A DNA stretch of 64,000 nt from Pseudomonadota bacterium. Lineage in GTDB: Bacteria; Pseudomonadota; Alphaproteobacteria; Acetobacterales; Acetobacteraceae. Positions within the stretch are counted from its first letter, which is position 1; the number at the start of each line of letters is the position of its first letter. A model generated the notes under the pieces. That model was not told the DNA's origin. It made no database searches and saw only the letters and a program-made list of their open reading frames with translations. The position numbers and the translations under genes are program-made. Where the stretch lies: assembly GCA_018240405.1 (NCBI GenBank), contig JAFEFW010000616.1:1-64000 (forward strand). Reading direction: 5' to 3'. Shown in pieces: positions 1 through 64,000 of the stretch.

Positions 1-432
1 GCCACCGGAATTCCCTGGAATGACCCTTCCGGCGACCGGCTGCGGCTTTGGCTAAGGCTCGACCGGGACACGTTCTACGACCAGAGCCGCATTGCCATCG
101 TGCCGATGGGCCTATGCTATCCTGGCCGCTTGCCGCAAGGCGGAGACGCGCCGCCACGCCCGGAATGCGCGCCGCTCTGGCTTGACCGCTTCGTACGCCT
201 GATGCCGCGGATCAGGCTGACGCTGCTGGTCGGGTCATACGCGCTGCGCCACCGCCTCGGCCCCGGCGCGATGACCGATCGCGTGCGCCGGTTCGCGGAA
301 CTCGGCCCGGCAATCATGCCGCTGCCGCACCCCTCCTGGCGCACATCGGGTTGGGAGCGGCGCAACCCGTGGTTCGGCGACGAACTCCTGCCGGTGCTGC
401 GTTCGGCTGTGAAACAGGTGCTCGATTTGTAG
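1..432 (+). CDS. Uracil-DNA glycosylase family protein (5' truncated by window edge)
   Basis: The frame is open from base 1 to the stop at 430-432, so only the C-terminal 143 residues are present. Family features visible are a Tyr-Pro-Gly-Arg segment followed by a PPRPECAPLW stretch, the hydrophobic LTLLVGSYAL strand, and the closing PLPHPSWR...RRNPWF segment that carries the catalytic-loop His in the uracil-DNA glycosylase superfamily. These proteins excise uracil or act on related base lesions; some are divergent forms without proven activity. The substrate-pocket Asp/Asn motif would lie upstream of the window and cannot be checked. An internal ATG at 100 is not favoured as the start because the coding pattern continues upstream. 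Confidence 0.8.
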   Translation, partial: ATGIPWNDPSGDRLRLWLRLDRDTFYDQSRIAIVPMGLCYPGRLPQGGDAPPRPECAPLWLDRFVRLMPRIRLTLLVGSYALRHRLGPGAMTDRVRRFAELGPAIMPLPHPSWRTSGWERRNPWFGDELLPVLRSAVKQVLDL

Positions 433-552
433 CCAGCCTGCCGGCCGCACCACGCGCACCATGGCCCACAGGCTGCGGGATTGTGCGCGCCGCGATAATG
501 CGGCTCATAGGGTTAACGATTCGTAAACCCGCCCGGAAAGAGGACAGCAAGA

Positions 553-1617
553 ATGGCGAAAGGTCTGGAAGGCATCGTCGCAGCCGAGACGATCCTCAGC
601 CACACCGACCCGACCAAAGGCATGGTCTGGGTACGTGGCCGCGATATACCAACCCTCGTCGCCAACCACGGCTTTGAGGGCACCATCGCCCTCCTGTGGG
701 ACGGCTTCGCCGGCGACAACCTGACCCGCGACGGCATGATCGCCGCCTTCGGCCAGGCGCGTGCCGCGGCGTTCGACGGCGTGTCCGAATGGCTGCCGCA
801 CGCCGTTGACCGCCCGCTGTTTGAGGGCATGCGCCTCGCCCTCGCCGCCCAGCCCGATACTGCCGATGCCGCCGCGCTGCTGGGCACCGTCAGCGTCGCG
901 GTCCCGGCACTGCTGCGGCTGCGGGCCGGCGCAAGCATCATGGCGCCGGACCCGGCGCTGAGCACCGCCGCGGATATGCTGCGCATGCTGCATGGAGTGT
1001 CATCCGAACCGGTGAAGGTGGATGCGCTCGACACCTATTGGACGGTGATGGCGGAGAGCGGCCTCAGCGCCTCGGCGTTTACCGCCCGGGTCGTTGCTTC
1101 CACCCAGGCGTCGCTGACCGCCTCGGTGCTCGCCGCCTGGTGCGCCTTCACCGGTCCGCTGCATGGCGGCGCGCCCGGACCGACTCTCGATCTGGTTGAC
1201 GCGGCAGAGGCGGCGGACGATCTGGAAGCCTGGCTTGAAACGAAGCTGCGCGCCGGTGAGCGGTTGATGGGCTTTGGCCACCGGGTGTTCAGCGGGAACG
1301 ACCCCCGCGCGGCGGCGATGCACCGGGCGCTGCACGCAATGGGGCCCGAAGCCGGCCGGCTGGCATTCGCCGACCGTTTGGAGGCGGCCGTCGCCGCTGC
1401 CATCGCGCGGGTGAAACCGGGCCGAACCCTGCCGCCAAACGTGGAGATCATGGCGGCGCTGTTGCTCGACGCCGTCGGCATCCCACGTGACGCCTTCACC
1501 CTGGTGTTCGCCATCGGCCGCTGTGCTGGCTGGCTGGCGCATGCGCTGGAGCAGCAGAAGACTGGGCGGATGATCCGCCCGATCTCGGCCTATGTCGGCC
1601 CGCCGATTTCCGACTGA
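553..1617 (+). CDS. Citrate synthase-family protein
   Basis: A 354-residue protein of the short citrate/2-methylcitrate synthase family, which condenses acetyl-CoA with an oxoacid. The substrate-binding His motif GPLHGGA (His204) and the GFGHRV motif (His243) are intact. The usual catalytic Asp in the NVD motif is Glu298 here (NVE). From memory, NVE also occurs in CitA-like second citrate synthases, so this fits a subfamily rather than a dead enzyme. The C-terminal GRCAGWLAHALEQ segment with the CoA/substrate Arg is present. An AGAGGA-like ribosome site precedes the ATG. It is transcribed alone between a glycosylase-family gene and a sulfur-oxidation gene, so the main TCA enzyme may be elsewhere. 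Substrate is undetermined. Confidence 0.85.
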   Translation: MAKGLEGIVAAETILSHTDPTKGMVWVRGRDIPTLVANHGFEGTIALLWDGFAGDNLTRDGMIAAFGQARAAAFDGVSEWLPHAVDRPLFEGMRLALAAQPDTADAAALLGTVSVAVPALLRLRAGASIMAPDPALSTAADMLRMLHGVSSEPVKVDALDTYWTVMAESGLSASAFTARVVASTQASLTASVLAAWCAFTGPLHGGAPGPTLDLVDAAEAADDLEAWLETKLRAGERLMGFGHRVFSGNDPRAAAMHRALHAMGPEAGRLAFADRLEAAVAAAIARVKPGRTLPPNVEIMAALLLDAVGIPRDAFTLVFAIGRCAGWLAHALEQQKTGRMIRPISAYVGPPISD

Positions 1618-1685
1618 AGGATTTCCTCGCCCAGGCCGCAGAGTGTGTGCAATATTTTGGCACACAGGGCTTCGGGGAGGAAAAT

Positions 1686-2723
1686 GTGATCTTTCGGCAG
1701 TTGTTCGACCAGGTTTCCGGCACCTACACGTATCTGCTCGCCTCGCGCCGCGGTGGCGAAGCGCTCATCATCGACCCGGTGCTGGAGAAGGTGGACCACT
1801 ACCTGCGGGTGATCCGCGAACTCGACCTGAAGCTGGTGAAGGCGGTCGACACCCATCTGCACGCCGATCACATCACCGGCCTCGGTGCGCTACGCGACAA
1901 GACGCACTGCATGACCATCATGGGTGAGCAGTCGACCGTCGACGTTGTGTCGATGCGGCTGTCCGATGGCGATCCGCTGCATGTCGAGGGCATCCAGCTT
2001 GAGGCGATCTATACGCCGGGCCACACCGACGATTCCTACTGTTTCCGCATGGAGGACCGCGTCTTCACCGGCGACACGCTGCTGATCCGTGGTACCGGCC
2101 GCACGGACTTCCAGAACGGATCGGCCGACGCGCAGTACGAGTCGATCTTCAACCGACTGCTGAAGCTGCCGGAGGAGACGCTGGTCTACCCGGCGCACGA
2201 CTACAAGGGCGATACGGTCAGCACGATCGGCGAGGAGAAGCGGTTCAATCCGCGTCTGCAGATCAAGTCCAAGCAGGAATACGTCGACCTGATGGGCAAT
2301 CTGAACCTGGCTAATCCCAAGATGATGGATGTCGCGGTGCCGGCGAACCAGCACCAGGGGCTGAACCAGCAGGACATCATCGAGCACGGATGGGCGATCA
2401 TGCCCGAGCAGGCGAAGGCCATGATCGGGGCCCATGACATCGTGCTGGTCGATCTGCGCGAGAAGTCGGAGCAGCAGAGGCACGGTCAAATTCCCGGTGC
2501 GCTCCATGCACCTTATGGAGACCTGGAAGAGAATATCGGGGCCGGTGGCGTGCTGAACGTTCTGGCCACCGCGACTGGTCGGCGCCTGCTGTTCTACTGT
2601 GCCTTCGGTGAGCGCTCCGCCATGGCGGTGCAGGCGGCGCACGAGGCTGGGCTGGAGACGGCCTGCCACATCCATGGCGGCATCGACGCCTGGAAGAAGG
2701 CGGGCGGCGCCATCATGCAGTAG
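1686..2723 (+). CDS. Persulfide dioxygenase (ETHE1-like MBL) fused to rhodanese
   Basis: A 345-residue fusion of an ETHE1-type metallo-beta-lactamase domain (about residues 1-230) and a C-terminal rhodanese domain (about 245-345). The metal site THLHADH lies near residues 56-62, with further His in TPGHTD and PAHDYKGD, as in persulfide dioxygenases that oxidise glutathione persulfide to sulfite. The rhodanese loop CAFGERS has its catalytic Cys near residue 305. I chose the GTG at 1686 rather than the ATG at 1647: GGGGAGG sits five bases upstream, and the resulting N-terminus, (M)IFRQLFD, matches the family. Such fusions couple persulfide oxidation to sulfur transfer in sulfide detoxification. 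The end overlaps the convergent hydrolase gene by 11 bases. Confidence 0.9.
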   Translation: MIFRQLFDQVSGTYTYLLASRRGGEALIIDPVLEKVDHYLRVIRELDLKLVKAVDTHLHADHITGLGALRDKTHCMTIMGEQSTVDVVSMRLSDGDPLHVEGIQLEAIYTPGHTDDSYCFRMEDRVFTGDTLLIRGTGRTDFQNGSADAQYESIFNRLLKLPEETLVYPAHDYKGDTVSTIGEEKRFNPRLQIKSKQEYVDLMGNLNLANPKMMDVAVPANQHQGLNQQDIIEHGWAIMPEQAKAMIGAHDIVLVDLREKSEQQRHGQIPGALHAPYGDLEENIGAGGVLNVLATATGRRLLFYCAFGERSAMAVQAAHEAGLETACHIHGGIDAWKKAGGAIMQ

Positions 2724-3564
2724 GGTTGGACTGCTGCAGGAAGTCCTGCAGCAGCCGGTTCACGGCCTCCGGCGCGTCCTGCTGCACCCAGTGCGACACG
2801 CCGGGCAGACGCCGCAGCGTCAAGTCGCGCACGTAGCGCTCCGTCCCGTCCAGGCAGAGCGTGTCAAGCGCGACATCGGCCTCGCCCCAAATGACAAGCG
2901 TTGGCACCTCGATGACCCGGGCCAGGTCCAGCGGCGGGGACGTCAAGCTGCGCGTGGCGCGGTACCAGTTCAGCATGGCGGTGGCAGCGCCCGGTTCGGC
3001 GATCTGGTCCCGGTAGATCGCCAGCACGTCCGGTGGCAACGCGACGCCGGCGAACATGCGCCGCACCATGCGCTCGCCGCCGGTTGCCAGCAGCCGCTCC
3101 GGCAGCCAGGGAATCTGGAAGAAGGCGATGTACCAGGATTTCCGAAGCTGCCGCCAATACTTAAGCGCTGCCCGGAAGCACAGCGGGTGCGGCACGTTCA
3201 TGATGACCAGGTGCGCCAGAGGCCGGCGCTGCACCGCAGCGAAGCACCAGGCAACCATCGCACCCCAGTCATGGCCGACCAGCACCACCTCGCGCGCGCC
3301 CGAGGCATCGATCAGCGCTGCCACATCGTCGACCAAGTGCGGCAGCGCGTAGTCGGAGACGCGAGGCGGCCGTGTGGTGCGGCCATAGCCGCGCTGATTC
3401 ACCGCCCAGACGTGATAGCCCATCGCCGCCAGCACCGGCATCTGGTGCCGCCAGGAGATCGCGTGCTCTGGAAACCCGTGCAGGCACAGCGCCAGCCGGT
3501 CGCCGCTGCCTGCCTCCAGCACCTCAAAGCGCAGCCCGTTGGCCTCGACGAAAATCGTCCGCAT
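2713..3564 (-). CDS. Alpha/beta hydrolase, epoxide hydrolase-like
   Basis: A 283-residue alpha/beta-hydrolase. It has the oxyanion motif HGFPE (29-33), the nucleophile elbow GHDWGA with Asp99, an acidic residue in the IWGEADVAL strand, and the catalytic His in VSHWVQQ near residue 258. Asp rather than Ser as nucleophile, together with HGFPE and a cap-domain Tyr (NWYRA), points to soluble epoxide hydrolase, although haloalkane dehalogenases and fluoroacetate dehalogenases share the Asp nucleophile. The Met at 3564 gives the normal family N-terminus; 3573 is possible and no clear ribosome site distinguishes them. It is divergent from the luciferase-like gene and converges on the persulfide dioxygenase gene. 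The natural substrate cannot be told from sequence. Confidence 0.85.
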   Translation of the reverse strand: MRTIFVEANGLRFEVLEAGSGDRLALCLHGFPEHAISWRHQMPVLAAMGYHVWAVNQRGYGRTTRPPRVSDYALPHLVDDVAALIDASGAREVVLVGHDWGAMVAWCFAAVQRRPLAHLVIMNVPHPLCFRAALKYWRQLRKSWYIAFFQIPWLPERLLATGGERMVRRMFAGVALPPDVLAIYRDQIAEPGAATAMLNWYRATRSLTSPPLDLARVIEVPTLVIWGEADVALDTLCLDGTERYVRDLTLRRLPGVSHWVQQDAPEAVNRLLQDFLQQSNPTA

Positions 3565-3665
3565 GGCCGGCATTATGCGCGCGGCGGCGCGCGCCTGGAC
3601 AGACGCCGGGACGCGCGGTACGACTCCGTGAAAGACCAACGAGGAAACGTCGTGGAGCCAACACC

Positions 3666-4694
3666 ATGAAGCTGGGCGTCTTCGACCACATGGATCGTGG
3701 CCTGGCGCCGCTCGACCGCTTCTACGAGGAGCGGCTGAAGCTGATCGAGGCATATGACCGGGCGGGATTCTACGGCTATCATGTGGCGGAGCATCATGCG
3801 ACGCCGCTGGGCGTGGCGCCCTCGCCTGGCGTGTGGCTCGCCGCCATCGCGCAACGGTCGAAACAGCTGCGGTTCGGTGCGCTGGTGTATCTGCTGCCGC
3901 TGTATCATCCGATCAAGCTGCTGGAAGAGATCTGCATGCTGGACCAGATGTCGGGCGGACGCCTGATGCTGGGCGTCGGCCGCGGCATCTCGCCGATTGA
4001 GATGGGGTTCTATGGCCTGGACCCAGCGCAGACACCGGCGATGTATGCCGAGGCGCTGGAGGTGATCCTGCGCGGCATGACCTCCGCGGTGTTGAATTTT
4101 GAAGGGCAGCACTACCAGTATCGCGACGTGCCGATGGAGATCGAGCCGTTCCAGCGCCCCCATCCGCCGCTGTGGTACGGGCTCGGACGGCCAGAGGCGA
4201 TCCCGTGGGCGGCGCAGCACAAGGTCAACATTGTCGGCAATCTGCGCGGTGAGGGTATGCGCACGCTGACCAGCGCCTATCGCGCCGAATGGGAGCGCAC
4301 CGGCAACGATCCTGCCGACATCCCGCTGATGGGTACCGCACGCCACGTCGTCGTAGCAGAAACGGAGAAGGAGGCGATCGAAATTGCCCGCCGCGGCTAC
4401 GACAAATGGCGCGCCAGTTTCCTCAAGCTATGGATCGCGCACAACCAGATGCCGGTGGCGCACGCTGTGTTCCCGGAACGCTACGAAGATGCCGAGGCGC
4501 AGGGCCGCGCAGTTGCGGGACCGCCGGACAAGGTGCGGGCGGCGCTGATGCAGGCGGCGGATGAGGGCGGATTGAACTACCTGCTGTGCCGCTTTGCGTT
4601 TGGCGACATCACCGGCGACGAGGCGCTGCATTCGATCGACCTGTTCACCCGCCACGTCATGCCGGATCTGGTTTCCTATCAGCCGAAAGCCTGA
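3666..4694 (+). CDS. LLM-class flavin-dependent oxidoreductase
   Basis: A 342-residue protein of the bacterial luciferase-like monooxygenase fold, a TIM barrel that uses reduced FMN or F420. The N-terminus MKLGVFDHMD, the VAEHHATP segment and the LGVGRGISPIE phosphate-binding stretch are typical. The ATG at 3666 is preferred because it starts the first barrel strand; open frame upstream overlaps the divergent hydrolase and is GC-driven. The stop is three bases before the next ATG, so it is probably co-transcribed with the metallo-beta-lactamase gene. Substrate unknown; the family acts on aldehydes, alkanesulfonates and many small carbon compounds. Confidence 0.85.
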   Translation: MKLGVFDHMDRGLAPLDRFYEERLKLIEAYDRAGFYGYHVAEHHATPLGVAPSPGVWLAAIAQRSKQLRFGALVYLLPLYHPIKLLEEICMLDQMSGGRLMLGVGRGISPIEMGFYGLDPAQTPAMYAEALEVILRGMTSAVLNFEGQHYQYRDVPMEIEPFQRPHPPLWYGLGRPEAIPWAAQHKVNIVGNLRGEGMRTLTSAYRAEWERTGNDPADIPLMGTARHVVVAETEKEAIEIARRGYDKWRASFLKLWIAHNQMPVAHAVFPERYEDAEAQGRAVAGPPDKVRAALMQAADEGGLNYLLCRFAFGDITGDEALHSIDLFTRHVMPDLVSYQPKA

Positions 4695-4697
4695 GCG

Positions 4698-5495
4698 ATG
4701 ACCGCGGAATACGAACTGTTTGCCCTGCGCTACGCGTCCCGCCAGGCGCGCCGCCATGAGCATTTCATTGGCGGCGATCCGCATGACGGCCCGATGCCGA
4801 TGGATTATTTCGTCTGGCTGGCGCGGAATGCTGACCGTGCGGTGGTGATCGATATCGGCTTCACCGCCGAAAGCGGTGGCAAGCGTGGGCGGGTGCTGGA
4901 ACGGGATCCGATCGATTCGCTGGCGCTGCTGGGCGTCGATCCCGGGACGGTGAAGGACGTGATCCTGACCCACATGCACTACGACCATGTGGGCAATTTC
5001 CATAAATTCCCGATCGCCCGGTTTCATTTGCAGGAACCGGAAATGCACTACGCCGTCGGCCGGCACATGAAGCACAAGCAACTGGCGAAAAGCTTTGAGC
5101 CTGACGATGTCTGCGGCGTCGTGCGGTTGAACTTCGACGGTCGCGTGCAGTACCACAACGGGCCCGCCGATATCCTGCCGGGCATCAGCCTGGTGCCGAC
5201 CGGCGGGCACTCGGCAGGGCTGCAGTTCGTTAAGGTCAATACGCGGCGCGGGGTAGTGGTGCTGGCGTCCGATGTTTCGCATTTCTACGAGAACATGGAG
5301 AGCTACCGGCCGTTCACCACGGCGTTCCATATTGGCGATATGCTAGACGCGTTCGACACGCTGCGCGCCCACGCTGCCTCGCCGGACCTGATCGTTCCGG
5401 GCCACGACCCGCTGGTGATGAAGCGTTATCCGCCGGTGTCGCGGGAGCTGGAGGGGATTGCCGTGCGGCTGGACGTGGCGCCGGTGGTAGGGTAG
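4698..5495 (+). CDS. MBL-fold hydrolase, N-acyl homoserine lactonase-like
   Basis: A 265-residue metallo-beta-lactamase-fold protein. The dinuclear metal motif HMHYDH (92-97) is followed by further ligands in TGGHSAG and the C-terminal VPGHDP, the arrangement seen in AHL lactonases and related lactone or ester hydrolases. It starts three bases after the stop of the luciferase-like gene, implying translational coupling and a shared pathway. No signal peptide is seen, so it acts in the cytoplasm. AHL-lactonase is one possible activity; other lactones released by a Baeyer-Villiger-type oxidation by the upstream flavoenzyme are equally possible, but that link is inference. Confidence 0.8.
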   Translation: MTAEYELFALRYASRQARRHEHFIGGDPHDGPMPMDYFVWLARNADRAVVIDIGFTAESGGKRGRVLERDPIDSLALLGVDPGTVKDVILTHMHYDHVGNFHKFPIARFHLQEPEMHYAVGRHMKHKQLAKSFEPDDVCGVVRLNFDGRVQYHNGPADILPGISLVPTGGHSAGLQFVKVNTRRGVVVLASDVSHFYENMESYRPFTTAFHIGDMLDAFDTLRAHAASPDLIVPGHDPLVMKRYPPVSRELEGIAVRLDVAPVVG

Positions 5496-5676
5496 CGACG
5501 TCGCTTCACGCGATGGCAGAGGCGCCGCTTCCACCGTCTCGGTGGGACGGCGTCGGCGCCAACGTGGTGGTGGACGAAGGTGTCGGTCTCACCGTCATGG
5601 GAGGCGAAGGCGCACCATCCACGGCTTGCGGTGCCGAACCAATTGACCGGTGGTGCCCGCATAATCAATGGCCTGG

Positions 5677-5698
5677 ATGGCGGGCCTTCGCCCGCCAT
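5677..5698. repeat. Perfect 9-bp stem with CTTC loop (REP-like hairpin)
   Basis: ATGGCGGGC and GCCCGCCAT are perfect inverted copies separated by CTTC. A degraded version (catgggaggcgaaggcgc) occurs about 90 bases upstream in the same 258-base gap. There is no T-run, so it resembles a short dispersed palindrome rather than an intrinsic terminator. Nothing else was recognised in 5496-5753. Confidence 0.5.
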
Positions 5699-5753
5699 GA
5701 CGGACCGGCGGCACCTGCCGGCGCAAATGTAACGATACCAAGGGGAAGATGAC

Positions 5754-6257
5754 ATGAACGCCGAAGAACTCCGCGCCCTGCAGGCGCCGTTGAAGCAGTC
5801 CTACCGCGACGACGCCTCGACCGCGCTGGTGAAGGCGCGCGCCGAAGGCAGCCTCGACCCGAGCGACATCGCCATCGAAGTCGATGCCTGGCACGGTAAG
5901 GTCACCGCCGGCCTGCACCCGGCCGGCGGCGGCACCGGCAAGCTCGCTTGCTCCGCCGACATGCTGCTGGAGGCGCTGGTTGGTTGCGCCGGCGTTACGT
6001 TGCGCGCGGTGGCGACCGCCATGGGCGTCACTGTCCGCGGCGGCAAGGTCATCGCCGAAGGCACCTGGGACGCCCGCGGCACGCTGGGCGTCGACAAGAC
6101 CGCGCCGGTGGGGCTGACGGATATCTCGCTGACCTTCGACGTGGACTGCGACGCGGACAAGGCGAAGCTGGAACGGATGGTGCAGACCACGGAGCGCTAT
6201 TGCGTCATCCTGCAGACGCTGAAGCACCCGCCCACGATCGACTTCAAGGTGGCATAG
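5754..6257 (+). CDS. OsmC family protein
   Basis: A 167-residue OsmC/Ohr-fold protein. The two redox Cys of the family are visible: Cys78 in LVGCAGVT and Cys150 in ERYCVILQT, so thiol peroxidase activity towards organic hydroperoxides is plausible. The start is fixed by an AGGGGAAG ribosome site eight bases upstream. Length is normal for stand-alone OsmC-like proteins, and it appears to be a single-gene transcript. It is distinguished from Ohr only by overall sequence, so the exact peroxide preference is not assigned. Confidence 0.85.
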   Translation: MNAEELRALQAPLKQSYRDDASTALVKARAEGSLDPSDIAIEVDAWHGKVTAGLHPAGGGTGKLACSADMLLEALVGCAGVTLRAVATAMGVTVRGGKVIAEGTWDARGTLGVDKTAPVGLTDISLTFDVDCDADKAKLERMVQTTERYCVILQTLKHPPTIDFKVA

Positions 6258-6325
6258 CTTCGAATACAAAACCGCCAGACTGCTGGCACTGACGGGCCAT
6301 ACGCCGCCTCAGCCGAAAGGAGTGG

Positions 6326-7435
6326 ATGGAGCGGTCAGATCGGCTTAGCCTGACCGCCGATTCTGTGCAAAAGGCTATGGACAAGCTGCTGCGCCTGACC
6401 AGCGCTGCTCACCTGGCTGCCGTCCTGGAACGGGCTGGCGTGTTGGGTGACCGGCACGTGCAGGAGGTCGCCATCCTCAGTGACCGCCCGACGCTCGTGT
6501 CACGCATCATTCGCCTGCGGCTGACCTACGATCGTCCGGCGGACGCACTGCCGAACAGTCTGATCCTGAAGACGAACCTTCCGGAGCGAGAAGGACCGGA
6601 TTGGCTGGGTGGGGGTCGGGAGGTCGGCTTTTACAATGACGTTGCGCCATACCTGCCGTCCGGGCTTGTGCCGCGCTGCTTCGAGGCACGCCATGCCGAC
6701 GCCACCGCGCCCTGGCACGTCCTTCTGGAGGACCTGACCGAGACGCACGCGGTGGCAACGGAGTGGCCGCTGCCGCCATCCGATGCCCAGTGCCGCACGA
6801 TCGTGGGGTCACTGGCACGCCTGCATGCCGCCTGGTGGGATGACCCAAGGCTGGGCGTTTCCATCGGGGTCCGGTTCGACAAGGCAGCTCTGGATGGTTT
6901 CATCGAGCTGGCGGCGAGGCACTTTACGGTGTTCGCCGACCGGTTGGGCGACGAGCTGCCATCCGACCGGCGTGCGCTCTATGAGCGGTTGATGGCAGAG
7001 GCGCCACGGCTGCATGAGCGCTATCATCGCGACGGCCGCAACGTCACGCTGACGCATGGTGATGCGCATGTCTGGAACTCCTTTCTGCCTCGGAATGGTA
7101 GTGACGACGTGCGCTGGTTCGATTGGGATAACTGGCGCATTCGCGTGCCGACCAACGATCTGGCCTACATGATGGCTGTGCACTGGTATCCGGAACGCCG
7201 GCAGCGGCTCGAGCAAGTGCTGCTGAAGCATTACCATGCCGTCCTGCTGGCGAACGGCGTCTGTGGCTACGTTCGGAACGACATGCAGGCGGACTACCGC
7301 CTGTCGGTGCTCTGGCACATGTTCACGCCGGTGTTTGCCACCGGACTGAAACTGCATCCCGTGATCTGGTGGAACAACTATCAGCGTGTCATGGCCGCCG
7401 TCGACGATCTGGGATGCCGTGATCTACTCGGCTGA
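6326..7435 (+). CDS. Aminoglycoside phosphotransferase/ecdysteroid kinase-like protein
   Basis: A 369-residue protein of the protein-kinase-like APH superfamily. The catalytic loop THGDAHVWN (His244, Asp246, Asn251) and the metal-binding FDWDNW (Asp266/Asp268) are intact, and HVLLEDL is the hinge. The C-terminal VRNDMQADYRLSV region resembles the EcKL/CHK subgroup that phosphorylates hydroxyl groups of small lipophilic molecules, rather than true antibiotic kinases. The ATG at 6326 lies only three bases after AAAGGAG, which is tight, so a start at the Met encoded at 6377 cannot be excluded. It stands alone; substrate unknown. Confidence 0.75.
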   Translation: MERSDRLSLTADSVQKAMDKLLRLTSAAHLAAVLERAGVLGDRHVQEVAILSDRPTLVSRIIRLRLTYDRPADALPNSLILKTNLPEREGPDWLGGGREVGFYNDVAPYLPSGLVPRCFEARHADATAPWHVLLEDLTETHAVATEWPLPPSDAQCRTIVGSLARLHAAWWDDPRLGVSIGVRFDKAALDGFIELAARHFTVFADRLGDELPSDRRALYERLMAEAPRLHERYHRDGRNVTLTHGDAHVWNSFLPRNGSDDVRWFDWDNWRIRVPTNDLAYMMAVHWYPERRQRLEQVLLKHYHAVLLANGVCGYVRNDMQADYRLSVLWHMFTPVFATGLKLHPVIWWNNYQRVMAAVDDLGCRDLLG

Positions 7436-7500
7436 TATGCGACCGTGGTTTACGGATGGGTCGACTTCGCCGCGTCGGGCGCTTTGACAGGGAATGGAGG

Positions 7501-8265
7501 CTACCCGTCCCAAACGCTCGACGGCATGGGCAGTCCGACATACTCGGCATCACCTAACCGCACCTCCGGCGTCACACCCGCCATCTCCAGCAGCATGAAC
7601 CACTGCCGCACATGCTGACCGGAATGCCAGGTAGTACGTTCCAGCAACTCATGCAGCGATTGCGGCCCGTAATAGGTCTGCACCGCTGCGCTCGCGGTCT
7701 TGTCCGCCTGTGTGCCCCACCACGCCCGCACCCGGTCCAGCACGTCCTGGCCATAGGCGGTAATCGCCGCTGTGGTGCGCATGTCGTCGGGCGGCGGCGC
7801 ATTGCTGGTCATGTTGTCCATATACGCGCCGGCGGCGGTCTCCAGCAGCGACTCGGGGATGCGAAAGATGTGGTGCGCCAGCACGCGATAGCTGCGAGGA
7901 CGGTTCGGCACCTCGGTTTCCAGCCTGTCGTCCGGCATCTGCCGGACGATCTGCACCGCCGTCGCCAGGAACGTCGTCAGCCGCTGCACCAACTGGTCCG
8001 GTGACAGCACGGGGCCGACGTCTTCCTGCAGCCCGACGAATTTGACGACATGGGCAAGGTTCTGGGCAAACACCCACTCATCCCCGCGCGATAGCACGGG
8101 CACGGAACGCGCACCGAGGCGGCGCAGTTCAGCGAGGCCATCGGCGTCTTCAAGCACATTAATGGAAGCGAACTCGACCGCACGGGCCGACAGAAACTCC
8201 TTGAGTTTCAGACAGCTCGTTCATCCAGGCTGCCAGAACACTTTCAGTTGCGGATCACCCTGCAT
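7501..8265 (-). CDS. Glutaredoxin-DinB fusion with in-frame TGA at the redox Cys (selenoprotein candidate or nonsense mutant)
   Basis: Reading from ATG at 8265, which has AGGAGG seven bases upstream, gives 254 codons with one in-frame TGA at 8221-8223. The residues before it read VFWQPG and those after it TSCLKLKEFL. The TGA therefore sits where glutaredoxin-like members of this family carry the first Cys of C-x-x-C, giving U-T-S-C if read as selenocysteine. The glutaredoxin domain continues with INVLEDADG and the cis-Pro motif SVPVLSRG. A DinB-like four-helix domain follows, with its His residues in LAHHIF and WHSGQH. There is no other stop, so the frame is kept. The downstream in-frame GTG at 8157 would delete the active site. 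Alternatives are a TGC/TGT to TGA nonsense mutation or a sequencing error. Confidence 0.6.
8193..8209 (-). promoter_or_regulatory. Hairpin just after the in-frame TGA, possible bacterial SECIS
   Basis: On the coding (minus) strand GAAACTC-AAG-GAGTTTC forms a perfect 7-bp stem, with more pairing (C-G, G-C, U-G, C-G, G-C around U-U mismatches) below it. The stem begins 11 bases, and the loop 18 bases, after the TGA. That is inside the distance range used for bacterial SECIS elements. The tight AAG loop lacks a G in the first two positions, which is a point against it. Confidence 0.35.
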
Positions 8266-8457
8266 GACCATGCCTCCTGCCGGCACCCTAGGCGCGCGCG
8301 CCATACCGGTCAATCGCGGGTGAGATGCCAACGCGCAGCTTCATATTGCACTGCACAATGATCAATGCCTATCATCGCTCTGGACAAATAGGGGCGCAAA
8401 CGCCTCGGCGCGATGCCGTGACATTTGTCAATACTTCACCAGCCACCGGAGACGCGG

Positions 8458-9495
8458 ATGAAACTTGGCCTTTTCCTGTTCCCCGAATCCCGCGACCCGG
8501 CGGCAGACGATCGGGTGATTGATGAGGCGGTGCAGGAAGCCCAGCTTGCCGAAGACGCGGGCATGGATGCGGTCTTTCTCGTGGAACATCATTTTGACGG
8601 CAACTGCGCCTACGTCGATCCCGCAACATTCGCCGCCGCCCTCGCGATGGCCACGCACCGCATCAAGCTCGGTTTCGCCGTGCTGCAGACCTCGCTTTAC
8701 CATCCGTTGCGCATGGCAGAGCAGATTTCGCTGGTGGACAATCTGTGCAAGGGCCGCCTGATCGTCGGCCTCGGGCGTGGCAGCCTGGTGAACCTGCACG
8801 AATACAGCGGCTATCAGATCGATCCCGACACGGCACAGGAACGTTTCGAGGAGATCGAGGACATATTGCTGAAATGCTGGACGGGCGAGAAGGTCGTGCA
8901 CGCGGGCAAATACTGGAATTTCGAGATTCCGATGTTGCGCCCGCGGCCCTACACTAAGCCGTATCCACCGATCCTGCGCAGCGTTGCCTCGGAGGCGTCC
9001 CTCGCCGCGCAGGCCCGTCTCGGTCGGCCCGTCCTGATGGCCGCAGCCACCGCGCCCGGCGCCGCCCGGAATATCGAGATCTACCGCAACGCCGCCCGCG
9101 ACGCAGGCCTCGCCACAAGCCGGATCGACGACGCCATCTCGCAATGCTGGGTCGCGCGCACCGTCGTTCTGGCACCGACCGACCGGGAAGCGCACGACGT
9201 CGGGCTGCCCTATTTCCACCAGATGCAGACCTACCGGGCGGCACAAAGCTCCGCGTTCGAAGCGGCGGTTGCGAAGCAGAAGAATCAGTCGAGCCTGCCG
9301 GTGCTGTGCGGTTCCCCTGACAGCATGATGGAAGATTTCACCAGCTTGGCGAAGACCGGCATCGGCGGCGTAATCATTCGTTTCCGAACCGGCCCAATGC
9401 CGGCGGATTTCTCCAACAGGGCGTTGCAACTGTTCATGCGGGAGATCGCGCCGGAGATCAGCCGTGTCAGTGAACTGGCATCGGCTGTATCCTGA
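8458..9495 (+). CDS. LLM-class flavin-dependent oxidoreductase
   Basis: A 345-residue luciferase-like monooxygenase. It starts MKLGLFLFPE, has the VEHHFDG active-site segment and the LIVGLGRGSLVNLHEY phosphate-binding region. The ATG at 8458 is chosen because it begins the first beta strand and has CGGAG upstream. It is related to, but clearly different from, the luciferase-like protein at 3666-4694 (about the same length and motif order). It is divergent from the glutaredoxin-DinB gene across a 192-base gap that probably holds both promoters. Substrate unknown. Confidence 0.85.
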   Translation: MKLGLFLFPESRDPAADDRVIDEAVQEAQLAEDAGMDAVFLVEHHFDGNCAYVDPATFAAALAMATHRIKLGFAVLQTSLYHPLRMAEQISLVDNLCKGRLIVGLGRGSLVNLHEYSGYQIDPDTAQERFEEIEDILLKCWTGEKVVHAGKYWNFEIPMLRPRPYTKPYPPILRSVASEASLAAQARLGRPVLMAAATAPGAARNIEIYRNAARDAGLATSRIDDAISQCWVARTVVLAPTDREAHDVGLPYFHQMQTYRAAQSSAFEAAVAKQKNQSSLPVLCGSPDSMMEDFTSLAKTGIGGVIIRFRTGPMPADFSNRALQLFMREIAPEISRVSELASAVS

Positions 9496-9610
9496 TTATC
9501 GGCGTGTAATCCTGCATTCTCAGCGGAGCCGGATCAGGTCTGACTACGGTCCGATCATACCGACGGCGCTGCAACGGCCTGTGTCGTTGGCGACGTGAAG
9601 GTCCGGCCGG

Positions 9611-10000
9611 TCAGACGTCCGAAACTTTTGCCCAGAAAATCTCACGGTGTTCGGTGACGCCGTCCACCACCCGTGGTGGTGGAATCAGCACCATCATGTC
9701 GTTCTCGAATCGCACCCCGCGAGGCTGCTTTGTGCCGATCCGGCTTGGATCGGGTGCGGCATCAACGGAGGTGACAAGCTGCTTACCGTCATAGGTGTAG
9801 GTGCCGGTATAGCCGCTGTACTCCCGCTTCTGCCCGTTGGGCACGTCGGGGCGCCAATCGATCATCATGACGGCCATGCGGCCGTTGCCAATGACAATCC
9901 GGCCCATCCCCTGCCCGTCATACGGGGAGGGTCTTGGATTCCCGGCGTCGTCCCGCGCCATCGCACGCACCAGCCGCCAGGTACCCTCAATGCTGTCCAT
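9611..10000 (-). CDS. Lipocalin-like domain protein
   Basis: A 129-residue protein beginning with IEGTWRLVRAMARDDAGN, the conserved N-terminal GTWRL motif of lipocalin-like (Lipocalin_5 type) proteins. The YSGYTGTYTYDGKQLVTSVDAAPDP and VRFENDMMVLIPPP stretches give the expected alternating beta-strand pattern. No signal peptide is present. It most likely binds a small hydrophobic ligand; no function is known for close relatives. It is monocistronic. Confidence 0.75.
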   Translation of the reverse strand: MDSIEGTWRLVRAMARDDAGNPRPSPYDGQGMGRIVIGNGRMAVMMIDWRPDVPNGQKREYSGYTGTYTYDGKQLVTSVDAAPDPSRIGTKQPRGVRFENDMMVLIPPPRVVDGVTEHREIFWAKVSDV

Positions 10001-10314
10001 GGACGATCCCTCTGTCGCGTTATCATCTGCTCAGCACAATGCGGCGAACACGCCGGTGGTCAAGCTATCTGGTGCGGTGCGGACACGTTTGACTAGGTGC
10101 AGCTGGCGATGACGCATTCCGATCCGCAACCATACCATATATAGGCGCCGATAGGACCCAGCGCCGGCGGCCGCATCGGCGCGTGCTCCACATGGCTCGT
10201 TGCAATGGCGCAGGATCGGTGCGTCAATCGTGCCGAGCCGAGGCCGACATGGCTTGATGGCTGCCGATGCCGGAGCAAACCGGCTAAGAGCGAACGACCG
10301 GGGAGGATACCGCC
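10001..10314. other. 314-base intergenic region
   Basis: It separates the divergent lipocalin-like and solute-binding protein genes and probably carries both promoters. An AT-richer stretch (ataccatatatagg, near 10130) is the only compositional feature. A 27-codon minus-strand frame at 10093-10176, ending in a Cys-rich tail, has only a weak ribosome site and is not annotated as a gene. Confidence 0.5.
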
Positions 10315-11529
10315 ATGAATACCACCCGCCGCGCCCTGCTGGGCGCCGCGTCAGCCGCCATCGTCGCCCGGCCGGGCCGCGCGGCGGATAAACCCGTTAT
10401 CAAGATCGGCATCATCAACGACCAGTCCGGCGTTTACCGCGACGTGAACGGCCCGACCAGTGTGGCCTGCACGAAGCAGGCGATCCAGGAATTCGCTCCG
10501 GGCGCCTTCGACGTCCAGGTGCTGGTGGCGGATCATCAGAACAAGCCTGACCTGGCGGCCTCCATCACCAAACGTTGGATCGATCAGGACGGCGTCGACT
10601 TCATTCAGGACGGGGCGTCCTCGGCGGCGGCGCTGGCAATTTCCGCTATTTGCGCCGAGAAGAACAAGGTCTTTGTTGCCACCAGCACGGCGACGTCGGA
10701 CCTGACCGGGAAAGCCTGCGCGCCCACGACAATTCATTGGGTATATGATACATACATGGAGGCTCGCTCCACCGGCGGCGCGATGGTTACGGCTGGCGGC
10801 GACACCTGGTTTTTCATTACGCCGAATTATGCCGCGGGCGTGGCGTTTCAGCGCGACACCACCGCTTTCGTTGAGCAGGCGGGTGGCAAGGTTCTTGGCG
10901 CCCGATTGTTTCCGTTTCCTGAAACAAGTGATTTTTCGGCGCCATTGCTCCAGGCCAAATCCTCGGGCGCGAAGATACTGGGCGTTTCCGCCGCGGGCGT
11001 CGATCTGGTGAACATCGTCAAGCAGGCGAATGAATTCGGGGTCAACAAGACGATGACCCTAGCGGCGCTGATCGCCTATTCTACGGACGTGCACGCGCTT
11101 GGGCTGGAGGTCGCGCAGGGGCTGCGGCTGTCGGAAACCTACTACTGGGATCTGAACGACCGCACACGGTCGTTCCAGAACAGGATCAAGGACAAGGTCA
11201 CGCTCTGGCCCAATATGTCGCAGGCGGGCAACTATTCCTGCACGCTGCATTACCTGAAGGCGGTCACGGCGATGGGTGCCGCCGCGGCGAAGGCGAGTGG
11301 TGCGGCGACGGTGGCACAGATGAAGGCCATGCCGACGGATGATGATTGTTTTGGCTCAGGCGCGGTCCGCGAGGATGGCCGCAAGATCCATCCGGTCTAT
11401 CTGTTCGAGGTCAAGAAGCCGTCCGAGAGCAAGCATGAATGGGATCTCTACAAGCTGGTCACGACCACGCCGGCCGATCAGGCCTTCCGTCCGCTGTCGG
11501 ATCGTGCCTGCCCGCTGGTGAAAGGCTGA
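10315..11529 (+). CDS. Periplasmic branched-chain amino-acid type ABC transporter substrate-binding protein
   Basis: A 404-residue receptor of the Leu/Ile/Val-binding (Peripla_BP_6) family. The N-terminus MNTTRRALLGAASA...AAD looks like a Tat-type signal with twin Arg and an Ala cleavage site near residue 24. The mature start VIKIGIINDQSGVYRDVNGP and the QDGASSAAALAI segment are typical. GGGGAGG lies six bases before the ATG and fixes the start. No permease or ATPase genes are adjacent, so it is an orphan receptor whose transporter would be encoded elsewhere. The ligand is probably a small amide or carboxylate. Confidence 0.85.
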   Translation: MNTTRRALLGAASAAIVARPGRAADKPVIKIGIINDQSGVYRDVNGPTSVACTKQAIQEFAPGAFDVQVLVADHQNKPDLAASITKRWIDQDGVDFIQDGASSAAALAISAICAEKNKVFVATSTATSDLTGKACAPTTIHWVYDTYMEARSTGGAMVTAGGDTWFFITPNYAAGVAFQRDTTAFVEQAGGKVLGARLFPFPETSDFSAPLLQAKSSGAKILGVSAAGVDLVNIVKQANEFGVNKTMTLAALIAYSTDVHALGLEVAQGLRLSETYYWDLNDRTRSFQNRIKDKVTLWPNMSQAGNYSCTLHYLKAVTAMGAAAAKASGAATVAQMKAMPTDDDCFGSGAVREDGRKIHPVYLFEVKKPSESKHEWDLYKLVTTTPADQAFRPLSDRACPLVKG

Positions 11530-11547
11530 GCGCCGGTCTGCCGGCGC
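11530..11547. terminator. Hairpin between convergent genes
   Basis: GCGCCGG-TCTG-CCGGCGC is a perfect 7-bp stem right after the solute-binding protein stop and before the convergent GST stop. No T-run follows on either strand, so intrinsic termination is only possible, not shown. Confidence 0.3.
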
Positions 11548-11570
11548 CGCTGCGGTTCTGAGTCCGGCGC

Positions 11571-12176
11571 CTACTCCCGCATCGCGCGCGCCTGTTTGGC
11601 GGCGGGGCGGGACCAGCACCGGTTGAGCCAGTCCTGCACCGCCGGCCAGCGCGTCAGGTCCATGGACAGGCAGCGGTACAGGGCACTGGCCACGTTCAGG
11701 TCGGCCACCGTAAACGCCGGTCCGGCGAGCCACGGGTTCTTGCCCAGCACAGTGTTCAGCACGTCCAGCGCCGGTTGAATGGCTGCCCAGGCTGTGTCCG
11801 CCACGGCCTTGTCACGCTGGTCCTCGGGCAGCACGAAGGCGTGGTTCGCGTAGTTGGTGATCTGGCGATCCAGCTTGTCGGTCTCCCACAGGCTCCACTG
11901 CCAAGCCAGCGCCTCATGCCGCGGGTCGGATGGATACAGCGCGCTGTTATGCTTCTTCGCCAGGTACAGGTTGATGGCCATCGACTCCGACAGCACGAAC
12001 CCATCGTCGTCGATGACCGGCACCTGCGCGTTCGGGTTCAGCGCCAGGAATTCCGGCGTGCGCGTCTGTGGCGAGCGCGGCGCGAAATCCTCCTGCTGGT
12101 ACGGCAGCCCAAGTTCGGCGAGCATCCAAAGCGTGCGCACGGCCCGCGACCGCGCGGACCCGTAGAGACGTAGCAT
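11571..12176 (-). CDS. Glutathione S-transferase family protein
   Basis: A 201-residue GST. The thioredoxin-fold N-domain has LYGSARSRAVRTLW, with an active-site Ser in the usual position after the first strand, then NAQVPVIDDDGFVLSESMAI containing the cis-Pro and Glu-Ser glutathione-binding pair. The helical C-domain contains LAGPAFTVADLNVA, the N-capping motif of GSTs. Start at 12176 is chosen over 12212 because AGGGGG lies seven bases upstream and the protein then begins directly with the first beta strand (MLRLYG). Substrate not predictable. Confidence 0.85.
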   Translation of the reverse strand: MLRLYGSARSRAVRTLWMLAELGLPYQQEDFAPRSPQTRTPEFLALNPNAQVPVIDDDGFVLSESMAINLYLAKKHNSALYPSDPRHEALAWQWSLWETDKLDRQITNYANHAFVLPEDQRDKAVADTAWAAIQPALDVLNTVLGKNPWLAGPAFTVADLNVASALYRCLSMDLTRWPAVQDWLNRCWSRPAAKQARAMRE

Positions 12177-12397
12177 GCGGTTTCCCCCTGAGTTCGTGGA
12201 CGGTTTTGCCATGCCGTGGGCATCCGCTCAATGCGACACCGAGCTTGGCTTGCAACGCTGCAGGCGGCGCGGGACCGATCCTACGAGGCGCCAAGGTACT
12301 GCGATGCGGTGCGGAGAGATCATACGAGCGATCGGCCGCCCAATTCGCTTGGCATCCTCTTCTAACCAGGGCATGGTGCAGCCATCCCCAGGCACCC

Positions 12398-12582
12398 GCC
12401 GCGGGAGAGAGCGGGTGCGTACCCGCCGCCGAAGGCGCAACCGGCCCCCGGAAACGCTCAGGCAAAAGGACCGCTGCGGGTTGGGGTCTCTGGAAAGCCG
12501 GGTCGCGCGCAGGCGCGGCCTGCACCGACGGAGTAACGGGCTGCGGCCCCGAATCTCTCAGGTCCCGTGACAGAGGGGGGTC
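12398..12582 (+). promoter_or_regulatory. Tandem glycine riboswitch upstream of gcvTHP
   Basis: Two consecutive aptamers are recognisable. The first has GGGAGAG, the CGCCGAAGG-CGCAA core and CTCAGGCAAAAGGACCG. The second has CTCTGGAAAG, the CACCGACGGAG core, TCTCAGGTCCC and GACAGAGGGGG. These are the conserved elements of the glycine riboswitch class in cooperative tandem arrangement. It ends about 50 bases before the gcvT ATG. In related operons glycine binding switches expression on. The rest of 12177-12397 shows no gene. Confidence 0.93.
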
Positions 12583-12631
12583 ATCGTAACCGGCAGCCGC
12601 CGGATGGTGACCCAAGTCGCGGAGTTTATGC

Positions 12632-13807
12632 ATGGCGCAGAACCCAGTGCCTGACGATCAAAGTGTGAATCCGGGTGGCAGCCCGCTGCGCACCACGCCG
12701 CTCGATGCCTGGCACCGGCGCCTCGGTGCGCGCATGGTGCCGTTCGCCGGCTACAGCATGCCGGTGCAATATGACCTGAAGGACAAGCTGGCGGCCCGCT
12801 GCCGCGGCGGCGTGCTGGCAGAGCACCTGCATACACGTGCGCAGGCGGGTCTGTTCGATGTCTCGCACATGGGCCAGGCGACGCTGACCGGATCCGACGT
12901 CGCCGCGGTGTTCGAACGCCTCGTCCCCGGCGACATCACCGGCCTGAAGCCGGGCCGCCAGCGCTATACGCTCCTGATGAACGAGGCTGGCGGCATCATC
13001 GACGACCTCATGGTCGCTCGGCTCGAGGACAACCGCCTGTTCCTGGTGGTGAATGCCGGCCGCAAGGACGTCGACTTCACCCACATGACGGCCAACCTGC
13101 CCGACACGCTGTCGCTGCATGTGCTGGAGGACCGAGCGCTGCTGGCGCTGCAGGGACCGGCCGTGGCAGCGGTTATGCAGCGCCTGGCTCCTGCCGCCGT
13201 CGCACTGCCATTTATGGGTGTGGCTGCCGTCGCCATCGCCGGCGTTGATTGCCTCGTGTCCCGCTCCGGCTACACCGGCGAGGATGGCTTTGAGATCTCG
13301 GTGCCCGCCGGCCAGGCGGAAGCGCTGGCCGACCGCCTGATCGCTGAACAGGAGGTCGTGCCCATCGGCCTCGGTGCGCGCGATTCGCTGCGGCTGGAGG
13401 CCGGGCTGTGCCTCTATGGCAACGACATTGATGAGGTCACCACGCCGGTCGAGGCCGGGCTGACCTGGGTGATCGGCAAGCGCCGCAAAATGGCGTGGGA
13501 TTTCCCCGGCGCCCTGGCCGTGCGCGATCAGCTCGACAATGGCGCGATCCGCCGCCGTGTCGGCATCCGTCCGGATGGCCGGGCGCCGGCCAGGGCGCAG
13601 ACGACGATCGTGGCACCGGATGGCACTGAGGCCGGCATGGTCACCTCGGGCGGCTTTGGGCCCACGCTGAACGCCCCGATCGCCATGGGTTACGTCCGCC
13701 GTGACCTCGCGGCCGACGGCACGAAGCTGGAGCTTCTCGTCCGCGGGAAGGCGCTGCCGGCGACAATCGTGCCGCTTCCGTTTGTCCCCCACCGCTATAT
13801 CCGCTGA
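12632..13807 (+). CDS. gcvT: Glycine cleavage system T protein (aminomethyltransferase)
   Basis: A 391-residue T-protein that transfers the methylene group from the aminomethyl-lipoyl arm of H-protein to tetrahydrofolate, releasing ammonia. It shows LGARMVPFAGYSMPVQY, FDVSHMGQ, DDLMVARLEDNRLFLVVNA, and the folate-site SRSGYTGEDGFEI with the conserved Asp/Glu region. GGAG seven bases upstream supports the ATG at 12632. First gene of gcvT-gcvH-gcvP; the lipoamide dehydrogenase (L-protein) is not in the window, as is usual because it is shared with other complexes. Expression is controlled by the upstream glycine riboswitch. Confidence 0.96.
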   Translation: MAQNPVPDDQSVNPGGSPLRTTPLDAWHRRLGARMVPFAGYSMPVQYDLKDKLAARCRGGVLAEHLHTRAQAGLFDVSHMGQATLTGSDVAAVFERLVPGDITGLKPGRQRYTLLMNEAGGIIDDLMVARLEDNRLFLVVNAGRKDVDFTHMTANLPDTLSLHVLEDRALLALQGPAVAAVMQRLAPAAVALPFMGVAAVAIAGVDCLVSRSGYTGEDGFEISVPAGQAEALADRLIAEQEVVPIGLGARDSLRLEAGLCLYGNDIDEVTTPVEAGLTWVIGKRRKMAWDFPGALAVRDQLDNGAIRRRVGIRPDGRAPARAQTTIVAPDGTEAGMVTSGGFGPTLNAPIAMGYVRRDLAADGTKLELLVRGKALPATIVPLPFVPHRYIR

Positions 13808-13821
13808 GAAGGATCACAGGG

Positions 13822-14208
13822 ATGGCTGCAAAAAACGCCGATCGCCGCTTCACCAAGGATCACGAATGGGTAGTGCTGGATGGCGATATCGCCACGGTCG
13901 GCATCACCGACCACGCGCAGGAGCAGCTGGGTGACCTTGTGCATGTCGATCTGCCGCAACTCGAGCGCGAGGTGGCCGAGGGCGAAAGCTGCGCGGTGGT
14001 CGAGAGCGTGAAGGCCGCCTCCGATATTTTCGCGCCCCTGGCCGGTAAGGTGGTCGAAATCAATGAAACGATCGTCGAAGACCCATCGATCGTGAACAGC
14101 GACGCCGAAGGCGAGGGCTGGTTCTTCCGCATTGAGGTCGACGATCCGGACGCGTTCGAGCAGTTGATGGATCAGGACGCCTACGACGAATACCTGGAGA
14201 CGCTGTAA
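13822..14208 (+). CDS. gcvH: Glycine cleavage system H protein
   Basis: A 128-residue lipoyl carrier protein that shuttles the aminomethyl group between P, T and L proteins. The lipoylation site is Lys64 in the ESVKAASD hairpin. HEWV near the N-terminus and [16 protein letters not shown]-type sequence near the end are family hallmarks, with full length. AAGGATCACAGGG ahead of the ATG provides a ribosome site, 14 bases after gcvT. Confidence 0.97.
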
Positions 14209-14210
14209 GC

Positions 14211-17087
<2,877 letters not shown>

Positions 17088-17181
17088 CCCTGGGCACCGG
17101 CTGAGGCTACGATTGCGGCGGTTGTTGCCAGTTATGGTCCGACGCCGCGTCGGCGTCCGGTATGCCAGCAACCCATAGCCA

Positions 17182-18138
17182 TCAACTGGCGCCGATCAGA
17201 ATCCCCACGCCGAACACCAGCGCACCGCCGAACGCGACCTGCAGCGTCGCGGCCAGCGGTGGCGTGTCCATGTAGCGCCACCGCACCCAGGAAATCACCG
17301 CCAGTTCCACCACCACCACGGAAACCGCCACAACCAGCGCGGTCCAGAAATTGGGGATCAGGAACGGCAGGGTGTGTCCGATGCCGCCAGCCGTGGTCAT
17401 GAGGCCGCAGATGCCGCCGCGGATCAGCGGAGCGCCGCGCCCCGTCAGGCTGCCATTGTCCGACAGCGCCTCGGCAAAGCCCATCGAGATGCCTGCGCCG
17501 ACCGAAGCTGCCATGCCGACGATGAATGCGTCCCAGGTGCTGCCGGTGGCAAAGGCGGCCGCGAACACCGGCGCCAGGGTGGACACGGATCCATCCATCA
17601 ACCCCGCCAGCCCCGGCTGGATGAAGCGCAGCACGAAGGCTTGCCGCGCATGCTGGTCCTCCCGCCGGCGTACATTCTCCGGCAGGTTCTCGGCGCGCAG
17701 TTCATCGGCACGCTGCTCGTGTTCCACCTCGGCGTCGGCGAGGTCGCCCAGCAGCTTTCGGATGGTGACGTCCTGGCTCCGGGTAGCCGCGCGGCGGTAG
17801 AACGCCTGAGTCTCCGTCTCCATGGCCTCGGCGAGGTTCCGGACCGCGTCCAGGTTCAGCGGCAGCATCTGCCAGACCGGCTTGTGCTGCACGAAGCCGC
17901 GCACGTCCTGCCGGCGCACCAGCGGAATGTGTTCGCCGAACTTCTCCCGGTAAACCTCCAGCAGGCGCCGGCGATGATCCGCCTCCTCGCCGGCCATTTC
18001 GCTGAAGACTTTGGCGCTGCCGGGATACTCTTCGCGCAGGCCCTCGGCGATGTCGAGGTAGATACGCCCGTCCTCCTCTTCGTTGGCGATCGCCAACGCA
18101 AGAATTTCGCGTTCAGTCAGGTCGGAGAAATTGCGCAT
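17182..18138 (-). CDS. mbfA: Membrane-bound ferritin/VIT1-family iron exporter (MbfA)
   Basis: A 318-residue fusion of an N-terminal ferritin-like (rubrerythrin) domain, about residues 1-150, with a C-terminal VIT1/CCC1-type membrane domain, about 160-318. The diiron ligands appear as Glu residues in ANEEEDGRIY, AGEEADHRR, METETQAFY and AEVEHEQ. The membrane part begins FIQPGLAGLMDGSVSTLAPVFAAAF and continues with GMAASVGAGISMGFAEALSD. MbfA proteins of alphaproteobacteria export iron and protect from iron and peroxide stress, and are regulated by Irr/Fur. A Fur-like box lies 45 bases upstream. Confidence 0.9.
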   Translation of the reverse strand: MRNFSDLTEREILALAIANEEEDGRIYLDIAEGLREEYPGSAKVFSEMAGEEADHRRRLLEVYREKFGEHIPLVRRQDVRGFVQHKPVWQMLPLNLDAVRNLAEAMETETQAFYRRAATRSQDVTIRKLLGDLADAEVEHEQRADELRAENLPENVRRREDQHARQAFVLRFIQPGLAGLMDGSVSTLAPVFAAAFATGSTWDAFIVGMAASVGAGISMGFAEALSDNGSLTGRGAPLIRGGICGLMTTAGGIGHTLPFLIPNFWTALVVAVSVVVVELAVISWVRWRYMDTPPLAATLQVAFGGALVFGVGILIGAS

Positions 18139-18182
18139 CCGCGGAATTTGGCCGGGTCGGCGGGCACGTCAAGAGGAAAGCG

Positions 18183-18203
18183 TAATGATGAGAATGAGTT
18201 GCA
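18183..18203 (-). promoter_or_regulatory. Possible Fur/Irr-type operator upstream of mbfA
   Basis: The plus-strand sequence TAATGATGAGAATGAGTTGCA resembles alphaproteobacterial Fur boxes (read on the minus strand as TGCAACTCATTCTCA...). It lies 45-65 bases before the mbfA start, a reasonable operator position. The match is imperfect and not symmetrical. Nothing else was recognised in the 381-base gap 18139-18519. Confidence 0.4.
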
Positions 18204-18519
18204 GGCGCGACGGCGGCGAGTAGCCGAGCATGTCCGTATCGAGGTAGAGTCCAGCGGACCATACCGTCGCAACCATATCCTGTTTTCAGATCCGCCGTTG
18301 TTTCCGCAACATTCGATGACGCTGATAGGCGTTCACAACGCGTGTAGGGGTGCGGAACAAGAACGACAGACAGATAAGTGTCGATAAACGCCGATCGTTG
18401 CTTTCCCGATCGCACTCGCCCGAGCCGCCGGCCATGCCAGCGCGCCATAGTTAGGCGTGGAATTGACGGGCCGCACGCACTGCCCGAACCTGCCGGCAGT
18501 CCAGGAGAGGAAAACAGCC

Positions 18520-19665
18520 ATGCCGCTGCGCGAAGCAGGCGCCGTCACCGGCGTCGGGGAAACAAAATACCTGCGGGGAACCGACCGCACCGCTTTGTCC
18601 TTCCAACTGGAAGCCTCATTGAACGCCATCCGCGACGCCGGGCTGAAGCCGTCCGACATCGACGGGCTGATCCCGTACGGCCACGGCGCTGTCGCCGAAG
18701 ACTTCATCACCAATTTCGGCATCAAGGACCTGCGCTTTTCCGCCACCACCCCGATGGGCGGCGCCTCGGCCGTTGCATCGATCCAGTGCGCACTCGCCGT
18801 CATCGACGCCGGCATCTGCAACCACGTGCTGCTGTCGCTCGGCCGCACCGGCTATTCCGGCGGCCGCATCGGCGCGCGCGTGCAGCAGATGCCGCAGTTC
18901 AAGCTGATCGGCGAGTTCGAGATGCCGTCCGGCGCGATCGCCCCAGCGCAGCTTTACGCGCCGATGGCCCGTCGCCACATGGAACTATACGGCACCAAGT
19001 CGACGCAGCTGGCCGAGATCGCTGTCACCACCCGCCAGCACGCGATGCTGCAGTCCAACGCCACGATGCAGCGGCCGATGACGATCGAGGACCACCAGGC
19101 CTCGCGCATGATCTCCGATCCGCTGCGGCTGCTGGACTGCTCGCTGGAGAGCGACGGCGGCGCCGCGGTGGTGATCAGCGCCGTGGACCGCTGCCGTGAC
19201 CTGCGCAAGCCGCCGGTCATGGTTATGGGCGTGGCCGAAGGGCACCCCGACTCGCCGTCCGCCATCACCCAGCGCCCCGACCTGACCACACTCGGCCTCG
19301 CCAAGGCGGCGCCGAAGGCGTTCGCGATGGCCGGCGTGACGCATGACGACATCGACGTCGCCGAAATCTACGACTGCTTCACCTACATCGTCATGTGCCA
19401 GTTGGAGGATCTCGGCTTCTGCAAGAAGGGCGAAGGCGGCGCCTTCGTCGAGAACGGCGCGCTCGGCCTGAACGGCAGACTGCCGGTGAACACGCATGGC
19501 GGGTTGCTGTCGCAGGCGCATATGGCCGGGATGAACCACATCGTCGAACTGACCCGGCAGTTGCGTGGCGAGGCCGAGGCGCAGGTGCCGGACGCGGAGA
19601 TCGGCTTGGTGACCGGCTACGGCGATATGGGCGATGGCTCCATCGCCATTATGCGGCGGGACTGA
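18520..19665 (+). CDS. Thiolase-like protein (acetyl-CoA acetyltransferase family)
   Basis: A 381-residue protein of the SCP2/thiolase-like group. Features are AVTGVGETKY at the N-terminus, NHVLLSLGRTGYS, the AEIYDCFTYIVMCQLEDLGFC segment and the C-terminal VNTHGGLLSQAHMAGMNHI, which supplies the thiolase His. The canonical nucleophilic Cys motif of degradative thiolases is not evident, as is common in this subgroup. Such proteins work as heterocomplexes with DUF35 partners, which are encoded four bases downstream. The ATG at 18520 follows AGGAGAGG and gives the family N-terminus. Likely role: side-chain or aromatic-acid thiolysis or aldol/retro-aldol chemistry on CoA esters; substrate unknown. 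Confidence 0.85.
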   Translation: MPLREAGAVTGVGETKYLRGTDRTALSFQLEASLNAIRDAGLKPSDIDGLIPYGHGAVAEDFITNFGIKDLRFSATTPMGGASAVASIQCALAVIDAGICNHVLLSLGRTGYSGGRIGARVQQMPQFKLIGEFEMPSGAIAPAQLYAPMARRHMELYGTKSTQLAEIAVTTRQHAMLQSNATMQRPMTIEDHQASRMISDPLRLLDCSLESDGGAAVVISAVDRCRDLRKPPVMVMGVAEGHPDSPSAITQRPDLTTLGLAKAAPKAFAMAGVTHDDIDVAEIYDCFTYIVMCQLEDLGFCKKGEGGAFVENGALGLNGRLPVNTHGGLLSQAHMAGMNHIVELTRQLRGEAEAQVPDAEIGLVTGYGDMGDGSIAIMRRD

Positions 19666-19668
19666 GCC

Positions 19669-20079
19669 ATGGACACGACGTATGACAAGCTGGTTCCGGC
19701 GCCGACGCCCGACACCCAGCCCTACTGGGACGGGTTGAAGGAGCACCGGCTGCGGCTGCAGCGCTGTGCCGATTGCGGCAAGGTCCGGCACTACCCGCGA
19801 CCGATGTGCGACGCCTGCTGGTCGATGAACACCGACTGGGTGGACGCCGCCGGCACCGGCACAGTGCATAGCTGGACGATCACCCATTACGCGTTCCATC
19901 CGGGCTGGAAGGGCGACCTGCCCTATATCCTGCTGACGGTCGACCTTCCCGAAGGCGTGCGCCTCAACGCTCAGGCGCGGGGGATTTCGGAAAGCGCGTT
20001 GCGAGTCGGGCTGCCGGTCAAGGTCGGGTTCGAGCCGGTGACGGAGGAGCTGACGCTGCCGGTGTTCGAAGCCGTCTGA
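19669..20079 (+). CDS. Zn-ribbon/OB-fold protein (DUF35)
   Basis: A 136-residue protein with an N-terminal rubredoxin-like zinc ribbon (Cys33, Cys36, Cys47, Cys50 in CADC...CDAC) and a C-terminal OB-fold (GTGTVHSWTITHY...). DUF35 proteins form complexes with thiolase-like or ketosteroid CoA aldolase enzymes and are needed for their activity. It begins three bases after the thiolase-like gene stop. This supports a two-subunit enzyme, and steroid side-chain aldolases (Ltp2-DUF35) are a known precedent, but a steroid role here is only suggested. Confidence 0.9.
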   Translation: MDTTYDKLVPAPTPDTQPYWDGLKEHRLRLQRCADCGKVRHYPRPMCDACWSMNTDWVDAAGTGTVHSWTITHYAFHPGWKGDLPYILLTVDLPEGVRLNAQARGISESALRVGLPVKVGFEPVTEELTLPVFEAV

Positions 20080-20118
20080 GCGTTCCGCGGTGGAGCGGAC
20101 CGCGCACGCCGGAGCCGC

Positions 20119-20892
20119 ATGAAGCGCGGCTGGCGGCGTGCCGCGCTGGCGCTGGCACTTGGCACGAGCTGCGGCCGAGCGGCGGCATGCGATACAGGTG
20201 CGTTTGGCGTTGCGCTCGATATCGGTCACTACAGAGCGGCCCCCGGCGCGGTCAGTGCGACGGGTGTCGCTGAATTCGACTACAATCTGGCTCTCGCCCG
20301 CCAAGTCCTGTCGGCGTTGCAGCGGGCGGGGTTCGCCCGCGCCTTTTTGATCGGCGAAAGCGGCGTGCCGCTGATGCTGGCCGACCGCACGCGGATTGCG
20401 GCGCAGGCCGATGCACGGCTGTTCCTGTCGCTGCATCATGATTCGGTACAGCCACACTACCTGTCGGAGTGGCTGGTCGCCGGTAAGCCGCAGCGCTACA
20501 GCGACCTGTATCGTGGCTATGCTATTTTCGTTTCGGCCAAATCTGCGCAGGCCAGCCGCAGCATTGAGTTCGCCCGGCTGCTGGGTACGTATCTACGCGC
20601 GCAGGGACTGACACCGTCGTTGTACCACGCCGAGGCCATTCCGGGCGAAAATCGTCCACTGCTCGATGCGCGGCTGGGCATCCACCGATTCGATGATCTC
20701 GCTGTGCTGCGGACGGCGACGATGCCGGCAGTGCTGTTGGAAAGCGGCGTCATCGTGAACCGGCAGGAGGAGATGGCCGCGGCTGACGGCAGCCGCGGCC
20801 GTCATGTGGCGCAGGCCGTGACCGCGGCGGTCACCGGCATGTGCGGCAGCATGACGGATGGGAGAGCGCAGCGTACCGTTCCGCCGCGGTAG
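20119..20892 (+). CDS. N-acetylmuramoyl-L-alanine amidase
   Basis: A 257-residue Amidase_3-type zinc hydrolase that cuts the MurNAc-L-Ala bond of peptidoglycan. A signal peptide (MKRGWRRAALALALGTSCGRAAAC) sends it to the periplasm. Zinc ligands are visible as His in VALDIGHY, Glu in VAEFDYN and His in LSLHHDS; the catalytic Glu is in VLLESGVIVN followed by Glu-Glu. Length is normal and no LysM or AMIN domain is attached. A terminator-like hairpin lies between it and the convergent DUF2852 gene. Confidence 0.85.
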   Translation: MKRGWRRAALALALGTSCGRAAACDTGAFGVALDIGHYRAAPGAVSATGVAEFDYNLALARQVLSALQRAGFARAFLIGESGVPLMLADRTRIAAQADARLFLSLHHDSVQPHYLSEWLVAGKPQRYSDLYRGYAIFVSAKSAQASRSIEFARLLGTYLRAQGLTPSLYHAEAIPGENRPLLDARLGIHRFDDLAVLRTATMPAVLLESGVIVNRQEEMAAADGSRGRHVAQAVTAAVTGMCGSMTDGRAQRTVPPR

Positions 20893-20907
20893 CCGGCACA
20901 ACGAAAA

Positions 20908-20931
20908 GGGCCGGACGCTGCCGCCCGGCCC
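20908..20931 (-). terminator. Intrinsic terminator for the DUF2852 gene
   Basis: GGGCCGG and CCGGCCC pair across a 10-base loop. On the minus strand the stem is followed directly by TTTTCGTT, and it lies 24 bases after the stop of the minus-strand gene. Confidence 0.6.
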
Positions 20932-20954
20932 CTGGTTCGCAGTCCGACCGCTGG

Positions 20955-21503
20955 TTACGCCGAAGGCTGGTTTTCGGCCGACGGCGGGGAGGCCGGACGA
21001 TTGCGGCGTTCGGCCATGAACTGGTCGAATTCGGCCTTGTCCTTGGCGAAGCGCAGGCGCTCGAGGAACGAGGAGAATTCCTTCTGCTCCTCCTCCAGGC
21101 GTTGCAGCGTCGCAGCCTTGTACTCATCGAAAGCGTGATTGCCGCTGGAACCGCTCATGCCGCTGCTCTGCGGGCCGCAGGCCCAGTTCTTCCAGTCGGC
21201 CCAGGGCGCGGCGCCATTCTGTGCCTGCCACGCCCGACGCTTGCGTCCGAAGCAACCCATGCGACCACTCCCAATCATGTAGAACAAAACGGCCAGACCA
21301 ACCGGCCACCAGAAGATGAACCCCAGAATCGTCAGGGCTATGGCCATCGGGCGGTTCATGCCCTGCGGGTACCAGAATGGCGCCCAGGGTTTGTTGCCCC
21401 ACGGCGGAGGTTCCCGCCGCCAGGGTTCGGCACCCTGGTTGCCCCAGGGACCGCTGCCCCAGGCTTGATTTCCGTAAGCGTCTTGAGGTGCAGCGCTCGG
21501 CAT
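20955..21503 (-). CDS. DUF2852 family membrane protein
   Basis: A 182-residue protein of the alphaproteobacterial DUF2852 family. The N-terminus is Gly/Trp/Pro-rich (WGSGPWGNQG-type). One hydrophobic stretch follows, MAIALTILGFIFWWPVGLAV, then the conserved tail AFDEYKAATLQRLEEEQKEF and FLERLRFAKDKAEFDQFMAER, which is predicted coiled coil. The start at 21503 has GGAG six bases upstream; 21515 is possible. The function of the family is unknown. An intrinsic terminator follows. Confidence 0.8.
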   Translation of the reverse strand: MPSAAPQDAYGNQAWGSGPWGNQGAEPWRREPPPWGNKPWAPFWYPQGMNRPMAIALTILGFIFWWPVGLAVLFYMIGSGRMGCFGRKRRAWQAQNGAAPWADWKNWACGPQSSGMSGSSGNHAFDEYKAATLQRLEEEQKEFSSFLERLRFAKDKAEFDQFMAERRNRPASPPSAENQPSA

Positions 21504-21605
21504 CGAGGGCTCCATGTGAATGTAAGATACATTAACATTGAGGATGCTGCTGTCTGGAGTCAAGGCGTTTCGGTGGAAAAATTGGAGCGGCCGGCAGGGA
21601 TGGAG

Positions 21606-22760
21606 CTACGCCGACCCCGACAGCAGGAAGCGGCCATATGGCACCAGGCCAGCTTCCTCATTCACCACGATATGCGTGGCGATCGTCGTCAGGTCGCGGC
21701 GGATCTGCTGCAGCGGATCGATGTCGTAGACCGAACGGGCGCCGGTCAGCGATACGAGCTGCTCGACACCCTGGCGAAGCATGCGGAAGGCCAGCACGAC
21801 GTCGCGGCGGTTGCGCAGCACGTCGGTGTCCTCAATCGGCGCGCCGGAGTCGAGCTGGGCGACGGACTCGGCGCGGCGGCTGCCGAAGACCAGCAGCGCG
21901 GACTCGATCAACGCGGCGGCCTCGCCCAGTTGCAGGTGCAGCGCGTCCGATGGCTCCAGGCCGCGGCCGCGCAAGCCATCGGTTGCCAGCGCCAGGGCGC
22001 GGCGGCCGAGGCCAAAGCCAGCGGCGGGCAGGACGAACGGGACCAGGAAGTAGCGCGGCGCGCGCAGCAATCCGTAGTCCGGGTGCGCGAGGCGCCCGGG
22101 CGGCGTGCCCGCGACCACGTCAGCAATGGAGACGCTGCGGTGCTCCGGCACGAACACGTCGCGCAGCACCAGGCTAAAGCTGCCGGTGCCGCGCATGCCC
22201 AGGGCGTGCCAATCGTCGACGATTTCAGTCTCGCGCATCGGGATGGCGAGGTAGCGTGGTTCCTCGCGGCCCGCCGTGTCCTGGCATTTCGCGCCGACGA
22301 TGGTCCATTGCGCGTGCGTGCAGCCGCTGGTGAACGGGTATCGGCCGCTGATGCGCCAGCCGCCGGTGGTCCGCACGCCGACCGCGCGGGGTGCGATGGA
22401 GGCGACGCCGAGCACGGTGGGATCCGCGGCCCAGATGTCGGCCTGGGCGCGCGCCGGCAGGCAGGCGAAGATCCAGTCGAGTTCCGCCAACACGCCATAG
22501 ACCCAGGCACTGGAGGCGCAGCCGGCGGCGAGGATTTCGACCGCCTGGAGGAACGCGCCGACCGAACCCTGGGCGCCGCCGAAGCGGCGCGGCTGCAGCA
22601 AATGGAACAGGCCGGCGTTGCGGAAATCGGCAATCGTCTCAGCCGGAACGTTGCGCGCGGTGGTGGTGGTTGGCTCGCGCGCCGCCAGAATGGGGACGAG
22701 CGCGCGGGCACGGGCGAGGAGGTCCGCTTCGGTGGCGGCGTCGTGCACGGCCGACGACAT
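21606..22760 (-). CDS. Acyl-CoA dehydrogenase-fold flavin monooxygenase
   Basis: A 384-residue protein of the acyl-CoA dehydrogenase fold, group D flavin monooxygenase branch (HsaA/HpaB/DszC-like). Supporting segments are FRNAGLFHLLQPRRFGG, AGCASSAWVYGVLAE, the GWRISGRYPFTSGCTHA strand, DDWHALGMRGTGSFSL and DVFVPEHRSV. The catalytic Glu base of true acyl-CoA dehydrogenases is not apparent, which fits an FMNH2-dependent oxygenase fed by a separate reductase. HsaA relatives hydroxylate a seco-steroid phenol, but many homologues act on other aromatics. Start at 22760 is the first Met consistent with family length. Confidence 0.75.
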   Translation of the reverse strand: MSSAVHDAATEADLLARARALVPILAAREPTTTTARNVPAETIADFRNAGLFHLLQPRRFGGAQGSVGAFLQAVEILAAGCASSAWVYGVLAELDWIFACLPARAQADIWAADPTVLGVASIAPRAVGVRTTGGWRISGRYPFTSGCTHAQWTIVGAKCQDTAGREEPRYLAIPMRETEIVDDWHALGMRGTGSFSLVLRDVFVPEHRSVSIADVVAGTPPGRLAHPDYGLLRAPRYFLVPFVLPAAGFGLGRRALALATDGLRGRGLEPSDALHLQLGEAAALIESALLVFGSRRAESVAQLDSGAPIEDTDVLRNRRDVVLAFRMLRQGVEQLVSLTGARSVYDIDPLQQIRRDLTTIATHIVVNEEAGLVPYGRFLLSGSA

Positions 22761-23025
22761 GGGTAGCGCGTTTCCCGGGTTATTCAGCGCAGCGTCCGGC
22801 GGGAGCGCAGGGTGTGTCAACTGGCCGCCGCCGCCCCTGGTGCGGCGCCGGCAAGTGCGGCGGCGGTGAGATCGGGCTGGCATCGGACTTGCTACGATTT
22901 CGATCAAGCGATGGTGCCGTTGGGCTGTGCCTGTCGCACGAGGGCTGTCACCGATGAGTGCTGATAGGATGTGCAGTGTGGAGGATCGGTTGCCCGCCGA
23001 AACGGCTGCTGCGGTGCCCGGCCGC

Positions 23026-23406
23026 ATGGCGATGCGCGCTGTGCTGGCGGTGTGTTTGGGTGGCGGCATCGCCGTGTTGGCCGCGTGCACGCCATATGCG
23101 CCATGCGAGACCAGCTTCCGTGGCGGATGTGTCGCCGGCGCGCCCGTGCAGCGACCGTTCTGGCAGTCTACGCCGCCGGCGACTGCGTCTGCTCCGGGCG
23201 CTCCCGCAACACAGGGGGCTGCGCCGGCAAGCCCGGCGGTGCCGCTGGGCGACCCGGCTACGTTTGCCGATGTCGATGACAAACAGTGCCGGTCGTACGG
23301 ACTGATCTTCGGCACCCGCGACTACGCGGACTGCCGCATTCGGCTCAGCGCGCAGCACCGGGGTCTGGACCCGAACATTGGTGCCACTGCACAACCAGGC
23401 AAGTGA
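23026..23406 (+). CDS. Small putative lipoprotein
   Basis: A 126-residue protein with a short basic N-terminus, a hydrophobic stretch and a lipobox LAAC about 21 residues in, so it should be lipid-anchored in the periplasm. An Ala/Pro-rich linker follows. The C-terminal CRSYGLIFGTRDYADCRIRL resembles a Cys-containing motif seen in many short alphaproteobacterial lipoproteins of unknown function. The start is uncertain: 22954, 22978 (GTG) and 23026 are all in frame; 23026 gives a normal signal length. Confidence 0.6.
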   Translation: MAMRAVLAVCLGGGIAVLAACTPYAPCETSFRGGCVAGAPVQRPFWQSTPPATASAPGAPATQGAAPASPAVPLGDPATFADVDDKQCRSYGLIFGTRDYADCRIRLSAQHRGLDPNIGATAQPGK

Positions 23407-23469
23407 CGTCGGTGTCGTCGCGCGGTCCCGGAACCCACTACCGGCTCAGTGGCGGGAGGCGGTTTGGGA

Positions 23470-25365
23470 CTACGCTGGCAAGTGGCTATCGAGGTGCAGC
23501 CCGGATGGATCATGTGCTGACCCTCTGCTGGACCTCACCGCGGGCTGTTGCTGCCACAGCAGCTTGGAAAACTGTGCTGCGGGCATGGGTTTGCCACACA
23601 GGAAACCTTGGATTTCCTCGCAACCCTCATTCTGCAGGAGCTGAACCTGCCTTTGATCCTCAACGCCTTCCGCGGTCACCTTGATTCCCATGGCATGGCT
23701 CATGCGCAGCACGGCGCGGACAATTTCGCTGGCCCGCTGGTCGCTGCCCAGTCTGCTGACGAAAGAACGATCGATCTTGATCTTATCGAACTGGAACTTC
23801 TGAAGATAGCCGAGGCTTGAGTAGCCGGTGCCGAAATCATCCATGGCAATCTTGACGCCAAGATCGTGCAGGCGGTTCAGGATTGACAGGGTTTCGGGTG
23901 TCTCGGTCATCAAAACACCTTCGGTGATCTCGATCTCGAGCCGCTGCGGCGCCAGCATTGCCTGCCGCAGGGCACGTTCGACCAAATCAACGAAGCCGGG
24001 ACGGCGAAACTGTATTGGCGAGACATTCACCGCCACAGACGGCAGATCCGGCCACGCCGCTGCCTGCCGGCAAGCCTCATGCAGCACCCATTCGCCGATC
24101 TGCATGATCAGGCCGCTCTGCTCCGCGACATGAATGAACGCATCAGGCGCGACGTTGCCACGGCGCGGATGGGGCCACCGGATCAGAGCCTCGGCGCCGA
24201 TAATCCGCCCTGTGTCAGGACTCAACTGCGGCTGGTAGTGCAGGAGGAATTCACCCTTCTCCAAGGCCTCCCGCATGTCAGCCTCAAGCTTACGGCGTTC
24301 CAGCAACGCATCGTTCATTTCGGCCCTGAAAAAGCGATAGGTCGCCCGACCGTCTTCCTTGGCGCGATACAGCGCGACATCGGCTTCCTGAAGCAGGATG
24401 CCTGCATCAAACGTCATCAACTTGAGATCAGTTTCACCCCGCACCGTCACGCCAACGCTGGTGCTGACCGAGACTGAGTGCCCCTCGATCTCGAATGGGC
24501 TCGACAGTGCATCGACCAGGCGCTGCGCCAGGATTTCGGTGTCCGCCACCTGCCGCACGCCAACCTGAATAATGGCGAATTCATCGCCGCCCAGCCGCGC
24601 CAGGGTGTCGCTCTCGCGCAGGCAGGCACGCAGGCGCGCGCTGGCCGCCACCAGCAGACGATCGCCGATGGCATGACCGAGCGTATCATTGACGTCCTTG
24701 AAGTGGTCAAGATCGACATAGAACACCGCCAGCGACAGGCGTTCCCGCCGCGACATGGCCAGCGACAGGTCGAGGCGGTCCCGGAACAGGGCGCGGTTCG
24801 GCAACCCGGTCAGGGTGTCATGCGTCGCCAGATGCGCCGATCGCGCCAGGGCGCCTTGGAGCAGCCGTAACGGCAGCACGCGCAGGACCATGAACGTTGT
24901 CAGGGCAACGGCGCCCGCCGCGACCGCAACCAGGAACGTGTTGATCAGCAGCCAATGCTGCGAACGCCGCACCTCGACCCGGCCAAGCACAACGCCGGAG
25001 TCGTAGATGGGACTGGCCACCGTCATGATCGGCCCGGCTAGCGGGTCCCCTTGTTCGGCGATGACCTCGCCGGTGGCCAGCAAGACCAGCCGCTGGTCCA
25101 GCTCTGACAGCGGACCGAGCAGGCTCAACAGGCCGCGAAGGCGGGCATTCTCGAACACCCACAGTTCGGGATTGTTTATGGCCAATTGCGTAATGCTGTT
25201 GCCGGCCAGATTGGCTTGCAATTGCAGCGATGCGTGCATGGTCGCGCGCGCCGACAGCAGATACGCGGCCGGTACGATGATTGCCAGAGCCAGCGAAACG
25301 ATTGCGGCGAGCACAGTGACAAGGCGCGCCAGCGCAGGATCAACGCGGCCTCGAGCGCTGATCAT
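23470..25365 (-). CDS. GGDEF-EAL c-di-GMP signalling protein with periplasmic sensor
   Basis: A 631-residue inner-membrane protein. Two membrane helices (about residues 14-38 and 143-165) flank a periplasmic domain of about 105 residues. A GGDEF domain (intact GGDEF at 259-263) is followed by an EAL domain (EALIRW from 392, with MDDFGTGYSS and EGVED), so both synthesis and hydrolysis of c-di-GMP are possible. The GGDEF I-site RxxD is not obvious. It overlaps the preceding solute-binding gene by ATGA, so the periplasmic protein at 25362-26252 probably supplies the input signal. Confidence 0.92.
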   Translation of the reverse strand: MISARGRVDPALARLVTVLAAIVSLALAIIVPAAYLLSARATMHASLQLQANLAGNSITQLAINNPELWVFENARLRGLLSLLGPLSELDQRLVLLATGEVIAEQGDPLAGPIMTVASPIYDSGVVLGRVEVRRSQHWLLINTFLVAVAAGAVALTTFMVLRVLPLRLLQGALARSAHLATHDTLTGLPNRALFRDRLDLSLAMSRRERLSLAVFYVDLDHFKDVNDTLGHAIGDRLLVAASARLRACLRESDTLARLGGDEFAIIQVGVRQVADTEILAQRLVDALSSPFEIEGHSVSVSTSVGVTVRGETDLKLMTFDAGILLQEADVALYRAKEDGRATYRFFRAEMNDALLERRKLEADMREALEKGEFLLHYQPQLSPDTGRIIGAEALIRWPHPRRGNVAPDAFIHVAEQSGLIMQIGEWVLHEACRQAAAWPDLPSVAVNVSPIQFRRPGFVDLVERALRQAMLAPQRLEIEITEGVLMTETPETLSILNRLHDLGVKIAMDDFGTGYSSLGYLQKFQFDKIKIDRSFVSRLGSDQRASEIVRAVLRMSHAMGIKVTAEGVEDQRQVQLLQNEGCEEIQGFLCGKPMPAAQFSKLLWQQQPAVRSSRGSAHDPSGLHLDSHLPA

Positions 25366-26252
25366 ACATTGGGGTCCAGCAACGGGATGTGGCCAAGCTT
25401 GGATAAAAGGCTTGCCGCCTGCCCGCTGTGCAGAAATGCCAGGAAGCGGCCCGCTTTCGGCGATATCGGCCCACGCCAGGCGATATAGAGCGTACGCAAC
25501 AGCGTGTAGCGTCCGACGGCCAGTTCATTGACCTCCGGCGATACGCCATCGAGTGCGAGTGGTACCAGGTGACGGGCTTCCGCGCGCAACTGGCCGATCG
25601 ACATCATACCAAAGGATCCGGTCATGCGTTCCAACGCATCGCCGTTTTCCTGGTCGGTCGCCACAGTCAGCAGTCCGGGTCGCTGCAAGGCAGCCTCCAC
25701 CGCCTGCGCCATGTCCGGGGACAGGCTGCGCAACAGCGACCAATCGGCATCGGACGGTTCTCGACGGACCAGGCGGATCAGGCCACCTTTGGCCCACGTC
25801 GTCAGGTCGCCATTGAAGATGCGTGCGACAGCATCCAGGGTGATCCGGTCGACAGCAGCGCTCTGATGGGCCACGAACGCCAGCGGAGTACGGGCATAAG
25901 CCTGACTCTGGAGTTTTTTGCCACTCTCATTGTCCTTCAGCGGCCGTGCCGATAAAGCCAGATCGATGGCCCCCGCAGCCAGGGCCGACAGGCCACCGCT
26001 GGTTCCCAGGCTTGGCATCACGTCCACGGTCGTTCCGGGTTCACCGGCCGTGAAGTCCTGGCCGATCACACGCATGGTTGCCAAGGCCATGCCGGTGCCG
26101 CCGATGCGTACGCAATCGGGGTCTGCGGCCAGGGCAGGACACACGACGCCGGTTGCTGCCGCTGACAGGGCTGCCGCCATTCTCATGATGTCGCGGCGGG
26201 CCAGATCCGCTGAGGTGACGCGGCAGCGTGATGTCCGAAGATGCGCTGGCAT
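25362..26252 (-). CDS. Periplasmic PstS-like substrate-binding protein paired with the GGDEF-EAL gene
   Basis: A 296-residue periplasmic binding-protein-like domain. The N-terminal region has RRDIMRMAAALSAAATGVVCPALAAD, a Tat-like signal. The mature part has the PstS-type pattern VRIGGTGMAL, LGTSGGLSALAAGAIDLALSARPL and ARIFNGDLTTWAKGG. Phosphate-type ligand binding is suggested, but residues lining the pocket were not verified. The stop overlaps the start of the GGDEF-EAL gene, and no transporter genes are nearby, so it is more likely a sensor subunit than a transport receptor (compare NspS-MbaA in Vibrio). The Met at 26186 is a possible later start. Confidence 0.8.
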   Translation of the reverse strand: MPAHLRTSRCRVTSADLARRDIMRMAAALSAAATGVVCPALAADPDCVRIGGTGMALATMRVIGQDFTAGEPGTTVDVMPSLGTSGGLSALAAGAIDLALSARPLKDNESGKKLQSQAYARTPLAFVAHQSAAVDRITLDAVARIFNGDLTTWAKGGLIRLVRREPSDADWSLLRSLSPDMAQAVEAALQRPGLLTVATDQENGDALERMTGSFGMMSIGQLRAEARHLVPLALDGVSPEVNELAVGRYTLLRTLYIAWRGPISPKAGRFLAFLHSGQAASLLSKLGHIPLLDPNV

Positions 26253-26536
26253 GCTATGGGTCCGCTAAACCAAGAACCCATCGTGGCCAGAAAATCTTTA
26301 CACTTCGTAAATATGACTACGAGCGTACCGCCTGTTGCCGGTGAGCGGTGGCTGGCAAAGGCTGCAACGACCACGGGCAGTAAGCCGCGAACCAGGCGTG
26401 GTCGCGCAGGCGAAAACTCTGACGCGCGGAACTGCAGCCAGGCGTGCCCAATAATGTTGCCTACGACAACAGTGCTATCGTCGCTCCGCTGCCTGCACTA
26501 GGATCAACCACTACAGACAGATCAGGAAATCGTCCC

Positions 26537-28129
26537 ATGCGACTCTCTGCCGCTGCTCTGATAGCCTGCACCGCTCTGTCCGTACCGGTCCTCGCGCATG
26601 ATGAGCATGCGCATGGCGGCCTCTCCCAGGTGGGAAAGGTTGCATTCGCGAATTCCTGCTCACCGGCCGTTCAGGATGAGTTCGCGACCGGCGTTGCCAT
26701 GCTCCACTCGTTCTGGTGGAGCGCCGGCGAGCAGGCCTTCCGGTCTGTGCTGGCCAAGGATCCAGGCTGTGCGATCGCCAGCTGGGGCATCGCCGCCCTG
26801 ATGATGAACAATGCGCTCGCCGGTGTCGGCGCCACGCCGGACAGTGCAGCCAAGGCGCAGGCGGCGATCGAACAAGGCCGCTCGATCGGCGCCAAGACGC
26901 AGCGCGAGCGCGACTATATTGAAGCCGTTGCCGTATATTATCAGGATTTCACCGCTCGTCCCGAGCGGATACGCCAGATCAACCGCGCGGCGGCGTTCCA
27001 GGCGCTTGCCGCGAAGTATCCCGATGATGACGAGGCGCAGATCTTCAGCGCCCTCTACATCGCCGGCACACAGTCCCAGGCGGACCAGACCTATGCCGCC
27101 TATGGCAAGGCGGTCGCCATCCTGACGCCGCAACTGGCGAAGCATCCGGATCACCCTGGTATTGCGCACTACCTGATCCACAGTTTCGATGCGCCGCCGA
27201 TCGCCGCCCAGGGGCTGCCGGCGGCCATTGCGTACGCGAAGATCGCGCCCGATGCACCGCACGCGCAGCACATGCCGTCGCACATCTTCACCCGCGTTGG
27301 CGCCTGGCCGGATTCGGCCGCGGCGAACCAGCGCGCCTTCGCCGCAGCGCTGACCGGGCGTGAGTATTCCGAGGCGCAGCATGCCAGCGACTACATGGTC
27401 TATGCCGACCTGCAGATGGCGCGTGACGCCGCGGCGCTGGCCGCGATGCAGGCCGCGTTCGCCGTGACCGTTCCGGCGCCTGTGCCTCCCGCCACGGCCT
27501 ATGCGCGCGCAGCCATGCCGGCGCGTGTGCTGGTCGAGCGCGGCGACTGGGCGGGCGCGGCCAAACTGCCGGCGCCGGACAGCCGCCTGCAGCCATACGG
27601 CGCGAATGCCTTGCCGCTGTTCGCGCGGGCCATCGGGGCCGCCCGCTCCGGCGACGTCAACGCGGCCGCCCTTGACACGGAGCAGTTGCGGATCGTGCAG
27701 AAGGCCTTGGCCGAAGCGGGAAGCACCTATTGGGCCACCGAGGTCGGTATCCAGGTGACGACCGCGGAGGCGTGGACGGCGTTTGCGCGCGGCGACACGG
27801 CGGCGGCCTTGGCGATGATGCGCGACGCAGCCAACCGTGAGGACAAGCAGGAAAAGCACATTGTCACGCCAGGCCGTATCCTGCCGGCGCGCGAGTTGCT
27901 GGCCGACATGCTCCTGGAGGCTGGGCAGCCCGCGGCGGCGCTGGTGGAATATGAGCAGTCGCAGATCCGCGATCCACACCGCTTCCGCGGCTATTACGGC
28001 GCCGCTCGGGCGGCGGACGCGGCCGGGGAGGCGGACAAGGCGGCGCAGTATAAGCGGTCGTTGCTGGAGTTGGCGAAGGATGCCGATACCGGCCGGGCGG
28101 AGTTGGCTTGGGCGAAGGGGCGGGGGTAG
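26537..28129 (+). CDS. Secreted TPR-repeat protein
   Basis: A 530-residue periplasmic protein. It has a clear signal peptide (MRLSAAALIACTALSVPVLA, cleaved near Ala20), followed by HDEHAHGG and helical TPR-like repeats along the whole length, e.g. HSFWWSAGEQAFRSVLAKDPGCAIASWGIA and the C-terminal AALVEYEQSQIRDPHRFRGYYGAARAAD. The His-rich mature N-terminus may bind metal. Homologues are annotated only as tetratricopeptide proteins. The ATG at 26537 is the one that starts the signal peptide. Function unknown. Confidence 0.8.
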   Translation: MRLSAAALIACTALSVPVLAHDEHAHGGLSQVGKVAFANSCSPAVQDEFATGVAMLHSFWWSAGEQAFRSVLAKDPGCAIASWGIAALMMNNALAGVGATPDSAAKAQAAIEQGRSIGAKTQRERDYIEAVAVYYQDFTARPERIRQINRAAAFQALAAKYPDDDEAQIFSALYIAGTQSQADQTYAAYGKAVAILTPQLAKHPDHPGIAHYLIHSFDAPPIAAQGLPAAIAYAKIAPDAPHAQHMPSHIFTRVGAWPDSAAANQRAFAAALTGREYSEAQHASDYMVYADLQMARDAAALAAMQAAFAVTVPAPVPPATAYARAAMPARVLVERGDWAGAAKLPAPDSRLQPYGANALPLFARAIGAARSGDVNAAALDTEQLRIVQKALAEAGSTYWATEVGIQVTTAEAWTAFARGDTAAALAMMRDAANREDKQEKHIVTPGRILPARELLADMLLEAGQPAAALVEYEQSQIRDPHRFRGYYGAARAADAAGEADKAAQYKRSLLELAKDADTGRAELAWAKGRG

Positions 28130-28633
28130 CGGCGCTCCAGAGGGACTAACCGCCGGGTCGCGGCCGGTTGCCTCACCCGTAGCGCACCCTCCGGCGGTCA
28201 TGGAGATGGACCTGACCTTTGGTCTCGCCACCTTGGGTCGGGGTGCTCTCGAAACCAACGTCACTGCCGGTACCGCTCGGACTGCCGGCCGCCGCATCCG
28301 GCCCCGTGCCACCAGGCAAACCGAACACAGTCGGCCTCCGTCACTATTCTAAGATGCTTGTCCGCCTACCAATTTCGCGGTTTCGCCGGAACTCTCTCGT
28401 TACCGCGATATCGGACGGTGGTAGGCTCGCCGCTGTGGCTGGTCGCGTGCCAGCGCACCTGGATGATCCCGGGAGGAACGCAAGCATGAATCGCCGAATG
28501 CCAATCACCCAGAATACATTGGTCCTAACCCGATCGGGTTAGCCGCAGGGCGGCCAGCCCTCCGCCACCGATTGCATCACGAATGCCAGTAGCGATCCCT
28601 CCATCGCGATCGTCTCATGCTTCGCGTGCAGCG
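28130..28633. other. 504-base gene-poor region with an 18-bp palindrome
   Basis: No full gene is recognised. GGGAGG precedes an ATG at 28486 that opens only 18 codons before a stop inside a perfect palindrome, CTAACCCGATCGGGTTAG (28525-28542). This looks like the 5' end of a lost gene. A possible 51-codon minus-strand gene is listed separately. Confidence 0.5.
28173..28328 (-). CDS. Possible small Gly-rich protein (51 aa)
   Basis: A GTG at 28328 with GGAGG six bases upstream opens 51 codons. The product starts MFGLPGGTGPDAAAG and ends RRRVRYG: Gly/Ser/Thr-rich first half, basic tail. It is convergent to the TPR gene. No family is recognised, and the main support is the well-placed ribosome site. 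Could be a chance frame in GC-rich DNA. Confidence 0.3.
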   Translation of the reverse strand: MFGLPGGTGPDAAAGSPSGTGSDVGFESTPTQGGETKGQVHLHDRRRVRYG

Positions 28634-29503
28634 CTACTGCCGATCAACTTGGTGGCGGATTGGCTTCAATGATCTCAACCAGCTTACTAATGCCTCGACG
28701 TCATCGGAACTGATGCGGCTCAAGTACGCGACCGGCATTGGAGATGCCAGCCGCCTTCCGTCTGGACGTTCCCCAGTTGTCAGCGCATGCGCAATCTGCT
28801 CATCAGTCCATTGTCCGAGACCGGTTTCTGGATCGGGCGTGATGTTGGCGGTCACGACCCGGCCGAACACGCCCTGCATAACGAAACCGCCTGCGCCCAA
28901 TCGTTTCGCGTAATCACGCTGACCGTCTGGTCCAACCGGCGTGTGGCACAACATGCAATGCCCGAGGTTACCCAGGTAACCACCATACGCCACCTTGTCC
29001 GTTCGCGGTGGCGCAACAACGTGATTGACCGGTGGGCCGTAGCTGGCTGGGACAGGTCCCTTATACTGGGACGCCGGGACTTTGTTGGCGACAGGCGGCC
29101 GGGACAGCAGGTACACGGCAATTGCGTGTGCGTCATCATCGGACATCTCACGATAAAACGGCACGGGCATTGGAGGCCGAAGGACGCGGTTGTCAGGCGT
29201 TCGTCCATCCCGGAGCGCCGTGACCACTTGCTCAGCAGTCCAGCCGCCGATCCCGGTCTCCTTGTCTGGCGTAATGTTAGGCGCATAAGCCGTGAAGAAC
29301 GGGGTAGGAAGCGGCGGGCCACCTGAGAGAGGCGTTAGAGGCTCCGCGCCGGATGGTTCCTGCGGCGCATGACAATTGCCGCAGTTACCGATACCTTCTA
29401 CCAGATAAGCGCCTCGTTCCAGAGCCGAGTCTGCGAAGGTGCTGTGGACATTCGTAGCGAATGCAAAACACAAGAGGATTGTCCGCAGCTGGTTGTACGT
29501 CAT
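28634..29503 (-). CDS. Dihaem cytochrome c
   Basis: A 289-residue periplasmic cytochrome with a signal peptide (MTYNQLRTILLCFAFATNVHSTFA). The two haem-binding motifs are CGNCH (Cys41, Cys44, His45) and CMLCH (Cys183, Cys186, His187). Repeated ITPD.ETG(I/L)G.WT..Q segments and Met-containing PPMP/SPMP loops that could be axial ligands mark two homologous domains. This resembles the cytochrome subunits of membrane alcohol/gluconate dehydrogenases, but no dehydrogenase is adjacent. AAGGAG six bases before the ATG at 29503 decides the start over longer frames. Confidence 0.9.
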   Translation of the reverse strand: MTYNQLRTILLCFAFATNVHSTFADSALERGAYLVEGIGNCGNCHAPQEPSGAEPLTPLSGGPPLPTPFFTAYAPNITPDKETGIGGWTAEQVVTALRDGRTPDNRVLRPPMPVPFYREMSDDDAHAIAVYLLSRPPVANKVPASQYKGPVPASYGPPVNHVVAPPRTDKVAYGGYLGNLGHCMLCHTPVGPDGQRDYAKRLGAGGFVMQGVFGRVVTANITPDPETGLGQWTDEQIAHALTTGERPDGRRLASPMPVAYLSRISSDDVEALVSWLRSLKPIRHQVDRQ

Positions 29504-29766
29504 GGCCATCTCCTTAAGACAGGCGCAGATCGCACCGGTGAGCCCGGTAACGGTAAGGCTATCTGATCGAGTGACCAATGACGCTATTCAGAAATCACCA
29601 CGCGTTTCCGCAATTCCGTTCGGACGCGGGTCGAACGGCGTGGCCGAAATGCTATTGTCCCGCCGCCATCTTCTGTGAAACACTACTTGTGTAGTATGCG
29701 AGCCTGAAATTGGCCGTGCATCGATCCACTCGTACAGGACAACTCCTTATTTCATCACCGAACCAA

Positions 29767-31686
29767 TCACTGACAGGCCAGACACTCCTCATAATCCGTC
29801 GACGCACCACCCTCCGTCGCCATCGCCGCCAGTGGCAGTTCCGTTCCGTCCGGCACCAGCCGACTCTTCGCCAGCACAAACGCCTGCGGCGCCACGGCCT
29901 TCTCGCTGACGGTATCGGCCCGCGCGAGCGACAGGCTGCGGCAGTAGTACAGCGACTTCACGCCCTTCTTCCACGCCTGGAAGTGGATCTGGTGCAGGTC
30001 CCGCTTATGCACGTTGGCCGGCAGGAACACGTTGACCGACTGGCTCTGGCAAATGAACGGCGCGCGATCCGCCGCGTGCTCGATGATCCAGCGCTGGTCC
30101 AGTTCGAACGCCGTCTTGTAGACCGCCTTCTCCTGCTCATTCAGGAAATCCAGGTGCTGCACGCTGCCCTGCGTTGTGGTGATGGACGACCACACCTCAT
30201 CGGTGTCCATCCCCTTCTCCGCCAGCAGTTTCTGCAGGTGCCGGTTGCGTACGCTGAAACTGCCCGACAGGGTCTTCTGCAGGAACACATTGGCCGCGAT
30301 CGGCTCGATGCCCGGTGAGGAATTGCCGGCAATTATTGAAATCGAGGCTGTCGGCGCGATCGACAGCTTGTGGCTGAACCGCTCCATCACGCCGTATTCA
30401 GCGGCATCCGGGCACGGCCCGCGCTCCTGCGCCAGCTTCATCGACGCTTCATCCGCCTTCTCGCGGATGTGCCTGAAAATCTTCTTGTTCCAGACCTTGG
30501 CGACGACACTCTCCCACGGCACGCCGTTGGCCTGCAGGAAGGAGTGAAAACCCATCACGCCCAGTCCCACCGACCGCTCACGCATCGCGGCATACTGCGC
30601 CTTCTCCATACCCGGCGGCGCGCGGTCGATGAAATCCTGCAGCACGTTGTCGAGGAAGCGCATCACGTCCTCGATGAAGGTCGGGTGGTCCTCCCACTCG
30701 AACCAGTTCTCCAGGTTCAGGCTGGACAGACAGCAGACGGCGGTGCGCTCTCGCCCCAGATGGTCGAGGCCGGTCGGCAGCGTGATCTCGCTGCACAAGT
30801 TGGACGTCTTCACCTCCAGCCCCGCCAGCTTGTGGTGCTCCGGCCGAGCGGAGTTTACGTGGTCGGAGAAGACCAGGTACGGCTCGCCGGTTTCGATTCG
30901 CGCTGTCAGGATGCGAATCCACAGTGAGCGCGCGGAGATCATCCGCACCACCGACTGGTCCTTGGGCGAGCGCAGCGCCCACTGCCCGTCCGCCTCAACC
31001 GCCCGCATGAAGTCGTCGGGAATCTGGATGCCGTGGTGCAGGTTCAACGCTTTGCGGTTCGGGTCGCCGCCGGTGGGCCGGCGGATCTCCACGAACTCCT
31101 CGATCTCCGGGTGCCAGACCGGCAGGTAGACCGCCGCCGATCCGCGGCGCAGCGAACCTTGGGAGATGGCCAGGGTCAGCGAGTCCATCACCCGGATGAA
31201 GGGGATCACGCCCGAGGTCTTGCCGACGGCGCCAACCTTCTCGCCAATCGAGCGCAAATTGCCCCAGTAGGAGCCGATGCCGCCGCCCTTCGAGGCCAGC
31301 CACACATTCTCATTCCACAGCCCGACAATGCCCTCCAGGCTGTCCGACGCCTCATTCAGGAAGCAGGAAATCGGCAGGCCGCGATTGGTGCCGCCGTTCG
31401 ACAGCACCGGTGTCGCCGGCATGAACCACAGCTTGCTCATATACTCATAGATGCGCTGGGCGTGCGCCCGGTCGTCGCCGTATTGGGAGGCGACGCGGGC
31501 GAACAGGTCCTGGAACTCTTCGCCTGGCATCAGGTAGCGGTCGGTCAGCGTGGCCTTACCGAAATCAGTCAGCAGGATGTCGCGGGAGCGGTCGACCCGC
31601 ACCATGGTCCGGCCGGGCATCTGAACGGCGTCGAGCACGGCGGCTTCCATCAGCATATCCATTGGCTGCTCCCTCGGCATCGTCAT
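29767..31686 (-). CDS. nrdA: Ribonucleoside-diphosphate reductase alpha subunit (class I)
   Basis: A 639-residue large subunit that reduces ribonucleotides. Visible features are FMPATPVLSNGG, the radical-site region with SNLCSEI and CCLSSLNL, the catalytic core PTASISIIAGNSSPGIEP, the paired Tyr in KSLYYCRSLSL, and the C-terminal redox pair CLAC that reloads the active site. No N-terminal ATP-cone is evident. The start is uncertain (31686, 31680 or 31662); AGGAGG precedes 31686. The radical-generating NrdB subunit gene is not adjacent. On the other side the next genes are glycosyltransferases. Confidence 0.93.
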   Translation of the reverse strand: MTMPREQPMDMLMEAAVLDAVQMPGRTMVRVDRSRDILLTDFGKATLTDRYLMPGEEFQDLFARVASQYGDDRAHAQRIYEYMSKLWFMPATPVLSNGGTNRGLPISCFLNEASDSLEGIVGLWNENVWLASKGGGIGSYWGNLRSIGEKVGAVGKTSGVIPFIRVMDSLTLAISQGSLRRGSAAVYLPVWHPEIEEFVEIRRPTGGDPNRKALNLHHGIQIPDDFMRAVEADGQWALRSPKDQSVVRMISARSLWIRILTARIETGEPYLVFSDHVNSARPEHHKLAGLEVKTSNLCSEITLPTGLDHLGRERTAVCCLSSLNLENWFEWEDHPTFIEDVMRFLDNVLQDFIDRAPPGMEKAQYAAMRERSVGLGVMGFHSFLQANGVPWESVVAKVWNKKIFRHIREKADEASMKLAQERGPCPDAAEYGVMERFSHKLSIAPTASISIIAGNSSPGIEPIAANVFLQKTLSGSFSVRNRHLQKLLAEKGMDTDEVWSSITTTQGSVQHLDFLNEQEKAVYKTAFELDQRWIIEHAADRAPFICQSQSVNVFLPANVHKRDLHQIHFQAWKKGVKSLYYCRSLSLARADTVSEKAVAPQAFVLAKSRLVPDGTELPLAAMATEGGASTDYEECLACQ

Positions 31687-32004
31687 CAGTACGTCACCCC
31701 TCCTGACAGGGCAGATGGATTCGAGGCAAACCAGATGTAGAAAGAGCCGCAATCACAAAACACTAAATAGCGTCTTTGTTGCATACGCGCCACGCGATCT
31801 GGCGTGTTCGCGTCATGTTCCACCGGTACGGAAGCAAAAGCAAGAGGCTGCCGCATGACAGCTTCGGCGGACGTCCAAGCCCATTATTTGGCCCGCATAG
31901 CGACCTACGGATCGGGAGGCCGAAGCCGGTGATTGCCGGTGGCGTGCTATCGGACTCGCGCGCTGCGGCAACCCGTGCTTGCCGAGGCAGGGACTGGCGC
32001 CGGT
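31687..32004. other. Upstream region of nrdA, no gene seen
   Basis: It holds the probable nrdA promoter. ACACTAAATAGCGTCT at about 31760 resembles one half of an NrdR box but no second copy was found, so it is not called. The region is otherwise featureless apart from the hairpin at its far end. Confidence 0.4.
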
Positions 32005-32029
32005 CGACGCCAGCTTCAGACTGGCGTCG
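32005..32029 (-). terminator. 9-bp perfect hairpin centred on the GT9 stop codon
   Basis: CGACGCCAG and CTGGCGTCG pair across a 7-base loop, and the loop contains the stop codon of the minus-strand glycosyltransferase gene. No T-run follows, so it may be a transcript-end stabiliser rather than a classical terminator. Confidence 0.4.
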
Positions 32030-33341
32030 TCTGGCGCGTGTTATGCAGCAAGCCGGCTTCTCCCAGTGCTTCCGCACAGGCCGCCCAGATATCGTCAACA
32101 CCAATCGCGGTCAGGCACGGTACGCCGTACGGGCATTGCGACGCTGTCCGCAGATAGCAGGGCGAGCAGGCGATCCGCCCAGCCACCACGCGGACATGCC
32201 GGCCGAGTGGATACCAAACATCCAGGTTGGGGACGCCGGTCAGCAGCGCGACCGTTGGTACGCCCAGCGCCGCCGCTAGGTGCGTGGTGCCGGTGTCGTA
32301 GCCGACATACAGGCTGCAGGCGCGAATCAGGTCCGGCAGATCAGCCAACGGCAACGTGGCGCAGAGGTTGACAATCCGCTCCGCCGGCAGCGCCGCCGCG
32401 ATCTGTGCCGCCGAGTCCGCCTCGGCCGGTCCACCCGTCAGAACGAGGTCGACGGCGGTAACCTCCAGCAGGCGGTGGGCAATAGCCGCCAGGCGGTCCT
32501 CCGGCCAGACCCGGATGGGGCTCCCGGCACCGGGCGCGAGGATCACATAGGGCCGGGGACGACCGGATGACCCCCCGGTCAGCAGGCGCAGGGCCGGGTG
32601 CGGTGGCGCCGGCGTGAAGGTCGCGCTGACGGCCATCGCCAGCAGCAGCAGGCGCGTCTCGGCGTGCAGCGGCTGGCCGGTGCCTTTTTCCGGCTCCACG
32701 TGCTCGACATCCGGCAGCGCGATATCCAGCGCCGAGCCGCCCTGATCGTAGGGTGCGCAGAAGCCGGCCCGGAAGCTCGCCCCCACCATCGCCAGCAGCG
32801 GACGGGTATCCGGGTCGTGCCGCAGGTCGATGGCGAGGTCGAAGCCGGCGAGGTCCAGCGCCGCGAACTCGCTGAACTGCTCCGGCGTCGTGCCGCCCCA
32901 GTCGGCGTTGCGCTGGGTGAACAGGTTGAACTGTACCACCTGCTCGAACCAGCCGGTGCGCTCTGCCCAGGGCCGGTTCCAGGACGCGCAGACCAGCGTC
33001 AGCCTGGCGTCGGGAAAGGCGGCGCGCAGATGGGCGATCGCCGGCATGCCGACGATGAAGTCGCCGATGTGGTCGAGTTTCAGGATGAGGATTCGCGGCT
33101 GCCGCGGCAGGTCGCCGGCGCGTTCCTGCAGGCCGTGCCAGCGCACCACCGTCGGCTGCGGCGTGCCTGCATCTGGCACCGTCGTTACGACATCCGCTCG
33201 GTGCCGCAGCATGCGGCGCACCAACGGACGCGTGAGAAGCCGTATGGCCTTTTCGCGCAGTGACCCCTGCGGCGCGAGCCTGGCCTTGATGGCCAGCACG
33301 GCGTTACCAATCAGAATCGGGTCGGGCGGCGGGTTTGACAT
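32016..33341 (-). CDS. Glycosyltransferase family 9 (heptosyltransferase-like)
   Basis: A 441-residue GT9 protein. The N-domain has RILILKLDHIGDFIVGMPAI and the acceptor-side DLAIDLRHDPDTRPLL. The C-domain carries APGAGSPIRVWPEDRLAAIA and the sugar-nucleotide site YVGYDTGTTHLAAALGVPTVALL. Conserved Cys in the tail (CSPCYLRTASQCPYGVPCL) are shared with the second GT9 protein. It starts two bases after the stop of the upstream GT2 gene, making a run of three co-directional glycosyltransferase genes (36720 to 32016). Likely role: adding heptose or similar sugars to a surface glycan. Confidence 0.88.
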   Translation of the reverse strand: MSNPPPDPILIGNAVLAIKARLAPQGSLREKAIRLLTRPLVRRMLRHRADVVTTVPDAGTPQPTVVRWHGLQERAGDLPRQPRILILKLDHIGDFIVGMPAIAHLRAAFPDARLTLVCASWNRPWAERTGWFEQVVQFNLFTQRNADWGGTTPEQFSEFAALDLAGFDLAIDLRHDPDTRPLLAMVGASFRAGFCAPYDQGGSALDIALPDVEHVEPEKGTGQPLHAETRLLLLAMAVSATFTPAPPHPALRLLTGGSSGRPRPYVILAPGAGSPIRVWPEDRLAAIAHRLLEVTAVDLVLTGGPAEADSAAQIAAALPAERIVNLCATLPLADLPDLIRACSLYVGYDTGTTHLAAALGVPTVALLTGVPNLDVWYPLGRHVRVVAGRIACSPCYLRTASQCPYGVPCLTAIGVDDIWAACAEALGEAGLLHNTRQTTPV

Positions 33342-33343
33342 TG

Positions 33344-35446
33344 TCAACCCGCGGTCCTCCGAAGCCCGGCCGGCTGGAATTGGCGAGGTGGACAGGCCAG
33401 CCTCGTCTCCTCCTCCCACAGACGGAAACTCGGGTTGAAGAACCGATCCTCATCGGCAAGAGCCGGCCATTTCTGCATCATGAACTGGCGTTCCCGCGCC
33501 GCGCGCGCGGCGCGCTCAGGCGTGTCATCGGCGCCACGGGTGGCCAGTTCCAGATGCAGCAACGGCGCGAACGGCGTGCAGATCACACGATAGCCGGCTG
33601 CCCGTATCCGGAAGCAGAGATCGACATCGCTCCAGGTCACGGTCAACGCGGCTTCCTCAATCCCTTGGACCTCATCATACACGGCGCGACGCATGGCCAG
33701 GCAGGCGCCGGTGACGGCGGTGACACTACGCACCATCGCCAACTCGCCGCGGTAGCCGGGCACGTTGCCGGCGACATGGCGGAAGCGGTGAAAGGAGTGA
33801 CCGTCGGGACCAAGGGTCAGTCCAGCATGCTGCACGGTCCGGTCCTGGTACAGCAGTTTGGCGCCGACCGCGCCGACCTCGGGCCGCAGCGCCTGCCCGA
33901 CGAGTTCATCGAGCCAGTCCGCCTGAAGCACGTCGGTGTCGTTGTTGAGCAGCAGCAGGATTTCTCCCTGTGACATCCGCACGCCGATGTTGTTGATTGC
34001 CCCCCAGTTGAACTGCGCGTCGTGGCGCAGCACGCGGACGCGCGGATCGCGGCCGACCGATTGCAGGTACTGCCGGGTCTCGGGCGCCTCGCTGCGGTTG
34101 TCGATCAGGATGATTTCCAGTGCTTTATACGCGGTCCGGTTCAGCAGACCGTCGATGCAGGGCCGCAGCAGGTCTACCCGGTCCCGCGTCGGCACGATCA
34201 CCGAGACCAACGGCGCCTGTGCCGGCACGGTATAGACTACGCGCCTGCCTGACTGCCGATCGGCTGGAAGAAGGCGCGGACTCCCTTCGTGAACGCCAAG
34301 GCGACGGGTGACCAGACGCTCCCACGCTTGGTGGCGCGCCCGCTCCGCCAGCCTGGCCGGCAACCGGGTGATCAGCGTGCCGGCTCTCGGAATGTGCAGC
34401 AATGGGCGCGCGACGTGCCGTACGCGCTCATGCCCCGCCGCCTCGATGACGCGCAATGCGAGGTCGGGCCAGCCGGCGGCCGCCGCGTCTGGATCCGCGC
34501 CTCCAGCCTGGGCAGCGAGATCGGTACGCAGCAGCACTCCCGGCGCCCAGTCTGTGCGGGAGAGCGCCACCTCCGGGTCCCAGCCGGCATGAAATGTCGG
34601 CGCGGACCGCAGGTCGCGGCCATCAATATGGTCATGATCCAGCAGCAGCGCCGCCGCTGATGGATCGTCGTCGGCAGCCCGGGTTATGTGCCAGACAGCG
34701 TCGGGCGCGAGCCGGGTGCCGGGCTGCACCACCAGGAGGAAGCGGCCGCGACACTTGCCCCTGGCCGCGTTTAGCGCGTCCGCCAGCGGAGTCGGCCGGA
34801 CCAGGACAGTCGTGGCGGCCGGCAGCGCTTGGGTGACCGCGGCGCAGAAGCTGCGGCCGCCGGCGGCGACGAGGTCGAAGCGCTGATGCACCTGCGAGGC
34901 CAGTGAGCGGAGTGTCGCTTGCAGTGGCGCCCCCGCGGACCAACCGCCCAGCAGCACGATGGAGACGGCAATCGTGGGCGGCCAGTGCGCGGCCTCGGCC
35001 TGCAGCGCCCGGACATTGGGCGCGAAGAAATCGTCCGCCCACAGTCTGTACAGGCTGTCGTCAGCGGGATCGAACCCTTGCGGGTACAGTGTATCGGTGA
35101 TGCTGGTCGGCTCCCGCCGCTCCGCCGCGTACAGCAGCTTGGCCGCATAGCCGGCCGGCGGCAGACCCCGCTCAACCACCGGCGGCGCGTAGCCATAGGC
35201 GCTGCGGAACAGCACGTCGATTTCCTGCGTGGTCGTCGCCGGTACCGGGTGCGCGGCGCGGAACTCCTCGGATTTCAGGACAACATCGACGATCGTGGCA
35301 ATCGGCACGCCGGTGCGCAGACGGTGCACGGTATCGAGCAATCCGCCGTGGTCGGCAGCGCGGCCCAGCAGGACGCGATAAATGCGGATGGCAAGGCCGG
35401 TGCGGAAACGGTCCTCGGGCGACAGCGGGTCGGGTAGCTGGTTCAT
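33344..35446 (-). CDS. Glycosyltransferase family 2 with N-terminal DUF4214
   Basis: A 700-residue protein. Residues about 14-55 (RTGLAIRIYRVLLGRAADHGGL) match the DUF4214 motif found in many exopolysaccharide and adhesin proteins. The centre contains a degenerate GT2-like region, and the C-terminal part is a GT2/GT-A catalytic domain with VSVIVPTRDRVDLL, LIDNRSEA, the DxD-like NNDTDVLQ and TWSDVDLCFRIRAAGYRV. This architecture is that of rhamnosyl/O-antigen-type transferases. The start at 35446 overlaps the upstream GT9 stop by ATGA, so the two are translationally coupled. Confidence 0.87.
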   Translation of the reverse strand: MNQLPDPLSPEDRFRTGLAIRIYRVLLGRAADHGGLLDTVHRLRTGVPIATIVDVVLKSEEFRAAHPVPATTTQEIDVLFRSAYGYAPPVVERGLPPAGYAAKLLYAAERREPTSITDTLYPQGFDPADDSLYRLWADDFFAPNVRALQAEAAHWPPTIAVSIVLLGGWSAGAPLQATLRSLASQVHQRFDLVAAGGRSFCAAVTQALPAATTVLVRPTPLADALNAARGKCRGRFLLVVQPGTRLAPDAVWHITRAADDDPSAAALLLDHDHIDGRDLRSAPTFHAGWDPEVALSRTDWAPGVLLRTDLAAQAGGADPDAAAAGWPDLALRVIEAAGHERVRHVARPLLHIPRAGTLITRLPARLAERARHQAWERLVTRRLGVHEGSPRLLPADRQSGRRVVYTVPAQAPLVSVIVPTRDRVDLLRPCIDGLLNRTAYKALEIILIDNRSEAPETRQYLQSVGRDPRVRVLRHDAQFNWGAINNIGVRMSQGEILLLLNNDTDVLQADWLDELVGQALRPEVGAVGAKLLYQDRTVQHAGLTLGPDGHSFHRFRHVAGNVPGYRGELAMVRSVTAVTGACLAMRRAVYDEVQGIEEAALTVTWSDVDLCFRIRAAGYRVICTPFAPLLHLELATRGADDTPERAARAARERQFMMQKWPALADEDRFFNPSFRLWEEETRLACPPRQFQPAGLRRTAG

Positions 35447-36720
35447 GCAGGCAGCGTCATAAGGCGTTCGCACGCATTGCGCACCGTCTCTACATCAATT
35501 GCGGTGAGGCAGGCGCGTTCATTCGGACAGTCCGAGGCGTGGGTAAGCCGGCAGGGCGAGCAGCCGGTTGTACCAGCGACAACGATGACCGCCGGCCCGA
35601 CGGGGTGCCAGACGGCTGCGTCGCTGACGCCAGCGAACACGCAAACTGTCGGCACGCCCAGGCTTGCGGCAAGATGCGAGGGACCGGAATCGTAGCCAAT
35701 AAACAGCCGTGCGCCGCGCAGGAGTTCCGGCAGGTCCGCTAGGGGCAACGAACCGGTCAGGTCCCGCACGCGCCCGGCCGGCAGCGAGGCTGTCAGCGCC
35801 TCGGCGTCGGCTCCGTCGCCGGAGCTGCCGATTACTGTCACTGTGACATTGTGGCTGGCGATCAACGCCGCAGCCAACGCCATCAGGCGCTCCAAAGGCC
35901 AGCGCTTGACCGGAGCGCCGGCACCCGGGGCCACGACGATATATGCATCGGCTGCCGGTTGCCGGGGTGGATGAGCGGACTGACGGGCGAACGTGGCAGC
36001 GACAGCGGCAGCGAGCATTTCCAGACGGACGCCGGCATGCAGCGGCGTGAGGCCGGCCCTGCTCAGCGCGTCCTGGCTATCCGGAAGCACAAGGTCCAGC
36101 TTCGCGCTGCCAGCCGCCGCGGGAGCCTGGAAGCCCGCCCGCCATGTCGCGTCCACGGCCAACAGCAGCGGCCGCGTATCCGAATCGTGCCGCAAATCGA
36201 TCGCCAGATCGAATGGGCCGAGTTCCAGCGCGGCAAACCGCGCCAGGCGGTCCGGTGCGTCCGGGATGGCGATCTGGCGGTTCGGATCGAAGGCATCGAA
36301 GGCGGCGATGCCCTGGAACAGGCCGCTGCCGCCGGCCAGGTCGGTATTCCATGGGCCGCAAACCAATGTCATGGCCGCTTCGGGAAATGCAGCCCGCAAG
36401 TGCCGCAGCGCCGGCATGGCCACAACCAGATCGCCGATATGGTCGAGCTTCAGGATCAGGATGCGCGGTCGCGGCGGCAGCACCATGCCGCGCGGTGCAG
36501 CGCCGTCCCAGGTAGCGACACGCGCCCGCGGTTCGTCCCAGGCCAGAAAGCCACGGCGTAGCACAATGGCCTCGTCAGGAGGCGGGCGGAGCAGCGTCAC
36601 GAGGCGCCGGATCAGGCGCGCTTGGGGCGACCCTGGCGGTGCGAGCCGGTTCCGCCACCGGATCAGGCACCGCGCGATGCGGAGCACGGCCTCATCCGTC
36701 GGGGGACTGCTCTGGTTCAT
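35443..36720 (-). CDS. Glycosyltransferase family 9 (heptosyltransferase-like)
   Basis: A 425-residue GT9 protein, paralogous to the one at 32016-33341. It shares RILILKLDHIGDLVVAMPAL, DLAIDLRHDSDTRPLLLAV, VAPGAGAPVKRWPLERLMAL, FIGYDSGPSHLAASLGVPTVCV and the Cys-containing tail CSPCRLTHASDCPNERACL. First gene of the three-gene minus-strand run. The two paralogues flanking a GT2 gene suggest sequential addition of related sugars. Acceptor and donor not predictable. Confidence 0.88.
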   Translation of the reverse strand: MNQSSPPTDEAVLRIARCLIRWRNRLAPPGSPQARLIRRLVTLLRPPPDEAIVLRRGFLAWDEPRARVATWDGAAPRGMVLPPRPRILILKLDHIGDLVVAMPALRHLRAAFPEAAMTLVCGPWNTDLAGGSGLFQGIAAFDAFDPNRQIAIPDAPDRLARFAALELGPFDLAIDLRHDSDTRPLLLAVDATWRAGFQAPAAAGSAKLDLVLPDSQDALSRAGLTPLHAGVRLEMLAAAVAATFARQSAHPPRQPAADAYIVVAPGAGAPVKRWPLERLMALAAALIASHNVTVTVIGSSGDGADAEALTASLPAGRVRDLTGSLPLADLPELLRGARLFIGYDSGPSHLAASLGVPTVCVFAGVSDAAVWHPVGPAVIVVAGTTGCSPCRLTHASDCPNERACLTAIDVETVRNACERLMTLPA

Positions 36721-36973
36721 ACGAAGGCCGCGCCCGTCGGGGGGGCAGATGCATCCCCCAGCCCACCGTTGCGGCTCGCTTCAACGGCATGACGGTCGCG
36801 GGTCCGCCATCCGCGCCTTACGGCGCCCGATCGGCTGCCCGCCTCGCGTGGCGTGGGAAGGACGCAAGAAGCAACCCAGCGCCAAGGCCCGTGGGGTTCG
36901 CCCTGCCGGTGCCACCGCTTGGTCCACGTCGTGATGAGCGAGGGTTGCCGGCGCGTCGCCGCGACCAATGGCG

Positions 36974-38245
36974 TCACGGTACTGCCGGCTGCATGCGGTC
37001 CGGTGTTTCAGCCGCCGGTGCGGCTTCCGCCAGCCGCCGTAGTATGGCCTCGGCGACAGCCTCGGGCGGCTGCTCTGTCATGCAGCGCGCGGTGTCGAAA
37101 TCGCGGGGACACTGGTTCATCCAGCTTTGCGTGATCCACCAGCAGCCGCCACAGAAGGTTGGATCAATGTTGATGTTGCCGGGATAGCCGAAATAGTTCG
37201 ATGGCGTGGGCCCGAATACGACGGCGCTGCGTACGCCCAGACACCGCGCCACGTGCACCAGCCCGCCCTCGTTATCGATATGCAGTACCGCCCCTGCCAG
37301 GACGCCGGCGGCCTCACGCAGGGTGGTGCGGCCCAGCAGGTCGATATCGGCCTCGGCGATCCGGTCGCTGGTGGACGCGCCCAGTTGCACGAATGTCAGG
37401 TCCGGGCGCCGTGCCTTCAGCAGGGGGATGACCGCACCGAAATACGGGTAGCACTTGGTCGCCCGCTCCGCCGTTACCACGAAACCCGGATCAAACCCGT
37501 TATGCACGGTGATGTAGCGCCCTGGCGCCAGCCCAAACCGTTCCGGCGCGCCGGTGTCGCTGTCGACCGGGAAGTGGTCGCCGCCATAGGGGATGCCGGC
37601 GATGTGGTGCAGATAGGTGGCACGCGTGGCGTTGGAGTATACCGCCTTCTGGCCGAGGAAACCGTCCGTGTACGGGTGATTGCGGATGAACAGGTCGATC
37701 TTCGGCCGGTAACGCACGATGGCTTCAGCCGCCTGCGCCAGCCCAGGCCGGCGCCGCAGCCGGTCCCATTGCGCGACGTCCTCGTGCACCAGCACGAACG
37801 CACCCACCCACAGCGCCAGGTCGTACTGCCGCATCGCCGCGTCGAACAACACATCGTTCTGGCACGACCGCAGGCCGGGAATGGCGCTGAACACCCACTC
37901 CGCGCGGGGTGGCGCCGTGCAGTAGATATCGAAGGCAAATCCTCCAGCGACGGCTGACAGGTCGCGCACGAACCGGGCAACAGTCAGGTAGTCGCCGATG
38001 CCGCCGGAGACGCGGATGCCGAGGAAGGGAACGCCGTCGGCGATGCCGGCGCGCGCGGCTTCGATTTCCTTCATGACCGTCCCGCGCCTGGTCAGCTGCA
38101 CCGCCTGCCGCAACAGCAGCGGCAGCTTGGCCAGCACGAACCGGATGAGGAACAGCGCGGCTTGCACCCGGCTGCCGGTGCGATCATGCACCTCCTGGTA
38201 CTGACGCAGCGCCGTTTTCAGGCGCAGCAGGTTGTAAGATCGCAT
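36974..38245 (-). CDS. Glycosyltransferase family 9-like protein
   Basis: A 423-residue GT-B protein, more distant from the two other GT9 proteins. It has a ~60-residue helical basic N-terminus, then FLGIRVSGGIGDYLTVARFVRDL in place of the usual LDHIGD strand. The C-domain has HNGFDPGFV, KCYPYFGAVIPLL, and the nucleotide-sugar site LHIDNEGGLVHVARCLGVRSAVVFGPTPSNYFGY. Cys-rich tail FCGGCWW...CPRDF...C. It is separated from the other run by 253 bases without a recognisable gene. Role: surface glycan or lipopolysaccharide synthesis. Confidence 0.8.
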   Translation of the reverse strand: MRSYNLLRLKTALRQYQEVHDRTGSRVQAALFLIRFVLAKLPLLLRQAVQLTRRGTVMKEIEAARAGIADGVPFLGIRVSGGIGDYLTVARFVRDLSAVAGGFAFDIYCTAPPRAEWVFSAIPGLRSCQNDVLFDAAMRQYDLALWVGAFVLVHEDVAQWDRLRRRPGLAQAAEAIVRYRPKIDLFIRNHPYTDGFLGQKAVYSNATRATYLHHIAGIPYGGDHFPVDSDTGAPERFGLAPGRYITVHNGFDPGFVVTAERATKCYPYFGAVIPLLKARRPDLTFVQLGASTSDRIAEADIDLLGRTTLREAAGVLAGAVLHIDNEGGLVHVARCLGVRSAVVFGPTPSNYFGYPGNINIDPTFCGGCWWITQSWMNQCPRDFDTARCMTEQPPEAVAEAILRRLAEAAPAAETPDRMQPAVP

Positions 38246-38432
38246 GCGGGCGATGGGTTCCTTCGGTCACCGTGGCGGCGGACGATCCGGTCTCGGTGCT
38301 GGACGCGCCGGTTCAGCCTGGCGGTGCCGGATGGTTGTTAAGCCCGAGGCACCCGCAGGTCAAAGGCGGCTTTGCAACCCGCGTCTTGTTGTTTTGTTGA
38401 GCCGTGCCGGGGCCGCATGCTAAGGGCGCGCA

Positions 38433-40337
38433 ATGGCTGCCGCCGACCACTCCGTCTCCGTCATAATCCCGCTGTATAACGGTGCGCGCTACATTCAAGA
38501 GGCGTTGGACAGCGTCTTTGCGCAGGTGCTGCCCGCCGCGGAAGTGATCGTGGTGGATGATGGGTCCACTGATGACGGGCCCGACATCGTGCGGCGCTGC
38601 TCCGCGACCCACAAGCTGACACTGTTGCACAAGGAGAATGGCGGCCAATCCTCGGCGCGCAACTTCGGCATCCGGCACGCGCGTGGCAGTCTGATCGCGC
38701 TGCTGGACCAGGATGACATCTGGTACCCGAACCATCTGAGCGAACTGATCGGACCGTTCCTGACCACGGAACACCGCAAGATCGGGTGGACCTACAGCAA
38801 CCTCGATGAGATCGGAGCCGACGGGCGTCTGCATACCCGGGCCGCGCTGAATCTGGGCAGCGCCGAACATCCGAAGTTGGACCTGTACAAATGCCTGCAG
38901 GAGGACATGTTCATTCTGCCATCCGCCTCGCTGATCCTGCGCTCTGCGTTTGAGGCGGTGGGCGGCTTCGATGAGCGTCTATCAGGCTACGAGGATGACG
39001 ACCTGTTCGTCCGCCTGTTCGTTGCCGGCTATCACAACATCTATTTCGAGGAGCCGCTGGGCCAGTGGCGGGTCTATACCGGAAGCTCCTCGTTCTCGGC
39101 GCGCATGGCGACAAGCCGCATGATCTATGCGCGCAAGCTGCTCGACGCCTTTCCGGACCAGCCAACCTTTGGCCGCTTCTACGGGCGCGAACTGCTGGCG
39201 CCGCGCTTCCTGCGGCAGGTCGCCGAGACCGCGCGCGATGCATTGCGCCGGGGTGACCTGGTGACGACAGAAACCTGCCTCGTCGACATGGAGTTCCTGG
39301 AACGCCAGATCGCGCCGGAACCGATGCCGTATCCGTTGCGCGAGGAACTGCTGGTGACGGCGATCATCCCGCTGCACAATGGCGGCCCGGTGGTGCGGGA
39401 GGCGTTGCGCAGCATCTTGCGGCAGACCCGCACGGTGGATGAGATCATCGTGGTCGATGACGGTTCCACCGACGACGGCCCTGCGATCGTGCAGGAGATG
39501 GCGGCGTCAGATCCGCGCCTAAGGCTGATCCGCAGGCCGTTCGGCGGCCAGGCATCGGCCCGCAACGCCGGCGTCGAGCATGCGCATGGTGACCTCATCG
39601 CATTCCTCGACCAGGACGACATCTGGTACGTCAACCATCTGGAGGTCCTGCTCGGCCCGTTTCCGGATGAGCGGCCGATGGAACTCGGCTGGACCTACGG
39701 TGACGTGGATGAGATCGCCAGCGACGGTTCGATGTTGATCCGCAGCTACCTCGGCGGCCAGCCGGGGCCGCATCCAAAGCGCGACCTGTTTCATTGCCTG
39801 CGTAACGACATGAATGTGTTTCCGTCGGCATCGCTCATTTCGCGCAAGGCCTACCTGGCGGTCGGCGGCTGCGATGAGCGCCTGGCGGCGTATGAGGATG
39901 ACGACCTGTTCGTCCGGTTGTTCCAGGCGGGGTACGAGAACATCCACATTCCCGACCCGGTCTGCGCCTGGCGCCGCGAACGCTCCGCCGGGCCGGACGA
40001 TGCAGGCCGCGCCGCCAGCCGACGGCAGTACATGCGCAAGCTGATGCAGCGCTTTCCCGATGCGCCGGAAGCCGGGCGGTTCTTCGTGCGTGACCTGATC
40101 GCACCACGCTTCTTTCCCGGCGTCCTGAGCGATACACGGAAGGCGATCGAGAGCGGCACGGCGGAGCAGCAGCAGGAAGCGATTGCCACACTGCGGCTGA
40201 TCTCCGGCTACCTGCCGCCACGCCGGCGCACCATGCTGCGCATGACGCTGCTACCGGCGCTGCGACATCCCGTCCTGGCACGCGCGATCATGCGCTACCG
40301 GATCATGCTGTATAATTTGTCCCGCTGGTTCTTCTGA
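38433..40337 (+). CDS. Tandem double glycosyltransferase family 2 protein
   Basis: A 634-residue cytoplasmic protein made of two GT2 domains, about residues 7-290 and 305-590. Each has its own (I)[24 protein letters not shown] (DxD metal site region), [14 protein letters not shown] and [11 protein letters not shown] motifs. The two halves are clearly an internal duplication. Both DxD sites are retained, so two transfer activities are possible, as in bifunctional polysaccharide synthases. It is divergent from the GT9 gene at 38245. Its last 87 bases overlap the convergent queG gene. Confidence 0.88.
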
Positions 40338-41456
40338 CATTGCGTCAAGCCGGCTGACCGCCCAACGCGCTGCGTCGGCGACCACAGAGTCCGGGTCGCC
40401 GGCCAGAGCCAGGGCGTGCGGGCGCAAGGACGGCTGCGCGGCGTTACCGATCGCAATCAGAACGTTGCGGACAAAACGGTTCCGGCCGATCCGTTTCACC
40501 GGCGACCCGCTGAATAGATTGCGGAATGCTGCGTCATCAAGGCCAGCGAGCCAGGCGAGCCGCGGCGCGGTCAGGTCGTCGCGCGCGATCAGTGGCTGGT
40601 GCGTTGTCGGTGTGGCAAACCGGTTCCACGGGCAGACAGCGAGGCAGTCGTCGCAGCCGTAGATACGATTGCCCATCAGTGGACGTAACGCTTCGGGAAT
40701 CGGGCCGTGATGCTCGATGGTCAGGTAGGAGATGCAGCGTTTGGCGTCGAGTTGATACGGCGCCGGAAAAGCGTCGGTTGGGCAGGCGTTGAGGCAGCGC
40801 GTACAGGTGCCGCACCGGTCGGGCTCGGATTGATCCGCCTGCAGCTCCAGTGCGGTGTAGATCTCACCCAGGAACAGCCAGGAGCCGAAGCGGCGCGACA
40901 CCAGGTTCGTGTGCTTGCCCTGCCAGCCAAGTCCGGCCTGCTGCGCCAGTGGCTTCTCCATCACTGGTGCGGTGTCGACGAACACCTTCACCTCGGCTGC
41001 AAAGCGGGAGGCGATGAATTGCGCCAGGTGCTTCAGCCGCCCCTTGATGACGTCGTGGTAGTCGCGGTTCCGCGCGTAAACCGAGATCGCGCCGCGATCG
41101 GGCTGAGCCAGCACCGCTAGCGGATCCTGTGCCGGCGCATAGTTGGTACCAAGGACGATGACGCTACGTGCCTCCGGCCAGAGCGCCTGCGGATGGCTAC
41201 GCTGATCCGCGCGCGCGTCCAGCCAGCCCATGTCGCCGTGCCGCCCGGCGGCGAGGAACGCGGTCAGGCGTTCCCGGGCCGCGGGCGCCAGATGTGCCGG
41301 ACAGAAGCCGATCGCATCGAAGCCGATCGCCAGCGCCTTGGCGCGGATCGACGTCCGCGGGTCGGGTAGGGCTGGGGCACCGGGCGTAATACCGAGCGGA
41401 CGTTGATCCTGAGGCACAGGAGATGCGGCTCCGTTGTGGCTGCGACGGGCGACCAT
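40251..41456 (-). CDS. queG: Epoxyqueuosine reductase
   Basis: A 401-residue cobalamin- and iron-sulfur-dependent enzyme that performs the last step of queuosine tRNA modification. Visible are the catalytic Asp region [22 protein letters not shown], the [18 protein letters not shown] segment, the first cluster motif [12 protein letters not shown] (about residue 214) and the second [13 protein letters not shown]. The C-terminus has the HEAT-like tail. The ATG at 41456 gives a slightly long N-terminus; the family core begins near [15 protein letters not shown]. The C-terminal end overlaps the convergent GT2 gene. Confidence 0.95.
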
Positions 41457-41709
41457 CCGTGACTTTGGCTGCCAGCCAGTTATCCGGAGAGGTGGGAGCT
41501 GCGGATGGAACTGAAAAGCCCCGAGCCGGTCGCTGCATCGACCGCGGGCGAGCATTGGAGCGCTGCTGCAACGCCGCCGTTCCCGCCCTCGCGGCCTACG
41601 TCGGTCCTGCCACCGTGTTTGGCGGGTCGTCGTCAAGGCAACGCCACGCTGCGGGCCAGGCGCCGACGGGATGGACGTTCGCTTGGTTCTGCCTACGCGG
41701 CTGGCTATC

Positions 41710-44556
41710 TCAACCCCGATCCTGCGGGCAATGTGCGGCCATGCTCCGCTGCTCCTGCGCCCTAAATTGGCCAAAGCGCGGCAGGAACTTGTCCCAGTCG
41801 ATGGCGTGGGCGTCGATTTCCGGCCCGTCGATGCAGGCGTGCTTGCGGACCAGCTTGCCGTCTACCATCACCGGCACCATGCAGGCGCCGCACATCCCGG
41901 TGGCGTCCACCATGATCGAGTTCAGGCTGGCGACGGTCTTCACACCGAACGGCTTGGTCAGGTCGCTGACGGCGCGCATCATCAGCGGCGGACCGATGGT
42001 GACGATTTCGGCGACGCGCCGTCCCTTGCCGGCCGTGTTCGCCTCCAGCATCTCCTGCAGCGGCGCGGTGACGAACCCTTTGACGCCGAAGCTGCCGTCG
42101 TTGCTGGTGTAGATCACGTCCAGACGCTTATCGAACTCGGTCTGCAACTGGCCAAGTCGCTGGTCGACGCCGGTCCAGAACGACAGGGTTTGCGACCGGA
42201 AGCCGGAGATCAGCGTGACATGGTTTCCCAACCGCAGGTGCTCGCGCATGATCGGGTAGACCGCCGGCAGGCCAACGCCGCCGGCGGTGAATACCACCGT
42301 CTGATCGTCGCCATACCGATGCAGCGCGCTCGGCAGCCCCAGCGGCCCGGCAATACCGGTGAAGCATTCGCCAACCTCCATGGCGTTAATGGCCGCGGAA
42401 CTGCGACCTAGCGCCTGCACCACCAGGGTAATGGTCCCGGCCGTGGCATCCCAGTCGGCGAGTGTCAGCGGGATCAGTTCGCCTTTTGGCCAAGCCAGCA
42501 CGCGGACGAACTGCCCGGCCCGGGCGGCGTGGGCGATCAGCGGCGCCTGGATGACGAACTCAATGATGCCGTCGGCGAGTTCGATCTTTTCCAGGATCTT
42601 CGACGGCGCCTGGCCCAGCTTCGTGTAACGGTCGGCTTTGGCGATCAGGTCCCGCACCTCGGCGGCGGTGAAGTGCGATGCGCCGACGATTTCGCGCGCC
42701 GCCGCCTGCCCGTCGCCCGCCGCCCTTATGGCTGTGGACCCGCCGCGGGCCGCATCGCCGCCGGAGTAGACGCCGTCTATCGAGGTCGCCTGCGATCCGC
42801 CGCCCTTGACGTCGATGGTGCCCCATTTCGTCGTCTGCAGTGACGGTTCGGCATCCTTGACGATCGGGTTCGGCGTGTTGCCCAGGGCCATGATCACCAG
42901 GTCCACCGCCATGCGTTCGGTCTGGCCCGTGACCACCGGGCTGCGCCGGCGGGATGCATCCGGCGGCCCGAGTTCCATGACGTCCAGGACCGCATGCGTC
43001 ACCTGATGCGTCTTATCGTCGCCAATGAATTCGTTCGGCGCGCGCAGCACCATCAGCTTGATGCCTTCCTCCAGCGCGTGGTGCAGTTCCTCGACGCGCA
43101 CCGGCATTTCGCGCTGCGTGCGGCGATAGACGATGGTGACCTCACCGCCAAGGCGCTTCGCGGTGCGTGCGGCGTCCATCGCGGTGTTGCCGCCGCCGAT
43201 CACCATGATCTGTTTGCCCTTGGTCTCCGGCAGCGGCGTTTCGAAACCGGGCTGGTGACCCTGCATCAGGTTGACGCGGGTCAGGAATTCGTTCGCCGAC
43301 ATCACGTTCAGCAGGTGCTCGCCCGGAACGTTCATGAAGCGCGGCAGGCCCGCGCCGGTACCGACGAAGATACGCCAGAACCCGGCCTGTTTCAGTTCCT
43401 CCAGCGTCGCCGTCTTGCCGACGACGAAGTTGCGGACGAAACGACCTCCGAGCAAGCCGATCTTGCCGACGACGTCGTCGATCAACTGGTTGGGCAGGCG
43501 GAATTCTGGAATGCCATAGCGCAGCACCCCGCCGAGGTCATGGAACGCCTCGAACACCGTCACCGGATAGCCTTCCGAGGCCAACAGGTACGCGTTGATC
43601 AGCCCGGCCGGGCCGGACCCGACCACGGCGATCGGCGGTTTTTCCGCGGCAACCCAGGGATCGGTGAAGCCGGGCGGGGCGTGATGGTCTGCCTCGGGAT
43701 CGAGCGCCTTGGCCCGTTGCGGCAGGAACCATTCCAGTTGGCCGATCTCGATGGGATGACCGGTCAGGGTGCAGACACCCTGGCACTGCAGCTCCTGTGG
43801 GCAGACCCGTCCGGTGACATTCGGTAGCGGGTTGCAGCTTTCAATGAGTTGCAGCGCTTCCTTGAACTTGCCGTTGCCCAGCAGGTTCAGCATCTGCGGG
43901 ATGTGGATCTTGACCGGGCAGCCGCCTCTTGCCTCACGGCCCTCGACGGGGATGCCGATCTCACAGGGGCGGTCGTCGCACTGCTTGTCGCGCAGCACTT
44001 CCAGCCAGACGAACAAATCCACCTCACGGGCGGTGTAGCCCAGGCCCCTGTAGCCAAGGTAGCCCTGGTTCACGAGGCCGAAATCCTGCGCCCGCTCATC
44101 CGCCGGCCGCATATACGGTGGGATGCCGTTGCCGCTTGGCCAGTTCTTCGACAGGCCGCGAAACATCGGGTAGCGGTCGCCGAGGTGCTCGTCGATCGCG
44201 CGGATGAACTTGCGTTTGAAACTGAGTGGCAGCGCCCAGATGAAGCGCTGCAGCAGCGTCGCCATGTCGTTTTCGCGCAGCAGCATGTCCCACAGCACCT
44301 GCGTGAACCGTGCGCCGATTGTATCCTGGCGGAACTCCCAGGCGATGGCATTCATGCCGTCGGTGATGAACATCTGACGGAACGCAGTCGGTTCTGCCAG
44401 CAGGCGGCGCTTCAGCAAGGCGAGTTGTTTCTCGAACAACTCGACCTCATGTGTCTGCGCCAACTCCTCCAACTCCGCGCTGGTGACTTCGAATTGCTGT
44501 GTAGCCTGGAGAAAGCGTTCCAGCCGGCTGGGCGGCGTGGTGACGGGCGCGTTCAT
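41710..44556 (-). CDS. NfnAB-like fused FAD oxidoreductase (GltD-type domain + ferredoxin-NADP reductase domain)
   Basis: A 948-residue fusion. Residues 1-200 are a helical extension with no recognised family. About 200-620 is a glutamate synthase small-subunit/NfnB-like domain: Cys-rich [17 protein letters not shown] site VVGSGPAGL near 310, [14 protein letters not shown] and NADPH site [20 protein letters not shown]. About 640-930 is an NfnA/SudB-like reductase: [23 protein letters not shown] and a [2Fe-2S] loop GMCGACM...[10 protein letters not shown] (near 886). It overlaps the upstream oxidoreductase stop by ATGA. The pair likely links reduced ferredoxin to NAD(P)(H), possibly by flavin-based electron bifurcation. 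Confidence 0.85.
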
Positions 44557-47500
44557 CGGATGATCTCCGAGTCGCAGTTGGCCACCACCCGCGCGATGCG
44601 AGCGACCAAGTCCGGCGTCGGCTTCACACGCTCCAGCGCGCCGGGGATCAGATGGCCGACTTCCTTGGCTTCGCCCCCCACGACGATGCGGGTCTTTTCG
44701 AAGAGTTCCGGCAAGTCCTGGTAGCAGGTCTTGCAGTTGGAGCACTTCGGCATGTCGGATTCAGCCAGCGCAACCAGCGGTTTGTCCGCTACGGCGGTAG
44801 ACGCCGCGGCCGGTGCGGTCGCCGGGACAGAGGGTGCACCGCCAAACAGGCCGGCAGCGACCACGCCGGCGGGTGGCGCGTTGGACGCGGCGGCGAGTTC
44901 GGACATCGCCTTGGCGATGCTGTCGATGGCGCCTTCGCGTTCCTGCACGGCGGTCTGGTAACGAAGCTGCAAATCGGCGACGAGCGCGTGGTGCTCAGCC
45001 TCGGACCGCGCCACTGGCAGTCCGGCGAGGTGCTGCAGCGTGCGCCAGTTCTTCCTCCGATCCTCCACCAGATGCACGATCGGCAAGTCCACCTGCAGTT
45101 GCACGAGGCGCCGGTCTTCGTCCGTCGCCCAGATGAACGGCGTCTTGCCCTCGCGGACACCCGGCGCGAGCGTAATGAAATCGTGCACCGGCAACGCGTC
45201 CGCACCCTCCGGCAGCGGCCGGAAGTGCTTCTTGAAGCGCGTCTCACCCAAAGCGAAATCCGCCGGTGTGAACGGCACATCCTTCAGCTGCACATTGCCG
45301 TCCGCATCGACGTATTCGATCGACTTGGTGGCCCAATCCTTCTCGACGTCCGGGTTGCCGTCCAGCGAGAACCATTCCGCCAGCGTGTCGCCGTGACGCG
45401 GGTCGTGGATGAACACCGGGTTCATGCGGCTTTCCACCGCCATCCGCGCGTGCTCGGCGGCATTGGCGTCGCCGATGCCGTGCTCCGCCTGGCACGGTGT
45501 GTAGATGTCCATCAGCGCCGGCGCGTTGCTGTAGTTCAGCATCGCCAGCAGGCTCTTCATGAAATGACCCTGCAGCGCGGTGCAGGTCTGGGCCACGAAA
45601 ACATGCGGATGGAACGCCGCGATCAGCCCAAGCTCCTTGCGGTCATCCTGCTTGCCGCTCTGGGCCGGGCCGAAGCGCGACAGGTCCGAATCCTGCGAGG
45701 CAAAACTGGCCGTAGACGCCTGGCCGCCGGTGTTGGAATAGACTCCGGAGTTCAGCACCACCACTTTCACAGGCGTGTCAGTAGTCAGGATGCGCGACAG
45801 GGCGCCGAAGCCGATGTCATAGGTGGCGCCGTCGCCGCCGATGGTGATGATCGTCGGCATCAGGCCAAGCTCTTCCGGCGTGAACTGGCTCCAGCGGAAG
45901 AATTTCATGAACGCATCATGCGTCGGCGGGTGGTAGGCATCCTCGACTTCCAGTCGGGCGGTGCGGAGCGCGATGTAATCGCTGACCGCGGAGGCGCTGA
46001 GACCCTCAAAGATGCCTTTCGCCAGCGGCGCCGAGTCCTGGAACAGGCTGTTTACCCAGGGGTCAGTATACGGGTTGAACGGGAAGGTGGACGCAAAGAC
46101 GCTGCTGCATCCCGTAGCGTTGGCAATCACCGCATTCGCCGGGCCATTGCCGGTTGGCCCGCTTTCGAACAGGTACAGCCGCTTCTCCAGCGTCTCGATC
46201 GTACGCTGGATGCGATCCCGGCGCGCCCTGTCGTCCTGGATGGACGGCAGCTTCGCCTGCAATTTCTGGATCAGCGCCTCCAGGTCGCGGACATGCTCGC
46301 GCCGCCGCGGTTCGTGCAGCGCTCGGTTGGCCGAGATCACCAGCCGAATCGCGGTCGCCTCGCCGCAGCCACGGCAGGCGCCGTGACCGCCGGTCATGGC
46401 GTAGTAGTTGTCACGATCCAGCATCAACCGCTTGGCGTCGCCATCCGGACCGGTGGCGCCGGCGACGAAGCGCGCCGGCGTATTCGGCGTCTTGCTCAGC
46501 AGTTCGAAGCGCGCCTGCAGGCGATCCAGGTGTTCGGCATCCTGCTTCTGTTCGGTCAGCGCGCCGGGCCCGCAGACTTCGACGCATTCCAGGCAGCCGC
46601 TGCACTTCCACGGATCGAGACCGACCGAGAACAACCCGCCGCTGCCCGGCTTCGTGTTCTCCATTGCGTCGAAAAACGGCCGGGTCCGGGCGACCGGGAA
46701 GTCGGCCAGTACGTCCGCGACACGGCCAAGGTTGCGGTGCAAGACCGGATTGTCCGTCTCCACTGCAGCGGCAGCGTTCGCAACAAGGATGTGGAACGGC
46801 TTGCCGTCTCCGCCGTGGCGGTAGATGTCGCGCACTGCATCGGCAAGCGTCGGCACCTCGGTCCGCATCGCCTCGCGCTGCGCCTCCGGGACGTCGACTT
46901 GCCTGATCGCCATCAGCAGCAGGTCGCGGATTTCATGCACTGTGTTGGGAATCGCCGCATCCGGGCAGACCATGGCGCATTCCATGCAGCCGGTGCACTT
47001 TTCGGGGTGGAATTCCGGGAAGTGCAGCCGGAACAGGCCCTTGTCCTTCCACGCCGCACTGCCGGCGGGCATGAACAGGCCAGTGCCTGGCATCACAGGT
47101 GCCTCGGCGATGGTGCCGTCACGGAATGGACTCAGGACCGCGTCGTCGTAGTAGCCGCGATCGAGGAAACCGGACGCCGCCACCGGCGCGGCCGCCCGGC
47201 ACATCGCTGCCGAGATCGCCACGCCGCGACTGCTGGCTGCGGCATTGTGGTGCTCGACCTCGGCGAAACCCGGCTGCGCGTAGTCGATGCGCTGCGTCGC
47301 ATGGAGGCCCTCGCGCATCACTGCCATGTTGCTTTCAACAATCGGGCCGCCCTTGGCGCCGAACTTCTTGCTGATCTGCTGGCGGATCTTTTCCAGCATC
47401 ACCTCTTCCGAGGCGTCGTGTGCAATACGGTCGACATGGCCGCAGACCGCGCCGATGAAAGCGATGCCCATCATGCGGGTCTGCAATTCCGGTGTCGGCG

Positions 47501-49553
47501 CGTGCTTGCGGGCAACCTCGAACGCGTCAATGACGTAGACCCGGATGTTGCGATCACGGATGGTCTTGCGCGCATGCGCCGGCAGGTCGCGCCAGGCATC
47601 CAGCGGCTTCTGATCAGATTGCAGGATGAACGATCCGCCCTCGGTCAGGCCACGCAGCGGGTTGGCGTGGCTGAAAACCTTGTGGTCAGCCGAGACAACG
47701 ATCTCAACGTCCTCAAGGTCGGCGTTGGTGATCTTGATCGGTTCGGGGCTGAGCGTGATGTAGTAATTGGTCGGTGCGCCGCTCTTTTCCGATCCGTATT
47801 TCGGCGCCGCCTTGGAGTGCATGTTCAACGCGCCGGCCAGGATATCGGTGAGCAACTTGCCGGTTGCGATGGTGCCGTAGCCGCCAACCGAGTGGAACCG
47901 GATGCGGAAGGCGCTGTCGGGCAGCAGCACCGGGTTGGGTTCAGTCTGCAGCGCCATGAGCGCGGTTTCCGGATAGGCTGCCTTCAGCCTCTCCTGCAGC
48001 GGCTTCATCCGGTCGGATGGATTATCGCTGAAGAATTGCGAACCAAGGTAGACCAGCGGAGCGCTGTCGGGCTTTTCCATGTTGCGGAAGGCGGCGACGA
48101 GATGCCGTGGCTGCAGATCGTGCGCACCGAGGCCGAAGATCGCCGTGCTCAGGCGCGGCAGCCTGTCGATGGCCGGAATTCCGACATGGCGGGCGCCGTC
48201 CGCGTTCTCACGCGCACGGAACAGTGCCTGGGTCACCAGCTGCGTCAGCGCGGTCACGTCGGAGCGCTCCAGCACCGTCACAGCTTTCTTGCCCCGCAGT
48301 GCCTCCACCAGGTCGCCCTCGGGGAAGGGCTGCAGCAGTTTCACCGAGACCACGCCGACCTTCATGCCCTGGCCGCGCAGCCAGGTAGCCACCGCCTCGG
48401 CATCGTCGGTGACGGAACCGAGACCGACCATGACAAACTCGGCGTCATCGCACAGGACGGTATGGACCGGCCTGTAGACGCGCCCGGTAAGTTCGCTGTA
48501 CTCCGCCATGGCCTGGCGGACGAAGCCAGGTACGGCGGCAGCGAAATGGGTGCGGTGATCGGCGGCGCCCGCCTGGAAGTCCGGCTGATTCTGCACGCCG
48601 CCGGTAAGGCCCGGGTTGTTCACGTCGACCAGAGCCGGAACCCGTGGCCTTGTGCCCTTCGCGTCGGCGTTCAGCCATTGTCGTCGCCACGCGCCGTGCA
48701 GTTCCTCGGGAATCCAGCCCAAGGTATTGCCGATCAGCGCGCCGGCCTTGTCGGCTTCGATCTGCTCCGCGGCGCCGTTCAGGTAGGTGCGCAATTCGGC
48801 GAGGTCAGCGGCGACGAAATCCGCCTGGTGTCGCGCCAAATAGGTGCGCAACTGGAAGACGCGGCCCTTGGCGCCGAACAGCATTTCCTGCGCCACGGTC
48901 GGACAGGGGATGCGGCCCTGCGGGTCGCCCAGGAATTCCTTCAGCAGTTCCGGTTCCGGCAGTGACGCCTCGCACAGCATATGGCTAGTGGCAAACCCGT
49001 CCATCGCGTTGGCGACCGGTATCAGCGACAGGGCGCTGACCTTGTAGGCGATGGCGGCGAGGTCGGCTGCTTCCTGCGGATTGCTGCCGAACAGGATGGT
49101 GTAGCCCGACGATAGCAGTGCGTAGACGTCGTCGTGGCCGGCCATGACGTTCAGCGCGTGCTTTGACACCACGCGTGCCGCCACCTGCAGCACGAAGCCG
49201 CCAACCTTCTTGCCGACGGTAACATAATGGGACTCCAACCCGTACAGGATGCCTTGGCTGGATGAGGCGTTGGATACGTATTTTCCGCCAGTGAGCGCGG
49301 CACCGAGCGCGCCGCTCTGAGCGGAGTGCTCACCTTCGGGTTCGAAGAAGAACGGGTGCTGATCCCAGACGTTGTGACCCCCCGCGGCGCGGAAAGCCTC
49401 ATAAAGCTCGGAAATTTCGGTGGACGGGGTGATCGGATAGCCGATCACGCCGCCGCAGACATGTTGCATGACGTAGGCGACGGCGCCGTTGCCATGGATG
49501 ACGCTTGGGACGCCGGCAAATTTTGGCTGCATCTTGCCATGCACCGCTGACAT
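44553..49553 (-). CDS. Large pyruvate:ferredoxin/flavodoxin oxidoreductase-like enzyme
   Basis: A 1666-residue single-chain 2-oxoacid:ferredoxin oxidoreductase, about 450 residues longer than usual NifJ. Order: PFOR domain I (GNGAVAYV, YPITPSTEISE), domain III (GGYGTIATGKLL), two [4Fe-4S] clusters (CTGCMECAMVCP from Cys853; CSGCLECVEVC from Cys984), a proximal CRGCGE motif, a charged coiled-coil insertion, the TPP site GGDGATYDIGFGAL near 1238 with NSGVYSNTGGQAS, and a C-terminal extension ending with a CSNCKTC motif. It converts pyruvate (or another oxoacid) and CoA to acetyl-CoA, CO2 and reduced ferredoxin. First gene of an operon with the NfnAB-like fusion, with an FNR-type box upstream. 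Confidence 0.9.
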   Translation of the reverse strand: MSAVHGKMQPKFAGVPSVIHGNGAVAYVMQHVCGGVIGYPITPSTEISELYEAFRAAGGHNVWDQHPFFFEPEGEHSAQSGALGAALTGGKYVSNASSSQGILYGLESHYVTVGKKVGGFVLQVAARVVSKHALNVMAGHDDVYALLSSGYTILFGSNPQEAADLAAIAYKVSALSLIPVANAMDGFATSHMLCEASLPEPELLKEFLGDPQGRIPCPTVAQEMLFGAKGRVFQLRTYLARHQADFVAADLAELRTYLNGAAEQIEADKAGALIGNTLGWIPEELHGAWRRQWLNADAKGTRPRVPALVDVNNPGLTGGVQNQPDFQAGAADHRTHFAAAVPGFVRQAMAEYSELTGRVYRPVHTVLCDDAEFVMVGLGSVTDDAEAVATWLRGQGMKVGVVSVKLLQPFPEGDLVEALRGKKAVTVLERSDVTALTQLVTQALFRARENADGARHVGIPAIDRLPRLSTAIFGLGAHDLQPRHLVAAFRNMEKPDSAPLVYLGSQFFSDNPSDRMKPLQERLKAAYPETALMALQTEPNPVLLPDSAFRIRFHSVGGYGTIATGKLLTDILAGALNMHSKAAPKYGSEKSGAPTNYYITLSPEPIKITNADLEDVEIVVSADHKVFSHANPLRGLTEGGSFILQSDQKPLDAWRDLPAHARKTIRDRNIRVYVIDAFEVARKHAPTPELQTRMMGIAFIGAVCGHVDRIAHDASEEVMLEKIRQQISKKFGAKGGPIVESNMAVMREGLHATQRIDYAQPGFAEVEHHNAAASSRGVAISAAMCRAAAPVAASGFLDRGYYDDAVLSPFRDGTIAEAPVMPGTGLFMPAGSAAWKDKGLFRLHFPEFHPEKCTGCMECAMVCPDAAIPNTVHEIRDLLLMAIRQVDVPEAQREAMRTEVPTLADAVRDIYRHGGDGKPFHILVANAAAAVETDNPVLHRNLGRVADVLADFPVARTRPFFDAMENTKPGSGGLFSVGLDPWKCSGCLECVEVCGPGALTEQKQDAEHLDRLQARFELLSKTPNTPARFVAGATGPDGDAKRLMLDRDNYYAMTGGHGACRGCGEATAIRLVISANRALHEPRRREHVRDLEALIQKLQAKLPSIQDDRARRDRIQRTIETLEKRLYLFESGPTGNGPANAVIANATGCSSVFASTFPFNPYTDPWVNSLFQDSAPLAKGIFEGLSASAVSDYIALRTARLEVEDAYHPPTHDAFMKFFRWSQFTPEELGLMPTIITIGGDGATYDIGFGALSRILTTDTPVKVVVLNSGVYSNTGGQASTASFASQDSDLSRFGPAQSGKQDDRKELGLIAAFHPHVFVAQTCTALQGHFMKSLLAMLNYSNAPALMDIYTPCQAEHGIGDANAAEHARMAVESRMNPVFIHDPRHGDTLAEWFSLDGNPDVEKDWATKSIEYVDADGNVQLKDVPFTPADFALGETRFKKHFRPLPEGADALPVHDFITLAPGVREGKTPFIWATDEDRRLVQLQVDLPIVHLVEDRRKNWRTLQHLAGLPVARSEAEHHALVADLQLRYQTAVQEREGAIDSIAKAMSELAAASNAPPAGVVAAGLFGGAPSVPATAPAAASTAVADKPLVALAESDMPKCSNCKTCYQDLPELFEKTRIVVGGEAKEVGHLIPGALERVKPTPDLVARIARVVANCDSEIIR

Positions 49554-49593
49554 GTTGTTACGCTATGTATACGCGCAAGAAAGCAAGGCTGGT

Positions 49594-49607
49594 TTGATCA
49601 GCATCAA
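49594..49607 (-). promoter_or_regulatory. FNR/Anr-type binding site upstream of the oxidoreductase operon
   Basis: TTGATCAGCATCAA is a perfect match to the FNR consensus TTGAT-N4-ATCAA. It is centred about 47 bases before the start codon of the oxidoreductase gene, so activation under low oxygen is likely. A start site would have to lie very close to the ATG for a classical -41.5 position. Confidence 0.7.
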
Positions 49608-49966
49608 TGCAGGCGGGCGCTCTCCTGGCTGGCCCGACACAGACTGAGCGGCAGGAACCAGACGGTCCCTGCAACTCGGCACGCGGCGCTGCCGTGTCCA
49701 CCCGCCAGGCGCCGTGCGCCACAGCGTCTTGCGGAAGCGACAAGCGCTTCGACATGACGGGCTATGCGTGGCCCGGGGGCACGTTGATCCAGCCGATGCG
49801 CATTACGCATAGCTGAATGTCGTACCGCGGGCGCGGCCGTGACCGGTGTATGCATCACCCGATCCAGGGTTGGTGACCGGGTCATGAGGCTTACTGTCCT
49901 GAACCAGCTTGGCTGCGCCGTGGCCGTGCGGGCGATGCAGCCCCTCTGTCAGCGCGCGTCGCACCG

Positions 49967-50089
49967 TTCCCGGCCGGCATCAAAGTCACCGGTGCGGAAA
50001 TGGCCGAACTCAACATCGCATACGGCGCTCACCACGGCGGAGCCTGCGAAGTTCAAGGTGGCGGCAAGAACGGTTCCGTCCGCGCATAA
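49967..50089 (+). pseudogene. Relic of a transposase C-terminus
   Basis: The frame reads FPAGIKVTGAEMAELNIA and then ...AHHG before losing similarity. The motif (Y/F)P-GIKVT..EMA.LNI..H-FHG is typical, from memory, of the C-terminus of ISAzo13-type transposases. No start or upstream part survives and the usual ending is degraded. The remainder of the 555-base gap 49554-50108 holds the FNR box and, presumably, the promoter of the sterol operon; no other gene was seen. Confidence 0.45.
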
Positions 50090-50108
50090 TTCCGGCTATT
50101 TGTAAGCA

Positions 50109-51728
50109 ATGGAGAATGACGCAGCAAAGGCCGTGCCGACGGGCGCGCCAACCTGGATTGCTCGACGACCGGTCGCGGTGGATCTTGGTGGGCCGGTTGA
50201 CGTACCATTCGAGCCTTTTCTCGCGGAGTGGATAGACGAGCCGGTCATCGTCCGCTTTCGGGCGGTGGCTCAACGGCACGCCGACAAGCTCGCGATCGAC
50301 GACGGCGACACCCATCTGACCTACTCCCAGGTCCAGGCCGCGGTCGATGCGCTGGCGGCGCGGCTTAACAACGCTACGCCCCTCGGGAGCGCCGTTGCTG
50401 CGCTGTTGGACAATACCACTGCATTCCCGATTGCCTTTCTCGCGTGCCTGGCGTCTGGCCGGACAATCGTGCCGGTCGACATTAGTTATCCGCCGGACCG
50501 GCAGGAGGCGATCCTACGCGAATGCGGCGCCGCCGCCTTCATCGTTGGTCCAGGCATTGAGCCGCCTGCAAGCCTCGCGGACACGCTGGTGCGCCTGACC
50601 GTGCCGCTCCAGGGTGATTCCGGGTCCCCATCCCCGGACACCGCGGTGGACGTCGATGCTCCGGCGGGCGTCATCTACACATCCGGCAGCACCGGCCAGC
50701 CGAAGGGCGTGGCGTTCTCGCAGCGGCAGTTTCTGGCGGCGCTCGCGGAATACATCAACGCGTGCCACATCGGGCCGCATGACCGGATTGTCGGCCTTGC
50801 CTCGCTTGGCGGCGGCAGTGCGCGAGAGGCGTTGGCCGCGTTGCTCACCGGCGCGACGTTCCACATCGCCGATCTGCGCCAGCACGGTATCGGGCCGGCA
50901 CTGCGCAAGCTGCGCATGGCGGAGGTCACGGTGCTGGCTTTCGTGCCGTCAGTGTTGCGCAGCCTGTGCGGCGTGCCAGGGATCGATGCGGCTCTGGCAA
51001 GCCTGCGGATTGTCGATCTGTTCGGTGAACTGGTCACAGCGGAAACAGTGGACGCGCTGCGCGCTGTCCTGCCGGCAACCTGCCACATCCGCGTCAGCCT
51101 GGGTTCCACCGAGACGATGGTACTGTTCCACTGGTTCGTCCCGCGTGGCGTCCAGGCCGGCAACGGCTTGCCATGCGGCTACCTTGCCAGTCGGGCGTCC
51201 ATTGCATTGTTGGATGAGTACGGCGCGCCGGTGCCCGAAGGCGAGGTGGGAGAAGTTGTCGTGCGTGGCCGTTCGATCGCAAGCGGCATGTGGCGCGACG
51301 GCGCGGTACTGCCGGGCCCGTTCCAGCCGGATCCTGCCGATCCACAGGCCCGCATCTTCCACACCGGCGATCTGGTTCGCATGGATAAGGACGGGCTGGT
51401 GACATTTGTCGGGCGCCGCGACCGGCGGGTGAAGATCCGCGGTTTGCGCGCCGATCCTGCCGATGTCGAGACGGCCCTCCACCGGATTCCGGGCGTTGCC
51501 GATTGCGCCGTAATAACCCGGGTGGATGGGGACGAAGTGGCGTTCGTCGCCTACGTGGAGTCGGGTGGCGTCGACCTCGCCGGCGGCGCGATCCGCGATG
51601 CACTCCGGCTGGAATTGCCGGCGCATATGATGCCGGCGGACATCCATGTCATTTCACGGCTTCCGCGCCTGCCCAACTTCAAGCCCGACCTGGTGGCGCT
51701 CGCCCAGGGCGCCGCGGCGCCGCATTGA
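50109..51728 (+). CDS. NRPS-like adenylation enzyme (acyl-AMP ligase), first gene of the sterol operon
   Basis: A 539-residue stand-alone adenylate-forming enzyme. Core motifs: YTSGSTGQPKGV (190-201, A3), SLGSTETM (A5), FHTGDLVRM (417, A7), GRRDRRVKIRG (A8) and NFK with catalytic Lys525 (A10). The A4 region reads LASLGGGS instead of the FDxS that holds the amino-binding Asp in amino-acid-activating domains, so a carboxylic acid other than an alpha-amino acid is more likely. No carrier domain is attached; a free ACP is the last gene of the operon (63398-63667), suggesting they work together. Role in a sterol pathway is unknown: acyl conjugation or carrier-tethered oxidation are possibilities. 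Confidence 0.85.
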   Translation: MENDAAKAVPTGAPTWIARRPVAVDLGGPVDVPFEPFLAEWIDEPVIVRFRAVAQRHADKLAIDDGDTHLTYSQVQAAVDALAARLNNATPLGSAVAALLDNTTAFPIAFLACLASGRTIVPVDISYPPDRQEAILRECGAAAFIVGPGIEPPASLADTLVRLTVPLQGDSGSPSPDTAVDVDAPAGVIYTSGSTGQPKGVAFSQRQFLAALAEYINACHIGPHDRIVGLASLGGGSAREALAALLTGATFHIADLRQHGIGPALRKLRMAEVTVLAFVPSVLRSLCGVPGIDAALASLRIVDLFGELVTAETVDALRAVLPATCHIRVSLGSTETMVLFHWFVPRGVQAGNGLPCGYLASRASIALLDEYGAPVPEGEVGEVVVRGRSIASGMWRDGAVLPGPFQPDPADPQARIFHTGDLVRMDKDGLVTFVGRRDRRVKIRGLRADPADVETALHRIPGVADCAVITRVDGDEVAFVAYVESGGVDLAGGAIRDALRLELPAHMMPADIHVISRLPRLPNFKPDLVALAQGAAAPH

Positions 51729-52810
51729 CTGTCACGCCGCCGAGCTTTGCGGATGCGCGCACCCGCCGTCAGATGGCGCGGGCGGCGGGCCTGCATCCCG
51801 ATCACTGGTATCCGGTTGCATGCAGCAATCGCTTGCGGCAGGGCCAGGTCATCGAAACGAAATTCCTCGACCGGCCGATCGCCGTATTCAGGGGCGCCGA
51901 TGGCAAGGTGGGCGCGATCGAGAACCGCTGCGCGCACCGCCAATTGAAGCTGTCACTCGGGGCGGTGCAAGGCTGCACGCTGGTCTGTGCCTATCACGGT
52001 TGGGCCTATGATACATCAGGCCGATGCGTTTCGGTTGCACATGATACGTTCGGCAAGTCCATTGATCGGATTCGTGTCGGATCGTTCCCGGTTCGGGAGC
52101 GCTACGGCCTGATCTGGATCTTTCCTGGCGCGCCCGCGCGCGCGTCTCAGACTCCCATGCCGGAAATTCCGGAGCTTGAAGCACCAGCACCCTGGGCGTC
52201 GGTCGCCGCCGACTTTGTCTGGTCATCGCACTTCTCGATGATCATTGAGAACGTCAGTGACTTCACCCACGCGCATCTTCACCGCAAATACCGACCATTC
52301 AACGACGCGAAGCTGATCAGCCTTGAAACGGTCGGCACGCAGGTCCGGTTGACCTACGACGTGCTGGTCGGCGACGGCCGCATCAGCAAGCATTTCGTCG
52401 ACCGCACGCGCACGCGGGTGGATCGCATGGACCTGTGCTTCGAGTACCCGTACCAGTGGTCGAACACCGGCGATCGTATCAAGCACTGGTGCTTTGTCCT
52501 GCCGATGGACGCTCGCACGACCCATGCATTCTTCATTTTCTACTTCGACGCTGTCCAGATCCCGCTGCTGCGCCGGCCGATGCCGCGCGCCCTGCAGGGC
52601 ATCCTGATGCGCCTCGCAAAGCGGCTGCTGATTACGCCATTGCTGTCGCAGGACGGCCAGATGGTGCAGGCTGAGCAGCAAGCGTTCGAGCGCTATCCCG
52701 ATACCGCCGGCCACGAGCTCAATCCGGCGGTGCCGGCGTTCCAGCAGGTGATCATCGACCAATGGCGGCGGCACGCCATGCCGGCGAATGTGACGCATGA
52801 ACCAGCCTGA
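51725..52810 (+). CDS. Rieske oxygenase, SdmA-like (sterol C-4 demethylation candidate)
   Basis: A 361-residue Rieske non-haem iron oxygenase. The [2Fe-2S] motif is CAH...CAYH (Cys69, His71, Cys88, His91). The mononuclear iron site is ENVSDFTHAHLH (Asp179, His182, His186). In known bacterial sterol producers (Methylococcus) the Rieske enzyme SdmA oxidises the C-4 methyl group and acts with the reductase SdmB; here an SdmB-like SDR is encoded directly downstream, overlapping by 14 bases. The start is taken as TTG at 51725, overlapping the previous stop (TTGA); ATG at 51773 is an alternative. The reductase and ferredoxin partners are not in the operon. Confidence 0.85.
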   Translation: MTVTPPSFADARTRRQMARAAGLHPDHWYPVACSNRLRQGQVIETKFLDRPIAVFRGADGKVGAIENRCAHRQLKLSLGAVQGCTLVCAYHGWAYDTSGRCVSVAHDTFGKSIDRIRVGSFPVRERYGLIWIFPGAPARASQTPMPEIPELEAPAPWASVAADFVWSSHFSMIIENVSDFTHAHLHRKYRPFNDAKLISLETVGTQVRLTYDVLVGDGRISKHFVDRTRTRVDRMDLCFEYPYQWSNTGDRIKHWCFVLPMDARTTHAFFIFYFDAVQIPLLRRPMPRALQGILMRLAKRLLITPLLSQDGQMVQAEQQAFERYPDTAGHELNPAVPAFQQVIIDQWRRHAMPANVTHEPA

Positions 52811-53822
52811 GGGCCCGGCGGCCGGACTGGCTCTGGTGACCGGTGCGGGCGGGCATTTGGGTGCCAACCTGGTGCGGCAACTGGTGGCGACCGGCCAGCC
52901 TGTGCGTGCCATGCTGCACGCCGACGCTGAACGCGCGACTCTCGATGGGCTCGGCGTCCATGCGGTGGTCGGCGACTTGCGCGATCGCCGCTTCCTGGCC
53001 GGTGCGGTCACCGGCTGCACGCAGGTCTATCATTGCGCTGCCCGTATCTCGACCATGCCGGGGCGAGAGGCGGAGATATTCACCAGCAACGTCATCGGCA
53101 CCCGGCTGCTGCTGCAGGCAGCCTCCGATGCGGGCGTGACCAAGGTCGTCGTCACCAGTTCCTTCAGCGCCGTCGGCCACCGGCCGGATGGCACACCGAG
53201 TGATGAAACGGAGCCGTTCAATCCGCTGGAGCCGCATCTGCCATACGAGCAGACAAAGGCGGCGGCGGAACATGAATGTCTGAAGGCCTGCGCCGAAGGA
53301 CAAACCGTTGTCATCGCCACCTCGACGGCGATTCTGGGACCGAACGACTTCAAGCCATCCCGCATGGGGCGCGTGCTGCTGAACTACGCGCGCGGCCGGC
53401 TGCCCGCGTACATCGCGGGCGGTTTTGAGTTCGTCGCGGCCCAGGACATCGCACGCGGGCACCGGCTGGCGATGGCAAACGGACGAGCGGGCCAGAAATA
53501 CATCTTTTCCAGCGGCTTCCGGACAATGGACCAGATCATGGACACGTTCCACGGCATAACCCTGCCGCGGCGGCGGCCGCTGCGGCTCTCGCCGGCGGTG
53601 ATGGGCGGTGTCGCGACGGTCAGTCTCCGCCTGGGCCGGCTGGTTGCGCCGAACCGGGAGCCGCTGCTGACGCCGGCGGCGCTTCGCCTCCTGCGTCTCT
53701 CGCGCCAGGCCGATATCTCCAAAGCCCGTCGCGAACTCGGCTTTGAGCCGACCCCGGTGGAAGCGGCGATCGAAGATGCGTGGCAGGACTTCGTCACGCG
53801 TGGCATGGCGGCGCGGGCATGA
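52797..53822 (+). CDS. 3beta-hydroxysteroid dehydrogenase/C-4 decarboxylase-like SDR (SdmB-like)
   Basis: A 341-residue extended short-chain dehydrogenase. NAD(P) motif TGAGGHLG (15-22), VVGDLRD, YHCAA, and the catalytic pair Tyr150-x3-Lys154 in YEQTK. Sequence style (VIGTRLLLQAASDAGVTKVVVTSS, PSDETEP) is that of the 3beta-HSD/NSDHL family, which oxidises the sterol 3-OH with loss of a C-4 carboxyl group. Position after the Rieske gene matches the bacterial sdmA-sdmB arrangement. Its stop overlaps the methyltransferase start by ATGA. Hydroxysteroid dehydrogenase without decarboxylation, or reduction of a 3-keto sterol, are alternatives. Confidence 0.85.
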   Translation: MNQPEGPAAGLALVTGAGGHLGANLVRQLVATGQPVRAMLHADAERATLDGLGVHAVVGDLRDRRFLAGAVTGCTQVYHCAARISTMPGREAEIFTSNVIGTRLLLQAASDAGVTKVVVTSSFSAVGHRPDGTPSDETEPFNPLEPHLPYEQTKAAAEHECLKACAEGQTVVIATSTAILGPNDFKPSRMGRVLLNYARGRLPAYIAGGFEFVAAQDIARGHRLAMANGRAGQKYIFSSGFRTMDQIMDTFHGITLPRRRPLRLSPAVMGGVATVSLRLGRLVAPNREPLLTPAALRLLRLSRQADISKARRELGFEPTPVEAAIEDAWQDFVTRGMAARA

Positions 53823-54853
53823 GCGGGCGGCCGGCCGACCACGGAACGCCCGGCCTGCTGCGCTCTGCGCGTGGCACTGCGGCGCCGGACGCAGTGTCGG
53901 CGTCCGTCGACCGCTACCACGCCCTCTATCAGGGTCAGGCGGACCAGCGCCGGCGCGACTATACATCCGTCGTTAACACATATTATGATCTCGTTACGGA
54001 TTTCTATGAGTATGGCTGGGGCCAGTCGTTCCATTTCGCGCCGCGTGCCCGCGGCGAAACGTTTCGTGAATCGATTCTGCGCCATGAGCAGTGGCTTGCC
54101 CTGCGGCTGGGCCTTGTGCCTGGCAGCCAGGTGCTGGACGTCGGATGCGGCGTTGGCGGGCCGATGCGGACGATCGCGCGCTTTGCCGACTGTCACATCA
54201 CCGGACTCAACAACAACGACTATCAGGTCGAGCGTGCGCGCCTGCATAACCGCCGCGCCGGGCTGGACGCGCGCTGTACCGTTGTGAAGGGCGACTTCAT
54301 GGCTATGCCGTTTCCGGCAGACAGTTTCGATGCCGCGTACGCCATTGAGGCCACCGTTCACGCCCCGCGCCTTGCCGGCGCCTATGCGGAAGTGGCGCGC
54401 GTCCTGAAACCCGGCGGGATGCTGGCCAGCTATGAGTGGGCCATGACGCCCCGCTTCGATCCGGCAGAGCCGGAACACCGCCGCCTGCGGGCGGAGATCG
54501 AGTTCACCACCGGCATCGTCCACCTTTCGACTGCCGCCGAGGTCGAAGCCGCGGTCGTGGAGGCCGGGCTGGAGCTGCTGCAGTTCGAGGACAGATTCCT
54601 CGCCAGCGAGGTGTCCTGGCTCGAGCGGCTCGAACCGGCGAAGAACCCGTTCGCGTTGCGCCGCTCCTCGGGTATCGGCAAGCATTTCACCACGGCCGCC
54701 GTCCGCGTGCTGGAGGCGTTGCGGGTTGCCCCGCGCGGAAGCACGACCGTCGCGCGGCTACTGGAGCAGAGTGGCGAGGTCGTGGTCGCGGCCGGACAGG
54801 CGGGCATTTTCACCCCCGGCCTGCTGGTCGTGGCGCGCAAGCCGGCGTCGTGA
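53819..54853 (+). CDS. smt: Sterol C-24 methyltransferase (ERG6/SMT-like)
   Basis: A 344-residue SAM-dependent methyltransferase with nearly all hallmark blocks of eukaryotic sterol methyltransferases. These are the sterol-binding YYDLVTDFYEYGWG-QSFHF (Region I, Tyr63-Gly68), SAM motif LDVGCGVGGP (106-115), GLNNNDYQ (about 132), KGDFMAMPF, AIEATVHAPRL and VLKPGGMLASYEWAMT with PEHR. The match to yeast Erg6 is strong by eye across about 200 residues. The enzyme should methylate the side-chain delta-24 double bond of a sterol. Bacterial SMTs are rare and have been reported mainly from metagenomes. The start overlaps SdmB-like by ATGA, and the stop overlaps the cyclase start by GTGA. Confidence 0.93.
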   Translation: MSGRPADHGTPGLLRSARGTAAPDAVSASVDRYHALYQGQADQRRRDYTSVVNTYYDLVTDFYEYGWGQSFHFAPRARGETFRESILRHEQWLALRLGLVPGSQVLDVGCGVGGPMRTIARFADCHITGLNNNDYQVERARLHNRRAGLDARCTVVKGDFMAMPFPADSFDAAYAIEATVHAPRLAGAYAEVARVLKPGGMLASYEWAMTPRFDPAEPEHRRLRAEIEFTTGIVHLSTAAEVEAAVVEAGLELLQFEDRFLASEVSWLERLEPAKNPFALRRSSGIGKHFTTAAVRVLEALRVAPRGSTTVARLLEQSGEVVVAAGQAGIFTPGLLVVARKPAS

Positions 54854-56850
54854 CGGGTTGGGCTGCGGCGGCGGCACGTGGGACGGAACGGCTGCTGGCG
54901 CAACAGGGTACGGCGGGCTGCTGGGAGGGCGAGGTCGTCTGGTGCCCGGTGATCACCGCGCAGGTGGTGCTGGCCTACGCGGTCATGCGGCGTCCGATCC
55001 CGGAAGACCGGCGGCGGCTGATCCTGCGGCATTTCGCGCGCACACGGCGCCCGGACGGCGGGTGGGGCCTGCATCCGGAGTCACACGCCTACCTGTTCGT
55101 CACGACGCTGGTGTACGTCGCGGCCCGCCTGCTGGATGAACCGCCGGACGGTGCGCTGCTGCATGATGCGACCGTCTGGCTCCGGCGGCACAAACAGGGC
55201 CTTGGTACGCTGCCAAGCTGGGGACGGTTCTGGCTGGTACTGCTGGGCCTATACGAGCGCGACCGGCTGACGGTCTGTCCGGCGGAGTTCTTCCTGCTGC
55301 CGTCATCCTTCCCGATTGCCGCGGACCGGCTGTATTGCCACACGCGCGCCATCTACCTTGGCATGGCGTACCTGACCGGGATCCGGCTGCAGGCGGATCT
55401 GGGGCCTCTGGGCGAGACGCTCCGGCAGGAGCTGGCGAGCTTTACGTGCCCCGGCCACCAGCCGCGCTACGAGATTGCGGCGACGGATGTCTACGTGCCG
55501 CCTGGCAGAGGCCTCCGGATAACGTATGAAATCATGCGCCGTCTCGGGCCGGTTTGGCACAAGGTGCCGGGCAGCGCTGGCTTGCGGCGGCGCGCGCTGG
55601 CGCGTTGCCTGTCCCGCATCCGGGCGGCGCAGATCGGTTCGGCCTATCAGGGTCTGTCGCCGGTGAATGGGCTGCTGAATACGCTCGCGCTTTGGGCGCA
55701 TGATCCGAACGGGGACGACACGCAAGCCAGCATCGCCGGGCTGGAGGCGTGGTGCTGGCGGGACGAAGCGGATGGGCTGCGCTATGCGGGCGCCCGCTCG
55801 ACGAGCTGGGACACCGCGTTCGCGTTGCAGGCGCTGGTCGAGGCCGGCGACATATCACTGGACCAGCATCCCGTCCTGCGCCGGGCCTATGCCGGTCTCG
55901 CCGCACTGCAGCTGACCACTCCGTCGGCCGTGCTCGAGGAAGGACGCCAGGACCCTGTTGGCGGCTGGTGCTTTGGCGAACCGGCGCATGGCTGGACCGT
56001 CAGCGACTGCGCCGCGGAAGCGGTCAGCGCCCTGCTGCTGTGTCACGGCGTTTCGCACCTGATTGCGCCGGAAGACCGCATGCCGGCTGGCCGGATCACC
56101 GCGGCGGTCGGCTTTCTCCTGGCGCGTCAGAATGATGACGGCGGCTTCGGCACCTATGAGCGGCGGCGGGGAGGCCCGCTTCTTGAGCGGCTGAACCCGT
56201 CGGAGATGTTCGGTGCCTGCATGACAGAGCGATCTTATATTGAGTGCTCGGCATCGGCGATCCGCGCGCTGCACCATATCATCGTATGCGCGCCTACGAG
56301 CGTTGACCCACCGATGCGCGTTGCCTGTCAGCAGGCAATCGGGCGCGCCCGGGATTTTCTTTTGAGTTCACAACGAACTGACGGTGCGTGGGCGGGCTTT
56401 TGGGGCATCAATTTCATTTACGCGACCGGCTTCGCCGTGGCGGCACTGCGTGATGCAGGTCTTCCGACGGATCATCCGTCCATTCAACACGCCGTCTCGT
56501 TTCTATGTATGACACAACGTGACGATGGCAGCTGGGGCGAACATTTCTCAGGCTGTCTGACGGGAAGCTATGTCGGCAATCCTACGGGCCTTGTCATCTC
56601 AACGAGTTGGGCTGTACTTGCCTTGTTGCGCGCCTCCGCTGACCTGCTGCCGGCGGCGCGGCGCGGGCTGGACTGGCTTGCCGCCCGGCAGCAGCCCGAT
56701 GGCGATTGGCCGCGGGATTCCGTCAATGGCGTGTTCTTCGGCACCGCCATGCTGGATTACCGTTTGTACAACACCTACTTCCCGCTTTGGGCCCTCAGGC
56801 TCGGTAACCGGCGCGCGCTTTCCGTTGCAGTTGCACGAAGTGAGCCGTAA
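54850..56850 (+). CDS. osc: Oxidosqualene cyclase
   Basis: A 666-residue triterpene cyclase. It is assigned to the oxidosqualene rather than the squalene-hopene group by VSDCAAE (catalytic Asp386; consensus DCTAE) in place of DxDD, RLYCHTRAIYLGMAYL (His164), LNPSEMFGACM...SYIECSAS (Tyr463) and DGDWPRDSVNGVF...YNTYFPLWAL. Several QW repeats (e.g. DGGWGL, DGSWGE, DGDWPR) are present. By-eye alignment places Gly314, His380 and Val384 at the human positions 381, 449 and 453: lanosterol synthases carry T-(C/Q)-V and cycloartenol synthases Y-H-I, so the product is not predictable. GTG start overlaps the SMT stop. A squalene epoxidase-like gene lies downstream. Confidence 0.93.
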   Translation: MTGWAAAAARGTERLLAQQGTAGCWEGEVVWCPVITAQVVLAYAVMRRPIPEDRRRLILRHFARTRRPDGGWGLHPESHAYLFVTTLVYVAARLLDEPPDGALLHDATVWLRRHKQGLGTLPSWGRFWLVLLGLYERDRLTVCPAEFFLLPSSFPIAADRLYCHTRAIYLGMAYLTGIRLQADLGPLGETLRQELASFTCPGHQPRYEIAATDVYVPPGRGLRITYEIMRRLGPVWHKVPGSAGLRRRALARCLSRIRAAQIGSAYQGLSPVNGLLNTLALWAHDPNGDDTQASIAGLEAWCWRDEADGLRYAGARSTSWDTAFALQALVEAGDISLDQHPVLRRAYAGLAALQLTTPSAVLEEGRQDPVGGWCFGEPAHGWTVSDCAAEAVSALLLCHGVSHLIAPEDRMPAGRITAAVGFLLARQNDDGGFGTYERRRGGPLLERLNPSEMFGACMTERSYIECSASAIRALHHIIVCAPTSVDPPMRVACQQAIGRARDFLLSSQRTDGAWAGFWGINFIYATGFAVAALRDAGLPTDHPSIQHAVSFLCMTQRDDGSWGEHFSGCLTGSYVGNPTGLVISTSWAVLALLRASADLLPAARRGLDWLAARQQPDGDWPRDSVNGVFFGTAMLDYRLYNTYFPLWALRLGNRRALSVAVARSEP

Positions 56851-56859
56851 CGTAATCAA

Positions 56860-57588
56860 ATGGCTTCCACGGTCGTCGATGTTGAGCCGGTGCGCACCGC
56901 GGATACGCGTTTGCGGCCAGTGGCCGCGTTTCGCGCACTGCGGGATCTTGCGAGAAGCGAAGGCAAGGATCTGCATGCCGGCGTAGCGTTTCTGCGCGCG
57001 ACTCAGGGCCGGTCCGCAATACGCGCGTTTGCCCGGTTCCGCGCCGGCGATGTCGGGCGGCGCATCCTCGATCGCCGTATCATCCTGCGTGACCGCCTGC
57101 TGGAGCGTGATGCGCTGGAACGCCTGCCGGCGGAAAGTCTTGGGCGCAGTTATCTTGCGTTCATGGAAAGAGAAAACGTGGCTGTGCCCAGCCTGCTGGA
57201 CCTGGCGCAGAGCTGCCCGGAGGTGGCGCGAACGGCGGAGGAGCGGCTGTTCGCGGAGCGTACCCATGTCATGCACGACCTTTGGCACGTCGTCGCCGGT
57301 TATGGCACGGAGCCGCTGGGCGAAGTCTGCATCCTGGCAATCCGCAGTGCGCAGATGCGCCATGTCGGTGTGTGGATTCTCTGCCTTGGCGGTATGCGGC
57401 ATGTAGAGAATGATCTCGGCCGGGCACGGGCGCGAGCGGCGGTGCGGGAGGCCTTCACACGTGGTCGGCGCGCAGCTTGGCTGTACGGCGTCGACTGGGA
57501 GGCCATGCTGCCGCAGCCGCTGGAGGCGGTGCGTCGCGCGCTCAACCTGACGCCGCCGGTGCGGTACCAGTCGGCGATCGGCGCGTGA
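56860..57588 (+). CDS. Coq4-like protein, copy 1
   Basis: A 242-residue protein with the Coq4 metal-binding signature HDLWHVVAGYGTEPLGE (His139, Asp140, His143, Glu155). Flanking features also fit: LRALRDLARSEGKDLHAGVAFL near the start and LGRSYLAFM ahead of the motif. Coq4 binds isoprenoid lipids and in eukaryotes is needed for the oxidative decarboxylation at C1 of ubiquinone precursors. No other ubiquinone gene is present here, so a role on the triterpenoid is suspected. It starts nine bases after the cyclase stop and overlaps copy 2 by GTGA. Confidence 0.85.
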   Translation: MASTVVDVEPVRTADTRLRPVAAFRALRDLARSEGKDLHAGVAFLRATQGRSAIRAFARFRAGDVGRRILDRRIILRDRLLERDALERLPAESLGRSYLAFMERENVAVPSLLDLAQSCPEVARTAEERLFAERTHVMHDLWHVVAGYGTEPLGEVCILAIRSAQMRHVGVWILCLGGMRHVENDLGRARARAAVREAFTRGRRAAWLYGVDWEAMLPQPLEAVRRALNLTPPVRYQSAIGA

Positions 57589-58325
57589 GGCCAGCTGCCA
57601 ACCGCATCCGGCCGCTTCAGGCACTTCGTGCCTTGCGTGCGCTCGCCCGATCCGGCGGCCAGGATTATGTGCAGGCCGCTACATTCATGAATGCGACCGA
57701 GGGACGGTCCGGCCAGCGGGGCTTTGCCCGGTTCCGGCAAAGCCCGGACGGCGCGCGCTTGCTACGCGACCAACCCTCGCTGCGCGACGTCCTTGGCCAA
57801 GACCCCAGCGCTCTCGCGGCCTTGCCGTCCGCGTCGCTCGGCCGCGCCTACTACGACTTCATGACGGTGCACGGCTTCTCAGTCGAGGGCATGGCCGAAC
57901 TCGGGCAGGCCGGCGGCGCTCGGCCGATGGATGCGGACGAGCGGTGGTTCGCGGAGCGAATGAACACGCTGCACGATGTACGCCATGTCCTGGCTGGGTA
58001 TGGCCAGGAACCGCTGGGCGAATTGTGCCTGCTGGCGTTCCGCTATGCCCAGGCGCGGCATCCGGGCATGGCGTTCTTCGCCATCACCTGGGGCCTGAAA
58101 ATGGCACGCGAGCAGCCGGGGGTACCTGTTCTGGCAGCCGTGCGCGAAGGCTATCGCCGTGGCCGGGCGGCGGTCTGGCTCGACGACCTGCCGTGGGAGA
58201 CGCTGCTGGCAGAGCCGTTATCCGCACTGCGCGAACGGCTGCGGATCACGCCGCCGAGCCTCTACGCGGGCATTGGCGCTCCGGCGCCGGCCACCGCCTT
58301 CGCCGGCGCGGAGCGCCCGGCATGA
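57585..58325 (+). CDS. Coq4-like protein, copy 2
   Basis: A 246-residue paralogue of the preceding gene. Its motif is HDVRHVLAGYGQEPLGE (His130, Asp131, His134, Glu146), and it shares LRALRALARSGGQDYVQAATFMNATEGRSG and LGRAYYDFM. Both copies keep all proposed metal ligands, so neither looks degenerate; they may form a heterodimer or act on successive intermediates. The GTG start overlaps the stop of copy 1, and the stop overlaps the next ATG (ATGA). The C-terminus is longer and Ala/Pro-rich (GAPAPATAFAGAERPA). Confidence 0.85.
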   Translation: MRPAANRIRPLQALRALRALARSGGQDYVQAATFMNATEGRSGQRGFARFRQSPDGARLLRDQPSLRDVLGQDPSALAALPSASLGRAYYDFMTVHGFSVEGMAELGQAGGARPMDADERWFAERMNTLHDVRHVLAGYGQEPLGELCLLAFRYAQARHPGMAFFAITWGLKMAREQPGVPVLAAVREGYRRGRAAVWLDDLPWETLLAEPLSALRERLRITPPSLYAGIGAPAPATAFAGAERPA

Positions 58326-59596
58326 GCACTGACGTCGATGTGGTGGTCGCCGGCGGCGGCGTCGCCGGCAGCACCGCCGCCGCGGCTTTGGCTGCTCTGG
58401 GCTGGTCGGTGCTGATCGTGGAGCCGGGACAGCATCCGGAGCGCCGGCTGGCCGGGGAATTGATCCACCCGGCCGGCGTCGCAGGACTGGAAACGCTCGG
58501 CTTGCTGGGCAGCGACTTCCAGGCCGCCGTACGGTTGCATGGCTTCACCGTTTTTCCGACAGCGTGCGAAACAGGCTGCATAGACCTGCCCTATCTGTCC
58601 GGGGCAGACCGGCCCGGTGTCGCTCTGTCGATGGACCATTCTGCGATCGGCAAGGCCTTACTGGGCGCCACGCTAGCCCACCCCCGGGTAACGCTTGCGC
58701 AAGGCTGGCGCGTCGGCGGCCTAAATGCACCCGATGATGCGCCGATCGTCACGCTACGCCGGAATGCAGTGACTGAGACCGTCACCTGCCGGCTTGTCGT
58801 CGCCGCGGATGGCGCAGCGTCAGCGGTTCGCGGTTATGCCGGGCTGCATCACCGGCGGATCCGCAACGCCGTTCTCACCGGCTACCGGGTCCCAGCCGAG
58901 GCGCTGCCGCGCCCAGGCCGTGGACATGTTTTTACCGCCTGCGCCGGCCCCGTCCTGGCATACGCCATCAGCGGCGAGGACGCACGGGTGCTGTTCAACC
59001 GCCGGCTCGACGGGACCGTACGGGAGCCGCACGCGCCGCCGACGCTCGATGCACTGCCACCTGTCCTGCGGGAGACGGTTGCGCGCGCGATCACAGCCCA
59101 ATCAGGCCTGCGCTTCGTCAGCAGCGACGTCAGGGTCAGCGGCATAAGTCGCGGTCGCGTCGTCCTGGTCGGCGATGCCGGCGGGAGCTGCCACCCGATC
59201 AGTGCCAGCGGCATGACGATGGGGATCACGGACGCGGTTCACCTTGGCCAGGCTATTGCCGGATGCGGTGGAGATATCGCGCAGGCCCTTACGATGTACG
59301 GCCGGGAACGCCGGTCCCGTCAGCGGGCGCGCGTGCTGCTGGCCGCGATGCTGCATGAGGTGCTGAGTGGTGACGCCACCACCATGGGGAGCATGCGAAG
59401 CGCTATGCATCGCTATTGGTTGGGCAGCGACCGGGCGCGCGCCGCCTCAATGGCACTGCTTGGGATGGATGATCTGCGGGTCGGCACCATCCTGCGTGAA
59501 TTCGTCCACGTCGGGCTCGCAGGATCACTCAGTGCATTCGCCCGGTTTTCGCTGCCAATGATGCGGCATGTCGTTGGCACGATGCGGGTGCAATAG
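58322..59596 (+). CDS. FAD monooxygenase, squalene epoxidase-like
   Basis: A 424-residue class A flavoprotein monooxygenase. FAD motif VVAGGGVAGSTAA near residue 8. The block RRLAGELIHPAGVAGLETLGL (41 onward) matches the GEL-QPGG---L-LGL signature of squalene monooxygenases, and GDAGGSCHPISASGMTMGITDAV (284 onward) matches their GDA-N-RHPLTGGGMTVAL block, with differences (Cys/Ser for Met/Arg, Ser-Ala-Ser for TGG). It most likely makes the 2,3-oxidosqualene used by the cyclase encoded three genes upstream. A role as another lipid oxygenase is possible because the match is not exact. No N-terminal membrane helix is evident; the C-terminal helices may attach to membrane. Confidence 0.8.
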   Translation: MSTDVDVVVAGGGVAGSTAAAALAALGWSVLIVEPGQHPERRLAGELIHPAGVAGLETLGLLGSDFQAAVRLHGFTVFPTACETGCIDLPYLSGADRPGVALSMDHSAIGKALLGATLAHPRVTLAQGWRVGGLNAPDDAPIVTLRRNAVTETVTCRLVVAADGAASAVRGYAGLHHRRIRNAVLTGYRVPAEALPRPGRGHVFTACAGPVLAYAISGEDARVLFNRRLDGTVREPHAPPTLDALPPVLRETVARAITAQSGLRFVSSDVRVSGISRGRVVLVGDAGGSCHPISASGMTMGITDAVHLGQAIAGCGGDIAQALTMYGRERRSRQRARVLLAAMLHEVLSGDATTMGSMRSAMHRYWLGSDRARAASMALLGMDDLRVGTILREFVHVGLAGSLSAFARFSLPMMRHVVGTMRVQ

Positions 59597-59599
59597 GCC

Positions 59600-60916
59600 A
59601 TGGGAATGCCCCTGATGCAGCCTCGCTTCGATGTCGTGATCGCCGGCGCCGGCCCCGGCGGCGCGACTTGCGCCTGGTATCTTGCACGCGCGGGCCTGCG
59701 CGTGGCCCTCCTCGACCGGCATACGTTTCCGCGCGACAAGGTTTGCGGCGATGCGATCTGCAGCCGCGCGCAGATGCATCTTTCCCGCATGGGCGTATTG
59801 CAAGAGATCATGGCCAATGATGAGGGGCATCCGGCTGCCATCGGCGGCATGGTGAGCCCCGGCGGCGTGGTTGCCATCGGTGATTCCAGCGGGCACATCG
59901 CCTCGTCACCGGTCATCGCGATCCGCCGGATCGACATGGACCACCGGATCGTGGTGGCAGCGCAAACCGCCGGCGCGACATTGCTGGAACGCTTCGACGT
60001 CGCCGACGCAACGCTGGACCGGACGGCGGGCACATGGACGGTCCTGTCGGCGGCGGGTGCGACGGTGCAGGGCCGCGTCCTGGTCGCGGCCGACGGCGCG
60101 AACTCGCGGCTCGCCCGGCGCCTCGGCGTCGTTGACGGCCCGGCCGAGGCGGTCTGCAGCCGCGCCTATATCGCCGCGCCAAGCACATCATTTGGCTGTG
60201 ATGGCGTGGCGTTCTACCGCCGCGACCTGCTGCCCGGCTACTGTGCCTTGTTCCGGGAGTCGCGTGAGGAGCTGAACTTCTGCCTCTACATCATTCCGGG
60301 CGGCGGCGCCGGCACGGGGGATCTTCGTGCGATGCACGAGTCGGTGCTGCGGGACGATCCGTTTGTCAGCCGTGCGGTGGGTCCACGCGCCGAAATTGGC
60401 GCCATGAAGGGTGCGCCCCTGCGGTTGGGTGGCATCCAGCGCAGCTATGCCGACCATCTGATTGTGCTGGGCGACGCTGCGGGCCAGATCGACCCGCTGA
60501 CCGGTGAGGGCATCCAGTACGCCATGGATGCCGCGGAAATCGCCGCCGAGACGCTGCAGTCCCTGCTTCCCCCGGGCCGGCTGACCGAGGCCGATCTGAG
60601 CGTGTACCATGCCCGCTGGTATCGCGCTTTCGGTCGGGATTTCGCCTGGAGCGCCCGAATCGCCGCGTTGTGCGCCCGCCACCCTGGACTGCTCGACACC
60701 GGTGCGCGAGCGCTGCGAGATCATGGCGCACCGCTGCTGGGGCAGTGGGCGGAGGTGATGACGGGCGCACGACCGAAGACGCATTTCCTGCGCCCAGCCA
60801 TCGTCATGCCGATGCTGCAGTCCCTGCTGCGGCACACGTTCCGGCTGCGTGGCGAACCGCCGGCCGGGCCATCGCAGGAGCCGGACGCGACGGCCATCCT
60901 GCGTCGCGCAGCCTGA
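59600..60916 (+). CDS. Geranylgeranyl reductase-family flavoprotein
   Basis: A 438-residue FAD enzyme. It has the Rossmann motif FDVVIAGAGPGGATCAWYLAR (10 onward), RDKVCGD (46-51), which is the typical Cys motif of geranylgeranyl reductases, a GRVLVAADGANSRLARRLG block, and GDAAGQIDPLTGEGIQYAM (291 onward). The family saturates isoprenoid double bonds using FADH2 and is also close to some halogenases and hydroxylases. In this operon it could reduce a sterol side-chain or nuclear double bond, which is inference. Starts three bases after the previous stop; ATG at 59606 is an alternative start. Confidence 0.82.
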   Translation: MGMPLMQPRFDVVIAGAGPGGATCAWYLARAGLRVALLDRHTFPRDKVCGDAICSRAQMHLSRMGVLQEIMANDEGHPAAIGGMVSPGGVVAIGDSSGHIASSPVIAIRRIDMDHRIVVAAQTAGATLLERFDVADATLDRTAGTWTVLSAAGATVQGRVLVAADGANSRLARRLGVVDGPAEAVCSRAYIAAPSTSFGCDGVAFYRRDLLPGYCALFRESREELNFCLYIIPGGGAGTGDLRAMHESVLRDDPFVSRAVGPRAEIGAMKGAPLRLGGIQRSYADHLIVLGDAAGQIDPLTGEGIQYAMDAAEIAAETLQSLLPPGRLTEADLSVYHARWYRAFGRDFAWSARIAALCARHPGLLDTGARALRDHGAPLLGQWAEVMTGARPKTHFLRPAIVMPMLQSLLRHTFRLRGEPPAGPSQEPDATAILRRAA

Positions 60917-60924
60917 AGGCGGCC

Positions 60925-62370
60925 ATGGCGGCGTCGGCAACGCTTGGTCTGCTGCAGCTTACAAGCGAGGCCGTGGCGAACGCTGTCCAGGATCGGATTT
61001 CCATCGTCGGCAAGTGCCTGCCGCCGTCGCCGCCGATCCGCCATCGTTGGCTGGGGCACCTGCACGACATCCGCACCGAGGGATTCGTTGCGTTTCATGC
61101 TCGCTGCGTGCGGGAATACGGACCGCTGGTGCTGCTGCGGTTCGGCCCGCCCGCGCTTGGCCGGCGCTTTCTGCTGGTGGCCGACCCTGATGTCGCTTGG
61201 CAGACACTGACGCAGGATCTGCAGCGCAACTTTCCCATCGGTACGGGACCTCGGCTCGCCTTTGGCGATGACGCCGTGTTCTGCACCGCGGCCGCCGATC
61301 CGGTCCACGAACGGCGGCGTGCCCTTATTCGGCGCCACGTGACGCCAGACATGCTGCGCCGCCATGTGGCACAGATGGATGCAGTGTGGGGACCGGCGGT
61401 GGAGACACTCGTCTCGATCCCGGCCGGCTGTGGCTCAATCGAGCGCTTCAACATCAATCCGGCCATATTGTTTGCCACACAAGAGGCGGCCATCCGCTGC
61501 TGGATGAGCGTGTCGCCGGGTCCCAACGAGGTGCTGTCGACGCTGGAGCGTTATTTCGACACCGGCAATCTGCTGAGCGAAATTCTTTTCAACACCTGGT
61601 TCTTTCTGCATGCGAAGCGGCGGGTCGGGGCGCTTCGCACGGCCTATGCGCCGCTCCTGGCACGAGCACTGGACATGCTGGCGGACGGCGACGATGCAGC
61701 GCCGTTTATTGCCAGTTCGCTGCGGGAACTGGGTTGGGATACCGCCAGGGCGCGGGACGACGCTGCCTACCGGGCCGCTTTATTGGCGGACCTGCCGATC
61801 TATCAGCATCTGTTCACCGTGATGCTGCCGTCGATGGGCTCTACAGGAGGAACGATCCTGTTCCTCTTGCGCCAACTCGCGGCTGACGTCTCCCTGCAGG
61901 ATGATCTCCGGCGTGAACTGGCAGCCTGCGACCTGGCCATGGACCCTTGCCCACCACCGCTCACCGGGCAGGCGATTCGCGAGTGTCTGCGGCTGTACCC
62001 GCAGGCTGCCGGCATTACCCGTTACCTGACGACCGCACGCACCTATGGCGGGTACTTCGTGCCGAAAGGCTCCTACACCTTCACGCACCTGCACACGCTG
62101 CATCGGCATGCCTGCCGCCACGCGGAGCCGGATCGATTCAATTCCGCCAGGGAGGCCGGGCCGCCTGGAAGCTGGGCCGGCTTCTCCATCGGGCCGCTGT
62201 CCTGCACCGGCCGCAGTTTTGCCGAGTTGCATATCGCAGTGGCGCTGAAGGCCATACTGACACGCTATCGCCTCACCGGCGCAGAGCCGGATCCGGACGC
62301 CCATAATGATTATCAGGGATCGGTGACGTTGCAGCCGCAACCGTTTTCCATCGGGTTCACGTTGCCATGA
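60925..62370 (+). CDS. Cytochrome P450
   Basis: A 481-residue P450. The K-helix ECLR (Glu353, Arg356), the PDRF meander, and the haem-binding loop FSIGPLSCTG with Cys427 are present. The I-helix reads LPSMGSTGGT (302-310), lacking the usual acidic residue of the AG(D/E)T oxygen-activation motif. It does not show the CYP51 hallmark GQ-T(S/T), so C-14 demethylation cannot be assumed. No membrane anchor is visible. Electron-transfer partners are not in the operon. It starts eight bases after the flavoprotein stop and overlaps the next gene by ATGA. Likely oxidises the sterol skeleton or the ACP-bound acyl group. Confidence 0.88.
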   Translation: MAASATLGLLQLTSEAVANAVQDRISIVGKCLPPSPPIRHRWLGHLHDIRTEGFVAFHARCVREYGPLVLLRFGPPALGRRFLLVADPDVAWQTLTQDLQRNFPIGTGPRLAFGDDAVFCTAAADPVHERRRALIRRHVTPDMLRRHVAQMDAVWGPAVETLVSIPAGCGSIERFNINPAILFATQEAAIRCWMSVSPGPNEVLSTLERYFDTGNLLSEILFNTWFFLHAKRRVGALRTAYAPLLARALDMLADGDDAAPFIASSLRELGWDTARARDDAAYRAALLADLPIYQHLFTVMLPSMGSTGGTILFLLRQLAADVSLQDDLRRELAACDLAMDPCPPPLTGQAIRECLRLYPQAAGITRYLTTARTYGGYFVPKGSYTFTHLHTLHRHACRHAEPDRFNSAREAGPPGSWAGFSIGPLSCTGRSFAELHIAVALKAILTRYRLTGAEPDPDAHNDYQGSVTLQPQPFSIGFTLP

Positions 62371-63401
62371 CGGTCGTCCTGCTGGTTGACGGCACGCGGG
62401 TATTGGCGGAGCGGAGTGAGGCACCGTTCGTCCGGTTCAACATCAACCTGCCGGCCCTGGAAATCCGCCTGATCTCCGGTTTTGCGGCTCCGGCCGACCT
62501 GACCTCCTCCGGCGATACGCGCCGCCTTGGGGTCCTGTTGCGTGGCGCCCGGTGGATCCGCGGCGAAGAGGTCTTTGACGTCCCGCTGGATTCGCCCGGT
62601 TTCGTCGACGGCTTCCACCCTGTGGAAAATCACGGAAATGGGTCAGTGCGATGGACCTCCGGCGATGCGGGACTGCCGCCGCAGGCCATACCAGCCTGGA
62701 GTGGTCCTGTTGTCCTTGAATTGAACATCAAGGAATGGGACGGCAGTTCGCTGAATACGATGCAGAGCCCGGAGGCTTCGCTCCTGAGCCGTTTCGAAAG
62801 TCTGGGCGAAGACTGCGACTTCAGCCTGACGCAACGTCAATACCTCGTTGAGCCGCCGCTATCGCTGTATCGCTGGGGCGGCGCGCCTGTCGGCGACCTG
62901 ATTCGCGGTCTGCTATGCCGCTTTGACGGACTCGGCGACCCTGAAACGACCGAACTGATCTGGTTTCATGAACAGTACTTCCTGCGCACGCCGTTTGTGT
63001 CGATGCACACCGGATGCGTGAAGGAACAGGACGATGCCGGCCGCCAGGAACTGCTTGAGGTCGGGCGGTCCACCTTGCGAATCCTGCGGCGGAAACTATT
63101 GAAGGATATTTCCAGGGGCGATCGGATATTCGTGTTCAAGAGCTTGTCCGGAACAATCGATCAAACTCAGATGTTGGCCCTGCATGGCGCACTCCGCGAA
63201 CTTGGCCCGTCAGCGCTGCTGTGCGTGCAGCGGACGGATGATCCACACCGTGCCGGGACGGCGGAACGCATTGCTCCCGGGCTTTATGGCGGGTACCTGG
63301 ACCGGTTCCTGTCCTCGACCGACTCGCGCGAGGTGCGGCTTGCCATATCGGCCGGCTGGCTCGCCGTGTGTGCCGCCACACTCGCGCTGCACACCGAATG
63401 A
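62367..63401 (+). CDS. Protein of unknown function with FESLGE-C motif
   Basis: A 344-residue protein not assigned to a characterised family. Residues 1-125 are beta-rich, with VRWTSGDAGLP and VVLELNI, resembling small beta domains in Acetobacteraceae surface proteins. From residue 143, FESLGEDCDFSLTQR...LYRWGG resembles an uncharacterised group (FESLGxNCEFGxVQR...LRW) found in alphaproteobacterial glycan loci, distantly like the DUF1796 papain-like proteins; Cys150 is the candidate nucleophile. Flanking overlaps (ATGA on both sides) tie it firmly to the P450 and ACP genes. A transferase or hydrolase acting on the carrier-bound acyl chain is one possibility; no function can be assigned. Confidence 0.75.
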   Translation: MTVVLLVDGTRVLAERSEAPFVRFNINLPALEIRLISGFAAPADLTSSGDTRRLGVLLRGARWIRGEEVFDVPLDSPGFVDGFHPVENHGNGSVRWTSGDAGLPPQAIPAWSGPVVLELNIKEWDGSSLNTMQSPEASLLSRFESLGEDCDFSLTQRQYLVEPPLSLYRWGGAPVGDLIRGLLCRFDGLGDPETTELIWFHEQYFLRTPFVSMHTGCVKEQDDAGRQELLEVGRSTLRILRRKLLKDISRGDRIFVFKSLSGTIDQTQMLALHGALRELGPSALLCVQRTDDPHRAGTAERIAPGLYGGYLDRFLSSTDSREVRLAISAGWLAVCAATLALHTE

Positions 63402-63667
63402 GCGGAGAGAGCCGCGCTGTGCCACAGGATCCTGAGCCATACGGTGCCCTTGAGGCCGTTGCCGCAACGGTACGGCGGCTGTGCAAGTCGCCGAACCTGG
63501 TCGTAACGCCGGAAACGAGGCTGGCTGACTTGCCGGGCTTGGACAGCTTGCGCGCATTGCACCTTGTGGCAACGCTGGAGGATCAGTTCGGTGTTGAAAT
63601 CGACGTGGCGGCTCTTGGTGAGCTTCGACGTGTCAGCGACATTCTCCACTGGCTTGAAAAGCGGTAA
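63398..63667 (+). CDS. Stand-alone acyl carrier protein
   Basis: An 89-residue carrier protein. The phosphopantetheine site is Ser50 in LPGLDSLRALHLV, followed by EDQFGVEIDV and a final helix, the normal ACP/PCP four-helix pattern. It starts by ATGA overlap with the preceding gene and ends the operon. It lacks the acidic richness of fatty-acid ACP and is closer to carriers used with discrete adenylation enzymes. The adenylation enzyme at the other end of the operon is the obvious partner. A bound acyl group could be esterified to a sterol hydroxyl, but no acyltransferase of known type is present. Confidence 0.9.
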   Translation: MSGESRAVPQDPEPYGALEAVAATVRRLCKSPNLVVTPETRLADLPGLDSLRALHLVATLEDQFGVEIDVAALGELRRVSDILHWLEKR

Positions 63668-63829
63668 GGCAACAGAGGGCGAGACCCGATCTGCCAAAAT
63701 TGCGCGCAGCAGCACCAGTGCTGCACGTGGACTGGGGGCGTCGGGCGTATGTGCGGCGGCAAGCGCAACTGCCATCAGGGCAAGGCCGGCCAGTGAAGGT
63801 TCAGCAAACTATCGCACCATCCCCATAAG

Positions 63830-64000
63830 TCACCGGCGCACCGGCGTCACCGGCACGTCGGTCAGATTGATCCGGAATTGCGGAAGCACATCCTTGAACG
63901 AGCCGGTGAGGGTTTCGTAGTACGCCGGATTTGCAGCGAGCGGGAACCGCCAGGCCCGGACCGGCGCACCGGTAGGCCCGTACTGCACGAACAACTCAGC
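63830..64000 (-). CDS. C-terminal end of an unidentified protein (partial)
   Basis: A minus-strand frame runs without stop from the window edge to a TGA at 63830-63832 and encodes 56 residues ending FKDVLPQFRINLTDVPVTPVRR. Sequence such as LFVQYGPTGAPVRAWRFPL has a protein-like pattern. No family is recognised. It converges on the ACP gene, and thus marks the end of the operon. The 162-base gap 63668-63829 shows no clear terminator. Confidence 0.45.
   Translation of the reverse strand, partial: AELFVQYGPTGAPVRAWRFPLAANPAYYETLTGSFKDVLPQFRINLTDVPVTPVRR

Follow-up and report, generated by a model that had tools for sequence, protein, structure and literature searches.

Here we show that a window of 64,000 nucleotides (the whole stretch of DNA analysed) from an uncultured Acetobacteraceae bacterium carries twelve co-directional genes, g1 to g12 (50109..63667, plus strand), and we describe their content, their family membership based on domains, motifs and a tree of oxidosqualene cyclases (OSCs), and their conserved linkage. 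We put at roughly 0.6 the probability that these genes form a functional sterol operon whose product is a 24-methyl, 14-methyl, C-4-demethylated steroid, possibly acylated. Unusual features of the operon are its Coq4-type proteins, a cytochrome P450 without the GxHTS motif together with the absence of ERG24, and an adenylation enzyme, a carrier protein and g11 placed around the sterol genes. Steranes with alkylated side chains are taken as fossil traces of eukaryotes, and the Acetobacteraceae are a family with culturable members; a compact operon bearing a sterol methyltransferase (SMT) in a genus of this family offers a concrete gene set for expression.

Architecture and conservation of the operon

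Recomputation of gene number, strand, coordinates and spacing reproduced the values of the first-pass annotation, with eight overlapping junctions (seven of 4 bases and one of 14) and gaps of 9, 3 and 8 bases at the other three. The g1/g2 overlap depends on a TTG start and the g6/g7 overlap on a GTG start. While a codon-usage gene caller placed the start of g2 at 51773 and that of g7 at 57687, the overlapping starts are favoured because the orthologs of both genes in the congener G023 have GTG starts at the corresponding places. Scans of either end of the operon for promoters and terminators found none.

In G023, g1-g4 and g5-g12 are kept as two separate blocks, and an Acidisphaera MAG carries SdmA-SdmB-SMT-OSC-Coq4-SE-GGR-P450 (SE, squalene epoxidase; GGR, geranylgeranyl reductase) in the order of the operon. 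Since a second species of the genus and the Acidisphaera MAG thus share these genes, with their order kept within blocks, both a chance arrangement and an assembly artefact can be dismissed; a chimeric contig or contamination is unlikely for the same reason, and because the per-gene GC of the cluster (0.61-0.70) spans the 0.654 of the first 50 kb. Within the genus, the SMT domain (PF08498) and matches to the g9 reductase at E 1e-40 or better each occurred in just 2 of 34 genomes, and these two are also the ones with an OSC-strength match; none of 14 control genomes matched PF08498. The first-pass annotation's assignment of the host to an apparent alphaproteobacterium is strengthened at the family level, in that the host genome shares its GTDB family with the Acidisphaera MAG, which the tree program labels Acetobacteraceae, Pseudomonadota, a family of the alphaproteobacteria.

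The same annotation had set this arrangement against known bacterial loci described as usually an SE-OSC pair, a contrast that is overstated given the portions of published work considered here, which include single clusters and clusters with functional SMTs (PMC10070321, PMC12004948, PMC10202945). The sterol genes of Sandaracinus amylolyticus lie largely in one cluster (PMC12004948), and Calothrix has one 21-kb sterol cluster (PMC10202945). Metagenomic clusters from uncultured bacteria likewise bring together OSC, SdmA/SdmB and C-24 SMT genes, with sdmA/sdmB alongside SMTs active in vitro, although by the authors' own account this activity still awaits confirmation in an isolate of a (myxo)bacterium (Brown et al. 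2023, PMC10070321). The main text of that paper makes no mention of alphaproteobacteria, and Coq4, adenylation and carrier proteins go unmentioned in the main texts of all three (PMC10070321, PMC12004948, PMC10202945). A survey of open-access literature, with most subscription papers and supplementary tables outside its scope, found nothing on OSC sterols in Acetobacteraceae, Coq4 in sterol clusters, or sterol clusters in alphaproteobacterial MAGs.

Cyclase, methyltransferase and epoxidase

Judged by its tree position and residues, g5 (54850..56850) is a lanosterol-type OSC, for which lanosterol production is predicted. In a tree of 27 rows (15 OSC and 12 hopene cyclase rows), g5 grouped with the human and plant OSCs and was split 100/100 from the hopene cyclases, and not inside the hopene cyclase clade, the placement that the first-pass annotation had named as evidence against its reading. 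Beyond the Acetobacteraceae group, the nearest OSCs in the tree were those of Methylotetracoccus and Minicystis. A hopene cyclase identity was rejected on the same tree and on model scores (206 bits for the hopene cyclase model vs 726 for TIGR03463); against human lanosterol synthase g5 scored 347 bits. The TIGR03463 score lies under the curated cut-off of 851 bits, which 0 genomes passed in searches of 60, 385, 398 and 398 genomes, and the assignment is for this reason based on tree and residues. In human numbering, g5 has His232, Val453 and the sequence VSDCAAE, which contains the catalytic Asp of DCxAE; we take human D455 and H232 to have catalytic roles in OSCs. Position 457 is Ala in g5 alone and Thr otherwise. 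Val at human position 453 follows the rule used for lanosterol-type OSCs in the part of the source considered (PMC10152446). Among the plasmid proteins searched, no cyclase came nearer than 42%.

The product of g4 (53819..54853) has a Sterol_MT_C domain (PF08498, 66 bits, cut-off 21.7) and the YEYGWG region, which we take to be the SMT motif, and its FYEYGWGQSFHF stretch is common to other SMT-like proteins in the alignment. Its best NCBIfam matches and its PDB matches are other methyltransferases only; a quinone methyltransferase is nevertheless unlikely, since UbiE-type models reached at most 34 bits vs 66 for Sterol_MT_C. Domain and shared motif support g4 as a C-24-type SMT, with methylation at C-24 as its predicted reaction. 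Together with the cyclase tree they also uphold the view, first taken from the sequence, that an operon with an OSC and a C-24-type SMT is a real bacterial sterol operon.

The squalene-epoxidase-like FAD monooxygenase g8 (58322..59596) carries the SE domain (PF08491, 63 bits, cut-off 20.1), and its best PDB match is squalene monooxygenase 6c6n (69 bits), the closest solved structure; epoxidation itself is predicted.

C-4 processing, side chain and the C-14 methyl group

The best matches of the adjacent g2 (51725..52810), a Rieske oxygenase, and g3 (52797..53822), a short-chain dehydrogenase/reductase (SDR), are the SdmA and SdmB models, respectively. Both score under the curated NCBIfam cut-offs of 600 bits (g2, NF052579, 371 bits; g3, NF052578, 293 bits, with HpnA at 254) and are named SdmA-like and SdmB-like for this reason; with model scores under curated cut-offs, g2, g3 and g5 are divergent members of their families. 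Identity of g2 is 69% to its homologue at L018, 75% to that at L043 and 51% to the Minicystis homologue, which adjoins the SdmB and OSC of that organism; g3 is 52% identical to a Minicystis homologue adjoining SdmA and 34% to one near a hopene cyclase (L026). We infer C-4 methyl oxidation for g2 and C-4 decarboxylation/3-keto reduction for g3. Use of SdmA with an SDR for C-4 demethylation is shared with the Calothrix sp. NIES-4105 cluster and Enhygromyxa SdmABC, as described in the source parts considered (PMC10202945).

The Coq4-like proteins g6 (56860..57588) and g7 (57585..58325) match PF05019 at 73.6 and 63.1 bits (cut-off 22.9) and have the full HDxxHx11E zinc motif at residues 139 and 130, respectively. 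All PF05019 matches of the genomes G000, G023 and G479 sit in the sterol cluster, and the motif is complete in every Coq4-type copy read there. On sequence grounds, Coq4-type proteins with a complete zinc motif are an unusual feature of the operon. COQ4 of ubiquinone synthesis, as described in the source part considered, is a Zn-dependent decarboxylase that shares with g6 and g7 its Coq4 family membership and a complete HDxxHx11E motif; g6 and g7 differ in being duplicated and within a sterol operon, and solved Coq4-family proteins are only distantly similar (g7 to 3msq and 6e12, 28 bits) (PMC7615680). Other bacteria achieve C-4 decarboxylation without Coq4, according to the part considered (PMC10202945). 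If it is true that these proteins decarboxylate sterols, the Coq4 family would gain a new role.

The GGR-family flavoprotein g9 (59600..60916; TIGR02032, 168 bits, cut-off 158.8) shares with the GGRs at L020/L021 the KxCG cysteine, taken as the active-site Cys, and has YCALFR in place of YxWxFP, at the site where these Sandaracinaceae GGRs read YGWLFP. In the portion considered, proven sterol C-24 reductases (Bsr) have both YxWxFP and the active-site Cys (PMC12004948), so g9 is not recognised as one. The cholesterol pathway of Sandaracinus amylolyticus and Minicystis rosea likewise has a GGR-family enzyme (the Bsr C-24 reductase) among clustered genes, but the operon here differs in the YCALFR of g9 and in having neither a CYP51-type motif nor ERG24, on the same partial reading of the pathway (PMC12004948).

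The sole P450 of the operon, g10 (60925..62370; PF00067, 82.6 bits), bears on the fate of the C-14 methyl group. GxHTS, which we take to be the CYP51-type I-helix motif, is present in all eight other OSC-linked P450s (L019, L021, L022, L033-L037); a P450 at such a place is therefore usually a C-14 demethylase, and conventional 14-demethylated, 24-alkylated sterols could be made if either a divergent g10 or a different P450 encoded in the genome demethylated C-14 and an unrecognised enzyme then reduced it. We consider this improbable, since GxHTS is absent from g10 and both of its orthologs (0 of 3; window, L014 and L018), CYP51 structures match g10 at no more than 32 bits, under CYP11A1-like (52) and CYP3A (up to 43) chains, and the ERG24 family was found in none of G000, G023 and G479 but in both of the genomes compared that have GQHTS-type P450s. 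As the operon has no recognisable CYP51 and the genome no ERG24, the product probably retains its 14-methyl group. The Calothrix sp. NIES-4105 cluster, in contrast, includes a C-14 demethylation homologue in the part of the account considered (PMC10202945). The completeness claimed for the operon is not supported: it has no recognisable C-14 demethylase, the genome has no recognisable C-14 reductase, and in the assembly, G000, no tandem squalene-synthase pair like those of G023 and G479 points to a source of squalene.

In the favoured reading of a 14-methyl steroid, g8 would convert squalene to its epoxide and g5 the epoxide to lanosterol; a C-4 methyl would be oxidised and decarboxylated by g2 and g3 with the zinc Coq4-type g6/g7; g4 would place a methyl onto C-24, g9 would reduce a double bond in the side chain or in an isoprenoid, and g10 would oxidise the skeleton at an unspecified carbon. 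Each of these reactions, their order and the product are predicted, and the product would be a 24-methyl, C-4-demethylated steroid with the 14-methyl probably kept, not of the cholesterol or ergosterol type.

The adenylation, carrier and g11 genes

The sterol genes are bracketed by g1 (50109..51728) on one side and g11 (62367..63401) and g12 (63398..63667) on the other. A stand-alone NRPS-type adenylation enzyme with AMP-binding and C-terminal domains (PF00501, 199 bits), g1 has Gly where alpha-amino-acid domains carry the amine-binding Asp in an alignment to 6mfy, and its homologues in G023 and G015 have no Asp in the aligned stretch either; we take this position to be GrsA 235. The acyl/peptidyl carrier protein g12 (PF00550, 43 bits) has the DSL serine, and Asp-Ser-Leu is invariant in 7 of 7 aligned carrier proteins. 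A two-part protein with a FESLGEDC(D/E)F motif, g11 has orthologs and a large genus-level paralogue family. Assignment of g11 to a papain-like or another known family was set aside: Pfam and NCBIfam gave no match, the PDB sequence matches were all insignificant (E 0.4 or more), and an alignment of ten members showed no invariant His. A structure model of g11 from one sequence had a mean pLDDT of 36.5.

In the favoured reading, the recruited module g1-g12-g11 would activate a carboxylic acid (probably not an alpha-amino acid), hold it as a thioester and probably attach it to the steroid. Alternatively, the steroid itself may be what g1 and g12 load, a steroid carboxylic acid made by g10 or g2 being adenylated, tethered and then, for example, decarboxylated by a Coq4-like protein or transferred by g11. 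Possible carboxylate-making oxygenases (g2, g10) and zinc decarboxylase-type proteins do stand in one operon, and G015, which has no SMT or g9 match, carries g11, a carrier protein, Coq4, a g1-type adenylation enzyme (51%) and a Rieske enzyme whose KshA_C domain is that of 3-ketosteroid 9alpha-hydroxylase, spread over two contigs. However, this seems quite improbable, as g1 scores 258 bits with the NRPS adenylation model and 95 with that for steroid-24-oyl-CoA synthetase (cut-off 750), and the Acidisphaera cluster, while retaining Coq4, P450 and SdmA, has no g12 and nothing close to g1.

The reading in which an acid is joined to the steroid by the module may be extended to a distinct bacterial steroid pathway: zinc decarboxylases of the Coq4 type would take part with SdmA/SdmB in C-4 demethylation, the 14-methyl would stay in place, and an adenylation-carrier module independent of tRNA and CoA would work through g11, the founder of a new transferase family. 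Taken as a whole this is doubtful; if true, conjugation of steroids by way of a carrier protein would add a new type of lipid tailoring. In five congeners that match none of OSC, SMT and g9, two of them only 80% complete, g11 and a carrier protein are present, usually with an adenylation gene beside them; the module in the sterol operon therefore appears recruited, and it need not act on the sterol. It might thus be a genus-level unit for another product that merely flanks the sterol genes or shares their transcript. In keeping with this, g11, a carrier protein and an adenylation gene follow one another in G028, G009 and G022, and G002 has g11 and a carrier with a ligase on the other strand cut by the contig end, with no OSC-strength match in any of the four. 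Moreover, no relative of g11 or g12 and no second Coq4 was found in the 21.9 kb examined around the Acidisphaera sterol genes, where the only ligase is distant (26%) and lies about 2.9 kb upstream of SdmA. We nonetheless hold an unrelated module to be rather unlikely, as both sterol-bearing genomes of the genus keep all three genes in the same relative positions despite the split in G023, where the g1 ortholog adjoins g2-g4, and as these two adenylation enzymes are 64% identical to each other but only 30-34% like the free-standing ones of the genus.

Organization and core enzymes of the operon

Bases 50109-63667 of the window carry twelve genes, all on the plus strand, which we regard with high confidence as a steroid operon. 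In order, these encode an adenylation enzyme (g1), an SdmA-like Rieske protein (g2), an SdmB-like SDR (g3), a sterol C-24 methyltransferase (SMT, g4), an oxidosqualene cyclase (OSC, g5), two Coq4-like proteins (g6, g7), a squalene-epoxidase-like protein (SE, g8), a geranylgeranyl-reductase (GGR)-family protein (g9), a P450 (g10), the g11 protein, and a carrier protein (g12). Seven junctions overlap by 4 bases, one overlaps by 14, and three are gaps of 9, 3, and 8 bases. Two overlaps depend on TTG/GTG starts where a codon-usage caller picked other starts; orthologs from a second species of the genus (G023) back the TTG/GTG choices. The gene count, strand, and tight packing described in the first-pass annotation were confirmed. 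Minus-strand genes delimit the operon at either end: a pyruvate:ferredoxin-oxidoreductase-type gene upstream (44553-49553), and downstream an eCIS_core-domain gene encoding a 1191-aa protein (from 63830 in the window; 830-4405 in locus L016). The whole contig, of which the window forms bases 1-64000, measures 117,691 bases, in an assembly of 7.37 Mb (681 contigs, 97.6% completeness).

Against TIGR03463, an OSC model whose cut-off is 851, g5 scored 726 bits; a hopene cyclase model gave it 206 bits. The earlier cyclase call held when set against hopene cyclases in a 27-row tree, where g5 grouped with OSCs and was split 100/100 from twelve hopene cyclases; its closest neighbours were the G023 and Acidisphaera sequences, followed by Methylotetracoccus and Minicystis. 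Human lanosterol synthase residues His232, Val453, Asp455, Tyr503, and Trp581 are kept in g5, and Thr457 is replaced by Ala, which is unique among the OSCs compared. g4 contains a Sterol_MT_C domain and the stretch FYEYGWGQSFHF, which we take to be an SMT motif; its best 25 NCBIfam hits include no sterol-specific model, and its PDB matches include no SMT, the nearest being MitM. The closest solved structure to g8 is squalene monooxygenase.

Distribution and comparison with published clusters

Published examples include sterol clusters that combine sdmAB with SMTs of demonstrated activity (PMC10070321), a sterol pathway encoded largely at one locus that includes a GGR C-24 reductase (PMC12004948), and, in Calothrix, a sterol cluster of 21 kb (PMC10202945); a bacterial sterol cluster with an SMT is therefore not new in kind. 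The first-pass interpretation is partly supported: the evidence favours a steroid operon with an OSC and an SMT domain, but does not support the contrast drawn with known bacterial sterol loci. Coq4, "adenylat", and carrier protein are not mentioned in the main texts of the three reports. g9 lacks YxWxFP, a motif named in PMC12004948 and present in Sandaracinaceae GGRs (L020/L021). One alphaproteobacterial cyclase, of Group 2c, was noted earlier (PMC4919349).

In G023 the cluster is divided between two contigs, one holding g1-g4 (64-75% identity) and the other g5-g12 (52-72%); each block abuts sequence from outside the cluster at its far end. An Acidisphaera metagenome-assembled genome (MAG; G479) of the same GTDB family as the window genome, labelled Acetobacteraceae, Pseudomonadota by the tree program, carries SdmA-SdmB-SMT-OSC-Coq4-SE-GGR-P450 (48-69% identity) on contig JAFAYM010000176.1 (32,090 bases). 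Relatives of g11 and g12 were not found in the 21.9 kb examined around these genes, where a distant ligase (26%) lies ~2.9 kb upstream of SdmA. Its single Coq4 is apparently frameshifted (L018 11953-12617), as is the G023 GGR gene (L014 6134-7416); both could be assembly errors.

With the window genome included in every tally, OSC-strength matches occurred in 2/34 genomes of the genus sample (both within a 60-genome search), and in 7/385, 2/398, and 1/398 genomes of the class, family, and phylum samples, respectively. At thresholds of E 0.001 for the SMT domain and E 1e-40 for the g9 reductase, each was detected in 2/34 genus genomes, exactly the two with an OSC-strength match. OSC-like genes were also seen on plasmids. 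On Planktothrix agardhii plasmid p2 (L083) the OSC-like gene (41.6% identical) is accompanied by an SDR, a Rieske protein, FAD oxidoreductases, a phytoene/squalene synthase, and four genes annotated as P450s, which together look like a plasmid-borne cluster for a sterol or triterpenoid. Its counterpart on the plasmid of Streptomyces sp. YIM 121038 (L084; 40.7%) lies amid transposases and recombinases, and downstream of it come a squalene/phytoene synthase and then an FAD oxidoreductase.

The window genome has two SQS_PSY matches versus three each in G023 and the Acidisphaera MAG. The latter two genomes hold a tandem squalene-synthase pair that was not found in the window genome, where one match adjoins a crtI-like gene (so named from reading of the sequence). 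No cyclase match apart from the OSC, and no hopene cyclase, was found there, whereas most genus genomes carry a hopene-cyclase-strength match. Either a contig with the hopanoid operon is missing from the assembly, a gap that would explain both absences, or the hopene cyclase and the tandem pair have been lost.

Predicted chemistry at C-4 and C-14

The full HDxxHx11E motif is present in g6 and g7, and in copies read from G023, Acidisphaera, and another comparison genome, G015. All PF05019 matches of the window genome, G023, and G479 lie within the sterol cluster, and g6/g7-type genes are therefore not evident housekeeping ubiquinone genes. COQ4 is a demonstrated Zn-dependent decarboxylase bearing this motif (PMC7615680). 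The natural guess is that g6/g7 would decarboxylate the C-4 acid produced by SdmA. SdmB-type SDRs elsewhere perform C-4 decarboxylation without Coq4 (PMC10202945), and the Coq4 genes may thus serve a different step. Using tblastn, Coq4 relatives were not found in the stretches around the cyclase of loci L019-L026 and L033-L038.

Unlike the window operon, alphaproteobacterial sterol clusters L033-L037 (five genomes, three other families) group SdmB, SdmA, a GQHTS P450, an SE-like gene, and an OSC. An SMT follows the cluster on the opposite strand in L033-L035, is limited to a short C-terminal piece in L036, and was not found at the L037 cluster. Beside the L035 cluster (genome G392) lie three tandem SMT-like genes (12355-15478, minus strand), which could allow repeated side-chain methylation. 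An ERG24-family gene sits inside the L033 cluster; PF01222 was present in both such genomes tested (G324, G220), and was not found in the window genome, G023, or G479 (0/3). OSC-neighbouring P450s of L019, L021, and L022 have GHHTS, and overall GxHTS occurs in 8/8 other OSC-linked P450s examined versus 0/3 in g10-type clusters (window, G023, Acidisphaera). Because both GxHTS and ERG24 are missing, retention of the 14-methyl group is the likelier reading, with moderate confidence.

The adenylation-carrier-g11 module

g11 has no Pfam or NCBIfam match and no significant PDB sequence match. It belongs to a large paralogue family, with 14 matches in the window genome and matches in 35/60 genomes, all 35 within the window's GTDB family. 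Close, almost full-length relatives (45-54%) occur in G023, G015, G028, G002, G009, and G022, and in all six a carrier protein follows. In G028, G009, and G022 the carrier is succeeded by an adenylation gene of the same orientation; in G002 the adenylation gene has the opposite orientation and is truncated where the contig ends. OSC-strength, SMT, and g9 matches were not found in five of these six genomes, although completeness is no more than 80% for G002 and G028. The sterol genomes carry the module in two parts, with g1 first, g11 and the carrier last, and the sterol genes between; we consider g1-g11-g12 a recruited module.

The g1 pocket has Gly at the position held by Asp in alpha-amino-acid adenylation domains, and the G023 and G015 homologues likewise lack Asp there; judging from these residues, a non-amino acid substrate is likely. 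That the module conjugates something to the steroid is a low-confidence suggestion. G015, in which SMT, g9, and OSC-strength matches were not found, carries a g1-type adenylation gene (51%), Coq4, a KshA_C Rieske gene, g11, and the carrier, spread over two contigs. At these loci (L064 11444-13245, L076 1-3564) a nearby methyltransferase has no Sterol_MT_C match, and the KshA_C-type Rieske gene adjoins Coq4.
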